Source: a virus
Length of the DNA stretch: 43,122 nt
Reading direction: 5' to 3' (one strand)
Virus record (IMG/VR): IMGVR_UViG_3300030616_000045
Span: 1 to 43,122 of that record
Notes under the pieces: model-generated
Database searches by the model: none
Told to the model about the DNA's origin: nothing
Seen by the model: only the letters and a program-made list of their open reading frames with translations
Shown: positions 1-43,122 of the stretch, one piece after another
Layout: the number at the start of each line of letters is the position of its first letter
Numbering within the stretch: the first letter of the stretch is position 1
Translations under genes and position numbers: made by a program

Positions 1-408
1 GCGCCCTATACGTATCCTGTGTATGCGTGATTGCAGGTCAATGCGCCTTAATTCCTCATTTGAGGCCGTTTCTGCCTTGATCTCTAGCTCCTGGAGCTTG
101 GCATGGTCTGAATGAACCAGTGTGTGTGACCTTGCGGATCGCGCATGGTTGAACATCTCCGAAAACTTTTGATTGTCCTTCACCCACAACCAGAACGTAC
201 TTGGTGTGATATGGTGATTGGCGCATATCGTGTCAATGGAGTCAGGCGAGCTTGCTACCTGTTCCATTAGGCTCTTGGCTAGTGTGTCTGTGTATAGTGT
301 AGGTCTACCACCGGGGTGTTTCTTTATTGGTGTAGTCTCTGCCGCAACTGCGTTGCGGGGCGCTGCCGCTGTGGCTGGGTCAATATCGTGTGAGTCCGTG
401 CTAGTCAT
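1..408 (-). CDS. Phage terminase small subunit, partial (C-terminus off the window)
   Basis: The reading frame is open from an ATG at 408 to the window edge, giving 136 residues with no stop. Residues 34-95 carry the pattern of small terminase DNA-binding domains: GGRPTLYT, then a helix-turn-helix-like stretch (SIDTICANHHITPSTFWLWV), then the 'F...F..AR' motif (residues 82-90). The family recognises packaging sites on phage DNA and loads the large subunit. The large subunit should follow directly downstream, beyond position 1. The start overlaps the upstream zinc-finger gene by 8 bases, so the two are translationally linked. A CCGCAAC/GTTGCGG palindrome lies inside the coding sequence at 342-358. 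Identification rests on motif recall. Confidence 0.8.
   Translation of the reverse strand, partial: MTSTDSHDIDPATAAAPRNAVAAETTPIKKHPGGRPTLYTDTLAKSLMEQVASSPDSIDTICANHHITPSTFWLWVKDNQKFSEMFNHARSARSHTLVHSDHAKLQELEIKAETASNEELRRIDLQSRIHRIRIGR
342..364 (+). repeat. Palindromic element CCGCAAC-GTTGCGG + GGCGCT, copy A
   Basis: Inside the terminase coding sequence (342-358, followed by GGCGCT). Other members: 578-596, 4418-4439, 8585-8606, and palindromes in promoters at 7364-7378 and 41111-41125. Confidence 0.6.
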
Positions 409-553
409 ATCTCCACGCTCCATGCTCCTCACAGTAGTATATTGGCTTGTGCGTGCCCACGGATATCCATTTGGGCCGCTTGCCACACTCGGGACACCTC
501 ACAACCCGCTGAAGGGCGTATTCTGCCAACCTGTTTAGCTCCTGTGTGTCCAT
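401..553 (-). CDS. Small zinc-finger-like protein upstream of terminase
   Basis: A 50-residue protein with CPEC at residues 20-23 and C41-x2-H44, a likely zinc-binding knuckle separated by a short beta-like stretch. Function is unknown; small zinc proteins of this type are common in phages. The frame extends upstream to a TTG at 589, but ATG 553 is preferred because a good promoter (TTGCGT, 17 bases, TATACT; 561-589) would start transcription at about 553-556. That would make the message leaderless or nearly so. It overlaps the terminase start by 8 bases and is the first gene of the leftward packaging transcript. Confidence 0.6.
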   Translation of the reverse strand: MDTQELNRLAEYALQRVVRCPECGKRPKWISVGTHKPIYYCEEHGAWRYD

Positions 554-560
554 GTCTATA

Positions 561-589
561 AGTATACATCCTTTGGCGTTGCTACGCAA
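561..589 (-). promoter_or_regulatory. Sigma-70-type promoter for the leftward terminase transcript
   Basis: On the minus strand, TTGCGT (584-589) and TATACT (561-566) are separated by exactly 17 bases. The expected start point is next to the ATG at 553, leaving almost no untranslated leader. The -35 box overlaps the inverted repeat GTTGC-TAC-GCAAC at 578-590, so a protein bound there would block the promoter. Confidence 0.55.
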
Positions 590-610
590 CGGGCGCTAGC
601 ACTGCGCAAC
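578..610 (+). repeat. Palindromic element GTTGC-TAC-GCAAC + GGGCGCTAGCACTGCGCAAC, copy B
   Basis: 578-590 is the palindrome, and 591-610 the extended element GGGCGCTAGCACTGCGCAAC. The latter recurs at 1592-1610 (GAGCGTTAGCACTGCGCAAC) and 3332-3351 (GAGCGCTAGCACTGCGCAAC). Confidence 0.6.
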
Positions 611-613
611 TAA

Positions 614-659
614 AACCACTATATCTTGTGGTTGCACAAGACAGATTGTTGACTACATT
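614..659 (+). promoter_or_regulatory. Promoter with inverted-repeat operator upstream of the first rightward early gene
   Basis: TTGCAC (632-637), 16 bases, TACATT (654-659). The -35 box is overlapped by the inverted repeat AACCAC-8-GTGGTT (614-619 / 628-633) and by CTTGTG-4-CACAAG (625-630 / 635-640). A closely similar arrangement recurs at 1608-1655, and partly at 7351-7393 and 41097-41140, suggesting a shared regulator. Confidence 0.6.
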
Positions 660-689
660 AGGGCTTACCACTTAACAAAAGGATTTGGT

Positions 690-893
690 ATGATCATGGG
701 TGACTGGAAGGTAGACGTTCGGCACAGGTTTGTAGAAAATACCAAGATTGGCTATTTGGCATATTATTGTTTGTATGACTGTGTCCCATCAATACATTTT
801 ATTTCTCGCGCCGGATATGATTGTATCCCGCAGGCGGTGCGTGAAGCCATATTCAAACACCACTACCCTGTCTATTACGAGTTCTGCTCTTGA
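690..893 (+). CDS. Small hypothetical early protein (67 aa)
   Basis: A 67-residue protein starting with ATG ATC ATG, preceded by AAAGGA (about 678) at normal spacing. It is rich in aromatic residues, with several Tyr and a GYLAYYCLYDCVPS stretch, and four Cys. No family recognised. It is the first gene of the rightward early cluster, directly behind the operator-bearing promoter at 614-659, so it is probably expressed at once after infection. Small early phage proteins in this position often act against host functions, but nothing here proves that. Confidence 0.6.
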   Translation: MIMGDWKVDVRHRFVENTKIGYLAYYCLYDCVPSIHFISRAGYDCIPQAVREAIFKHHYPVYYEFCS

Positions 894-967
894 GATTGTC
901 GAGCGGCGATTGGGAATTGCCTAACCACCACAGCCTAACCACCACACCAAACAAAGGAGCGGGAGAC

Positions 968-1174
968 ATGGCACGGACGATAAAGAGCAAGCATGACGAA
1001 AACGGCGTGACCTTGGAAATCTTCGAGAACGACAACGAGCAGTACCCCTACGGCGTTCGCATGGTTGACGATGACACCGGTTCGGTTGTGTTCGTGACCC
1101 GCTGCACCAACCTCGGGGCCGCAGAGCGCCACTTTGCCAAGGCTGCCGAGAAAACAATTTACGCCATCGTATAG
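968..1174 (+). CDS. Small hypothetical protein (68 aa)
   Basis: A 68-residue protein from ATG 968, chosen because AAAGGAG and GGGAG precede it; the frame is open further upstream without a ribosome site. The sequence is polar and predicted beta-rich at the start (GVTLEIFENDNEQYPYGVRM), followed by a helical tail (LGAAERHFAKAAEKTIYAIV). This resembles small conserved phage proteins of unknown role; no named family recognised. The leader contains a duplicated CTAACCACCACA sequence. Confidence 0.6.
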   Translation: MARTIKSKHDENGVTLEIFENDNEQYPYGVRMVDDDTGSVVFVTRCTNLGAAERHFAKAAEKTIYAIV

Positions 1175-1182
1175 GGGAAAAA

Positions 1183-1437
1183 ATGACGAATGCACGAGAT
1201 TGGGCTGGTGCACAGGCGGTATTTGACGAATATATGGCCTATCGTCGCACAGTGCCTAAAGATGAGGTGTACGGGTCATATACTCAGTGGTTCAAACGTA
1301 CGAGACACACGAAGAAGATTCAAGACCAAGGCATTTGTCCACAGTTCGGAAAGTGCTATCATACTCGAAACTGTGTTGGAAAAGCAACATGCGGCTTTGC
1401 CGATCCGATGTACAATACAGTTACCACGGAGCAGTAG
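1183..1437 (+). CDS. Small cysteine-containing hypothetical protein (84 aa)
   Basis: An 84-residue protein beginning 8 bases after the previous stop, with GGGGAAAA as ribosome site. The N-terminal half is helical (DWAGAQAVFDEYMAYRRTVP). The C-terminal part holds four Cys in the pattern C-x5-C-x5-C-x5-C (CPQFGKCYHTRNCVGKATC), with a His, a possible small metal-binding site. No family recognised. It lies in the same direction and close spacing as its neighbours, consistent with an operon. Confidence 0.6.
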   Translation: MTNARDWAGAQAVFDEYMAYRRTVPKDEVYGSYTQWFKRTRHTKKIQDQGICPQFGKCYHTRNCVGKATCGFADPMYNTVTTEQ

Positions 1438-1462
1438 ACACACCACCAACAGAGGACCAACC

Positions 1463-1600
1463 ATGACCACCACGCAGCGTATGCTCTCCGATGCCCTCAA
1501 CGCATACTGGAACGCTATCAACAGAGGACGTATGGATATTGCTAAACAGAGGTGGGAGTATTATACCTTCATCCTCCTCAACTCCGTTGAGGAGCGTTAG
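1463..1600 (+). CDS. Very small hypothetical protein (45 aa)
   Basis: A 45-residue protein from ATG 1463 behind AGAGGA. Mostly helical (MLSDALNAYWNAINRG, then IAKQRWEYYTFILLNS). The last codons (GAG GAG CGT TAG) fall inside the dispersed element GAGCGTTAGCACTGCGCAAC, so the element supplies the stop codon. No homologue recognised. The frame is open upstream to 1190, overlapping the preceding gene in another frame; that part is not believed. Confidence 0.5.
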   Translation: MTTTQRMLSDALNAYWNAINRGRMDIAKQRWEYYTFILLNSVEER

Positions 1601-1607
1601 CACTGCG

Positions 1608-1655
1608 CAACCACCATATATTGTGGTTGACGGGATAACGATAAATAGATACATT
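1608..1655 (+). promoter_or_regulatory. Promoter with perfect 7-bp inverted repeat operator
   Basis: TTGACG (1627-1632), 17 bases, TACATT (1650-1655). The perfect inverted repeat CAACCAC-8-GTGGTTG (1608-1614 / 1623-1629) overlaps the -35 box. It resembles the 614-659 site in both the operator and the -10 box. It should drive the gene at 1688. Confidence 0.65.
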
Positions 1656-1687
1656 GCAGAATACACCACCTCAAAGGAGCCAACACA

Positions 1688-1903
1688 ATGATACGACTCC
1701 TCCTCATCCACTCCTACCTGTTCGCATCCCTGTGGCACGGCATTGCCAACCAGCTACCCACTACTCCCCTCGATGATTGCCGTACTTGGGCTTACAACCA
1801 CTCCTCGCTGATTACCTCCTGCCCGGACTCGCTCTGGAATAGACTCGATGTAACTGTGCAGGATTCTATACTGGCCGCTCACGCGGAGCGCTACGCTGAG
1901 TAG
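1688..1903 (+). CDS. Small hypothetical protein with hydrophobic N-terminus (71 aa)
   Basis: A 71-residue protein from ATG 1688 with AAAGGAG upstream. The first 17 residues are hydrophobic after an Arg (MIRLLLIHSYLFASLW) and could be a signal peptide or one membrane segment; the rest is polar with two Cys. No family recognised. The final codons (GAG CGC TAC GCT GAG TAG) lie within a copy of the dispersed element GAGCGCTACGCTGAGTAGC (1886-1904), so the coding end was apparently supplied by that element. Confidence 0.55.
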   Translation: MIRLLLIHSYLFASLWHGIANQLPTTPLDDCRTWAYNHSSLITSCPDSLWNRLDVTVQDSILAAHAERYAE

Positions 1904-1904
1904 C
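1886..1904 (+). repeat. Dispersed element GAGCGCTACGCTGAGTAGC
   Basis: Near-identical sequences at 4433-4451 (two differences) and, inverted, at 8379-8397 (one difference). Here it includes the stop codon of the 71-residue gene. Confidence 0.65.
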
Positions 1905-1931
1905 AAACACCACAAGCGAAAGGATAACAGC

Positions 1932-2132
1932 ATGACACACAAGATTAAGCACTCGTTCGGACCATCAATTGATGGTAATCCAGAAGTCGTTGGCCTTGAA
2001 CACACATGCTCAGAGTGCGGCAACTGGGTAATAGCCTCAGCACACCACTGCGTATTCTGTGGGGCACGGTTTGAACTGTCACAGGAGCCCATCAGCGGCA
2101 CCAATGAGCCCTTCCAGGTAAACGAACAGTGA
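1932..2132 (+). CDS. Small zinc-ribbon protein (66 aa)
   Basis: A 66-residue protein with CSEC (residues 30-33) and CVFC (about residues 46-49), the two knuckles of a zinc ribbon. AAAGGATAA lies before the ATG. The stop overlaps the GTG of the next gene (GTGA), which is also a zinc-ribbon protein. Ribbons of this kind bind nucleic acid or partner proteins; the exact role is unknown. Confidence 0.65.
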   Translation: MTHKIKHSFGPSIDGNPEVVGLEHTCSECGNWVIASAHHCVFCGARFELSQEPISGTNEPFQVNEQ

Positions 2133-2305
2133 GACACATAAAAATACTCTGTCCATCGTGTGGGTTTGATTATGACATGGACGCAGAGGCGTACTTTGAA
2201 GAAGAGATCGTCTTATGCCCAAATTGTTACGAGTGGGTATCAACTTCCGGTGATGGCCCTGGCTGTGTGGGACACCCAGACACATCAACGGGAGAATTAC
2301 CGTGA
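2129..2305 (+). CDS. Small zinc-ribbon protein, GTG start (58 aa)
   Basis: A 58-residue protein starting GTG AGA CAC, overlapping the previous stop by 4 bases, and ending at TGA 2303-2305. CPSC (residues 8-11) and CPNC (residues 30-33) form a zinc ribbon around an acidic helix (DMDAEAYFEEE). Function unknown. Evidence for it being real: GTGA coupling on both sides, a full-length conserved-looking motif, and the filling of an otherwise empty 140-base gap. Confidence 0.6.
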   Translation: MRHIKILCPSCGFDYDMDAEAYFEEEIVLCPNCYEWVSTSGDGPGCVGHPDTSTGELP

Positions 2306-2439
2306 CACATGCAGAAAGGTATCAGGCGTGTGTGGTTTGTTGGTCGTGCGTTTCTGGCATAATATTTGGACTTATGTTTGGGTTTATGCTTGGTGTACAC
2401 GCCTCACGCCTTGATAATACCACCCCGCCACAGGAGTAG
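2302..2439 (+). CDS. Small single-pass membrane protein (45 aa)
   Basis: A 45-residue protein from GTG 2302 (GTGA overlap with the previous gene) to TAG 2437-2439. Residues 9-33 are one hydrophobic segment with three early Cys and glycine spacing (GIIFGLMFGFMLG), typical of helix-packing membrane segments, followed by a short polar tail. It could be a membrane-active early protein such as a superinfection-exclusion or holin-type peptide, but there is no specific evidence. Confidence 0.5.
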   Translation: MTHAERYQACVVCWSCVSGIIFGLMFGFMLGVHASRLDNTTPPQE

Positions 2440-2446
2440 ACATACC

Positions 2447-2716
2447 ATGTACCACGAAGACAAATGTCCCTCTGGGCACCCCATCTCCAGTCAAGCAGAG
2501 GCTGATTTTGTGGCCCTGTTGGCCGCAGAGTATGAGCGCGGGTATCTCGCAGCAAAGACACACGACCGCTGCCACCTGTGGAACGCCAGAGGGGCCAAGT
2601 GTGCATGGCACAGCGAACATATGTGCGGCCTAACGCCGTGTAGCGACATGCGCAGCGTTGGGAATCCATACAAAACCAAGGGCGATGCCCTTTGTGAGGA
2701 CATAGAGGCAGAATGA
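2447..2716 (+). CDS. Cys/His-rich hypothetical protein (89 aa)
   Basis: An 89-residue protein from ATG 2447, with AGGAG ahead of it. Six Cys and several His are spread along the protein (DKCPSGH, DRCHLWNARGAKCAWHSEH, MCGLTPCSD), suggesting one or two metal sites, with an alanine-rich helix (EADFVALLAAEYERGYLAA) between. Its stop overlaps the next ATG (ATGA). No family recognised. Third Cys-rich gene within 800 bases. Confidence 0.6.
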   Translation: MYHEDKCPSGHPISSQAEADFVALLAAEYERGYLAAKTHDRCHLWNARGAKCAWHSEHMCGLTPCSDMRSVGNPYKTKGDALCEDIEAE

Positions 2717-2928
2717 AATTACTACGATCAATACTCTTTGCCAAGGTCTATTTCACCAACGGGTGGTGTTTCCGGTTCTGGAGCCACGGGGGATATATCA
2801 TCTTCCTCGGGGTAGACTGGCAGCTTAAGCCTGACTACCAACCACCCGGCAGTAAATACGGCTGGAGCTTCATGCTAACCGTACTCAATTTTAACTTGGT
2901 TATTGATAGGGTAATAGAAACCAAATGA
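2713..2928 (+). CDS. Small hypothetical protein rich in aromatic residues (71 aa)
   Basis: A 71-residue protein in an ATGA-coupled chain (overlaps 4 bases at both ends). The sequence is beta-like and aromatic (NGWCFRFWSHGGYIIFLGVDW, KYGWSFMLTVLNFNLVI). It resembles small conserved phage proteins of unknown function; no family name assigned. Confidence 0.6.
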   Translation: MKLLRSILFAKVYFTNGWCFRFWSHGGYIIFLGVDWQLKPDYQPPGSKYGWSFMLTVLNFNLVIDRVIETK

Positions 2929-3308
2929 GAATCATAATTGAGTGTGCTAATCAATCTCTGAACCTGGCCTACCCCGGACGAGCAATAGCCATTCGAGATG
3001 TCGTGTCGGTAACTCGTCTCGATTCGCTAGATTCTGTGGAGGTAGCACGATGTCTTGACGCAATCGAGAACTGTATCACACCACCGACAACCCTATGCGA
3101 AACCGCGCTCGGGTATCTCAAGCGACTCCGCTCCGCCCTGACTGCTCCCGCAGCGGGGTGTGACAAAATCACCCAGCACTGGCTATCTGTAGCCCTTGAG
3201 CGGATACGGGCAGGGGAACCGGAGCGGGAGGTGATGCGGGATTACGGATACGAGCGTTCCGAGGAGCCGTTCAACCATGACCCCGTAGAGGAGGGAGACA
3301 CCAAATGA
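2925..3308 (+). CDS. Hypothetical helical protein (127 aa)
   Basis: A 127-residue protein, ATGA-coupled to the preceding gene. Mostly helical: residues 35-85 contain two helices around a Cys-Pro-Pro turn (ARCLDAIENCITPPTTLCETAL), and an acidic C-terminus follows. No recognised family. It ends just before the dispersed element GAGCGCTAGCACTGCGCAACCAC at 3332. Confidence 0.6.
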   Translation: MRIIIECANQSLNLAYPGRAIAIRDVVSVTRLDSLDSVEVARCLDAIENCITPPTTLCETALGYLKRLRSALTAPAAGCDKITQHWLSVALERIRAGEPEREVMRDYGYERSEEPFNHDPVEEGDTK

Positions 3309-3331
3309 TGTATCTCTGTGACCTACGGAAT

Positions 3332-3354
3332 GAGCGCTAGCACTGCGCAACCAC
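3332..3354 (+). repeat. Dispersed element GAGCGCTAGCACTGCGCAAC
   Basis: Third copy of the extended element, in the gap before the DUF7666-like gene. An 11-codon frame (3305-3340, MMYLCDLRNER) ends in it, as the genes at 1463 and 1688 also end in such elements. Confidence 0.55.
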
Positions 3355-3372
3355 AAACAAAGGAGCAACACC

Positions 3373-4005
3373 ATGACCAAGATTCGTGCGTGGCACTTCG
3401 TGGCAGACAACCGCCTGCTCCGTGACGGGCAGAAGCTGAAGGTCGGCAAAACCTATCACCACAAGGGATTCGTGAAGATGTGCCACTCCGGGCTGCACGC
3501 ATCACGGCGGGTACTCGATGCGTTGCACTACGCTCCGGGTTGCATCCTCTGCGAGGTTGAGGTGGGGGGGGTTGTCGAGGAGGACACCGACAAGTTGGTG
3601 TGTCGTAACCGCACCGTTCTCTCCGCCACCGACGTAACCAACGTGCTCCACGAGTTCGCATGTCAGGTCGCCGAGCAACTAATCGGTGCTGCCGGTGTCG
3701 CGGACGAGCGCTCGTGGCACGCTATCGACGCAAAACGTGCGTGGATACGCGGTGATATCACCGATGACGAGCTGGCAACAGCACGGAGTGGGGCGAGGGA
3801 TGCGGCGTGGTATGCGGCATGGGATGCGGCATGGGATGTGGCATGGGATGTGGCACGGGATGCGGCACTGTATGTGGCACGGGATGCGGCATGGTATGCG
3901 ACACGGGATGCGGCGAGGGATGCGGCACGGGATGCGGCATGGGATGCGGCACTGTATGCGACACGGGACGATCTCAACGACCTGCTCACCGACATGGTGA
4001 AATGA
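3373..4005 (+). CDS. DUF7666-like protein with DAAW/DAAR tetrapeptide repeats (copy 1, 210 aa)
   Basis: A 210-residue protein from ATG 3373 behind AAAGGAG. Residues 1-135 match a common phage domain of unknown function: AWHFV near the start, LRDG, CHSGLHAS, DALHYAPG, CEVEV, DKLV. Residues 138-197 are about 15 copies of a four-residue unit (D/Y-A/V-A-W/R/L), probably a long amphipathic helix, and a short acidic end follows (DDLNDLL). A paralogue at 41161-41670 shares the domain and the end but has only about five repeats. The 12-base DNA repeat keeps all six frames open, which produces false frames on both strands. A run of eight G at 3564-3571 sits in the coding sequence. Function unknown. 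Confidence 0.75.
   Translation: MTKIRAWHFVADNRLLRDGQKLKVGKTYHHKGFVKMCHSGLHASRRVLDALHYAPGCILCEVEVGGVVEEDTDKLVCRNRTVLSATDVTNVLHEFACQVAEQLIGAAGVADERSWHAIDAKRAWIRGDITDDELATARSGARDAAWYAAWDAAWDVAWDVARDAALYVARDAAWYATRDAARDAARDAAWDAALYATRDDLNDLLTDMVK
3790..3966 (+). repeat. 12-bp tandem repeat encoding DAAW-type units
   Basis: About 15 imperfect copies of a 12-base unit resembling GATGCGGCATGG within the DUF7666-like gene. Variation is mainly GCG/GTG, TGG/CGG/CTG and GAT/TAT. Copy number differs from the paralogue at 41570-41625, as expected of slippage. Confidence 0.8.
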
Positions 4006-4160
4006 CACCACAAGCCGCACTAATCGAAGTCCTGCGAACCAAACTTGCACATGATGCGTGCTGGGTGTGGTATCTTGACCACAATAATCACCTCTGCCGG
4101 AAACTAAATTGTAACGGTCTCGTGGGCGTGGCCGTGTGGCCACAATACTCTAAAGGTTGA
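4002..4160 (+). CDS. Small hypothetical protein (52 aa)
   Basis: A 52-residue protein whose ATG overlaps the previous stop (ATGA). N-terminal helix (AALIEVLRTKLAHDACW), then a beta-like stretch with hydrophobic residues (NGLVGVAVWPQY). Three Cys. Phage homologues of this general form exist as unnamed small proteins; no function can be given. Confidence 0.5.
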   Translation: MTPQAALIEVLRTKLAHDACWVWYLDHNNHLCRKLNCNGLVGVAVWPQYSKG

Positions 4161-4167
4161 TAACTAT

Positions 4168-4332
4168 ATGGAAAACTCCACAGAAAACCGACTCAAAGAA
4201 CTAGAATCCGGACACGAACAACACCGCCTCGCTCTTGAAAACATCGTGGAAACCGGCATGTTCCTCGCCGAAGCAATCAGAATACTTGACCAGAAAATCA
4301 CCTCCCTCAAACAGGATATCTACCATGAATAA
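4168..4332 (+). CDS. Small coiled-coil protein (54 aa)
   Basis: A 54-residue protein from ATG 4168 to TAA 4330-4332, almost all helix with heptad-like leucines and isoleucines (RLKELESGHEQHRLALENIV, then LAEAIRILDQKITSL). Weak ribosome site (AAAGG about 13 bases upstream, plus coupling to the gene before). It overlaps the next gene by 8 bases. Function unknown; the pairing with a membrane peptide suggests a possible small membrane-associated complex. Confidence 0.5.
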   Translation: MENSTENRLKELESGHEQHRLALENIVETGMFLAEAIRILDQKITSLKQDIYHE

Positions 4333-4417
4333 CTTCTACTGGGCATGTACCGTGCTGGTATCACTCATTGCCGTGTATCTTGTTATTGGGTGGATCTGGG
4401 AGGCTGTAATACGGTAG
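4325..4417 (+). CDS. 30-residue single-membrane-segment peptide
   Basis: A 30-residue peptide from ATG 4325, inside the end of the coiled-coil gene. Residues 5-27 form one hydrophobic helix (YWACTVLVSLIAVYLVIGWI) with a basic last residue. AAACAGGAT lies 8-15 bases before the ATG. Very short, but its composition is clearly that of a membrane peptide, and it ends right at the palindrome cluster that closes this gene chain. Confidence 0.45.
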   Translation: MNNFYWACTVLVSLIAVYLVIGWIWEAVIR

Positions 4418-4485
4418 CCGCAACAAGTTGCGGGGCGCTACGCTGGGTAGCGTGGTTGATCATAGCACTAGTTGTGCGGTTTATT
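4418..4485 (+). repeat. Palindrome cluster: CCGCAAC/GTTGCGG, GCTAC/GTAGC and a 21-base repeat
   Basis: CCGCAAC-AA-GTTGCGG at 4418-4433 is followed by GGCGCT and by GCTAC-5-GTAGC (4437-4451). Then comes the sequence beginning GATCATAGCACTAG at 4458-4478, which is repeated exactly at 7406-7426. A weak promoter (TTGATC, 18 bases, TTTATT; 4456-4485) overlaps it. The cluster separates the small-gene chain from the replication operon and could act as terminator, operator or both. Confidence 0.6.
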
Positions 4486-4626
4486 TTGCAGCACAGAAAT
4501 TGACCCATAGTGTACTTTCGTGAGCATTGGTAAACAGGTTCCGGGGGCCTCTGACCGTTGTGGTGGCGGTTACGCGGACAAGTCAGTTATCCTTTGGCTG
4601 GCCTGCCCCGCCCCCTCAAATAACCC

Positions 4627-4655
4627 TTGCACTCCCCACAGACATGGTGTATATT
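4627..4655 (+). promoter_or_regulatory. Promoter of the replication operon
   Basis: TTGCAC (4627-4632), 17 bases, TATATT (4650-4655), with a start expected at about 4661. It is followed by a 110-base leader that folds into a terminator-like structure before the first gene at 4784. Confidence 0.65.
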
Positions 4656-4660
4656 GGGGA

Positions 4661-4770
4661 CATGCAGATCGACCACAATGCCTGCAATCACTGACACCTG
4701 TCTCGTCTCCCGACGAGCGCACAGCCCATACAATCCTTGGTCGGTCTGCATGGGGCAGGTGTCTCTTTTT
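4661..4770 (+). ncRNA. Structured leader RNA ending in a terminator-like stem
   Basis: P1 pairs 4693-4702 with 4754-4763 (GACACCTGTC with GGCAGGTGTC, ten pairs including one G-T), followed directly by TCTTTTT (4764-4770). Inside P1 are P2 (CTCGTC-TCCC-GACGAG, 4702-4717, six perfect pairs and a four-base loop) and P3 (CCCAT 4725-4729 with ATGGG 4750-4754), so the fold resembles a three-way junction. It starts at the promoter 4627-4655 and ends 13 bases before ATG 4784. It could be an attenuator, a small stable RNA or an antitermination target. No known RNA family was recognised. Confidence 0.55.
4662..4694 (+). CDS. Possible leader peptide (10 aa)
   Basis: ATG at 4662 (about the predicted transcription start) to TGA at 4692-4694 encodes MQIDHNACNH. 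The stop codon overlaps the first bases of the terminator stem P1. That placement is typical of attenuation peptides, where a ribosome at the stop would disturb the stem. No ribosome site is possible if the transcript starts here. Speculative. Confidence 0.25.
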   Translation: MQIDHNACNH

Positions 4771-4783
4771 GTTCGGACAACAT

Positions 4784-5518
4784 ATGATCATCATTCGTAA
4801 CTGGAATGACATCTTTGAAAACGCGCAAAGCAGAAGGTTTGAGAGAACCCATTGGGTGGCCATGCCAAACAAGCGCGGATTTGGATACACGAAGATCCTG
4901 AAAGAGAAAAACGGGGAGGCCATGTTTGGCTGTTGGTGCGCAATTGTAGAGCTTGCATCGACCTGCAAACCCCGTGGTGAACTCCAAAGTAACGGGATAC
5001 CGTACTCTTACTCCGATGTGAGCGCACTCACACTGTACTCTGAAAAGACCGTCAGCGAAACAATAACTTTCTGTTGTAACTCATTGGGGTGGATAGTAGA
5101 TACAGTAAGTAATACTGAAGTAATACCGAACTCTCACAGCAGTAAACCAACCCCCCCCGTTTCCACTTCTATTCAGTTCAGTTCAATTCTATCTAAAGAC
5201 ATAAAAGAAGAAGATCTATTATCCCCCAAAAATGTTTTCATGTTCTGGTTGCTGCACCCTGACCTGACAACCCACCGCAAGCTCACTAAAGACCAGCAGG
5301 CAGCAATCCGCCAATGGAGGGATGACTACTCGGAACAGGAACTGTGCAACGCGGTGCGCAACTACGCTGATGCTCTCGACGACAAAAACAACTTCTACAC
5401 CTACAAACACACCATTGAGGACTTTTTCAGAAAGGGCACCCTATCTAAGCCGTCCCCCTTTAAGCGCTTTGTACACGCAGAAACGGCCCCGCCAAAAAAG
5501 GGCGGCTACATACCGTGA
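4784..5518 (+). CDS. Replication-initiator-like protein (244 aa)
   Basis: Start ATG 4784 is preferred: the frame is open to a GTG at 4520, but that region contains the leader and promoter. Residues 20-110 look like the N-terminal winged-helix domain of phage replisome organisers (KRGFGYTKILKEKNGEAMFG, AIVELAS, SDVSALTLYSEKTVSETITF). A Ser/Pro-rich linker with an eight-C run follows, then a helical C-terminal domain (residues 165-225, DQQAAIRQW, YKHTIEDFFRKG) like DnaD or O-type helicase-loading domains. The role inferred is origin binding and helicase recruitment. Its stop overlaps the primase-helicase start (GTGA). Confidence 0.6.
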   Translation: MIIIRNWNDIFENAQSRRFERTHWVAMPNKRGFGYTKILKEKNGEAMFGCWCAIVELASTCKPRGELQSNGIPYSYSDVSALTLYSEKTVSETITFCCNSLGWIVDTVSNTEVIPNSHSSKPTPPVSTSIQFSSILSKDIKEEDLLSPKNVFMFWLLHPDLTTHRKLTKDQQAAIRQWRDDYSEQELCNAVRNYADALDDKNNFYTYKHTIEDFFRKGTLSKPSPFKRFVHAETAPPKKGGYIP

Positions 5519-7287
5519 GTATTTTTGCCGACTTGGCGAGTGCGGGACTCTCCGTTATTCCGGTTAAGTCCGACAAGCGCCCGCTTGTGCCGTGGGCTGA
5601 ATACCAGACCCGCATACCCACACCGGAAGAATTTGCCAAGTGGAAACCCCCCATAGCCATCATTTGCGGGCAGGTATCGGGTGGTTTACAGTGCGTTGAC
5701 TTCGATGATGGGGGCAGTGCGTTCAAGGAATGGGGCAGCCTGGTCAAGCAATACACTCCGCACCTGACCGACAGGCTTGTGGTTCAAAAAACGCCCAGCG
5801 GTGGGTTCCATGTACTCTATCGCTGCCCCGAAAACTGCATTGAAAACAGAAAACTGGCCCAAAAGGGGACAAAGAACAAACCAACGGTACTCATAGAAAC
5901 ACGGGGAGAGGGCGGATACTTCCTTTGCAACCCCTCGCCGGGATACAAAATACTGCGCGGCAAACTGACAGAAATACCAACAATCAGTCTGGAAGACGCC
6001 AATAATCTCATGGCGTTCGCTGCATATTTCGACAAAACAGAAGATCTAAAAACATTTCAGGCACCAGAAACAGTATCAATTAGCCGCAATGGCCTCTCCC
6101 CGCTTGATGATTATGACCAGAAGAACAACCCCGTTGACCTTTTGCTCAGTCATGGTTGGACTGTTGCCCACCAGAACGGCGACAAGGTGGCCCTGTGCCG
6201 CCCCGACAAGAGCGGTGGAATCAGCGCAACGTGGAACCACGTACCCGACAGACTCTACGTGTTCACCACATCCACACAATTCACCGCCAACACGATATAC
6301 AAGGCCTCGGCTGTATACGCAATTCTCAACCACAACGGCGATTTTGTGGCAGCAGCCAAGCAGCTAAGGCGCGATGGGTACGGTGACGATCAGCCAGAGC
6401 TCAAAAATGTTGACTATGACATGTTCCCATCGACCACCACAGTCAAGGCATCCGACTTCAGAGAAAGCATATATAAATTCTATGACGGCACACGGGAGTC
6501 TGGAAAGCGCCTTATGCTCCCGCGATTTGATGAATGCCTGAGACTCGAAAAGGGGTATCTAACCATCGTGACCGGTGTGCCAACGCATGGCAAGAGCGAA
6601 TTTGTGGACTTTTTATCAATTTTGTTGGCCAAACGCTTTGGGTGGCGCTTTGTTGTGTTTTCGCCAGAAAACTACCCGGTTGAGATACACTTCAACAAAC
6701 TGGCCGAGAAATACTGTGCCAAAAACATGTGGGAAGCCCAGAGAAGCGAAGTAGACAGGGCAATAGAGTTCATAGACGCACATTTCGACTTTGTTGATGC
6801 AACGGAAGAAGATTTGTGCCTTGACACCATCCTGTCCTCCTGCATGTCTGTACAGCACGAAGTTGATTGCCTGATAATAGACCCGTGGAACGAGATAGAA
6901 ATGCAGAAGCCGCGAGACATGAACGACAGCGAGTATACCGGGGTTTGCTTGCGCAAACTGAGGAAATTCGCCAGAAAACACGGCGTATGTGTGATACTTG
7001 TAGCTCACCCAGCGAAGATGCATCGCCACAAAGATAGCGGGAAGTATCCAATTCCGGGGCTTTATGACATCAGCGGGTCAGCAAATTTCTACAACAAGGC
7101 AGATAACGGGATTGTGGTGTACAGAAATTTTGATGACAATACCGTCGAGGTTCACATCAAAAAGGTCAAATACAAGAACTATGGACAGGTTGGAATGGTC
7201 AAGTTCAACTACGATGTAAACACGGGGCTTTATTTTGAGACAGACGAAGACACGTCGCTTGGCAGAAACTACAACCCAGACGATTAG
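5515..7287 (+). CDS. Primase-helicase fusion: AEP-type prim-pol plus RecA/DnaB-type ATPase (590 aa)
   Basis: GTG start at 5515 overlaps the previous stop. Residues 1-150 match the bifunctional primase/polymerase (archaeo-eukaryotic primase) family: GLSVIPV, KRPLVPW, the metal-binding VDFDD at 61-65, SGGFHVLYR at 95-103 and ETRGEGGYFLCNPS at 128-141. Residues 340-560 form a RecA-fold ATPase: Walker A GVPTHGKS (354-361), SPENYP, Walker B CLIIDPW (452-458) and VILVAHPAK (493-501), as in DnaB or T7 gp4-type helicases. Expected job: unwinding and priming at the fork. No DNA polymerase gene is visible in the window, so host polymerase or a gene beyond the edges must supply synthesis. Confidence 0.85.
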   Translation: MSIFADLASAGLSVIPVKSDKRPLVPWAEYQTRIPTPEEFAKWKPPIAIICGQVSGGLQCVDFDDGGSAFKEWGSLVKQYTPHLTDRLVVQKTPSGGFHVLYRCPENCIENRKLAQKGTKNKPTVLIETRGEGGYFLCNPSPGYKILRGKLTEIPTISLEDANNLMAFAAYFDKTEDLKTFQAPETVSISRNGLSPLDDYDQKNNPVDLLLSHGWTVAHQNGDKVALCRPDKSGGISATWNHVPDRLYVFTTSTQFTANTIYKASAVYAILNHNGDFVAAAKQLRRDGYGDDQPELKNVDYDMFPSTTTVKASDFRESIYKFYDGTRESGKRLMLPRFDECLRLEKGYLTIVTGVPTHGKSEFVDFLSILLAKRFGWRFVVFSPENYPVEIHFNKLAEKYCAKNMWEAQRSEVDRAIEFIDAHFDFVDATEEDLCLDTILSSCMSVQHEVDCLIIDPWNEIEMQKPRDMNDSEYTGVCLRKLRKFARKHGVCVILVAHPAKMHRHKDSGKYPIPGLYDISGSANFYNKADNGIVVYRNFDDNTVEVHIKKVKYKNYGQVGMVKFNYDVNTGLYFETDEDTSLGRNYNPDD

Positions 7288-7364
7288 CAAACTGTGGGTG
7301 TTGCTGACATGCGATCCGTATACAGGGTGCGTGTGCGCTGCAAAGTGGATACTACATCTTGTGG

Positions 7365-7393
7365 TTGCGCGGCGCAACAACAACAAGTAGATT
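7365..7393 (+). promoter_or_regulatory. Promoter of the recombination operon
   Basis: TTGCGC (7365-7370), 17 bases, TAGATT (7388-7393). The -35 box lies within the palindrome GTTGCG-CGG-CGCAAC (7364-7378) and is preceded by ACATCTTGTGG, shared with the other operator-bearing promoters. The 21-base repeat (7406-7426) follows just downstream of the expected start. Confidence 0.6.
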
Positions 7394-7405
7394 GGGTAAG
7401 AAGTA

Positions 7406-7426
7406 GATCATAGCACTAGTTGTGCG
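7406..7426 (+). repeat. Second copy of the 21-base GATCATAGCACTAG... repeat
   Basis: Identical to 4458-4478. It contains the small inverted repeat GCAC-5-GTGC and lies in the 5' leader of the recombinase gene. Position and perfect conservation suggest a binding site. Confidence 0.6.
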
Positions 7427-7455
7427 CACCACCGAACAACCATAGAAGGGGATAA

Positions 7456-7992
7456 GTGACAGAATCAATTGCATCGGCTCTTGCGGCACCGTTTGAGGTG
7501 GACAATGTGCGCTGGAGAATCGGCGGCGGGCCATACTGGAGCGACAATCGGCCCACCTGTATGCTGCTGGCGTACATAGATGCACGGGATGTCATGGAGC
7601 GCCTTGACCGTATTGTGGGAGCGTTTAGCTGGCAGACCAAGATGGAAGCCTGCCCAAATGGTATTTTGTGCTCGTTGGGAATACGAATATACACTAACAA
7701 GGAAGAATCAGAATCCGCATGGATCTGGAAGACCGACGGGGCGCAGTACACCACGATTGAGGCGTTCAAGGGGGGCTGTTCTGAGGCGCTGCGGCGAGCT
7801 GCTGTACACCACGGCATTGGGCGCTACCTGTATGCGCTCGGAGACATTGACGGTTTTGGGTACGTGCGCGGCGTGAAACAGCGGCGTGTCGGTGTGCCAA
7901 AGACGAAGGATGACAATGGTGAGTGGTGGTATTTCCCGCCGGACACCCTGATAGACCAAGCAAAACACATTCTCGTGGGAGGTAACGAGTGA
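7456..7992 (+). CDS. Rad52-type single-strand annealing protein (178 aa)
   Basis: GTG start at 7456 with AAGGGGAT before it. The sequence follows the Rad52/22 (DdrA-like) pattern: VRWRIG at 17-22, AYIDARDVMERLDRIVGAFSW at 39-59, and the signature DGAQYTTIEAFKGGCSEALR with RAAVHHGIGRYLY at about 94-126. The C-terminus gives WWYFPPD. Such proteins anneal complementary strands during phage recombination and replication. The GTGA overlap with the DUF736-like gene suggests joint expression and function. Confidence 0.8.
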   Translation: MTESIASALAAPFEVDNVRWRIGGGPYWSDNRPTCMLLAYIDARDVMERLDRIVGAFSWQTKMEACPNGILCSLGIRIYTNKEESESAWIWKTDGAQYTTIEAFKGGCSEALRRAAVHHGIGRYLYALGDIDGFGYVRGVKQRRVGVPKTKDDNGEWWYFPPDTLIDQAKHILVGGNE

Positions 7993-8219
7993 ACAAGCAG
8001 AAGGATAACTCAGGCATCATGTTCCGCAATGCCGACAAGAAGACTGAGAACCAGCCCGACGGTAAGGGCAGAATCAACGTCGGCGGCACCGAATACTGGC
8101 TCTCCGGCTGGAAGAAAACCGGGAAGGGTGGCCCGTATTGGAGTTTTGCTGTCGGTGACCCCGTGGAGTCTCAGGATAAGCCCGGTGCGGGGGCCGAGAA
8201 TAGCTGGGAGGGGTGGTAG
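7989..8219 (+). CDS. DUF736-like protein (76 aa), possible ssDNA-binding partner
   Basis: GTG start overlapping the previous stop. The sequence matches the DUF736 pattern: SGIMFRNADKKTENQPDGKG, then YWLSGWKKTGKGGPYWSFAV. The end is polar and finishes with an acidic-aromatic tip (ENSWEGW), as in many single-strand-binding proteins that recruit partners by the C-terminus. That likeness is inference. Placement next to the annealing protein supports a DNA-metabolism role. Confidence 0.6.
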   Translation: MNKQKDNSGIMFRNADKKTENQPDGKGRINVGGTEYWLSGWKKTGKGGPYWSFAVGDPVESQDKPGAGAENSWEGW

Positions 8220-8582
8220 GTGATAACCTTTGAGGCATCAATCCCCACGATACAGCGGGGGTTACAGATTTCCGGTGGGGACGGGGCACGGGTCATCTTC
8301 GACATCCCCGAGTCCTCATTGGCGCAGGCGCTGTATCTGGTGCAGGTTCGGGGCCAACCCCTGAAGGTGTCCGTGGAGGCTACACAGCGTAGCGCTCACC
8401 ACGAAGTGGTGCCAGATGTACCCAAACGCCCCGGAGATCGCCAATCCATGTCCCAAAAACTCCGTTCTGAACTATGGTGCGAATTTCTTGCATTAGGCGG
8501 GGAAGGTGAGGAGAATTTCAGAGAGCATTACCGCCAAAGGATGGAAAAAATCATATCAATGGTCAACAGTGGCGAACTGTAG
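8220..8582 (+). CDS. Unknown protein in the recombination operon (120 aa)
   Basis: GTG start directly after the previous TAG. N-terminal 55 residues look beta-rich (MITFEASIPTIQRGLQISG, ARVIFDIPESSLAQALYL, PLKVSVE), followed by a basic linker and a helical tail (LRSELWCEFLALGG, YRQRMEKIISM). No family recognised. A copy of the dispersed element GAGCGCTACGCTGTGTAGC lies inverted within the gene (8379-8397), at the boundary between the two parts. Confidence 0.6.
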   Translation: MITFEASIPTIQRGLQISGGDGARVIFDIPESSLAQALYLVQVRGQPLKVSVEATQRSAHHEVVPDVPKRPGDRQSMSQKLRSELWCEFLALGGEGEENFREHYRQRMEKIISMVNSGEL

Positions 8583-8685
8583 GCAGCAACTACGTTGCTG
8601 GGCGCTGCGCTGTGCAGAATTGTCGAGACCGCCACCGGGGGGGAAGAGAACGCATGAGCGGGCCGAACCACGAAAAGGCAGCGCA
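8583..8685. repeat. Convergent intergenic region with AGCAAC/GTTGCT palindrome
   Basis: AGCAAC-TAC-GTTGCT (8585-8599) followed by GGGCGCTGCGCTG is a member of the dispersed GTTGC/GCAAC family. It lies directly after the plus-strand stop and before the end of the minus-strand nuclease gene. A seven-G run is at 8637-8643. No T-tract follows the palindrome, so termination is doubtful. Nothing else was seen here. Confidence 0.5.
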
Positions 8686-9318
8686 CTAATACAAATTCAG
8701 CTTGCGGTGAAAGGGAATACGAACGCGTTTTTTCCCACCGGAAATCTTTTGAAGGCGAGGGTGCCTTTTCTTTGCTGGCAGGACATGCTCTGGGGCATAG
8801 TTTGGTCGAATACTTTCGGAATGTAGAGAGTTAATAAATTGTTTCAAGAGGCTCACGCCATGATGTTCCGACAAGCGCGTTGCGTCTATGCCAATACCCA
8901 TGTTTCGATGGCGCGTTTTCCAAGTCCCAAGCCGAGGAAGGACGCGCCGAAGCCAATTAATGTCTTCTTGGTGGCCGTTGCGAACACGCAGGGTAATAAT
9001 GGCATATCGCCTAAAAAATGCCTCGTCTCTCAGATAATCTTTAATGGGGTCGTGCGTGGCCCCATCAACCTCAACAACACATCCGTATTTGTGTGACCAA
9101 AAATCAAAGATGCGAAATGCCAACCACTTTTGCCATCCAAACTTCATATGACAAAATTCGGTCTTCAACACAGAATACACACGTAATTCATGGGGATTTT
9201 TTTTGGCAAGCTTAATATTATCACGCACATATCCAAGCATTTTTTCCCTGTCTCGACCCTTGGGCCAAGGCACATACCACAGTTTTGAACACGATTTCCA
9301 TTCTTTTGTGTGTTTCAT
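8686..9318 (-). CDS. DUF559-type endonuclease-like protein (210 aa)
   Basis: ATG 9318 is chosen because AGGAG lies nine bases upstream; the frame extends to 9378, across the promoter. Residues 43-115 match the DUF559/VSR-like PD-(D/E)xK nuclease fold: PHELRVYSVL, FRIFDFW (71-74), CGCVVEVDGATH at about 79-89, YLRDEAFFRRY, ITLRVRN. The C-terminal 90 residues are basic (KKRHPRLQKISGGKKRVR) and probably DNA-binding. It is the only minus-strand gene in the early region and has its own promoter, suggesting an independently acquired gene, perhaps a homing-type or DNA-repair nuclease. Confidence 0.65.
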   Translation of the reverse strand: MKHTKEWKSCSKLWYVPWPKGRDREKMLGYVRDNIKLAKKNPHELRVYSVLKTEFCHMKFGWQKWLAFRIFDFWSHKYGCVVEVDGATHDPIKDYLRDEAFFRRYAIITLRVRNGHQEDINWLRRVLPRLGTWKTRHRNMGIGIDATRLSEHHGVSLLKQFINSLHSESIRPNYAPEHVLPAKKRHPRLQKISGGKKRVRIPFHRKLNLY

Positions 9319-9320
9319 GG

Positions 9321-9349
9321 TTGACATCTCCTGTGGAATGTGGTATCTT
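9321..9349 (+). promoter_or_regulatory. Consensus promoter for the ribbon-helix-helix gene
   Basis: TTGACA (9321-9326), 17 bases, TATCTT (9344-9349), the best -35 match in the window. It is immediately adjacent to the opposite-facing promoter 9350-9378. Confidence 0.65.
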
Positions 9350-9378
9350 AATATACAAAAGATGTCGCACATTTGCAA
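9350..9378 (-). promoter_or_regulatory. Opposing promoter for the DUF559-type nuclease gene
   Basis: On the minus strand, TTGCAA (9373-9378), 17 bases, TATATT (9350-9355). The two promoters abut at their -10 boxes and fire away from one another, so one bound regulator could control both. Confidence 0.6.
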
Positions 9379-9385
9379 GGAGAAA

Positions 9386-9610
9386 ATGATGAAAATGCTT
9401 ACTCTGAGAATGCCAGACGAACTACACGCACGGTTAAAAAGGATTAGAAAAGAGGGGTTTAAGATTGGCGGCTACGTTGTCAGCCTGATCGAAGAAAATC
9501 TGCCTACCAAAGAGCGCGAAATAGAAGCGATGAAGCGCCTAGATGAGCACTTAAACAACGAAGCGCGGCGGTTTTGGCAAAAAGAAAGACAGGCAGCAAA
9601 TGCTGACTAA
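9386..9610 (+). CDS. Ribbon-helix-helix-like small DNA-binding protein (74 aa)
   Basis: Starts at ATG 9386 or at the adjacent ATG 9389, which is better spaced from AAGGAG (9378-9383). Residues 4-40 fit the ribbon-helix-helix pattern: beta strand MLTLRMPDEL, helix HARLKRIRKEG, then GGYVVSLIEENL. The C-terminal part is a charged helix. Such proteins are dimeric repressors; here it could autoregulate the divergent promoters at 9321-9378. The end overlaps the VRR-NUC gene by 11 bases. Confidence 0.6.
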   Translation: MMKMLTLRMPDELHARLKRIRKEGFKIGGYVVSLIEENLPTKEREIEAMKRLDEHLNNEARRFWQKERQAANAD

Positions 9611-10016
9611 GCGCCAGCAGGCAGGCCGCTACGCCCGCAAATCCACCCGCAAGGTGAAAATGCCCGAGGCGGCATTGCAGAAATTCACCGACGATTACCT
9701 TGCTGCCAAGGGGCTTTCGTATATACGCCTCCCAGACCGTCTCTGGGGCGTCCTACACCGTGCCCTGTCCAAGACATACCCCGGAGTGCTGTGGGGGCTC
9801 AGAAAGGCTCTGGGGGGCCTTCCTGACTGTACCGTGCTTATACCCATCAACGACAGGCACAGCTTGGCCCTTAGTCTTGAGCTAAAAACCAAGACTGGCC
9901 TCCACGGGCAGCAGAAGGTACAGGCACGGGAGCTACCGTGGCAGATTGCACAAACCCCTGAAGATGTGCAGCAAATCATCGACAGGTTCATCGAAGACGC
10001 GGAGGACATGAAATGA
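9600..10016 (+). CDS. VRR-NUC domain nuclease (138 aa)
   Basis: Residues 22-130 show the VRR-NUC pattern: PEAALQKFTDDYLAAKG, a glycine-rich central part (GVLWGLRKALGGLPDCTVLI) with PD at 75-76, and LELKTKTGLHGQQ at about 93-105 with the catalytic E94 and K96, then QARELPWQI. The family includes structure-specific nucleases and Holliday-junction resolvase-like enzymes of phages. Expected role: resolving branched DNA before packaging, working with the Rad52-type protein. ATGA overlap with the next gene. Confidence 0.8.
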   Translation: MLTKRQQAGRYARKSTRKVKMPEAALQKFTDDYLAAKGLSYIRLPDRLWGVLHRALSKTYPGVLWGLRKALGGLPDCTVLIPINDRHSLALSLELKTKTGLHGQQKVQARELPWQIAQTPEDVQQIIDRFIEDAEDMK

Positions 10017-10270
10017 TGGTTGGCATTGTTGGCTATGGGGATGTGGGCAAGGAAATGGCGGCCTTTTTCAACGACAAGTACGAGGTGGTCGTATATGACC
10101 CCAAGCGCGACGAAAGTACCGATTTTTCCATCAACAACGGCAATCACCTCTACGTGGGTGTCCCAAAAGAAGAAATCAACAAGTGCGACCTTGCCGTAAT
10201 CTGTGTCCCTGAAGACATAGATTGGCTGAAAACACCGCTTGTGCTCGTCGCAGCAGAAGGAGTTTCATAA
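10013..10270 (+). CDS. Short Rossmann-fold NAD-binding-like protein (85 aa)
   Basis: An 85-residue protein with a dinucleotide-binding start (VGIVGYGDVGKEMAAFF), acidic end of strand 2 (VVVYDPKRDE) and LAVICVPED (residues about 59-67), as in the N-terminal domain of UDP-glucose/GDP-mannose dehydrogenases or of prephenate dehydrogenases. Only the nucleotide-binding half is present, and no catalytic domain follows. It may bind NAD without catalysis or be a remnant. ATGA-coupled to the nuclease gene. Confidence 0.6.
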   Translation: MMVGIVGYGDVGKEMAAFFNDKYEVVVYDPKRDESTDFSINNGNHLYVGVPKEEINKCDLAVICVPEDIDWLKTPLVLVAAEGVS

Positions 10271-10573
10271 ATGAGTACATTTTACAAGCTCGGAGTTTAC
10301 GGCGAACTGACCACAGAGACTGCCGAGGGGTTGCGGCTGGTCGAGAAGTGGTATCACGCCTACGATAATGACCTGTTCATCACTTCAGTCCGCGAGGGAA
10401 CCCACGGAATTGGCAGCCTGCACCCATCAGGAAGGGCATTCGACATCCGCTGGCCCAAAATTGACCACATGGACAGGGCTGAAGTTATCCAAAGACTGGG
10501 CAACAAATTGGGCACCGACTTTGACGTGGTGCCCGAAGGAAACCATATCCACATAGAACTCGACAAGGACTAG
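10271..10573 (+). CDS. M15-type peptidase, probable endolysin (100 aa)
   Basis: A 100-residue protein with the metal-site pattern of D-Ala-D-Ala peptidases of family M15: TSVREGTHGIGSLHPSGRAFD, giving H51-x6-D58, and HIH at 92-94. AAGGAG precedes the ATG. It is shorter than usual endolysins (about 130-150 residues) and has no binding domain, similar to compact peptidases of this clan. Expected action: cutting peptide cross-links of the cell wall at lysis. Its stop TAG overlaps the stop of the opposing DUF1353 gene in a shared CTAG. Confidence 0.7.
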   Translation: MSTFYKLGVYGELTTETAEGLRLVEKWYHAYDNDLFITSVREGTHGIGSLHPSGRAFDIRWPKIDHMDRAEVIQRLGNKLGTDFDVVPEGNHIHIELDKD

Positions 10574-10986
10574 GGAAATTCACACTCTCCGCGCCCATAG
10601 TACCTTCTCCCAAACAGGCGCAGAATCCGGTACATCAGCCGCCGCCTCCACAAGGACACCCCCAAGTCCTTCATGGCCGCCAGCATCACCTTGTCAGCCA
10701 GCTTGCGCCCGTTGGGGTCGCTGCCCATCACCCGAGTCACGTAACAAACGTCGTGAATGACAGCAGCAGGCCCGTAGTTAGCCTTTTTGCCATATCCTGT
10801 CGGCGGCCCAATCAGTCTCCAAGCAATACGCGGGATTGACGCGAAATCGGTCTTAAACCCGTCTCTGGGAATGATTCTCACGCCCCTGTAATTGTAGCCA
10901 AACTTCCCATCAGGATTCTGAACAGTCCACACCCGGCCATCACGGCCCGGCGGCTTCACATCGTAGTGTTCAGGGTAGCCAATCAT
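10570..10986 (-). CDS. DUF1353 family protein (138 aa)
   Basis: ATG 10986 is chosen for the ATGA overlap with the gene before; the frame is open further but in that gene's coding sequence. Residues 45-125 match DUF1353: GFKTDFASIPRIAWRLIGPP, then Y-GPAAVIHDVCY, RKLADKVMLAAMKDLGV and a basic C-terminus with MYRILRLFG. DUF1353 genes occur in phages near lysis or tail genes; the function is not established. It is the last gene of the late operon. Confidence 0.75.
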   Translation of the reverse strand: MIGYPEHYDVKPPGRDGRVWTVQNPDGKFGYNYRGVRIIPRDGFKTDFASIPRIAWRLIGPPTGYGKKANYGPAAVIHDVCYVTRVMGSDPNGRKLADKVMLAAMKDLGVSLWRRRLMYRILRLFGRRYYGRGECEFP

Positions 10987-11930
10987 ATGCCAATTCCTAT
11001 GCCAATGCTGCACTTTGACTGTTTGGGGGTGCTGGCGGTTGCGGGGGGAGCGGGAGCGACAAAATTCCACCCCGTGTTGTCGCCATTGTCTGTGTTCGTA
11101 CCGTCAGAGGCGTCAATAGCCGCACCCGAGTTGTTGCTGTCTGCCACCGCCATGTTGGATACGACCATACCAGCAGGGGCCGACATGTTCCAATCGAAGC
11201 CCGCGTTACCCTGTAGTGTCGCTCCGTCCCAGTCGCCCGCTGTGTATGATCCAATGGTCAGTACATTGGCACCACTCCAAATGGTGTACGTTTCTCCGGC
11301 AGACAATATCAGCCGCGCAACGGTCACCGACCCAGAAACGGTGATTGATGCAGTAGAAGACAATGTGAGCGAACCAGTGACGTTGCTACTGTTGAGGCTC
11401 ACGAACATACCAGAACAACTGATGTCACCATCCCACGTACACCCTGCGGCAGTAATAGACAAATTACCAGACGCGATAATGTCTTGCCCGTTTTGGTCCC
11501 ACGGAAATCCGGTCATGTTGCAAGTTGTCATGTTCAACGCATCTACTAATTGCATCGAACCACCAGCACCAGCCACACCAGTAATGGTGTGCCCGCCGTT
11601 GCCATTTGTTTCGATAGTCTGCGCCCCGACTGGCTTGAGGCGTAGTGTGGCGGCAGTATTCCAGCTCCACGTTACTCCGGTGCCCAAGTACACATCTCCG
11701 CCAACAACAAACACTTTGGCCGCCGCTGCTGAGACAGTGCCCGTGTATGTGTCTGCTACTGTCAAATCCCCGAGAATAGTCAAAAAGTCGGCTACGTCCA
11801 CGGTGCAGTTCTGCACGCTTGTGTTGTCGAACAGCACGTCCTCACCGGCCTGCGGGGCATGGCCGAGGCTCCAGTTGCCCCCTGCGCTCCAGTTGCCCGC
11901 TCCCGCTGCGCTCCATACATTGACTGCCAT
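10983..11930 (-). CDS. Beta-rich tail or fibre protein (315 aa)
   Basis: A 315-residue protein of low charge, rich in Gly, Thr, Ser, Ala and Trp (NVWSAAGAGNWSAGGNWS, GTVSAAAAKVFVVGG). Alternating short strands, for example GSLTLSSTASITVSGSVTVA, suggest a beta-solenoid or beta-sandwich surface protein. The tail ends GIGIGIGI. Its place after the fibre and glycosyltransferase genes supports a virion appendage role. Start ATG 11930 directly after the preceding stop (TAAATG). Confidence 0.55.
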   Translation of the reverse strand: MAVNVWSAAGAGNWSAGGNWSLGHAPQAGEDVLFDNTSVQNCTVDVADFLTILGDLTVADTYTGTVSAAAAKVFVVGGDVYLGTGVTWSWNTAATLRLKPVGAQTIETNGNGGHTITGVAGAGGSMQLVDALNMTTCNMTGFPWDQNGQDIIASGNLSITAAGCTWDGDISCSGMFVSLNSSNVTGSLTLSSTASITVSGSVTVARLILSAGETYTIWSGANVLTIGSYTAGDWDGATLQGNAGFDWNMSAPAGMVVSNMAVADSNNSGAAIDASDGTNTDNGDNTGWNFVAPAPPATASTPKQSKCSIGIGIGI

Positions 11931-12104
11931 TTATTTTGACTCCTTTTTCTGCAACACCTGCTCCAGTTCAACAATCTTCTGATTGCACTCCCGTATCATG
12001 TTTTGGGCTTGTGCAATGTTGCTCCTCAACTGCTCCCGTTTTTTGAAAACCTCACACTGCTCAATCAGTAGCTCTTCGCGGGTGCGGATGTCTTCTTCAG
12101 CCAC
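11931..12104 (-). CDS. Small coiled-coil protein (57 aa)
   Basis: GTG start at 12104, with a perfect AGGAGG seven bases upstream located inside the end of the glycosyltransferase gene; stop TAA at 11931-11933. All 57 residues are charged helix with heptads (REELLIEQCEVFKKREQL, NQKIVELEQVLQKKE). Function unknown; it may be a trimerisation or chaperone peptide for neighbouring fibres. Confidence 0.6.
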   Translation of the reverse strand: MAEEDIRTREELLIEQCEVFKKREQLRSNIAQAQNMIRECNQKIVELEQVLQKKESK

Positions 12105-12105
12105 A

Positions 12106-12621
12106 TTATCCTCCTATGTGTTCCAGTTTCACATCACAGTCCACATACACCTTAAACCCGTTGCGGCGAGCATTCATGCAAAACCCTATGTCCTCTGGCG
12201 TCTGATCGTCTCCCACAAACTCGTGCCGAAACCACGGCTTCGGACACGTATCAAAAACGCTCTGATGCACCAACAAAAAACCAGCCCCCACCCAATCAAC
12301 AGAATGAATGCCCGTGCTGTTCTGTGACACATGCCCCCTGTCGTTTACCGCAGCGCAATAGTGCTCCGCCCCCCTCTGTATGTAGGCACCACCGACTATT
12401 GACCGCTTCCTGTTGAGAAGCTGTCGTATGGCCCTCCGGGGATCGGCAGGCACAATGTCAGCATCCCAGAACAGATACCACTCTGCACCTCCAACCAGGT
12501 TATTCCTGTTCCTCCAGATGTGCGGCCCCGTACACGTTTCCCATCGCAACCCCGTTCGTTTCACCGCCCGTCGCATACGGGGGTGTGCCTTCTTGTACAG
12601 AGGTGTGCATATCTTAAGCAT
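12106..12621 (-). CDS. GT-A-type glycosyltransferase (171 aa)
   Basis: Start ATG 12621 lies eight bases inside the preceding fibre gene. Sequence features of a compact family-2-like transferase: N-terminal strand MLKICTPLY, the metal-binding WDADIV at 52-57, IVGGAY, DWVGAGFLLVHQSVF at 109-123 and the acidic acceptor-side EDIGFCMNARRNG at 143-155, ending with CDVKLEHIG. Short but complete in its motifs. Likely decorates fibre proteins or a surface glycan; the substrate cannot be told. Confidence 0.65.
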   Translation of the reverse strand: MLKICTPLYKKAHPRMRRAVKRTGLRWETCTGPHIWRNRNNLVGGAEWYLFWDADIVPADPRRAIRQLLNRKRSIVGGAYIQRGAEHYCAAVNDRGHVSQNSTGIHSVDWVGAGFLLVHQSVFDTCPKPWFRHEFVGDDQTPEDIGFCMNARRNGFKVYVDCDVKLEHIGG

Positions 12622-15106
12622 CGTCAAACAAGGGGACGCGGTACACGGTTCCATTCAATTCTACCCGTACAGATGCGGTGCTATTGGTGGTTGCCGTAGG
12701 ACATGACCCCGTGTCGCTTCCCACGAAATCTATAAAGCCCTCCGACTCGTCATCCTGATCCAGCGACAGGCACGACTCGCCCGAAGCATCGTCCTGCACG
12801 ATGGTCAACTTTGCCGCCAGCCCCGTATTGGTAGACACGCAGAGCTTGTCGTTGCCCCCGTCGGAGAACAGCATGTGGGTATCACCATTTGTTTCTACAC
12901 GAAAATCTATGTCTTTGCTGTCCTCGTTTATGGTAATGAAGTTTCCAGCAATACGCAAAACCTCCTCGGCACCCACACCCGTAGACTCGTAGAATATCTG
13001 TGAACCATAGAAACTATGAATGCCCGACAGGTGCCACTGATAGTGCAAAGTTCCACCCGTGCCGCCAACCCGGTGTTCAACCACTGTGTTGGTGTAGTCC
13101 AAAAACATTGTGGCCGCATCATTGTCACTGGCAGCGCCGAAGACAAGTCCGGAATAATTGGCATCCGGCGCAAGCACACTAATCAGGGCGGTGGTATCAT
13201 CCTCCACCGCAAGAACGGTGTTCGCAACAGCAGCAACTGCTCCCGCCGACCCACCATACACATGCAGCAGAGTGTCGGGGTTTACATCGCCGATGGCCGT
13301 ATTCAGCAGGAACTTTATGGTAGTATCATCCAACTCCACCCGCTTGGTGCCTGTGCGCGTGGTGGTGTCGGCAGCAGTCCACATGCGGATAGTTGTTGCG
13401 GCGTTAGCATTCGCATCACCGCCACCAATGTTAATGATGTTCTCAGGGGAGGGTGATGCCGACTCGCTGGCAGACCCGGACGCAGATTCCGAGGCCGATT
13501 CGCTGGCTGATTCCGAAGCCGACCCAGAGCCGCCGGAGGCTGAAGCCGACCCACTGGCCGATCCACTAGCTGACCCGCTGGCCGACCCGCTGGCCGACCC
13601 GCTGGCACTCCCCGATGCGCTGCCGCTGGCGCTGCCTGACGCGCTGCCACTAGCGCTGCCAGAGGCAGATCCGCTTGCACTGCCACTAGCGCTGCCCGAA
13701 GCCGAACCCGAAGCGCTGCCCGACGAGCTGCCGTAGTCTGCCTCCGCCGCACCGATGGAATAGCCACCATCGTTATTCGGGCGTGCCCTACCACGAATAC
13801 CAGCGGTGTTGTCGCCCAAAATGGTACTGTTTCCAGCGCCATTGAGAGCACCTGTCGGGTCAATGTCGAGGAAGCTGGCGTTCGTGTCATCGGTGGAGAC
13901 GAAATCATCTGCGGCGGTCTGGTTGGTCAGGTTGTCGCTGCCGTCGCTCCAGTTGACATCCGCTGCCGTGCCGTCGCTGTCGGCGTTGTTGTAGCCGGTG
14001 GCAGCGCCGATGTTCGCAAAGTCGGTGCCGTTGTCATACACGGCGTTGTTGCGGTAGGTTGGATCGTCACCCTGGGCGTCAACACCGCTGGTTTCCATGT
14101 CGTAGATGGTGTTGTTTTCAACAATCTCGAACCCACCGTGCAGGGTAGTGTGTGACTTCAGACCTACAGCATCACCAGCACCCTCTCGGCCGCCCCATAT
14201 GACATTATTCCACACATAACACGTCGGTTGAGCATCGGCATCGTGTATACCAAACCCGCGCCCACCGGCCTTGTCCAGCATGTTGTCATGGAAATATCCA
14301 GTCCAGCCAGTGGTAACGGTTATCCATGCAATACAGTGCCGGTTGCCACCGGACGCAGAAGCATGGTCACACCTGAGATCACATACCTCAACCTCGCCGC
14401 CACCCTCACACTCAAACTGCATCCAATGGTGATCGCCGAGGGTGGTTTTGTGTCCCGCAGTTGGATTTCCTTCGGGCGAACTGTCGGATGTACACTTGAA
14501 CTTGTGCGCGTTGAGGCTTTCGGTGGTCGTTGATTGCGCCGTCTCCGTCACATCTGTGGTCTGTGTGCCTGTTAGGTTGCCATCGAGCGGACTTCCGATG
14601 TCGGCGGCGAAGGCTGCCCAGGTGGCATAGCTATCCCCACCACCGGAGCCTATGGTGTAATTACCATTGGTAACCGCCATCACGTCACGCGCCGTCGGGG
14701 CAATGAGCGTGGAACTCTTGAACAGGCTCTCACCGAGGCTCGTCGCGTCCACTATCTGGATGGCGTCTTTGCTCGCCATCTTGTCGGTCAGATCCGACAT
14801 GGACAGAGCAGCCTTCACCGTGTCCACGTCTATCGACAACTGCCGCGCCCGGTAGTCCTCGACCTTAAACGTGTCCTCTATGGTGTCGTGGGTGGCTTGG
14901 CACCCCTGCACCAGCATGTCCCGCAGATCCCGCTTCACCCGCAGAATCAAAAAGCACTTCTGCATCCACTCCGAGTGCTTCACGGGATACACATCGGGAT
15001 CTATCCAGTCAACAAGCATCCGGTCCCACATCCCCAGATGCTCTTTGCCCGGCGCAGTCTCCTGCGTCCCCCGTTTGAATGTTGCAAATAGATAGTCGGT
15101 TGCCAT
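12614..15106 (-). CDS. Large tail fibre/spike protein with beta-helix and GSAS linker (830 aa)
   Basis: Residues 1-130 form a helical, virion-attached-looking domain. Residues 150-440 look like a right-handed beta-helix (GFGIHDADAQPTCYVWNNVI, IVENNTIYDMET, PTYRNNAVYDNG), typical of spikes that bind or cut glycans. Residues about 460-552 are (GSAS)n low complexity ending in ESASES and SPSP. Residues 555-830 are a beta-rich tip domain (IKFLLNTAIGDVNPDTLLHVYGG) with a polar end. The start overlaps the preceding methyltransferase stop (TAATG). Confidence 0.7.
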   Translation of the reverse strand: MATDYLFATFKRGTQETAPGKEHLGMWDRMLVDWIDPDVYPVKHSEWMQKCFLILRVKRDLRDMLVQGCQATHDTIEDTFKVEDYRARQLSIDVDTVKAALSMSDLTDKMASKDAIQIVDATSLGESLFKSSTLIAPTARDVMAVTNGNYTIGSGGGDSYATWAAFAADIGSPLDGNLTGTQTTDVTETAQSTTTESLNAHKFKCTSDSSPEGNPTAGHKTTLGDHHWMQFECEGGGEVEVCDLRCDHASASGGNRHCIAWITVTTGWTGYFHDNMLDKAGGRGFGIHDADAQPTCYVWNNVIWGGREGAGDAVGLKSHTTLHGGFEIVENNTIYDMETSGVDAQGDDPTYRNNAVYDNGTDFANIGAATGYNNADSDGTAADVNWSDGSDNLTNQTAADDFVSTDDTNASFLDIDPTGALNGAGNSTILGDNTAGIRGRARPNNDGGYSIGAAEADYGSSSGSASGSASGSASGSASGSASGSASGSASGSASGSASGSASGSASGSASGSASGSASGSASASGGSGSASESASESASESASGSASESASPSPENIINIGGGDANANAATTIRMWTAADTTTRTGTKRVELDDTTIKFLLNTAIGDVNPDTLLHVYGGSAGAVAAVANTVLAVEDDTTALISVLAPDANYSGLVFGAASDNDAATMFLDYTNTVVEHRVGGTGGTLHYQWHLSGIHSFYGSQIFYESTGVGAEEVLRIAGNFITINEDSKDIDFRVETNGDTHMLFSDGGNDKLCVSTNTGLAAKLTIVQDDASGESCLSLDQDDESEGFIDFVGSDTGSCPTATTNSTASVRVELNGTVYRVPLFDDA
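13450..13729 (-). repeat. Low-complexity tandem repeat encoding (GSAS)n
   Basis: About 280 bases of 12-base repeats encoding GSAS, changing toward ESAS at the C-terminal side. Codon use varies (GGC/GGG/GGT, AGC/TCG/AGT), so the repeat is not freshly duplicated. On the opposite strand it reads as an Ala-Asp-Pro-Leu frame that is not a gene. Confidence 0.85.
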
Positions 15107-17160
15107 TATTTCACCCAGAAAAAGCTAGATTCCTTCTCGTCGGTCACAAACCACTCGCGCACATCGTGCATCCGAGTGTACAAGTCCACCGCATCCACCA
15201 CGCCCGCGTTGCGGAACCGATAGTAGTCATGCCCCGCAATCACACCGCCGGGGCGCACCTTCCGGCCCCACGCTATCAAGTCTTCCATCACCCAGTCAAA
15301 CCGATGGTCAGCATCGACGTACACGTAGTCCAAAGACTCGTCCTCTATCTCTGCCGCCGCCTCAACGCTTGGCTTCTCTATGTACCGCACACCATACGGC
15401 TTCAGCCTTTCCCGGCACGCCTCAAGGTTCTTCCTGCCGTATTCTTTGTCGAAGTGGTAATACTCGTCCCAGATGTCCACGCAGATATGCTCCCCACGAA
15501 CAGCTTGGCATATCAGTTCCGAGTACGCACCATCCCGCACCCCCACCTCCGCACCCCGCTTGCCAGCCATTGCAAACATCTTCGGCAGCCAGTCGCGCTT
15601 CAGTTTCGGGCACCGTATGGGAGACACCTGTGGCAGCAGCCGCTCAAATTTCTCGTGCAGCACAATGTGCAAATCATCCGTCGAGTACCCCACAACAGAA
15701 CAGAAGTGTGGCGGCCTGCCCCACCCCGGAAGGTCGCGAACCGTGCCGCCCTCACCCTGCATGTACCGCAGTTTCTTCCGCCCCTTGAGGGTCAGGTTGG
15801 CCCCGTGCAGGACGTCCACGTTCGGGCGGTTCGATGAGAACGTAACCGTCTTCAGCGCAGTCCGCTCCTGCCATGCGGAAAAGCTTTCGGTAATGTCCTC
15901 TGGCGCCACCGCCAGCCGCTCCTCGGCGTGCTGTATCAAGTCCTCGCGCCATGCCACACATTGAGACAACGCCACCTTCCCACGCGCCTTCTCAAATTTC
16001 CCGTGTCCCCGTGTGTAGTAGTAGCGGTTCTCATTGAAATACAGCGTCCCCCGCTCCGGCGGCAGAAACGCGAAGTGTGACGGGTGGTAGAACACATCGT
16101 GTTCAGCCAGATACACGATGCTTCCCGGCGGGGTTGCCTTCACGCCTGCCAGCATGGCCTCGTAGACGCTCTTGTATATGCGCGGCTGTTCACCCACACA
16201 CACGTTCTTGCCAAACCCCAGCGGCTCCTGAGACACGCTCACAATCGGTATCGGCCCACACACCTTCTTCAAGCGTTTCCGCACGGCTGCCGCCAGGTGT
16301 TCCACAAGCTGCGAATCCGTGTAGTACACTATCACCCTCGGAGACTCAAAGCAGTCCACCAGATATGCCTCCCACCCCGGCGGCTCAAACTTCTGTATCA
16401 GCCACCTGAAAGGCCGCGTCTGATTCGTGAAAGCATCGTCCTTGAAGTAGTAGTTATTCCATGTGTACTTGTGGGCCTTATGAACGTCCCTGCCCGTCAG
16501 ATGATACGGGAACCCCCCATCGTCCTTGCGGAAATAGTGCGCCTGCCACGCTTTGGTGCAGCAGATTTGCCTGCCGCCACACAGCCATGTCCGCAAAGAA
16601 ACCTCTATGCCGACGTTACCCCACGACCCCACCGCCTCATCGAGCAGCCCAATGTGGTCGTTCCACTCCCGCCGACAGAACCAGCATGACCCCTGCCCTG
16701 TCATTACCTCTGGGTAGTCCTCGGTGTTCGCTTTGCGCCAATAGTGGCAGTACAGATCCAGCCCAAAGTACATATGTACCGTTTCCCCACCGCGCTTCGG
16801 CTTCCACTCGTGTACATCCAGCCGCCGCATCTCGGGGAGTACCACGTCCTTCTCCCCACAGCACTTCTTCAGCTCCTCATCGAACCCCTTGGAGAGTAGC
16901 GCGTGGGCGTCTATCTTCATCACGTATTCGCCCGTTGACTCCCGCACGCCGAGGTTGTACGCCGCCCGCTGTCCAATGGCCTTCTCCAAGCGAATGATTT
17001 TCACCCGTGGATCATCAGATTGCAGCGGTACATCCCATTCCTGCTCGTCCACAATGGCGATGACTTCCACATCACCAACAGCAGACTCCAACACAGAGTC
17101 CACCGTGGGCTGGAAATACCGCTCATATCGACCGGGGATAATTATGGATACTTTGCTCAC
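15106..17160 (-). CDS. Three-part protein: GT2 glycosyltransferase, middle domain, SAM methyltransferase (684 aa)
   Basis: GTG start overlapping the previous stop (GTGA). Residues 1-240 are a GT-A family-2 domain: VSIIIPGRYERYFQPTVDSV, IRLEKAIGQRAAYNLG, the DxH/DAH site MKIDAHALL at 81-89, and SCWFCRREW. Residues 270-420 form a second, unassigned domain with a possible acidic site (VYLAEHDVFYHPSHF, 349-363). Residues 530-684 are a class I methyltransferase: RGAEVGVRDGAYSE (535-548), YVDADH (614-619), RPGGVIAGHDYY (636-647). Likely makes a methylated sugar. A fusion of three enzymes within a fibre cluster is unusual. Confidence 0.75.
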   Translation of the reverse strand: MSKVSIIIPGRYERYFQPTVDSVLESAVGDVEVIAIVDEQEWDVPLQSDDPRVKIIRLEKAIGQRAAYNLGVRESTGEYVMKIDAHALLSKGFDEELKKCCGEKDVVLPEMRRLDVHEWKPKRGGETVHMYFGLDLYCHYWRKANTEDYPEVMTGQGSCWFCRREWNDHIGLLDEAVGSWGNVGIEVSLRTWLCGGRQICCTKAWQAHYFRKDDGGFPYHLTGRDVHKAHKYTWNNYYFKDDAFTNQTRPFRWLIQKFEPPGWEAYLVDCFESPRVIVYYTDSQLVEHLAAAVRKRLKKVCGPIPIVSVSQEPLGFGKNVCVGEQPRIYKSVYEAMLAGVKATPPGSIVYLAEHDVFYHPSHFAFLPPERGTLYFNENRYYYTRGHGKFEKARGKVALSQCVAWREDLIQHAEERLAVAPEDITESFSAWQERTALKTVTFSSNRPNVDVLHGANLTLKGRKKLRYMQGEGGTVRDLPGWGRPPHFCSVVGYSTDDLHIVLHEKFERLLPQVSPIRCPKLKRDWLPKMFAMAGKRGAEVGVRDGAYSELICQAVRGEHICVDIWDEYYHFDKEYGRKNLEACRERLKPYGVRYIEKPSVEAAAEIEDESLDYVYVDADHRFDWVMEDLIAWGRKVRPGGVIAGHDYYRFRNAGVVDAVDLYTRMHDVREWFVTDEKESSFFWVK

Positions 17161-18785
17161 GCCTTCCCCTCAACATATATGACAGTAAACCCCTCCGGTT
17201 CTCCCGTGGAATCGTACTGCTCTGCCCTGATTGCCGGTCGCTTGTCCGTATCGTCCGTAACCACGTCGGTCAACACAAACGCATTTCCCACACCAACAAT
17301 GTGTCGTATGTCTCCAGTAGTCGTGAAATCGAAGTCACCACCGTTGCTGTTCACAGCGTCGTGTTCCAACGTGTCACCGTCGTGGACGTGGGCGGCGGGC
17401 GTCTGTGCATCAGCAAGGACACCGGACAATCCGGCCACGCTTATCTCATCAGCCCCACCGTTCTCGTGACGTGCGTGATGATCGCTCACGTCCACCCCGT
17501 CCACCTGATTCACTCCGGTGATGGAGTTGCCGCCCATCGCAATGTCGCCAGCCATCGTCAGGCCGTCGATAGTTGGCGTGTTGTCCCACGACACATCTGT
17601 GCCATCGGTAACAAGTACGGAGTTGGCCGCGCCAACCACCAACTCATCCCACTTGGGCGTTGCGTTACCATAGATAAGCGACCCACGGGTGACTGCATCG
17701 GCAGCAGTATCGGAGTGTGTGGCACTCAGCAAATCGTGCGCTCCGCCCCCAGCCGCCGCTATGGTAATGTCCACCTCATCATTGCCAGCATCGTCGGCGA
17801 TAGTCAGCGTGATGTTTGCGCCCTCAATGAAGTTCAATTCGCTTCGCGTTCCAACGATGGCCCCGCTATTCTTGCTCACAGCCACCGGCTGCGCGTCAGC
17901 CAACTCTCCCGACAGCCCGCCAACATCTATCTCGTCCGCACCGCCGTTTTCGTGGCGGGCATGGTGATCTGCAACGTCCACACCATCAACCGTTCCGGTA
18001 ACCGTGATGTTGCCCGTCACTCCGAGATTCTGGGTGTTCACGTCTTGGTTGAACGTCACCGCACCTGTCGTGTTGAATGAGAACGCCCCACCGTCGCTGT
18101 TTACCCCGTCCAACTGCAACGTATCGCCGTCGTGAGTGTGGACAGCCGCAGCACCACCTATGTCGCTCAGCACCTCCGCGCCGGTGCGGAAGTCCACGTT
18201 GTCGGCACCATCCAACACAAGGAACTTGTCGGTATCCCCAGCAGCATTAATACACGTAGACAGCGCCACCGTATTAGAAAAGGTAAGCGTGCCCGAAGTG
18301 GTAAAGTTGAATGCTCCACCGTTGCTGGTCACTCCGTCCAATTGCAAGGTGTCACCGTCATGTGTTCTAGTGCCAAGGTTGTCGTGATTTATCTGGGCCT
18401 CGACGACATCCAAATCCACCTCATTGTTGGGCGCATCAAGCGCAACCGAGAGTCTGGCAGAAGCAGCGTTGATGTTTCTGAACTGGAGGTCAACACCGAC
18501 CTTGGCATTGTAAAGCCCAACGCCCCCCACGCCAACATTGGACGCCGTGTTGGCTTCTCCTATTCCGGCGGGAACTTGCTCAAGGTAGTTGTTGGCATCG
18601 AGCCTGAGATATCCACCTGCCGCAACGCCAAGGAACTGTGCCCTGTCTCTGACGTGCAACTGTTGGAACCAGCCACGGGAAGACTGCTCCGAGGCCACGC
18701 CAAGACGATCAAGCTCGCCCCGAATCTTGGCAAGCTCAAACTCAATCTCAGACCAATTCCTCAGCGGTATTCTATTTACAGTCAT
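17157..18785 (-). CDS. Tail fibre protein with repeated modules (542 aa)
   Basis: A 542-residue protein with repeats of two kinds. One is HDGDTLQLDGV-(N/T)S(N/D)GGAF (three near copies plus HDGDTLEHDAV). The other is a block containing HHARHENGGADEI-(D/S)-V-(G/A)-GLSG (two copies at about 290 and 450). Such modules are widespread in phage fibres. Low charge, Gly/Asp/Ala rich. N-terminus (EFELAKIRGELDRLG) is a coiled coil. Overlaps the following gene by 4 bases and the preceding by 14. Confidence 0.7.
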   Translation of the reverse strand: MTVNRIPLRNWSEIEFELAKIRGELDRLGVASEQSSRGWFQQLHVRDRAQFLGVAAGGYLRLDANNYLEQVPAGIGEANTASNVGVGGVGLYNAKVGVDLQFRNINAASARLSVALDAPNNEVDLDVVEAQINHDNLGTRTHDGDTLQLDGVTSNGGAFNFTTSGTLTFSNTVALSTCINAAGDTDKFLVLDGADNVDFRTGAEVLSDIGGAAAVHTHDGDTLQLDGVNSDGGAFSFNTTGAVTFNQDVNTQNLGVTGNITVTGTVDGVDVADHHARHENGGADEIDVGGLSGELADAQPVAVSKNSGAIVGTRSELNFIEGANITLTIADDAGNDEVDITIAAAGGGAHDLLSATHSDTAADAVTRGSLIYGNATPKWDELVVGAANSVLVTDGTDVSWDNTPTIDGLTMAGDIAMGGNSITGVNQVDGVDVSDHHARHENGGADEISVAGLSGVLADAQTPAAHVHDGDTLEHDAVNSNGGDFDFTTTGDIRHIVGVGNAFVLTDVVTDDTDKRPAIRAEQYDSTGEPEGFTVIYVEGKA

Positions 18786-19014
18786 GGTATTTCAGGTGCT
18801 CCAAATGCGCTTTCACTCCGGCAATCTCTTGCAGTATTTGCACGTTCTGTCGCCTGACATACTCTATGCCCTGATCGGTATTGTGGCGCAACTCCATCTC
18901 GTTGGTCAGCCGCGCCTCAAGCCTCCCGCACCACGCCGCAAAAGATATGGCCAACAGAAAAAACGGGACAAGCAGTTTTATCCAAGCAAGCGTGCCGTTC
19001 TTCGGGAGATTCAT
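18772..19014 (-). CDS. Membrane protein with N-terminal TM and coiled coil (80 aa), spanin- or holin-like
   Basis: An 80-residue protein. Residues 10-29 are one hydrophobic segment (AWIKLLVPFFLLAISFAAWC), and the rest is a charged coiled coil (RLEARLTNEMELRHNT, QNVQILQEIAGVKAHLEHL). This is the architecture of inner-membrane spanins (Rz-like); it may also be a virion or holin-type protein. No outer spanin partner was found, so the assignment is tentative. ATGA overlap with the giant protein gene. Confidence 0.45.
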   Translation of the reverse strand: MNLPKNGTLAWIKLLVPFFLLAISFAAWCGRLEARLTNEMELRHNTDQGIEYVRRQNVQILQEIAGVKAHLEHLKYHDCK

Positions 19015-22000
19015 TGTGCCTCCTTGGGCAATGTATATCTCTTGATTATTCCCGCCTTCTTCTGGAGATACTGCAAGCGTGCCATTTGGGATACATGTTG
19101 TATGCTCTTAGCCAATATCTTCTCCTGCTGTTCTGGTGTTTTCTTCTTAAGGGCACCCCTGTTGACATTCTGCAACTGTTTCGTGGTGAGCGCGGCCATA
19201 AATCTCTGGAGTTCGGAAATGTCTTTGGCATCCAGATTCATCACCACGTTGTCTTTTGTCCGAGAAGCACCAATCTCCGCAAGCTTGTCTTGTGTCAACT
19301 CGTCTAGCTTGGCAATGCCCTTGAAGCGGTCCACACTATAAGTAATTTTTCTCGGCGCCCTTCTCGGCAACTGCCCCGTTCTGCGTTCTGCCACATATGG
19401 TTCAAGTATCATCTGCACCATTGGATCAACTTCGTACTTAGTCACAAACGCGGGGTTAAAAAACACGTTGAACAACGAATTGGTTCCACCCTTGTAGATT
19501 TCCTTCTTTTTCAGACCCAGCGTGTTGTATGCTTCCGGCAGCATCTTTTCAACAAACGGAAGCTTGTTAATGGCACCATTAAGGGCTTTGCGGAACGGGT
19601 TTGGGTCATGTTTTTCTCGTGCGGTGTTGTCCATTACCTGTCGTATCTGGTACACGAATGTGGGAACAAACGAAGATGGCGCCTGTTCAAAAACTCGCTC
19701 AAATGCGCGAATTGCCTGACGCCCCTCGTCTCCCGGCACCCCCCTGCCAAACAATGTCTGAAGACCGGTCAACATCGGCAACTCAGCAAACGACTGCGCC
19801 CCAGCACTAAACAAGTCCACCATATTTCCCAGAAGAGAACCGTAGTCGCCCTTCTTAATGTATTCATCTTGAATAGTCTGCTGCCAGTTTGCGCCCATTG
19901 AAAGAGAAATGGCAAGAGGCTGTGCCCAATCATATGACACCATTGTATCGCCCTGTCTTTTCTTGAGCACATCTGTTCCCTTAAACCCGGACTGCGCCCA
20001 CCGCATCAGCGCCGAGGTGTTTATGCGGAAGGGGCCACCACCCGTCTGCTCGCGCTCAAAGGCGCTTACGCTGTAGTTCTCCGCATCCCCAGTAATAACC
20101 CCCAGATTGTACAGCGCATATCCCATCCCCGTTAGTCCAGCCGTGCCGACAAGGGCACGAGACATGGACTGAACAAACGCCCGCTGATCAAACTCGCCCC
20201 CGAACGCAGGGATGGCCTTGGCAAGATGGTACATGGACTTCACAAACCCTGCGGGAGAGTAGGCAAAGGCACGGTTCACAAGGTTAGAGGGGGTCTTGGG
20301 ATACTTAAGAATCAAATCACCAATCCCGAAGTCTTTTTTAACATTCAGGATGTCTCTTTTGAGTTTTGTTGCCGCATCAGCAAGAAAATTATCGTCCTGA
20401 AAGGTCACATATTTGCCGTACTCGTGAGACAAGTCTATTGCCTCATCTGATGCATTCTTTATCCAGTTTTGTACATACTCTGTGCGCTCTGCCTTGGGAA
20501 TACGATTGTTTATTGCTGCAAGTTCCGCCAATTCACCAAGTGTTCTGTTTTTGGCAGACTCCACCACCGCTCGGTCAGTAGCACCAAGAACCACCCCAAG
20601 TGCCCGCTCCATATATGCCACAGCCCTCTCGGCATACTTGAACTTACCCTCAGCATCAGTCCTGAATGCCGGGGCTTTAAGCGAATACTTTGTTTCAATA
20701 TCGCCTTGAGGAAGCCCCTTCCATGCCCTGCGGGTTGCAAACATAAGACCCTTGTACATTTCCTCCAATGCCTTTACCCCACCACGCCGTAGCGTCACAG
20801 ACCGCTTGCCCGTTGCTTTTGAAACCACAATGTCTATCGGCGTTCCAACAACAGACGAAACACGCTCGGCACCCTGCATCAGGGCATTACCAATAATGTT
20901 TCTGCCCAATGTCTTAACATTGAGAAGCTGGGCAAGGGTTTGAATAGTAGACACTTTCCTCAACAACCCAACCGGCTTCAGCATTTCAATAGCCTGCTGG
21001 GTTTCCAGCACAGCCTCTGTTCGCGCCTCGCCCGTAAGTTGCTCTGCCTCAGCAAGACGGGTCTGAAAATCAACCAGCATGTCTTCGGGCACCATCTCGT
21101 TGGCCTCAAGCCTCTTCAATATCCTGTCAATCGCCGTAGCCTGTTCCCACAGTTTTCGAGTGCGGGCACGCTCGGTTTTCAGGGCCGACTGAGCACGTCT
21201 GTATATCTTCTTGAGGTGTGGCTTTATGTCCTCACCCAAATCAGACACCATCGACTTCGACCACTCAACAAACCTCAGGCCCGTCTCCGCAAGCTTGGCA
21301 GCACCAATAATAGACATGTCTGCCATTTCTTCTGCCGGGAGACCTGCACGAAGCCGAATCTCCTGCTCGGCCTTCTTGTACTTAGCCATGCGTTCCGCAG
21401 CCATGTCGCTAAGCCGCGACTGAAGCATGGAATTTAGACTTGGCTTCTTTGGGGTGGCCCTTGGCTTGGGAGATCGTGGCTCAACACCAACCGCATCACG
21501 GATTCTTGCCTGAAGGGTTTTCAGCGAGTTAATGTCAGCAACAGTAACCTCGCCTGTATCCAGCACCTTCTGAATAGCCTTTACTGTGTTCTGTGTTTCC
21601 TTGTCCAGCGTATCCCACGTCTGGGCCTCTTTGGCAAGACGAGTAATCTTGCGTGCGTCTTCGGTCTTGAGAATAAGCTGGCGTGCCTTGGGCCGCTGAC
21701 GGTTTACCCGGTCAATCTGTTTCTGCGCGGAGGTAAGAAATGTTTCTGGGGCAATCTTGCTGAGAACACGAACCGCCTGAATCTCCTGACCAGCACTAGT
21801 CAATGCCCGCGCAGTCTCAGAAGCAATATCCATTGCCTTCTGCATATTGGCTTCAGATTTTGCGCCCTCTACCTTGCCCGCACTAGTTTGATAATGATCA
21901 ATCAGCCTTAGGGCAACAACAGTCTTGTCTGCACCTTTAGATTCGTCAGACTTGACCCATTCTTCAGCACCGACAAGGCCGCGCTCTTCGATAAGAGCAT

Positions 22001-24284
22001 CGGCCCGTTTAATCGATTCCGCATTGGATTGTGGGGTATACAGCTTGTCAGTACCGCCAACACGACCCTTCTTCTCGGCCGTCTTGGGGAAGCTACGCTC
22101 TTTCTGGTTGCCATCACCAGCGGGGGGCTTCTTTGCAGCGGTGGGTGTCTTCGGTGGCTTTACTGGCTCCCCTGGCGCTGTCTCTGATACTCTTTGTCCG
22201 CCAGTCTTCGGGCCTTCTTGGCCTCTATCGACCTCTCCCCGTAGTCTTTTAGCTGTTGCGGCGTCAATTTCACCCGCCTTGGCAAGTTCATCTATGGCCT
22301 CCTTCGCTTGTTTACGGCTGAAGTCAACCACATATTGCTTGCGGCCAACCTCCTTCCCCTTAATGTATTCTGCAACACCATCTTTGTCAACAACTAATTG
22401 ATTTCTTCCACTATCCTTGGCCATAAAGGATGCCCTATCGCTCACAAGGGCCTTATCACCACCCTCTGTGGTATAGTTACCCTTCCCGATGCCCATAGAT
22501 AGTGTAAACGGGTCATTTCCAATGCGTATTGCGTCTGGTGCCTCCTCCAAAAAAGCCTGCGCAGCGGCTAATTTTTCTGGGGTAAGCTCCTTGCCGAGGT
22601 TCCCAAAAAATTCCTCACCACCCTCTCGACCATAGAAAACATCATCAAACTGGCCAAAGTGCTTGTGAAACAATGCACCTATCTGTGTGATTACGTTATC
22701 CCCGGCCTTGTGGCCTTGGGTATCGTTCACAGCCTTGAACTTATCCCCATCTATGCTGATTGTCCAATCATCATCAGCAACAGCATCTACCTGTGTCTTG
22801 GTTACTGAGTTATTGGGGAGACCTGTAAGTTTGTCTTTCTGTGCGGGAGAAACTTCAACCTTCCCAAATACGACCCTTTCTTGAAGGTCGGCAGGCACCT
22901 GTACCTTTGTCGGGTTTGTCGCGTCAGCCCCAGCAGTCCCAACATCAAACGTAGGCTCCTCTTCTTCTGGCTTTGTTTCTGCAACGCTCTTTGTAGGTTC
23001 ACCAATTTTTGTTTCTGTCGGGCGCTGTTCATCTCCCGGAGTTGGTCTTGGCAAGTCTAGTTTGTCGAGAATTTCAAACCCATCACCACCCTTGCCCTTT
23101 AGCCATTTCTGTACCTCTGCTCTCTGTGCTCCCTGAGTGGCTTTGAACTTGGCCCCTGAAGCCACATCGCGAATGGCAAACCCTTCAGATATGGCAAGGT
23201 TCAAAAGCTCGTTCTTCCACCAATCGTCGCTTCCAACATCCTCGCCAGACACGGCACCAACCCCAACATCGTACACAAGATCGGCAAGGGGCTGCGCAAT
23301 TAGCTGTATGGCGTTCGCGGGAGCAAAAACCTCAGGAACAATCGAAACAAGTCCAGCGCCAGCACCACGCACCGCATCGCCAACAGCTTCTGCCAAAGTG
23401 CCCTTGCCACGGATTGCCTCATCAACACCGCGAGCCCCGGACAGCCCGCCCGCAACGGTTGCCCTCGTAATGGCTTGCACAAGCAGGGGGGACTTTGCAA
23501 TGGCCGGAATTGCCTGCAAACCCTTTCCAACCAACCCTGCCAGCCCTATGGACTGAAGAACCGTTCCACCAAGTTGCCCAGCCATAAACAACTCTGGGTT
23601 CATTGACAGAAATTCTGCTTTCTCCTCATCGCTTATCTGATTCAAAAACGGAATTGATGCAGCAAGCCCTGCCGACACAGACCCTATCTTTCCAAACTCG
23701 TGCCAGTAGGCCTCATACCGTGCGTCGTTTTCTATCTTCTCGCGGTCTTCTTTTGGAAGACTGGCAAGATACATGTCATATGTTTGGGGCGTTCCCGGCA
23801 CCTCTCCACCGGGCCCCTGCATTGGCTTTTCAAGCTCGGGGAGAGGTATGTCTTCCGGCCCCATCTCTTCAGTTGGCGGCGGTTCTGCCGCCACGGCTTC
23901 CGCCGCCCCACGCGCACCGGCATGGGCAGCAGGAATCATAATGCTTTCTGCAACTTGCTCTTCGGTTGGCTGCGGAATTGTAGGCTGTATGTCCACTGCC
24001 GTGCTGGATGCAATGGCTGGTTCTATCTGTGGCGTGGTGTCACGAAACGTGGGCTGCGGGATTTCTGTTTGAGGAAACAGCGTCCGAAGATTGCTCTCTA
24101 TCTCTTCCGACCCCCAGCCACCATATGGCTTAAGCGCAGACAGAGCTTGGGTCAGACCGCCAATTCGTTGCGTATCCCCCGAAGAAAGCACATCGGTGAC
24201 ATTGGTGCGAATCTCGTCAGGAGACCACCCCGAATATGCAGACAGCCCTGCGGCTGCTGAAAGAAAATTATCCTGTCGGGCCAC
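19011..24284 (-). CDS. Giant internal virion-type protein with embedded GGDEF domain (1757 aa)
   Basis: GTG start (24284) overlapping the previous TAG by one base. Residues 1-180 are Pro/Glu-rich with two short repeats (GWSPDEIRTNV, GWGSEEIESNL). 230-330 contains hydrophobic, glycine-rich stretches that may enter membranes. 480-635 is a complete-looking GGDEF domain: DKLTGLPN, D512 and D514 in IDGDKFK, N520, D529 in GHKAGD, GGEEF at 555-559, LSMGIG, and AKDSGRNQLVV. Catalytic residues of diguanylate cyclases are present; no RxxD inhibitory site is visible. 780-1757 are long helical regions like other ejected or polyvalent phage proteins, with another hydrophobic stretch at TAGLTGMGYALYNLGVITG. 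Inferred to be ejected into the host and to make cyclic di-GMP. Confidence 0.75.
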   Translation of the reverse strand: MARQDNFLSAAAGLSAYSGWSPDEIRTNVTDVLSSGDTQRIGGLTQALSALKPYGGWGSEEIESNLRTLFPQTEIPQPTFRDTTPQIEPAIASSTAVDIQPTIPQPTEEQVAESIMIPAAHAGARGAAEAVAAEPPPTEEMGPEDIPLPELEKPMQGPGGEVPGTPQTYDMYLASLPKEDREKIENDARYEAYWHEFGKIGSVSAGLAASIPFLNQISDEEKAEFLSMNPELFMAGQLGGTVLQSIGLAGLVGKGLQAIPAIAKSPLLVQAITRATVAGGLSGARGVDEAIRGKGTLAEAVGDAVRGAGAGLVSIVPEVFAPANAIQLIAQPLADLVYDVGVGAVSGEDVGSDDWWKNELLNLAISEGFAIRDVASGAKFKATQGAQRAEVQKWLKGKGGDGFEILDKLDLPRPTPGDEQRPTETKIGEPTKSVAETKPEEEEPTFDVGTAGADATNPTKVQVPADLQERVVFGKVEVSPAQKDKLTGLPNNSVTKTQVDAVADDDWTISIDGDKFKAVNDTQGHKAGDNVITQIGALFHKHFGQFDDVFYGREGGEEFFGNLGKELTPEKLAAAQAFLEEAPDAIRIGNDPFTLSMGIGKGNYTTEGGDKALVSDRASFMAKDSGRNQLVVDKDGVAEYIKGKEVGRKQYVVDFSRKQAKEAIDELAKAGEIDAATAKRLRGEVDRGQEGPKTGGQRVSETAPGEPVKPPKTPTAAKKPPAGDGNQKERSFPKTAEKKGRVGGTDKLYTPQSNAESIKRADALIEERGLVGAEEWVKSDESKGADKTVVALRLIDHYQTSAGKVEGAKSEANMQKAMDIASETARALTSAGQEIQAVRVLSKIAPETFLTSAQKQIDRVNRQRPKARQLILKTEDARKITRLAKEAQTWDTLDKETQNTVKAIQKVLDTGEVTVADINSLKTLQARIRDAVGVEPRSPKPRATPKKPSLNSMLQSRLSDMAAERMAKYKKAEQEIRLRAGLPAEEMADMSIIGAAKLAETGLRFVEWSKSMVSDLGEDIKPHLKKIYRRAQSALKTERARTRKLWEQATAIDRILKRLEANEMVPEDMLVDFQTRLAEAEQLTGEARTEAVLETQQAIEMLKPVGLLRKVSTIQTLAQLLNVKTLGRNIIGNALMQGAERVSSVVGTPIDIVVSKATGKRSVTLRRGGVKALEEMYKGLMFATRRAWKGLPQGDIETKYSLKAPAFRTDAEGKFKYAERAVAYMERALGVVLGATDRAVVESAKNRTLGELAELAAINNRIPKAERTEYVQNWIKNASDEAIDLSHEYGKYVTFQDDNFLADAATKLKRDILNVKKDFGIGDLILKYPKTPSNLVNRAFAYSPAGFVKSMYHLAKAIPAFGGEFDQRAFVQSMSRALVGTAGLTGMGYALYNLGVITGDAENYSVSAFEREQTGGGPFRINTSALMRWAQSGFKGTDVLKKRQGDTMVSYDWAQPLAISLSMGANWQQTIQDEYIKKGDYGSLLGNMVDLFSAGAQSFAELPMLTGLQTLFGRGVPGDEGRQAIRAFERVFEQAPSSFVPTFVYQIRQVMDNTAREKHDPNPFRKALNGAINKLPFVEKMLPEAYNTLGLKKKEIYKGGTNSLFNVFFNPAFVTKYEVDPMVQMILEPYVAERRTGQLPRRAPRKITYSVDRFKGIAKLDELTQDKLAEIGASRTKDNVVMNLDAKDISELQRFMAALTTKQLQNVNRGALKKKTPEQQEKILAKSIQHVSQMARLQYLQKKAGIIKRYTLPKEAQ

Positions 24285-25693
24285 TAAAACCCTTCTCCCT
24301 TACCCCCACCCATCATCGCCTTAACCCGTTCGATGGCCTCCGGCGTAGGCTGTGGTATTCGTGCCGCCCGTGCATTTTCTTTCGCCACGATATACCTAAA
24401 TGCATTGAGCAACTCCACGTCTCCGGCAATCTGTGCGGCCATCGTATTGGGCTTTACTACGCGCTGTATACGACCAAAATCATCCTTGCTGAACTCAACA
24501 TCGTTGGGAAATATATTACCAAGTTCGCGGTTCACAATGGTGCTAAGCGTAGCTTCCGCTGCCGGAGCAGACTTTGGTGTTGCCGTCTTGGGTGTGGGCT
24601 GTTTTGTTTTTCCGTGTACCGCCTGGTTTTTCTGCTCCTCCGCAGCCTTTACATCTCCTTTCAGGCGCTCAACATTCTCCTCTTCAGAAGTCAAAATTTC
24701 AAGCATAGTTTCCTTGCTGGCAAGGCCACCATCATTATCCCACAAACCAAGGGGCTTTGCTTCGGCAATGAGCTTTTGCCGCTTCTTGGGATCTGACAGA
24801 ATCATTGGGTCTTTGCTTACTTGATCCAGCACCTTCTTCACACCCTTGGCCTTGGCTTCTGACCTACCAAGCTCTTCGGTTTTCCCAAAAATGTATGTGT
24901 TTGCGCCAAGTGCAGAAGTCATGCCACCCTTAGTCTTAACGTCAGCCATAAGAGCATCGTCTGGAGACGGCGCCTGTTCTGGAAGCGCCCCGCCTAGGGC
25001 AAGCTGTTGCTGACGAATCTCTTGTGGTGTCGCCCCCTGCTGCCCAAGTGTCGTGGCAATGCGTTGCTGTGCCTCTGGGCGTGTTCGTGCCTCGCCAGCG
25101 GTTGCCATTTGTGGCTGCATTGTGGGTGGCGCAGAAAGCCCCAATTGCTGAGAACGAGACGGTTCCCCGCCGGGGGCAGTCTCCCGCTGCAACCCAACAT
25201 CAGCAGACAGTTGCTGGCTTGGCTCCTGTCCCTTAAACTGTGCCCCCAGCGCACCCTGTGCTGCTTGCCCAAGCTGTGCGGTGCGGGACTCCTGTGCCGC
25301 CTCCTTACCGAGCGTTCCAATATCGGCACCCATCGGAATCATCGAAATGAGATCCTGCTTCGATATTCCAATAGCCTCCAGCCTTGATGTAATTGGCTTA
25401 TACCATTCGGAGATGCGCTTGGTATAGCTTCTTGGATCTTCGTTTTTTTCCGGCTTGGGAACAAGCTTCGCCAACTCGGCCTTTGTTGTGCCAATGTCAT
25501 GCACAGCCTTGTCGGGCATCTTGTAAACGTGTTTCTGAACACCGCTGTAAAGCTCCCCCGTCTTTACCTTGTGTTCGCGGAATTGGGGCATGTTTTTGAT
25601 GGCACCCCCAACACCGGCCGCAATCTGGCTCCCAGCTTGTGCAATCCAACCATAATCCTGCACATAGTCTCGGGGATTATATGTGCTTGCCAC
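24284..25693 (-). CDS. Internal virion/structural protein, Gln/Ala-rich (469 aa)
   Basis: GTG start at 25693. N-terminus has a glycine-rich stretch (WIAQAGSQIAAGVGGAIKN), then charged helices, a middle part very rich in Gln and Ala (QLGQAAQGALGAQFKGQEPSQ), and a C-terminal helical domain (DDFGRIQRVVKPNTMAAQIA). No enzymatic motif seen. Sits between a TM/coiled-coil protein and the giant GGDEF protein, corresponding by order to internal core proteins of T7-like phages (gp14-gp15-gp16). That equivalence is inferred from order and composition only. Confidence 0.55.
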   Translation of the reverse strand: MASTYNPRDYVQDYGWIAQAGSQIAAGVGGAIKNMPQFREHKVKTGELYSGVQKHVYKMPDKAVHDIGTTKAELAKLVPKPEKNEDPRSYTKRISEWYKPITSRLEAIGISKQDLISMIPMGADIGTLGKEAAQESRTAQLGQAAQGALGAQFKGQEPSQQLSADVGLQRETAPGGEPSRSQQLGLSAPPTMQPQMATAGEARTRPEAQQRIATTLGQQGATPQEIRQQQLALGGALPEQAPSPDDALMADVKTKGGMTSALGANTYIFGKTEELGRSEAKAKGVKKVLDQVSKDPMILSDPKKRQKLIAEAKPLGLWDNDGGLASKETMLEILTSEEENVERLKGDVKAAEEQKNQAVHGKTKQPTPKTATPKSAPAAEATLSTIVNRELGNIFPNDVEFSKDDFGRIQRVVKPNTMAAQIAGDVELLNAFRYIVAKENARAARIPQPTPEAIERVKAMMGGGKGEGF

Positions 25694-25696
25694 GGG

Positions 25697-26053
25697 CTAC
25701 CCCCTTCCCCAGCGCGCCCAAAGGGAATTCTTAAAGTTCTCGTCATTGTTTGCTCTGAAGAGCAGCATGTTTGCCAGCTTGTCTTGGTCTTGCTTTTTCA
25801 TCTGTTTTCGGGTCATTCGCTGCTGAAACATTGACTCCCTCTCGCGCATCTCAAGTTCGCGGGTCTTAAGTCCCAGCACGCGGCGCGTTTGCCCCCGCTC
25901 ATATTCCTGCTGTTCCTCTTCGCGGGCCAATTCTTCCTTGTGCATTTCCCGCGCTTCTCCCTGTGCCTGCGAGGACGAGACAGATGATGCTATGCCCGAA
26001 ACGGTGGTTGCTGTCGCCGCAATTGCCGCCGCAATAATTGTTCCTACTGCCAT
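25697..26053 (-). CDS. Virion protein with N-terminal hydrophobic helix and coiled coil (118 aa)
   Basis: A 118-residue protein. Residues 3-28 are small hydrophobic residues (GTIIAAAIAATATTVSGIAS), and residues 30-95 a highly charged helix (REMHKEELAREEEQQEYERG, then MTRKQMKKQDQDK). Similar in form to T7 gp14-type internal proteins that insert in the outer membrane on ejection. Overlaps the sulfotransferase gene by 10 bases. Confidence 0.55.
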   Translation of the reverse strand: MAVGTIIAAAIAATATTVSGIASSVSSSQAQGEAREMHKEELAREEEQQEYERGQTRRVLGLKTRELEMRERESMFQQRMTRKQMKKQDQDKLANMLLFRANNDENFKNSLWARWGRG

Positions 26054-26583
26054 ATTTCCCTCCCAATGCTTGTCATAACCTCATCAGAAATGTTGTCCAT
26101 ATCAACTATGCGGTATGGAATGTCTGTTGTAAGACACCACTTTTTAATGGCATTGAGATGTATGTCCACAACCACCCTCGCAATCCATTTGGGAAACAAC
26201 CATCCTAATTCTTTGAGAAGGTTACCATAGCTCCTAATGGTATCATCTCTATTCCGCCGACAAACAATGACAAACGAAACCTTTCTTGGCGACACAAACG
26301 AAAGAAGCCCCCCCCACACCTTCATACATGCTCGCCGCATTTCCATTCCCAACACATCAAAGAGCTTGCTGTCATAAAATCCCTCGGGATTAAACCTTCG
26401 TATCCTGTCGTGTTCTCTCAAAAACGGTTTTGCAACTGGTGGTATTCCCATCTTAGCTACTTGCCGCACCATCCATGATGTCCCGCTCCTCGGCGCACCA
26501 GTTACCACAACCAAGCCACCACTAATCCTCAACACGATATTTTGCACCAAAGGTAAGCGTTTCCTCCACACCGCTTTCAACAT
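26044..26583 (-). CDS. Sulfotransferase-like protein (179 aa)
   Basis: P-loop-like PAPS-binding motif TGAPRSGTSWM at residues 28-38 and a second motif for the 3'-phosphate, RRNRDDTIRSYGNL at about 106-119, are the two hallmarks of sulfotransferases. GFYDSKLFDVL and WLFPKWIARVV fit helices of the fold. The family moves sulfate from PAPS to hydroxyls of sugars or proteins. ATG 26583 follows GAAGG but overlaps the previous gene by 62 bases; GTG 26535 is an alternative start giving 163 residues. About half the size of typical enzymes, so possibly a minimal version. Unusual inside a structural operon. Confidence 0.6.
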   Translation of the reverse strand: MLKAVWRKRLPLVQNIVLRISGGLVVVTGAPRSGTSWMVRQVAKMGIPPVAKPFLREHDRIRRFNPEGFYDSKLFDVLGMEMRRACMKVWGGLLSFVSPRKVSFVIVCRRNRDDTIRSYGNLLKELGWLFPKWIARVVVDIHLNAIKKWCLTTDIPYRIVDMDNISDEVMTSIGREIWQ

Positions 26584-28720
26584 TGACAACCTTCAACCCC
26601 TGAACGGACGCACCAAAGGTGCGGGAATCATTGCCAGAAGTAACCTCGTTTGACTGAATTGTCATATTCACAATCGGGTTTGTGGCTGAAATTCTATAGT
26701 ACGTTCCGTCAATTTGCACAATCCTTCCGGCATTTTGATTAATCCACTCCGTCATTTCGCTGGTAAACGTCGCCTCTTGGCTTGATGCCCTATATATCTC
26801 GTTGTTGTACTCCATGTGGCGATGCAGATTTCCGTACTTACTCACGTAAAAGCGAAAATCATCAGTACTCTCCATTTTGCCGCCCTCGAACACTGCCCCA
26901 TCGGCAAACTCAACCGGGAACCTTGCAAGCAATTGCTTCTGTTCGTCGGTGGCCGTACCGGCATCAACTGCAAGTTGGGCAGCTTTGATTTCATCAATTT
27001 TTGCCACATCGGCGGTACTCAGTATTGCATCTGGCTCACCGTTAAAGTAGTCCATAATATTACTAATATCAGCCGCGCTAGAGTTCCACACATTAAACTC
27101 TTCCAGCGTGGGATAACCTTCGCCCGGATGTTCGTTCATGTACTGCCGCGCACGGGATGGAGAAACGGTTATGCCATTATCCGCCATAGCATCAATGAAC
27201 CCATTTACATCCTCGCTGCTCAAGCCCGGAGCCGCGCCTGGGTCATTTGTCCTGCTCCCATATACAACCTCATTATCAGCATTCATTATATATGTAGACC
27301 CATCTGTATTTTGACCAAGCTGGTATCCTTGAGTAACAGAAATGGTCGCAGCGAAGTCAAGCAAATCATCCACCTCGTTCTGTTCATCTGGATCAAGTCC
27401 CTGATACCATGTCGAGTTTCGCACCCGATTTATTTCCGCTTCCTCGGGAGTAACAGTATAGGGGGCTATCTGGGTCTGTGCCCATGCCTGATGCGCAGCG
27501 TTGTTGGGGTTGTATTCACCATCCATTCCCTCTTCTTTCCAAAGATTGGTCAACCTTGCCTGCATCTGTGGGTCTGTCATCCACTTCCCGGAAGACATCC
27601 ACTCGGGGTCACTTGTCACCATTTGGTCTACCCATGTTCCAACATCGTCACGAGCAGCCTCAAGCCTTGCCCGATCCTGTTCAAACAGAACAGTTCCACG
27701 TGTTGACTCATAATCTTCGCGGCTAAGGTTAGGATACTTTTGCTTTGCTTGCTCGAATGTCATACCGTTCGCAATATCTGTTGCCATGCGGGTAAACTCT
27801 TCATCCCCGTACTTCTCCTTATCAAACTCAAACCGCTGTTGCGCTTGCCCACCAGCCAACAGGTCTCTTACCGCCTGTTGTGCTCTTTGCTGCGCACCCT
27901 GAGCCAACTCCCCAGCCACCTGACCCATTTGTGACCCCTGAGTGATGCCAAGCATTGCCTGCTGTGCTTGTGCAGCGGGGCCAGAAACACCCTGCTGTGC
28001 CTGCGCCTGTATGGCTGCCATGCGCTCGGCTTCCTGCTGTGCCCCAAGGTTGCCAAGGGTGCGGTTGGCTATTGTCCTGTCTACCGGAGACTCACCTGCC
28101 GCAATGGCCTCAAGCCCACCAAGCCCACGGGCAACCGCAGACTCGCCTACGGTGGGAGTGGTCGTGGTCGGAGTCACATCACCAGCAGCGGTATTGCTAG
28201 TTGTCACAGGGGCACCCACATCAAGCCCAAGCCCAACGGTTCTCTGCTGCTGGGGCGGGGCTATGTCCACAGTCTGTTGTGGTGCTGGTGCATTTGCCAC
28301 GGGCGCACCGAGATTCAGGGTCGGGGCATCCACCGTTTGCTGCTCGGGAGTTGCCTTAAACGGGTTTGAAGAAACCCCCGATTGGCTGCCCAAAAACGCA
28401 TCGTGGTGACCGCCGCCGTGAGAACGCATCGTTCCACCCAGAGCATACCCCTTCACGCCCCGTCGCTCCAACTGTCCAAGCTGTGACTGGCTCGCGGGAA
28501 TCACCTGTATGTCCCCGTTGGGGAGCTTCTGCATGTCCTCCCCCTCGTGTACCATCCGTGGCCCGTCGGCAGTCTGGAACATGGCAACAGGCTTGGATGG
28601 CTCAAGCCGTCCATTCTCACCAGTACCCGTGTTCCCCAACGACTGGGCACCACCAGAAGAGAACTTGAACCGCTTGCTCAGCCTCTTCTTTGGCAATGAA
28701 TCTTTCCAATCCTGTGCCAT
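26522..28720 (-). CDS. Large structural protein, Gln/Ala/Pro-rich N-terminal half (732 aa)
   Basis: A 732-residue protein from ATG 28720 behind AGGGGATA. Residues 1-110 contain a beta-like part (KPVAMFQTADGPRMVHEGED, LPNGDIQVIPASQSQ). Residues 110-300 are a low-complexity Gln/Ala/Thr/Pro section (TTTTPTVGESAVARG, AQQGVSGPAAQAQQAM). The C-terminal 430 residues are acidic and helical with scattered aromatic residues, ending in a beta-rich part (YYRISATNPIVNMTIQSNEV). No enzyme motif. Probably an internal or tail protein. Confidence 0.55.
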   Translation of the reverse strand: MAQDWKDSLPKKRLSKRFKFSSGGAQSLGNTGTGENGRLEPSKPVAMFQTADGPRMVHEGEDMQKLPNGDIQVIPASQSQLGQLERRGVKGYALGGTMRSHGGGHHDAFLGSQSGVSSNPFKATPEQQTVDAPTLNLGAPVANAPAPQQTVDIAPPQQQRTVGLGLDVGAPVTTSNTAAGDVTPTTTTPTVGESAVARGLGGLEAIAAGESPVDRTIANRTLGNLGAQQEAERMAAIQAQAQQGVSGPAAQAQQAMLGITQGSQMGQVAGELAQGAQQRAQQAVRDLLAGGQAQQRFEFDKEKYGDEEFTRMATDIANGMTFEQAKQKYPNLSREDYESTRGTVLFEQDRARLEAARDDVGTWVDQMVTSDPEWMSSGKWMTDPQMQARLTNLWKEEGMDGEYNPNNAAHQAWAQTQIAPYTVTPEEAEINRVRNSTWYQGLDPDEQNEVDDLLDFAATISVTQGYQLGQNTDGSTYIMNADNEVVYGSRTNDPGAAPGLSSEDVNGFIDAMADNGITVSPSRARQYMNEHPGEGYPTLEEFNVWNSSAADISNIMDYFNGEPDAILSTADVAKIDEIKAAQLAVDAGTATDEQKQLLARFPVEFADGAVFEGGKMESTDDFRFYVSKYGNLHRHMEYNNEIYRASSQEATFTSEMTEWINQNAGRIVQIDGTYYRISATNPIVNMTIQSNEVTSGNDSRTFGASVQGLKVVNVESGVEETLTFGAKYRVED

Positions 28721-28728
28721 ATTATCCC

Positions 28729-29040
28729 CTAGTAATGAATCACAATGTTACGAGCAGTTGTCTGGAACGCATTGTCATCAATGATATACCCCGGACTGAT
28801 CGCATGAATCACCCCGTCGGCATGATCAATCAAACACACCACCTTGCTCGTATCTGTCCCCGCACCATAAGGTACATAAAACAGGTTTGACTGACCACTG
28901 CCACTCCAGCTCACACCAACCGCACCCTTCGGAATGGCCTCACCAAAATTGCGCTTCATATCAGCCGGAAGATGCGCATGGTACGTCGCTGTCTGACACG
29001 AATCCGCAATCACCACATTGTACACACTACTCCGAGCCAT
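28729..29040 (-). CDS. Small beta-rich virion-cluster protein (103 aa)
   Basis: A 103-residue protein with beta-like pattern (SVYNVVIADSCQTATYHAHL, AVGVSWSGSGQSNLFYVPYG, KVVCLIDHADGVIHAISPG). No family recognised. Located eight bases before the 732-residue gene and transcribed with it, so probably a minor structural or assembly protein. Confidence 0.55.
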   Translation of the reverse strand: MARSSVYNVVIADSCQTATYHAHLPADMKRNFGEAIPKGAVGVSWSGSGQSNLFYVPYGAGTDTSKVVCLIDHADGVIHAISPGYIIDDNAFQTTARNIVIHY

Positions 29041-29052
29041 TTGTGACCCCCT

Positions 29053-29235
29053 TCAACTGTTGATTTTTCTGTCCAAAGAATATAGAAGCTGCCGCATCTG
29101 CTTCACCTCACCAAACAACTCTATGTATGCCTCATTCAACTGCCGAAACGACTCCTCCAACGACAGATTGGGACTAATCTGGCGAGGCTGAAACGTGCGC
29201 AAACTCTCGTTTCTGTCTGTCAGTACAGCGGGCAT
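29053..29235 (-). CDS. Small coiled-coil protein (60 aa)
   Basis: A 60-residue protein overlapping the spike gene by 16 bases. The first 25 residues are extended (TDRNESLRTFQPRQISPNLS), and the rest a helix (ESFRQLNEAYIELFGEVKQM) with heptad leucines. Could be a connector peptide or a chaperone for the spike. No homologue recognised. Confidence 0.5.
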   Translation of the reverse strand: MPAVLTDRNESLRTFQPRQISPNLSLEESFRQLNEAYIELFGEVKQMRQLLYSLDRKINS

Positions 29236-31526
29236 GTACCCACCCCTTCCTTCTCGGTGACATCTTTGTGGTGATATGCAACAGCCCCCGCCTCAAGCGC
29301 CCCGTCCAGAATCTTAATGTCGTATCCGTAACCCGTACCCGACGGGAATATTTGCACCGCCCCGGTGTTGGTCACCACCGTCACCTCCTGAGAAAACACA
29401 AGTGTATCATCGTGATACATGCTTAGTGTTCGCCCAGACCGTACAATTGTACACATAGACCATTCAGTTCCAGGCCAACTCAACACGGGAGACGTGTAGG
29501 TGCCGCTTCCATCTCTGTACTCCAACGTGTAGTCAGTACCAGTTACCACAATCCTGACCCGGAATCCCGATGCCTGATTCAGTATGGTCTGGGTGGCGCC
29601 TATCTGGTTCACCCATGCCACTATGGAGAAATTCCCCGCAAGACTCAGCGAGTCGGCAGAGGTCAATCCAGCACCCGCAAAAGCCAGCGCAGAACCCTCC
29701 AGTCCGTCCGGCCCCGCCACAACAGAGCTGTAACTGCCAGAGAAATCCACCCCCGTGGCGAAGTTAAGCACCGGATTCAACTCATTTCTGCCCATGTGCA
29801 ACAACACGTCGGCCAAGTCCTGTTCCCAACCCTGTTCTGTCATCACCCTGTCATCTGGGCCGGATGCCTTGTCGCGCACCACGTAATAATCTCTCAGACG
29901 CACAAGGCGGTATCCAGAGGCGTTCGTAACGATGCGGGGCTGCCAACGGTGGGCCTCTCTGTCCCCCGGCCCTACAAGCCTCGGAGTCACGTCTCCGGTG
30001 AGGGGAATGTCCTCAGTCTTCACGGTGTCGCTCTGGGCACCGTCTTTCAGCAGCGAGAAGTCCACCCCGAACCCGTCCAGATACCCATCATCCTCATCGA
30101 ACGGCCTGAAATGGGCATGGTGTTCCAAAGACTCCATGAAGTAGTGTTCAGCGTCCCCGATTTCCTCTGGAAACCGTATCTCCGTGGAGAAATTTCCACC
30201 CTCATAGGCGCTGCCAGCCAGGTCTCTGAACCCCTCGGTCAGGCCAATCTCCACCACCCTTCCGTGCAGGGAATCCAGAACCAACTGGCGCTCCTTGTAC
30301 TTGTCATCAATTATCTTCAGCGGCCCCACTCGTGCTTCGGGGAACGGCCAGCCGTCTCCGTTGAATTCAGACCATCCCAGCCCCTTTGCCGGGTGCATCG
30401 ACAGCCGCAGACACTCATCGGTATAGCTGGCCCACACTCCAGACCCGGAGTAGTCCCAATCGTACACATATATGGTGAAGGTCGTGGTCGAAGTGTTGCC
30501 AAGCCTGTCTGTCCACGTCAGCGTGACCTCGTACTTGCCGGGTGCGGTATAGCGGTGGTCAGACTGCCACTCCTCTGAGTACGTGCCATCTCCAAAATCC
30601 CACTGTACATCGACATCACCCTCTGGCGAAGTCTCAAAGTGCGTGTCCATTGGCCCCACACCAGAGGACGGTGTGGCCGTTCCTGATACTGTTCCCATCC
30701 CGAAGTAGAACGCCCCCGGCCCCTCGCGGCTGTTTGACCCGAACCCGTGGTCATACCCCGTATAGTCAGCAGAGTGCCTTTCCCCAAAGAACGTGGAGTA
30801 CCGCAGCGTTCCTTCCCTTATGGAAGACACGCTTGTGGGCAACTCAGCATCAAGCGCAACCTCAAACACACAGTCAACAAAGGTGACCTTGGAAGGAAAC
30901 CTAACATTCTCCAATACCTCTGCCTGTGTTTTCCCAACAAAATAGCAGCGCGTAAAAACAACTGTGCAATAGCCAACAGCATCATAGCCCAACAATATAC
31001 TGCCGTTAATGATACAATCATTGACGTAGTTTTTGGTAAGACCGCCCTGATAAGAAAAATCAAGCACCGGAGCATTAAAAGTACAACCATTGAAATAAAG
31101 ACTGCCAACCTTGTAACACCCAAACAAAAGAAGCGACGCATCATAGAAATAGCAGCACTCCCATGTATATCTTCTTCCGTCTATGTTGGTCTTTACTGAG
31201 CCAGTTATGTCGCCGAATGCGCCACGCCGAGTCTTGAGATTGGTTCCGTTGTTGCCCCCGCCAATATAGTCGAATGGGCCGGGAACCCTCCACACATCAT
31301 ACCCGCCCGCGACAGGGCCGCCCCAGCCATCAAGGGTTTGGTTGTCGTTTGCTATATAAATATCAACATCTGCACCAGAATATGTTCCGTATTGACGGAA
31401 TATGGAACCAGCGGCTTCCCCGCCGCCCTCAACGTGCGACAACCACTCTGAAGCAGTCCAAGGATCTGCGCTGGTGCCGCCATGTGGGCCGCCGGTTGCG
31501 CTAAAGTCTGCGTAGTAACTAGCCAT
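29220..31526 (-). CDS. Tailspike with beta-helix, PKD and LamG-like domains (768 aa)
   Basis: ATG 31526 chosen for its fit with MASYYADFSATGG; the frame extends to 31559 inside the previous gene. Residues 100-250 look like a beta-helix with Cys/Phe steps (ECCYFYDASLLLFGCYKVG, FNGCTF, VNDCIINGSILLG, FTRCYFVG). Residues 280-355 form a PKD domain (VDVQWDFGDGT, HRYTAPGKYEVTLTW). The C-terminal 170 residues resemble a LamG/concanavalin-like lectin (LSLAGNFSIVAWV, LSMYHDDTLVFSQEV). Predicted to bind host surface carbohydrate. Confidence 0.7.
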   Translation of the reverse strand: MASYYADFSATGGPHGGTSADPWTASEWLSHVEGGGEAAGSIFRQYGTYSGADVDIYIANDNQTLDGWGGPVAGGYDVWRVPGPFDYIGGGNNGTNLKTRRGAFGDITGSVKTNIDGRRYTWECCYFYDASLLLFGCYKVGSLYFNGCTFNAPVLDFSYQGGLTKNYVNDCIINGSILLGYDAVGYCTVVFTRCYFVGKTQAEVLENVRFPSKVTFVDCVFEVALDAELPTSVSSIREGTLRYSTFFGERHSADYTGYDHGFGSNSREGPGAFYFGMGTVSGTATPSSGVGPMDTHFETSPEGDVDVQWDFGDGTYSEEWQSDHRYTAPGKYEVTLTWTDRLGNTSTTTFTIYVYDWDYSGSGVWASYTDECLRLSMHPAKGLGWSEFNGDGWPFPEARVGPLKIIDDKYKERQLVLDSLHGRVVEIGLTEGFRDLAGSAYEGGNFSTEIRFPEEIGDAEHYFMESLEHHAHFRPFDEDDGYLDGFGVDFSLLKDGAQSDTVKTEDIPLTGDVTPRLVGPGDREAHRWQPRIVTNASGYRLVRLRDYYVVRDKASGPDDRVMTEQGWEQDLADVLLHMGRNELNPVLNFATGVDFSGSYSSVVAGPDGLEGSALAFAGAGLTSADSLSLAGNFSIVAWVNQIGATQTILNQASGFRVRIVVTGTDYTLEYRDGSGTYTSPVLSWPGTEWSMCTIVRSGRTLSMYHDDTLVFSQEVTVVTNTGAVQIFPSGTGYGYDIKILDGALEAGAVAYHHKDVTEKEGVGTCPLY

Positions 31527-31968
31527 GCCTATATGATCCCTGTGGCAATTTTCCCGCACCAGTACATTTCTTGTTTATCATCGCAAACACTGAATCCCTG
31601 CCAAGCGATATCCCCCACGGCTTCTTCTGCCTTTCCCATGCCCAATCCACTACCCGCTGAGGAATCCCATCACTTCCCACGTAGAAACAAAAGAAGTCCC
31701 GCACCTCCCCTCTTACCGGAAAGCGCGTTTTCTTCCCGCTAACCTCACCCTTCCACCGGCAGTCGAAGTCATGGTACAGCCACCCAACCCTCTTGGTGCC
31801 CTCGTGGAATCGCACAATGTCACTCATCACCCGCCATCTGTCCACCCCGTCTGGCAGCATCGACCGTTCAAACAACCTCTCCATCTCATCATCAAGAGAA
31901 GTTATCACCTCGTCAAACGTATGTTCCGGCATTGGCTCATCACCAAGCCACACACCAAAGGTCTTCAT
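31519..31968 (-). CDS. Unknown protein in tail cluster (149 aa)
   Basis: Start ATG 31968 from the ATGA overlap with the tail-tube gene. Features: WLGDEPMPEHTFDE, an acidic helix (ITSLDDEMERLFERS), CRWKGEVSGKKTRFPVRGEV and the motif FFCFYVGSDGIPQRVVDWAWER. No family recognised. Ends within eight bases of the spike start. Probably a tail assembly component. Confidence 0.5.
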   Translation of the reverse strand: MKTFGVWLGDEPMPEHTFDEVITSLDDEMERLFERSMLPDGVDRWRVMSDIVRFHEGTKRVGWLYHDFDCRWKGEVSGKKTRFPVRGEVRDFFCFYVGSDGIPQRVVDWAWERQKKPWGISLGRDSVFAMINKKCTGAGKLPQGSYRHG

Positions 31969-34439
31969 TCGGTCAATCCCCACAGGTACAATACCCCGTC
32001 CTTGTATGCAGAAGCCGTGGCCCGCACCCACCCCCGGAGGTAGTTCATCACCAGTTCATAACCCTCCTGCGTTTCGGCAAGGTTCGGCCCAAACGTAAAC
32101 CCGTCAAACACCCGCACTCCCGGCTCTGATGTGACAACTATCTGTTTCCCCGTATCCACATCTACTATTGACCCCCAATCCAGTACACCAATGTTAGCCT
32201 CCTGCGGCTGCATACCGTTCAAGACATTGATAAACTGGCCGGTACTAGGTACACTAAAGGGAGTAGATGTATTCGTCGGCCCAGCATATACGCTTTTTGC
32301 GCAATAAGCAACAATTCTATTCGGGAACTCCTCAAGCGACTGTATTGCATCATTTACATCCTCATTGTACTGATACCCCGCAAAGTAATACCCCGCAAGG
32401 TACTGGTATTCCGTCGGAAGCTGCGTGTAGTAGAACCGCTTGGCCCCCCGGTTCCCAGAGAACATCCACCCCGGCATCACTCTGCCAATGTTTCCGTTCG
32501 GCACCCGTTCCCACAAGCGGTTTTTCATTGACAGGAACTTAATCCGTGACCGCACAACCGCATCGTCCGTGCGGTCGTTGAAGTTTCGATATCGCGGTGC
32601 CCACGTCACGCCCTGAAGTACCCGCGTGCCCGTGTCCCATACCCGCACATGGTTGCAGTCAATCACCTCTCGGACAATCGACCGATACCCACTAGACCAA
32701 TGGATGGTTGTGCCGGGAGTTAGGTCACAGAACCCGTCCCCGCCACCCTCCCGCGTGATAACGTCGCCGCTCTGAGTAGCAACCGTAAACTCTCCGTCGC
32801 CAATCGCCGCCGCCTGATATTCTTTCTGGTCTTCGACGTAAGGCGCCCTGCTTACCGTAACGTGCGTCTCGTCTATGTACGTGGCAATGGTATCCCTGTC
32901 ACCATCCTCCCACACCAGCGGGCTTCCCACATCAGCCGCCTCAAACTGGCCCCTGTGCGCAGTTACCGTGCCGTCCACATCCTTGGAGGCGTAGAACGCT
33001 GCACACGTTCTCAGGTCATACAGCCACACGTACCGCTCGGTGTCGTTGCCCTCGCCCGTCACAGGGTCGGTGCCGTTGACCCCCACATCCTGTGTTCCGT
33101 AGATAGAGAAATGCGTATAGCACTCGTGTGGAGTCCCATCATCCTTGAGGGGAACCCGCAAGAGCGTTATCGTACTCGGCTGTGCAAATATCTCCGTCTC
33201 GGGAGTGGAGCCAATGATATTCGTGTACACGGCGCTGGATATGTCCACCGTTCCCGTTCCGGCACCGATGCTGTCAAGCGTACTGCCGTCCACATCGCCC
33301 GACGTAAGCTCAAACTGTCCATCGTCATTGTAGATGCAGGTGGAATCGGGCCAGTAAATCTTCATCACCTTCTGAATCCGTGCCGCCACATCATCCATTG
33401 TGCCTACGCCAGTGAAGTCAATGTGCAACATGTGTTCCCGGCCATTTATCGAAATCTCAAATGACCCATCCTCCACAATGCTCCACACGCCCACAGCATC
33501 CAGCGCGGCATTTACCACCGCCGTTCCCAAGAGCCTGCCACGGGTCTTGGTATTATCCCCAATGCGATACCGTGTCCACACCTCGCCGTAGTCCTGCTTG
33601 TTGTCATCCACGGCATTCGGGCCAGCCTCAGTCTCAATCTTGGCACCCGTTGTCCCCCGGTTCCGAAGCGTGGTCTCTCCCGTGAGCCGCATGGCACAGT
33701 AAATGTACCGCCTCCCGTATGGAAGCTCGTCGGTCTTCACTACGCTGTCCACGGGCTGCGCGGGGGTGTTGTTGTTAAAGCGGTAGAACCGGGGGATTAC
33801 GGTGTCTACCACCAGCCTGTACGTTCCATTGGAATTGAAACACACCACGTCGTTGTCAAACTCATCAAACGTGGAGGTGGAATTGTTCGGCGCCAGCGGC
33901 GGGTCTACGCACACCAGCCGCGTCCAACCACTCATCTCAAGATCGTTTGCAACGTAGAAATTCGTGCCAAATTGAGCAACAATCAGGCGGTTCTCTTTGT
34001 GCTGTATCCACCCGTTGTGTTTACCCCTCAAGTGACAGTCGTACTCCGTGTCCCGGTCAAACTCGTCCCGCGTCTTAACCTGTGTTGCACTAATCAGTTC
34101 AACAATCTCATCGTTCCTGCCGTCTGACCACACCCAGTAGTTGGATATGTCATCCAGCGTAAAGCCCGCGTCAGCAGACGTGATGGTGCGCCCCGACTTG
34201 CTGCCGGTATAGTGTGTTCTGCCGGGAAGGTGCGGAATGGCGTTGTCCCGGTACATCCGCGTTCCGAACCGGCCCTGAACCCACCGGGGGTATGCCACGG
34301 CATTAACGAGTTTGTTAACAGCGCCATCGGGCCATACCGGCGGCCCATCCATCATTCCCAGGGTGAAGTTCTCCCACTCCCTGTGGATCTGACGGTCGCC
34401 CTGCTCTTTGCCTCTAGGCTGCTGCGTGATACGCGGCAT
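31965..34439 (-). CDS. Tail tubular protein B-like / nozzle protein (824 aa)
   Basis: A large beta-rich protein starting MPRITQQPRGK, with ENFTLGMMDGPPVWPDGAVN, LVNAVAYPRWVQGRFGTR near the N-terminus, the usual opening of tail tubular B and related stabilisation proteins of podoviruses (a ligand-poor, Asn/Gly-rich start with R-x-G). It has repeated beta modules (residues 100-700) with RIKFLSMKNRLWERV and PGWMFSGNRGAKRFYYTQL near the end. Start at ATG 34439 (TAATG overlap) or ATG 34445. Order after tail tubular A supports the call. Confidence 0.65.
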   Translation of the reverse strand: MPRITQQPRGKEQGDRQIHREWENFTLGMMDGPPVWPDGAVNKLVNAVAYPRWVQGRFGTRMYRDNAIPHLPGRTHYTGSKSGRTITSADAGFTLDDISNYWVWSDGRNDEIVELISATQVKTRDEFDRDTEYDCHLRGKHNGWIQHKENRLIVAQFGTNFYVANDLEMSGWTRLVCVDPPLAPNNSTSTFDEFDNDVVCFNSNGTYRLVVDTVIPRFYRFNNNTPAQPVDSVVKTDELPYGRRYIYCAMRLTGETTLRNRGTTGAKIETEAGPNAVDDNKQDYGEVWTRYRIGDNTKTRGRLLGTAVVNAALDAVGVWSIVEDGSFEISINGREHMLHIDFTGVGTMDDVAARIQKVMKIYWPDSTCIYNDDGQFELTSGDVDGSTLDSIGAGTGTVDISSAVYTNIIGSTPETEIFAQPSTITLLRVPLKDDGTPHECYTHFSIYGTQDVGVNGTDPVTGEGNDTERYVWLYDLRTCAAFYASKDVDGTVTAHRGQFEAADVGSPLVWEDGDRDTIATYIDETHVTVSRAPYVEDQKEYQAAAIGDGEFTVATQSGDVITREGGGDGFCDLTPGTTIHWSSGYRSIVREVIDCNHVRVWDTGTRVLQGVTWAPRYRNFNDRTDDAVVRSRIKFLSMKNRLWERVPNGNIGRVMPGWMFSGNRGAKRFYYTQLPTEYQYLAGYYFAGYQYNEDVNDAIQSLEEFPNRIVAYCAKSVYAGPTNTSTPFSVPSTGQFINVLNGMQPQEANIGVLDWGSIVDVDTGKQIVVTSEPGVRVFDGFTFGPNLAETQEGYELVMNYLRGWVRATASAYKDGVLYLWGLTE

Positions 34440-35086
34440 TAACATGCCCTCGCGGGTGTCTGATTAGTCTCGGACGGGGGATTGTGATTCATGTCGCCCC
34501 AATACTCTATCCTCATGCGCTCAACCCATTGGAGCCACGGGGTGATATCCCCGTACTGCATATATTTAATCCGCGCAATACACCCGTCGATAAACAGCAG
34601 CTCGTATGGCGGTTCGATGTCGTGTTGAACACTCAGCGACGTAATGGATGTTGGCTCCACCCAGTAGGCCGTGTAGTATTTACTTGTAGTGGTGCCGGGG
34701 TCAGAACGAAATATCACATTGGCATTGGAAAAATTTGTCTTCCGGCTTGGCGTCACCGGAACCTCAAAACACTTCTTCCCCCCGTATGATATCTGATGAT
34801 ACTCCCCGTAGTCATCCGAAGACGGATAGGTACTCTTCGCCTTGAAGAATACCGACTTCAGCATTCTTGCATTATCCGGCAGGTCGTACTGATACGTACC
34901 GGAAGTGGTCGAGAGAAGAGGCGGGAATCCAGTAGTCGTATCAATGTACTCGTTTGCTTGGACGTTCCCGCTCTTCATCTCTCGATTCACCGCATCAATG
35001 ACAGTAAGCGTGCCGCGTGTACCAGTTTTGGTCCACTCGGACGCCTGCATTGATATGAGTTCAGCTATTTGACGGGTTGTGTACAT
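34439..35086 (-). CDS. Tail tubular protein A-like / head-tail adaptor (215 aa)
   Basis: A 215-residue protein: helical start (RQIAELISMQASEW, LTVIDAVNREMKSG), central beta region (TYQYDLPDNARMLKSVFFKA, KKCFEVPVTPSRKTN), and the typical YELLFIDGCIARIKYMQYGD followed by a helix and RIEYWGDM. Length and layout fit gp11-like tail-tube/adaptor proteins of T7-type phages. Overlaps the coiled-coil gene by 22 bases and precedes tail tubular B. Confidence 0.6.
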   Translation of the reverse strand: MYTTRQIAELISMQASEWTKTGTRGTLTVIDAVNREMKSGNVQANEYIDTTTGFPPLLSTTSGTYQYDLPDNARMLKSVFFKAKSTYPSSDDYGEYHQISYGGKKCFEVPVTPSRKTNFSNANVIFRSDPGTTTSKYYTAYWVEPTSITSLSVQHDIEPPYELLFIDGCIARIKYMQYGDITPWLQWVERMRIEYWGDMNHNPPSETNQTPARAC

Positions 35087-35862
35087 AGCTCGTCTTTCTT
35101 AGCCGAGATAAGCGGTACAATTTTTTCCTTGTATTCCCGACTGAGCCAATAGTTCTTCGCCTTCTTCTTCATCTGTGCAATAAGCTCAGCCTGCTCAGCA
35201 TGTACAGCTTCCTTGGCCCGCTTGGTCAATGCAGCATCATCTGCCTCAATCTTACTAACCTGCTCGTCGGGCTCCGGCATTGGCTCTGACGGAACCGTCG
35301 GCTGCGCCACTGTCCGTGGGGGAGCGGGTGTTTTCTCCTGCCGATACAACTGCCCCTCCAGTTCGGCAACGCGCCGTTTCAACGCCTCTTCCTCAGACTC
35401 AATGTGCCCCTGATGCTCGGGCTGTGCATTTTCGGAAGCAGCATTGCGCACAGGAACAATCTTCTCGCTTGCCGCAGCCACCTGTTCCCGTATATCGTCC
35501 TGCCGAATTACCCACTTGCCATCCCGATGGGCTGACGCAAGGGCGGCCATGTTTCTCTCAGTAGCAGGAATGTGAATCATAACGCCCTCAAAATCGGGGT
35601 GATCCACGAAATCGGCAAAACGGTCTTTGATTACCACCGCCCGCCGCTGACGCCGTCGCCCGCCATCAGTCACATCCCTGATGTCAAGGTCAAACGTATC
35701 CCACCCACCAACAGTATATCGCCCAACGCCCTTGTTTGTTGCCTCAAGAGTGATGGGCCGATACCGCTTATCGGTACGGGCCTGTGCCAGAGCAAGCTTC
35801 TCAATCACGTTCATCCGCTCCCAACTGTCTTCCGCAAGCACATCTCTCATCTGCTGGTTCAT
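35065..35862 (-). CDS. Hypothetical capsid-cluster protein with coiled coil (265 aa)
   Basis: A 265-residue protein: N-terminal 115 residues with beta strands and the segments YRPITLEATNKGVGRY and RRAVVIKDRFADFVD, a central coiled coil (ESEEEALKRRVAELEGQLY), a Pro-rich linker, and a basic C-terminal helix (AELIAQMKKKAKNYWLSREY). No known family. Its place between capsid and tail-adaptor genes suggests a head-completion or capsid-decoration role. Confidence 0.5.
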   Translation of the reverse strand: MNQQMRDVLAEDSWERMNVIEKLALAQARTDKRYRPITLEATNKGVGRYTVGGWDTFDLDIRDVTDGGRRRQRRAVVIKDRFADFVDHPDFEGVMIHIPATERNMAALASAHRDGKWVIRQDDIREQVAAASEKIVPVRNAASENAQPEHQGHIESEEEALKRRVAELEGQLYRQEKTPAPPRTVAQPTVPSEPMPEPDEQVSKIEADDAALTKRAKEAVHAEQAELIAQMKKKAKNYWLSREYKEKIVPLISAKKDELCTQPVK

Positions 35863-35890
35863 AATGCTCCCCTATACGAGGTTGAGTGGT

Positions 35891-35914
35891 GGGGAGGGGC
35901 ACCTGCCCCTCCCC
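35891..35914 (-). terminator. 11-bp GC hairpin between capsid gene and next gene
   Basis: GGGGAGGGGCA (35891-35901), two-base loop, TGCCCCTCCCC (35904-35914), perfectly paired on either strand, nine bases downstream of the capsid stop. There is no T-tract, so it is more likely an mRNA-stabilising or partial-pausing hairpin that lowers expression of genes after the capsid. Only structural hairpin of this kind inside the late operon. Confidence 0.5.
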
Positions 35915-35922
35915 GGTTACAA

Positions 35923-37158
35923 CTAGTTGCTCACGTCACCACGCGCCCAAGCACAGACGCACGAGTAACGCTGTTCCACGGTCGCGGCAGTCGGCGTCGC
36001 GGCGTCGTACCAGCGAAGCTGGACACCACGCTCACCAAACGCACCCTTGCCCTCCCACTTCTTGTAGTTGTAATCGTCATACTTGTGATGCAGTTTGACG
36101 GGATACAGATCCACAAGCGGAGCCTTCCCAAGGAAGAACCCAATGTCGCGGGCACCCGAAGACGTGTCGCGCCCATCGTTGTTACCAGGCTCGACGTATC
36201 CGGGCGTCAGGGTGAACGGAGAAGCCGAACCGCTAATCGAAAGGGTAGGAGCCCTCTCGTCCTCAACGAGGTAGATATTCAGCCACTTCCCAAGCGCCGC
36301 CCCCTCGGGGAACATGTAGCGCTCGCTGTCACTCCAGCGATGGGTCGGGACAAAGTATCCGCTCGCCGTGGAATCCGAACGATCCAGATCCAGAATGTGG
36401 AACTTCTGGGCACTCGGAATCGTCAGGACAAAGCCCTTGCCACCAGGCAGATCCAGCGGCTCCCAACGCTGCGTGGTCGCACGGTGATGCAGTGCGGTCA
36501 GATAGCGAGCGTCGAGGTTCGCATTCGCACCAGTACCGGCAGCAATCAGCGCATTGGCAATGTTGTCAGTATGGGTCTGGAGGGTGGTGCTGTACGCAGG
36601 CTGGTTCGCGTCCGACACGTTCTTCACGTACCAGTTGTTGTTCCATGCCTGTGTAACCGACACCGGGCTACGGGTCAGGTTACGAGAATAGCGCTGGAGG
36701 AGTGCCTGCCTGTAATACAGACCGGCCAGCTCTTCCATGAACGCACCCAGTTTCTTCGTGGCAAAGTCCATGTTCTCGCCATACGGCTTGGTGCCCGAAG
36801 AATAATGGATACCATAGTTCCACACAGCCACAGCATGGCTGAACTCATTGTAGTAGGCATCCATGCTCTTCTCGCGCAGGGTTTCCTCAAAACCAATCTG
36901 GTTCTGAAGGTCACCCTCACGAGGAGTGTTCTGAAGCGCGTTGGAGAATCCGAGAGTTATCGTGCGGTAGCCGTTGTTCGCTTCCGCATTAAACTCCATC
37001 GTGAGCGAGTTGCCGGGAATGTCGATGTTGCTCGTGTGGTCGAAGATCGTCCGCAGAGACGAAAAGACATCCCTCTGAAGCGACTCGCTGTACAGCTTCG
37101 TGTCCCAATACTGCCGAATTAGATTGGCATTAATTTGGGAAGGAGTTGCAACAGCCAT
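35923..37158 (-). CDS. Major capsid protein (411 aa)
   Basis: A 411-residue protein directly after the scaffold gene and of HK97-fold major-capsid size. The N-terminus (MAVATPSQINANLIRQYWDT) with LYSESLQRDVFSSL resembles capsid proteins of podo- and siphoviruses with P22-type portals. It continues with a long extended-loop region (EFNAEANNGYRTITLGFSN), an SMDAYYNEFSHAVAV helix and beta-rich remainder. Assignment uses gene order (portal, scaffold, capsid), size and composition. No explicit protease motif was seen nearby. Confidence 0.8.
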   Translation of the reverse strand: MAVATPSQINANLIRQYWDTKLYSESLQRDVFSSLRTIFDHTSNIDIPGNSLTMEFNAEANNGYRTITLGFSNALQNTPREGDLQNQIGFEETLREKSMDAYYNEFSHAVAVWNYGIHYSSGTKPYGENMDFATKKLGAFMEELAGLYYRQALLQRYSRNLTRSPVSVTQAWNNNWYVKNVSDANQPAYSTTLQTHTDNIANALIAAGTGANANLDARYLTALHHRATTQRWEPLDLPGGKGFVLTIPSAQKFHILDLDRSDSTASGYFVPTHRWSDSERYMFPEGAALGKWLNIYLVEDERAPTLSISGSASPFTLTPGYVEPGNNDGRDTSSGARDIGFFLGKAPLVDLYPVKLHHKYDDYNYKKWEGKGAFGERGVQLRWYDAATPTAATVEQRYSCVCAWARGDVSN

Positions 37159-37160
37159 TG

Positions 37161-38579
37161 TTAAGCTCCTGTACTAAGTTGTGTCATGCCTAGACTAGAC
37201 ATTAGCTCCTCTACCTCCCCCATCGCTTTTATGCGGTCATCTGGACGCATTGAAGACATGTTAGCCTGTAGTTGGGTGATACGTGTCTGAATCTGCTCGG
37301 GGGTTGCCGACGGCCCCTCTTCTTTCGCACGAGCCTCCGAAGCCCCAAGCGATTGCGGTGCTGACTGGCGCTGCTGAATCACATCCACCGTCTGCTCAAC
37401 GGCTTTTGCAACCCTCTCGTTTGTCTCTTCGAGATCAACGCCATCCCGCGCCTTCTTCAAAACATATGCCTCTTCAAAGTTTGGCCGCCCAGTTGTCTTA
37501 TCCACAAAGTTATGAGACAAGGCAATCCTCTCAAGCTCAATGAGCATGGCATGTTCCTTTGCCCCACCGGGGGGCGTAAGAGCATACCCGTCCAAAAGCT
37601 GTACCGCATCCGAAACACCGTTGAAGTAATCTGCAACGAGGTCACGGTTTTGGTACGCGGGATTCTGGCGCTTCAGGTATTCCACCTGAGACGCCCACTC
37701 GCTGTACTTCTGGTCGTTCTCACGAACATCATTGATACCAAACTCCTTGTGGCTTCTCACAAAGTCGTTGGCTGCAACAAACGACTCCTGCCGCTGACGC
37801 TCTATCCGCTCCTGCTCCTGACGCTGTCGCAATTCGGTTTCAACTCTCTCTTGCGCGGACCTGTTGATCTCCTTAATCCGAGACTCGGCAGCCTTCACAG
37901 ACTTTTCCTGCTCTGTCTTCAGCCACTTAATCTTCTTGTCTGCAATCAGGTTGTCGCGCTTGCGAACCTTGTCAAAGTATTTTGCAACTTCGTCAGCATC
38001 AGCAAATTCGCCCGGCTTATCAACCTCTGGAATCTCGGCCTCAAAATTGGGTTCCTCTGCCTTTGCAGGCGCGGGCTGCGGTTGGGCTGTCGGTGCCGCT
38101 GGCACTTCCTTTGCCTTCTCCGCAAGTTTCGCCTCCAGTTCTGCAATCTTTCTGTCTGCGCTGGTGGCGTCGTTTTTCCACCGCTCAACAGCCGTCTGCA
38201 TTTTCTGAAGGTGTTCCTTTTGGTTTTTGGCCTTGACAATGATGTCCCTTGCGGACGCAAACTCGTCCCCAAGCTCTTCCTTTGCCGTTGCCATCAGTTC
38301 CCCAAAGTTCTTAAACTGAACCGGCGCTTCCGGCTCTTCCTTCGGGGGCCCTTCCTTCACCTCACCGAGGCTTGGTTCCGGTGTCTCCACCGGCTTTTCC
38401 TGAGTGTCCTCAGGCTCCTCAAACGCCACCATCTCATCAATAAGCGTCTGGGGGTCAGTGGTACTAGTGTCGATGTCTCCCGAAGCCAGTTTCGCCTGAA
38501 ACTCTTCGGGGGTCATCTTCTTTTGCGGCTCAGCCTGCTGGGGCTGCTCCGCAGTCTGCTCTTTCTGGCTCTCTGCCAT
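37161..38579 (-). CDS. Scaffold protein (472 aa)
   Basis: Highly charged, Glu/Lys/Gln-rich, nearly all helix: EQPQQAEPQKKMTPEEFQAK at the start, Pro/Glu-rich section, and long coiled coils (KQNQ... style runs such as EKSVKAAESRIKEINRSAQE and RVETELRQRQEQERIERQRQ). This composition and the position between portal and capsid are classic for phage scaffold proteins. No capsid protease gene was identified. Confidence 0.8.
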   Translation of the reverse strand: MAESQKEQTAEQPQQAEPQKKMTPEEFQAKLASGDIDTSTTDPQTLIDEMVAFEEPEDTQEKPVETPEPSLGEVKEGPPKEEPEAPVQFKNFGELMATAKEELGDEFASARDIIVKAKNQKEHLQKMQTAVERWKNDATSADRKIAELEAKLAEKAKEVPAAPTAQPQPAPAKAEEPNFEAEIPEVDKPGEFADADEVAKYFDKVRKRDNLIADKKIKWLKTEQEKSVKAAESRIKEINRSAQERVETELRQRQEQERIERQRQESFVAANDFVRSHKEFGINDVRENDQKYSEWASQVEYLKRQNPAYQNRDLVADYFNGVSDAVQLLDGYALTPPGGAKEHAMLIELERIALSHNFVDKTTGRPNFEEAYVLKKARDGVDLEETNERVAKAVEQTVDVIQQRQSAPQSLGASEARAKEEGPSATPEQIQTRITQLQANMSSMRPDDRIKAMGEVEELMSSLGMTQLSTGA

Positions 38580-38605
38580 TTGTTACCCCTTGGTTGTGGG
38601 CGACA

Positions 38606-40714
38606 CTATCTCCTCGCTAGTGTCAGGCCCGATGAAAGTTCTGGTTGTTCACCTGATAGCTGTGGTACGCTTTCGCCGCCTACCGGCAACGGCCCCCCAG
38701 GACTTGTTGGAGCGCCACCGGGCTCAGGGGCCCCTCCGCCGCCCGGAGGACCGCCAGCAGGTTGTGCCGCTGCCCGAGCCTGCTGCTTCATCACTTCCGC
38801 ATTGGCAATAGCAGCCTCGGTCTCACTCTGCAATCGACGGCGATCCAACGCAACGGATTCTATGGCCTCTTGCTTTTTGATCTCATCAAGGTCAAGAGAA
38901 TTGACCACGTTTTCCATGAAACTCATACTCGTATTCGGTGCCAACTGTGCGAAGTGCTGTGCCAGCGTGGCGTTTAGCTCGCGCTGCATCAGCCTGTTGT
39001 TCACACCGGCGGGTGCCTCGGAGATAACCACCCGGTGCCGCGCCAGCCCCGAGAAGTCATTGACCACCACATCCTCACCGTTGCCGAGGGTGACGGGGTT
39101 GTTGATTGTCATCTTCCGCAACCCCTTACCGTCGGTGAATGTCCTGCGCCCCTTGGAATAAAGCTGCTTCGCCATGAAGAAATACGCCTCACCAAGGTCG
39201 TTCCAAAGCTGTCTCCGAGACGCCAGCATGGTGGACTGCATGGTTTTTGCAACCTCAACCTTGTGGGCAAACAAAATTCCCGATTCGCCCGAACGCTCCG
39301 TGCGCCCCTCCGACGCGGCGGGTTGCGGAACCAGCCTGTCCATGAGGTCAACCATCTCGTTTACAATGCCGAAAAGATCGGGGGGTATCTGCTGCTTCCC
39401 AACCTCTTGCACCGCATTCGGGAACTGCCGTGATGCCCCCGCCTTCACGTAGCTGACGGCCTGCGGGTTGTTGCGGTTCTTCACGAAGTCATCCATCTTC
39501 TTCTTGTCCATACCGAAGATGGCCGCGTCCACCATGAGGTGACCGTTGATTGACGTTTCCGCAGCAAGGGTGATAGTTGATTGGCGCTTGTTGATTTCCA
39601 CCTGTGCGTCCCGAAGCTGATCCACCATCGGAACGGGCTTGCCGTTCATCCGCGTGGTAGTCCACGGAAAGTAGGGCAGGCGCCCAAGCTGAAACTCATC
39701 CTTATAGTCATCCAGAGCGTAAGACAAAGAAAGACCGGGAGCAAAGGTATAAGTGTAAGCCACGTTATCATGGAGGGTGATTTTCTTAATATCCTCGGAG
39801 CCGATACCATTCTTAATGGCGAGGTCTTTCTTCTGCTCATCACTCATCCACTCCCAGAAAACAGTTCCGGTTCGTGCGTCAAATTCCCGGTCAATTTTTT
39901 CTTTCTTCAGGTAGTTGTGCTGCACCACCAAATAGAGGTTTCCGTGACGGTGCGTAACATCATCTACGTTGCGGTTCCAATCGACATTCTTCTTTGCCTC
40001 GTAGTTGTTCCCGCCATTTGCCATCAGCCACTCTTCCCGGCTGATAATGTCACGCTTCATCGGCCACCGCTCCTTGATTTCCTCCATAGTCATCAGGGCC
40101 AGTGTCCAATGGTTCTTCATGTCTTTGCTGCTGGTAGTTATCCAGTCGGGGTCATCAATGGTGGTGCCGGGAGGCATACACTCAATGGCGATATTGCCCA
40201 TTGGCGAGGCGGGGAAGGTGTTCTTCACGTACATTCGCAACGTGCCGCGATACACCAGCCCAAGCGTGGTAACCATCGAGTCCTCAGCCTGCCAGTCCAT
40301 GAGTTCCTTATCGCTCATGTAGGCTTCCTGAAGGGCCATCGTCAGTTCTGTCTGTGATTCATCGTCCGCAACAAATGTCGCATCGAACGGGTTGCGTATG
40401 ATGCTTCCGGCAATGCCGTTGATTTTGAGCCTGAGAAGGTTATACTGCCCAAAATGCGTAAACTGCCCGTGGTCTACACCACGAGCCTCTTGCCTGAGAA
40501 ATGACTGTATGGCTCCGGGCAATTGGGAATTGTCCACCCCACAGTACATCCGTAGGTTTTCAAACTCTCGCTCGCGCTCCCTGCGCTGTGCCTGCTTGGC
40601 AGACAGCCACTTCCTGTAGTGCGCCATCAGCTTTTCATCATTGGCACGCACATACTTCTTTCTCTTGCCACCCAAATCGAACTCGAAAACCTGTTCTGTG
40701 GGTATGTCTACCAT
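38606..40714 (-). CDS. Portal protein (702 aa), P22-like
   Basis: Start ATG 40714 is chosen: it has GAGGAT six bases upstream and follows the previous stop by one base (the frame also has an ATG at 40732). Long helical portal-like protein with RKWLSAKQAQRREREREFEN at the start, YNLLRLKINGIAGSIIRNP, IAIECMPPGTTIDDPDW, a conserved wing region (LPYFPWTTTRMNGKPVPMV) and a Gly/Pro-rich end (GGPPGGGGAPEPGGAP). Size fits P22-type portals of about 700 residues. Forms the dodecameric DNA entry ring. Confidence 0.8.
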   Translation of the reverse strand: MVDIPTEQVFEFDLGGKRKKYVRANDEKLMAHYRKWLSAKQAQRREREREFENLRMYCGVDNSQLPGAIQSFLRQEARGVDHGQFTHFGQYNLLRLKINGIAGSIIRNPFDATFVADDESQTELTMALQEAYMSDKELMDWQAEDSMVTTLGLVYRGTLRMYVKNTFPASPMGNIAIECMPPGTTIDDPDWITTSSKDMKNHWTLALMTMEEIKERWPMKRDIISREEWLMANGGNNYEAKKNVDWNRNVDDVTHRHGNLYLVVQHNYLKKEKIDREFDARTGTVFWEWMSDEQKKDLAIKNGIGSEDIKKITLHDNVAYTYTFAPGLSLSYALDDYKDEFQLGRLPYFPWTTTRMNGKPVPMVDQLRDAQVEINKRQSTITLAAETSINGHLMVDAAIFGMDKKKMDDFVKNRNNPQAVSYVKAGASRQFPNAVQEVGKQQIPPDLFGIVNEMVDLMDRLVPQPAASEGRTERSGESGILFAHKVEVAKTMQSTMLASRRQLWNDLGEAYFFMAKQLYSKGRRTFTDGKGLRKMTINNPVTLGNGEDVVVNDFSGLARHRVVISEAPAGVNNRLMQRELNATLAQHFAQLAPNTSMSFMENVVNSLDLDEIKKQEAIESVALDRRRLQSETEAAIANAEVMKQQARAAAQPAGGPPGGGGAPEPGGAPTSPGGPLPVGGESVPQLSGEQPELSSGLTLARR

Positions 40715-40715
40715 G

Positions 40716-40958
40716 CTATCCTCGCTGTCCAACTACCGGATATAGTTGCGCCTCAACGATAATCTTTTTCTTGGGAATCTGTATGGTGCATCCCCCAGCA
40801 GCGTTCCACGTAAGATGGCATTGCGCATGACAGGAAGAGCAATACAGAATCTCCCGTTTGCTGGATTCAATCTGATCCACAAACTTAAGCGTATTAGCGC
40901 ACGGCTTGGTGCCGCCGTTTCTGCGCTTGTTCGGACATCTGATTTGATACCAAGTCAT
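40716..40958 (-). CDS. Com-like zinc-binding protein ahead of the portal (80 aa)
   Basis: An 80-residue protein with four Cys (IRCPNKR, KPCANTL, LYCSSCHAQC) in a pattern like the Com translational regulator of Mu-type phages: C-x-x-x...C...C-x-x-C. The rest is basic. First gene of the late operon. The ATG lies directly against the T-rich tail of the hairpin 40961-40994, without a clear ribosome site, so translation may be controlled by that structure. Family call is tentative. Confidence 0.5.
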   Translation of the reverse strand: MTWYQIRCPNKRRNGGTKPCANTLKFVDQIESSKREILYCSSCHAQCHLTWNAAGGCTIQIPKKKIIVEAQLYPVVGQRG

Positions 40959-40960
40959 AA

Positions 40961-40994
40961 AGAAAGGGCGTCAAGCTATGGCTTGAACGCCCTT
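40961..40994 (-). terminator. Terminator-like hairpin in the late-operon leader
   Basis: On the minus strand, AAGGGCGT (40987-40994) plus GCTTG-type arm pairs with CAAGC and ACGCCCTT around a four-base loop (40977-40980), 13 base pairs with one bulge, followed by TTTCTTT ending next to the ATG 40958. It lies about 45 bases after the promoter 41043-41071 and before the portal operon. Confidence 0.6.
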
Positions 40995-41018
40995 GTAGCT
41001 ATATTGGTGAATGTTTGC

Positions 41019-41036
41019 CGAGGCTAAACAGCCTCG
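41019..41036 (-). ncRNA. 5'-end hairpin of the late-operon transcript
   Basis: CGAGGCT-AAAC-AGCCTCG (plus strand, 41019-41036), seven perfect pairs around a four-base loop. The predicted transcription start from promoter 41043-41071 falls at about 41036, so the stem would sit at the very 5' end of the late message and could protect it or serve as a recognition site together with the terminator hairpin at 40961-40994. Confidence 0.5.
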
Positions 41037-41042
41037 CTATAC

Positions 41043-41071
41043 AATATAACACAAATGACTAAGGAAGGCAA
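41043..41071 (-). promoter_or_regulatory. Late-operon promoter
   Basis: On the minus strand, TTGCCT (41066-41071), 17 bases, TATATT (41043-41048), facing the Com-like and portal genes. It is divergent from the promoter at 41112-41140, separated by about 40 bases. Confidence 0.6.
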
Positions 41072-41111
41072 GGGTAAAATGTATCAAACTGATACCCCCT
41101 ATATCTTGTGG

Positions 41112-41140
41112 TTGCTTTGTGCAACAACACATAGTAGATT
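41112..41140 (+). promoter_or_regulatory. Promoter of the second DUF7666-like gene
   Basis: TTGCTT (41112-41117), 17 bases, TAGATT (41135-41140). The -35 box lies in GTTGC-TTTGT-GCAAC (41111-41115 / 41121-41125) and is preceded by CTATATCTTGTGG as at 620-631. The start would fall next to the ribosome site AAGGAGG (41147-41153), so the leader is very short. Confidence 0.6.
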
Positions 41141-41160
41141 TGGCATAAGGAGGGTAACCA

Positions 41161-41670
41161 ATGACCAAGATTCGTGCATGGCACTTCGTTCGTAACGGCC
41201 GCAATCTCCGCGACGGACAACCACTCGTGGTTGGCAAAACCTATCACCACAAGGGATTCGTGAAGATGTGCCACTCTGGCCTACACGCATCACGGCGGGT
41301 ACTCGATGCGTTGCAATACGCTCCGGGTTGCATCCTCTGCGAGGTCGAGGTCTGGGGCGATGTCGTCGAAGACAGTAATAAGCTCGTCGGGCGCCACCGC
41401 ACAGTACTCTCCGCCACCGACGTAACCAACGTGCTGCACGAGTTCGCGTGTCAGGTCACAGAACAGATGCTCGGTGCTGCCGGTGTCGAAGACGAGCGCT
41501 CGTGGCACGCTATCGACGCAAAACGTGCGTGGATACGCGGTGATATCGGTGATACAGAGCTGGATGCGGCGGGGGATGCGGCGTGGGATGCGGCGTGGGG
41601 TGCGGCGGGGGGTGCGGCGTGGGACGATCTCAACGACCTGCTCACGAGTATGGTGCGGGAGGCCGCCTAG
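41161..41670 (+). CDS. DUF7666-like protein, copy 2 (169 aa)
   Basis: A 169-residue paralogue of 3373-4005, with the same domain signatures (AWHFV, LRDG, CHSGLHAS, DALQYAPG, CEVEV, LVGRHR, RSWHAIDAKRAWIRGD) and the same ending (DDLNDLL). The tetrapeptide repeat is short, about five units (AAGD, AAWD, AAWG, AAGG, AAWD). ATG 41161 follows AAGGAGG. It is the only plus-strand gene in this minus-strand region and has its own promoter at 41112-41140. Function unknown; the duplication suggests selective use. Confidence 0.7.
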   Translation: MTKIRAWHFVRNGRNLRDGQPLVVGKTYHHKGFVKMCHSGLHASRRVLDALQYAPGCILCEVEVWGDVVEDSNKLVGRHRTVLSATDVTNVLHEFACQVTEQMLGAAGVEDERSWHAIDAKRAWIRGDIGDTELDAAGDAAWDAAWGAAGGAAWDDLNDLLTSMVREAA

Positions 41671-42341
41671 GCGTTAATAAACATCCACGTCCTATCGTCA
41701 TCCCATTGGCCCACAAGCACCAGCTTGTGTCTGAGGGATGCACCCTTGCCAGGAATAGCCCAATCTGGGTAGTGTTCGTCCAGTAAGGTTCCTATGCCGG
41801 GAGGCACGTTTACCTTTCCGCCACAAAAGTCCACAGACACAAGCGGCTCGTATGCAGAAAGGGTATTTCCCTTCAAGAACGTGGTATATTTGTCCAAGTC
41901 CTGCCCACGATTGGGAAGCATTTTGTACACATCGGGCTTCATGCCTATCTTTTTCAGCCACCGGCCTCCCTTGCAATGCCACAAATAGCCCTTCCACGGG
42001 AACATGAACCATACGCAGCTCTTGGCCCCGCCGTGCTCCTTGATTTGCGACCGCAGGGATAGCCACAGAAGCCGCCCCGTGTCCTTCCGGGCCGCTCGGC
42101 GGTGGCGGTACATGAACATGTTCTGTGCTCTCAGCTCCCCATAAAACGCCTGTTCCTGCTCCTCTGTTATCCAATCCGCTCGCACACACACGTCAGTATC
42201 GTCATCGTGCTCAATGAGGTTCTTCTCGCGGGCAAACCCCAGCAGCGTTCCAAACCCGACAAACATAGCGTGCCTAATGCCAACCCGCTCACCGCAGGCC
42301 AATATCTCCAAAAGCTGCTTGCCAACAACTTCCCTATTCAT
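41667..42341 (-). CDS. LicD-family protein (224 aa)
   Basis: ATG 42341 (overlaps the preceding stop by eight bases) is preferred to the upstream TTG. Residues 27-55 match the LicD/fukutin-type nucleotidyltransferase-like fold: FVGFGTLLGFAREKNLIEHD, with acidic DDDTDVCV at 46-53 as the metal site. Later RLLWLSLRSQIKEHGG and KGYLWHCKGGRW fit the core. Family members move phosphocholine or similar groups onto sugars. Likely helps modify a phage or host glycan together with the neighbouring glycosyltransferase. It overlaps the end of the plus-strand DUF7666-like gene by 4 bases. Confidence 0.7.
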   Translation of the reverse strand: MNREVVGKQLLEILACGERVGIRHAMFVGFGTLLGFAREKNLIEHDDDTDVCVRADWITEEQEQAFYGELRAQNMFMYRHRRAARKDTGRLLWLSLRSQIKEHGGAKSCVWFMFPWKGYLWHCKGGRWLKKIGMKPDVYKMLPNRGQDLDKYTTFLKGNTLSAYEPLVSVDFCGGKVNVPPGIGTLLDEHYPDWAIPGKGASLRHKLVLVGQWDDDRTWMFINA

Positions 42342-43122
42342 GCCACAATGCCCCAATTAGAGTGTTTATCCTGTCAGCGGCGGTGGATATGTTGACCCTC
42401 TTCCGCACCTCACGACTGCGCTTGGCTGCCGAATAGAGGTGCGCAAACGGCATTGCCGAGTCCACATGTGCCCAGAACTTGCGAACGGGAGCCATTTTGA
42501 TGCTCAGGGAGGGGTAGTGGTGATGCGTAGACTCCATTGCAACCACCGGAAGGCCACATGCCGCCATCTCTATAAGTGCCCTTGGGGCAGAGTCATAGGC
42601 AGTATAGGGTACAATTCCAACCTGGCATAGAGAAATACGAGAGGGCATTTGCATCCTATCCACTCTCTCTTGTACCACATTGTCTGGTACAGCGTACCCG
42701 GATGAATAGCCCAGATGCAGTAGCTTATAGTGTTTGGGGCAGGTATCATAAACCCACTTGATGTTCTTTATTTTGGCCTGCTGTCCATTGGCAATGTAGC
42801 ACAGATCGTACACCTTGTTCACATTCCGGTGAACAAAATGCGGCGCCGCAGGCTTCTCCCACAGTTGAACCAACGCATTAGGATACTTCTTGCGCACGGC
42901 TTGTTGTTGTTGTGGATCGTCCACGAGGGCCAAATCATAATCCCCGTCCGGCATGTACCTTTTGCCAGCACCGTAGTATACCCGCAGGGCACCGTCAAAC
43001 CGCCGTAGGACGTGTTTGTACTGAGGGAAACCACCCCGGCATATGATAACATCAGGTCGGTAGTCAGGCAGCTCAGAACGCTTAAAATCGGGTATCCAGC
43101 GCTCAACCAATCCAGGCCCATA
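42334..43122 (-). CDS. Glycosyltransferase (GT-B, GT1/GT4-like), partial at N-terminus
   Basis: Open reading from the window edge (43122) to TAG at 42334-42336; the start lies beyond the edge. Visible: VIICRGGFPQYKHVLRRFDG, DYDLALVDDPQQQQ, VYDLCYIANGQQAKIKNIKW, a C-terminal GT-B half with VGIVPYTAYDSAPRALIEMAACGLP and VVAME, the donor-site motif of GT4-type enzymes (E in the ALIEMAACGLPVV segment). Sugar specificity unknown. Likely part of a glycan-decoration cluster with the LicD gene. Confidence 0.65.
   Translation of the reverse strand, partial: YGPGLVERWIPDFKRSELPDYRPDVIICRGGFPQYKHVLRRFDGALRVYYGAGKRYMPDGDYDLALVDDPQQQQAVRKKYPNALVQLWEKPAAPHFVHRNVNKVYDLCYIANGQQAKIKNIKWVYDTCPKHYKLLHLGYSSGYAVPDNVVQERVDRMQMPSRISLCQVGIVPYTAYDSAPRALIEMAACGLPVVAMESTHHHYPSLSIKMAPVRKFWAHVDSAMPFAHLYSAAKRSREVRKRVNISTAADRINTLIGALWHE

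What the first reader, a model, noticed from the sequence alone, without database searches (positions are those of the whole stretch)
22380..22847. Apparently active diguanylate cyclase (GGDEF) domain inside a giant phage virion-type protein
Residues 480-635 of the 1757-residue protein contain, in the right order, DKLTGLPN, an aspartate pair in IDGDKFK, N520, GHKAGD, GGEEF and AKDSGRN, all residues diguanylate cyclases need for metal and GTP binding. The feedback RxxD site is not visible, so it may be uninhibited. Gene order puts the protein among internal core proteins likely to be ejected into the host at infection. That would give the phage a way to raise cyclic di-GMP, changing motility, biofilm formation or defence signalling, at the moment of infection. 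The link between ejection and signalling is inferred.
Basis: partly seen in the sequence, partly recalled or inferred. Interest (0 to 1): 0.88.

Follow-up and report, generated by a model that had tools for sequence, protein, structure and literature searches.

The report
Phage-carried GGDEF signalling-enzyme cassette
A bacterial virus carries, inside a giant protein encoded at the end of its particle-building genes and probably injected into the host, an intact-looking copy of the enzyme domain that makes the bacterial signal cyclic di-GMP; several unrelated phages carry the same domain in otherwise different giant proteins, so it behaves like a swappable effector part that could be tested directly.

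Summary
Residues 482-629 of the 1757-aa minus-strand protein (window 19011-24284) are a canonical GGDEF domain: twice Pfam's cut-off, AlphaFold pLDDT 95, PDB best match a diguanylate cyclase, and every catalytic residue present. The inhibitory RxxD site is absent.

In three other phage contigs (L100, L143, L144) giant proteins carry the same compact GGDEF plus a shared C-terminal extension. BLASTP finds nothing else in common between them and this protein, so the domain is a mobile cassette. All four sit directly after a 285-469-aa gene at the end of the virion module, and all lack the RxxD arginine. A sister phage's 1997-aa orthologue (L094) is about 55-63% identical over three stretches, but its GGDEF slot holds a degenerate GGDEF-like domain. 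The protein's C-terminal ~700 aa is a Pfam-free carrier family in about 77 other viral ORFs, none with a canonical GGDEF.

The general idea is published: Iyer et al. 2017 predicted GGDEF domains in injected 'polyvalent' phage proteins. This is a new, better-resolved variant. Ejection rests on gene position only, since the carrier matched no solved structure. Activity, product and effect are untested.

The parts
19011..24284 (-). Giant protein P0001, 1757 aa, GTG start with a GGGAG/AGAAGG Shine-Dalgarno-like stretch; last base of the upstream gene's stop codon overlaps its first base
22398..22841 (-). GGDEF domain, residues 482-629, all catalytic residues present, no RxxD inhibitory site
22215..22397 (-). 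Module-specific C-terminal extension (residues 630-690; YxxGxxVGxKxYV then helices), shared with three phage relatives (L100, L143, L144) and absent from bacterial diguanylate cyclases in the alignment
22860..23087 (-). Pro/Glu-rich linker before the cassette (residues 400-475)
22035..22235 (-). Pro/Lys-rich linker after the cassette (residues 684-750)
23067..24284 (-). N-terminal part (residues 1-406); conserved with sister orthologue L094 over 1-70 (63%) and 198-406 (58%), contains two Gly/Ala-rich hydrophobic stretches
19014..21137 (-). C-terminal carrier region (residues 1050-1757), mostly helical, YDWAQP motif, conserved in about 77 other viral ORFs, no Pfam family
24284..25693 (-). 469-aa gene immediately upstream; a 285-456-aa gene occupies the same place in the three relatives
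25697..26053 (-). 118-aa small helical protein with Ala-rich N-terminus (small internal-virion-protein-like; inference from position and make-up)
38606..40732 (-). Portal protein (P22-type), anchors this as a virion gene module
35923..37158 (-). Probable major capsid protein (position only; no profile hit)
31965..34445 (-). 826-aa probable tail protein (position; sub-threshold DUF3383 match)

Best explanation
P0001 is probably a virion-packaged, ejected giant protein of polyvalent type. Its N- and C-terminal parts form the particle/ejection carrier, and an interchangeable linker-flanked cassette (about residues 476-690) is a diguanylate cyclase. After ejection the cassette would refold in the host cytoplasm, pair with another copy, bind two GTP through D512/D529/N520/E557-E558/K623/R627, and make c-di-GMP. 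Lacking the RxxD I-site, it would not be shut off by its product, so a few copies could produce a c-di-GMP pulse at the start of infection. Shown: the domain, fold, complete active site, missing I-site, cassette mobility between otherwise unrelated giant proteins, and recurring gene position. Inferred: packaging, ejection, dimerisation, catalysis, product identity, and host effect (motility/adhesion switching or interference with nucleotide-based defence).
For: GGDEF above curated cut-offs in Pfam and NCBIfam. AF2 pLDDT 95.3 and Foldseek PDB best hits all diguanylate cyclases, 3ign E 5.7e-11. Catalytic residues invariant or consensus in a 40-row alignment. D529 is retained at the base-binding position where cGAMP-making GGDEFs differ (PleD D344/Hypr, own knowledge). 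Only the cassette aligns between P0001 and the giants of L145 (E 3e-23), L143 (6e-35) and L144 (1e-29). Among those giants SLT, LPD1, LPD5 and ART-PolyVal domains occur, and others with more divergent GGDEF carry LPD38 and ART-PolyVal. The giant gene follows a 285-469-aa gene at the end of the virion module in all four. Portals were found in the window's virus and in 5 of the 8 other GGDEF-giant records. The cassette forms one group in the tree, support 94/91. RxxD arginine is missing in all four. The sister orthologue keeps the carrier but has a different module in the slot.
Against: No virion proteomics. The carrier has no structural match in PDB and no recognised SLT/LPD domain. No dimerisation or sensory domain was recognised. 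The sister phage L094 has a degenerate GGDEF-like domain in this slot (second metal Asp and FK lost, GGDEL, 30-residue insertion), so activity is evidently not essential in the lineage. Two of the three relatives have K instead of R627, and L143 has N at D529. The window's branch is long.
Confidence: 0.5

Rival explanations
1. The GGDEF fold is kept but does not make c-di-GMP in the host: it is a GTP-binding or structural module, or makes another (cyclic) nucleotide.
For: The sister orthologue has a degenerate version in the same slot. Phage GGDEF sets from L147/L150/L156 have altered residues around GGDEF and the GRN end. No activating or dimerising domain was found.
Against: The window domain keeps every catalytic residue at about 30% identity to bacterial cyclases, which neutral drift would have eroded; D529 and N520 favour guanine.
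Confidence: 0.27
2. The cyclase is active but acts late, from newly made protein in the infected cell (before packaging), for example to change the surface or clumping of the lysing host, and is not an ejected effector.
For: The gene lies among late virion genes, so it would be strongly expressed late in infection; ejection is not shown.
Against: Placement at the end of the virion module in four phages and fusion with SLT, ART and LPD domains in relatives fit the injected polyvalent-protein pattern (PMC5512222).
Confidence: 0.15
3. The product acts mainly as counter-defence, competing with or mimicking nucleotide signals of host immunity, not to steer motility or biofilm. (This concerns the downstream effect and overlaps with the best explanation.)
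For: Iyer et al. 2017 propose interference with nucleotide-based host responses for polyvalent GGDEF domains (PMC5512222). Slot diversification between sister phages looks like an arms-race pattern.
Against: No defence partner or host is known.
Confidence: 0.15
4. A bacterial diguanylate cyclase gene that strayed into the contig (contamination or prophage edge).
For: Most GGDEF hits in phage and viral collections are of this kind.
Against: The domain is inside one continuous ORF whose N- and C-terminal parts belong to phage families and whose sister orthologue is also phage-borne; a second record has the same ORF.
Confidence: 0.01

Closest known systems
Polyvalent proteins with GGDEF domains (Iyer et al. 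2017, PMC5512222; example Acetonema longum prophage protein WP_004096050.1)
   Same: Giant phage-encoded protein in a virion gene neighbourhood with a c-di-GMP-synthesising type domain; predicted to be injected.
   Different: P0001 has no other recognised enzymatic or LPD domain; it belongs to a YDWAQP carrier family not matched by Pfam; its cassette has a shared C-terminal extension not described in the passages read.
Canonical diguanylate cyclases (PleD, WspR, 3ign Marinobacter DGC)
   Same: Fold, GGEEF loop, metal aspartates, base-binding N/D, triphosphate-binding K/R.
   Different: No sensory or dimerisation domain, no RxxD I-site arginine, embedded mid-protein between Pro-rich linkers, about 30% identity.
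Stand-alone phage diguanylate cyclases (Bacillus phage SP-15 AMM44948.1; Bacillus phage G Gp350)
   Same: Phage-borne GGDEF with the same fold.
   Different: SP-15's is a separate 183-aa protein among sugar genes, not part of a virion giant protein; Gp350's setting was not examined.
T7 gp16-type internal (ejection) virion proteins
   Same: Last, largest gene of the internal-protein set by position; relative L145 even has an N-terminal SLT domain, as gp16 does.
   Different: No SLT in P0001, and no structural match of its C-terminal 708 aa to any solved chain.

Membership tests
GGDEF domain / diguanylate cyclase (PF00990, TIGR00254) | Profile score above curated cut-off | tested here: met
   50.3 vs 23.8 bits; 49.9 vs 37.4 bits
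GGDEF domain / diguanylate cyclase (PF00990, TIGR00254) | Palm-like alpha/beta fold matching solved cyclases | tested here: met
   AF2 pLDDT 95.3; 3ign E 5.7e-11, prob 1.00
GGDEF domain / diguanylate cyclase (PF00990, TIGR00254) | Metal, base and triphosphate residues (PleD D327, N335, D344, E370/E371, K442, R446) | tested here: met
   D512, N520, D529, E557/E558, K623, R627
GGDEF domain / diguanylate cyclase (PF00990, TIGR00254) | RxxD product-inhibition site (common, not required) | tested here: not met
   No arginine at this position in the window or its three relatives
GGDEF domain / diguanylate cyclase (PF00990, TIGR00254) | GTP to c-di-GMP activity as a dimer | not testable with these tools
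   Needs enzymology
Polyvalent proteins (Iyer et al. 2017) | Giant phage protein encoded with virion genes | tested here: met
   1757 aa; portal in the same gene module; same layout in three relatives
Polyvalent proteins (Iyer et al. 2017) | Several disparate enzymatic domains in one chain | tested here: not met
   Only GGDEF recognised in P0001; relatives have SLT, ART, LPD1/5/38
Polyvalent proteins (Iyer et al. 2017) | LPD-type associated domains | tested here: not met
   No LPD hit even at E 10; an HMM of its carrier family does not match the LPD38 regions of relatives
Polyvalent proteins (Iyer et al. 2017) | Packaged and injected into the host | not testable with these tools
   Position only
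T7 gp16-type ejection protein | N-terminal transglycosylase (SLT) domain | tested here: not met
   None in P0001; present in relative L145
T7 gp16-type ejection protein | Fold similarity to solved internal core proteins | tested here: inconclusive
   C-terminal 708 aa modelled at pLDDT 80, no PDB match with E <= 0.001; N-terminal part not modelled

The most novel reading that the evidence does not exclude
Phages keep an exchangeable slot in ejected giant proteins into which a dedicated, feedback-insensitive diguanylate cyclase cassette, with its own C-terminal extension, is moved between unrelated viruses. It delivers a pre-made c-di-GMP pulse to the host at the first moment of infection.
Probability: 0.4. 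Interest if true: 0.85.

Novelty: new variant of a known kind. Interest (0 to 1): 0.62.

Why it matters
If the cassette works, a phage would arrive carrying the enzyme that makes the bacterial lifestyle signal, not just a gene for it, acting before any viral gene is expressed. It would make a 2017 computational prediction about polyvalent proteins directly testable with a small, well-bounded protein fragment (about 215 aa). The slot comparison with L094 offers a natural control that lacks the catalytic residues. The c-di-GMP readout (riboswitch reporters, mass spectrometry) is standard.

Tried and rejected
Host or prophage contamination: rejected, continuous ORF in two records. Phage-collection tblastn hits and most IMG/VR hits turned out to be ordinary membrane, response-regulator or stand-alone cyclases or unrelated matches, so they were used at most as comparison. 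Genome-collection search with the carrier alone found nothing. The tail-protein candidates of the four phages are not similar by BLASTP, nor are the 469-aa and L143 428-aa upstream proteins, so the shared layout rests on gene size and order, not homology. LPD38 homology of P0001's C-terminus, suspected from the YDWAQP region by memory, was not confirmed; instead a separate carrier family emerged. Searching 79 YDWAQP contigs for GGDEF gave none, which first looked like a dead end but revealed L094. No publication on a phage-encoded diguanylate cyclase in a virion protein was found by full-text search. The Panoptes paper concerns a related palm enzyme on the host side.

Full report
What was checked. 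The finding lies on the minus strand. The 1757-aa ORF at 19011-24284 contains a GGDEF domain at residues 482-629 (window 22398-22841): Pfam 50.3 bits against a cut-off of 23.8, TIGR00254 49.9 against 37.4, best PDB relative 3ign, a diguanylate cyclase, E 3e-13. AlphaFold2 on residues 466-690 with 40 aligned sequences gave pLDDT 95.3, and its PDB matches are GGDEF/diguanylate cyclase structures throughout the 50 listed. Every catalytic position examined carries the consensus residue: D512, D514, F516, K517, N520, D529, R553, GGEEF, K623, R627. The RxxD inhibitory arginine is absent.

The virus. The window is a 43,122-base IMG/VR record. A second record, IMGVR_UViG_3300028920_000902 (76,297 b), is the same virus with 3 mismatches over the whole window. 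A P22-type portal is clear (PF16510, phrog_156). Capsid and tail genes are inferred from position. The giant protein is the last and largest of the set; its start overlaps by one base the stop codon of a 469-aa gene, with a Shine-Dalgarno-like stretch.

The domain is a cassette. Searches of IMG/VR found three giant phage proteins with the same compact GGDEF: L100/L145 (2121 aa), L144/L131 (3441 aa) and L143 (at least 1333 aa). They share a C-terminal extension after the GRN motif (YxxGxxVGxKxYV) that the bacterial cyclases in the alignment lack. In BLASTP against P0001 only this module aligns, E 3e-23, 6e-35 and 1e-29; the rest of the chains gives nothing significant. In P0001 it lies between Pro-rich linkers. 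In a tree with 31 bacterial cyclases, taken from the closest ones found, the four modules form one group with support 94/91, present in 98% of bootstrap trees, though the window's branch is long. All four lack the RxxD arginine.

The setting repeats. In the window, L143, L144 and L145 the giant gene directly follows a 285-469-aa gene, downstream of a roughly 780-1150-aa gene. The other proteins are not detectably similar by BLASTP where compared, so this is shared layout between distant phages. Two of the three relatives' giants bear further domains: SLT in L145, and LPD1, LPD5 and ART-PolyVal in L144. Further giants with more divergent GGDEF domains (L147, L150, L153, L155, L156) include two with LPD38, one of them also with ART-PolyVal. 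These are the marks of polyvalent proteins as defined by Iyer et al. 2017 (PMC5512222), who already proposed that GGDEF domains in such injected proteins make or interfere with cyclic nucleotide signals.

The slot is variable. P0001's last 700 residues define a helical, YDWAQP-containing family present in 77 other viral ORFs here, with no Pfam family and no PDB match. One of these, L094 (76.7-kb contig, 1997 aa), is a full-length orthologue: 63% identical over residues 1-70, 58% over 198-406, about 55% over the remainder. Exactly at the GGDEF position it has instead a strongly diverged GGDEF-like segment (VDFRNLGGLND ... TGGDEL) that Pfam does not recognise and profile comparison matches at 82% probability, E 1e-5. 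Whether this is replacement or rapid decay is open. Either way the slot changes much faster than the carrier. No other member of the carrier family fetched here has a canonical GGDEF.

How it most likely works. The best reading is an ejected carrier protein delivering a feedback-insensitive diguanylate cyclase to the host. The steps shown are the domain, its active site, its mobility and its position. The steps inferred are packaging, ejection, pairing, catalysis and effect. Against it stand the absence of any virion data, the missing dimerisation module, and the degenerate slot of the sister phage. I put 0.5 on the full chain as stated, with a non-catalytic or other-product role the main rival.

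Novelty. The concept is published; the specific cassette with its extension, the carrier family, the slot comparison and the repeated placement are, to the extent of the literature searched, not described. I rate it a new variant of a known kind.

Noticed in passing
window 19014-21137 (-) and loci L018-L099: C-terminal ~700 aa of P0001 is a widespread, Pfam-free phage protein family (YDWAQP, NPKT.IRN..GN, FVPT motifs), mostly helical in the AF2 model, in at least 77 other viral ORFs.
   Followed up: partly
L094 3421-4218 (-): Sister phage's slot carries a degenerate GGDEF-like domain with a ~30-residue insertion; no other fetched ORF matches it.
   Followed up: partly
L120 (IMGVR_UViG_3300042988_001700): 4185-aa ORF with a GGDEF domain at residues 764-930; another giant phage protein not examined further.
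   Followed up: no
L147, L150, L156: A separate well-supported set of phage giant-protein GGDEF domains (FADADNFKAVND ... HRGGDE) with altered residues around the active site; tree support 100/99.
   Followed up: partly
L007-L008 (G001 about 54-72 kb): Rest of the genome carries a long run of sugar-nucleotide and glycosyltransferase-like genes, including ones that look like NeuB and NeuA (nonulosonic acid synthesis); read by eye only.
   Followed up: no
window 26044-26589 (-): Small P-loop protein (GAPRSGTSWM), sulfotransferase-like by eye, inside the virion gene module.
   Followed up: no
window 29220-31559 (-): 779-aa protein with a PKD domain (Pfam) and a weak laminin-G/ConA-like match, probable receptor-binding or decoration protein.
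   Followed up: no
window 3373-4005 and 41161-41670 (+): Two copies of one gene (MTKIRAWHFV...) at 83% nucleotide identity at opposite ends of the window.
   Followed up: no
window 12614-15106 (-): 830-aa protein with a long Gly-Ser-Ala-Ser repeat, in the probable tail-fibre region.
   Followed up: no
window 15106-17160 (-): Protein with glycosyltransferase-like N-terminus and a C-terminal match to phage methyltransferase family phrog_2675, next to tail-fibre genes.
   Followed up: no
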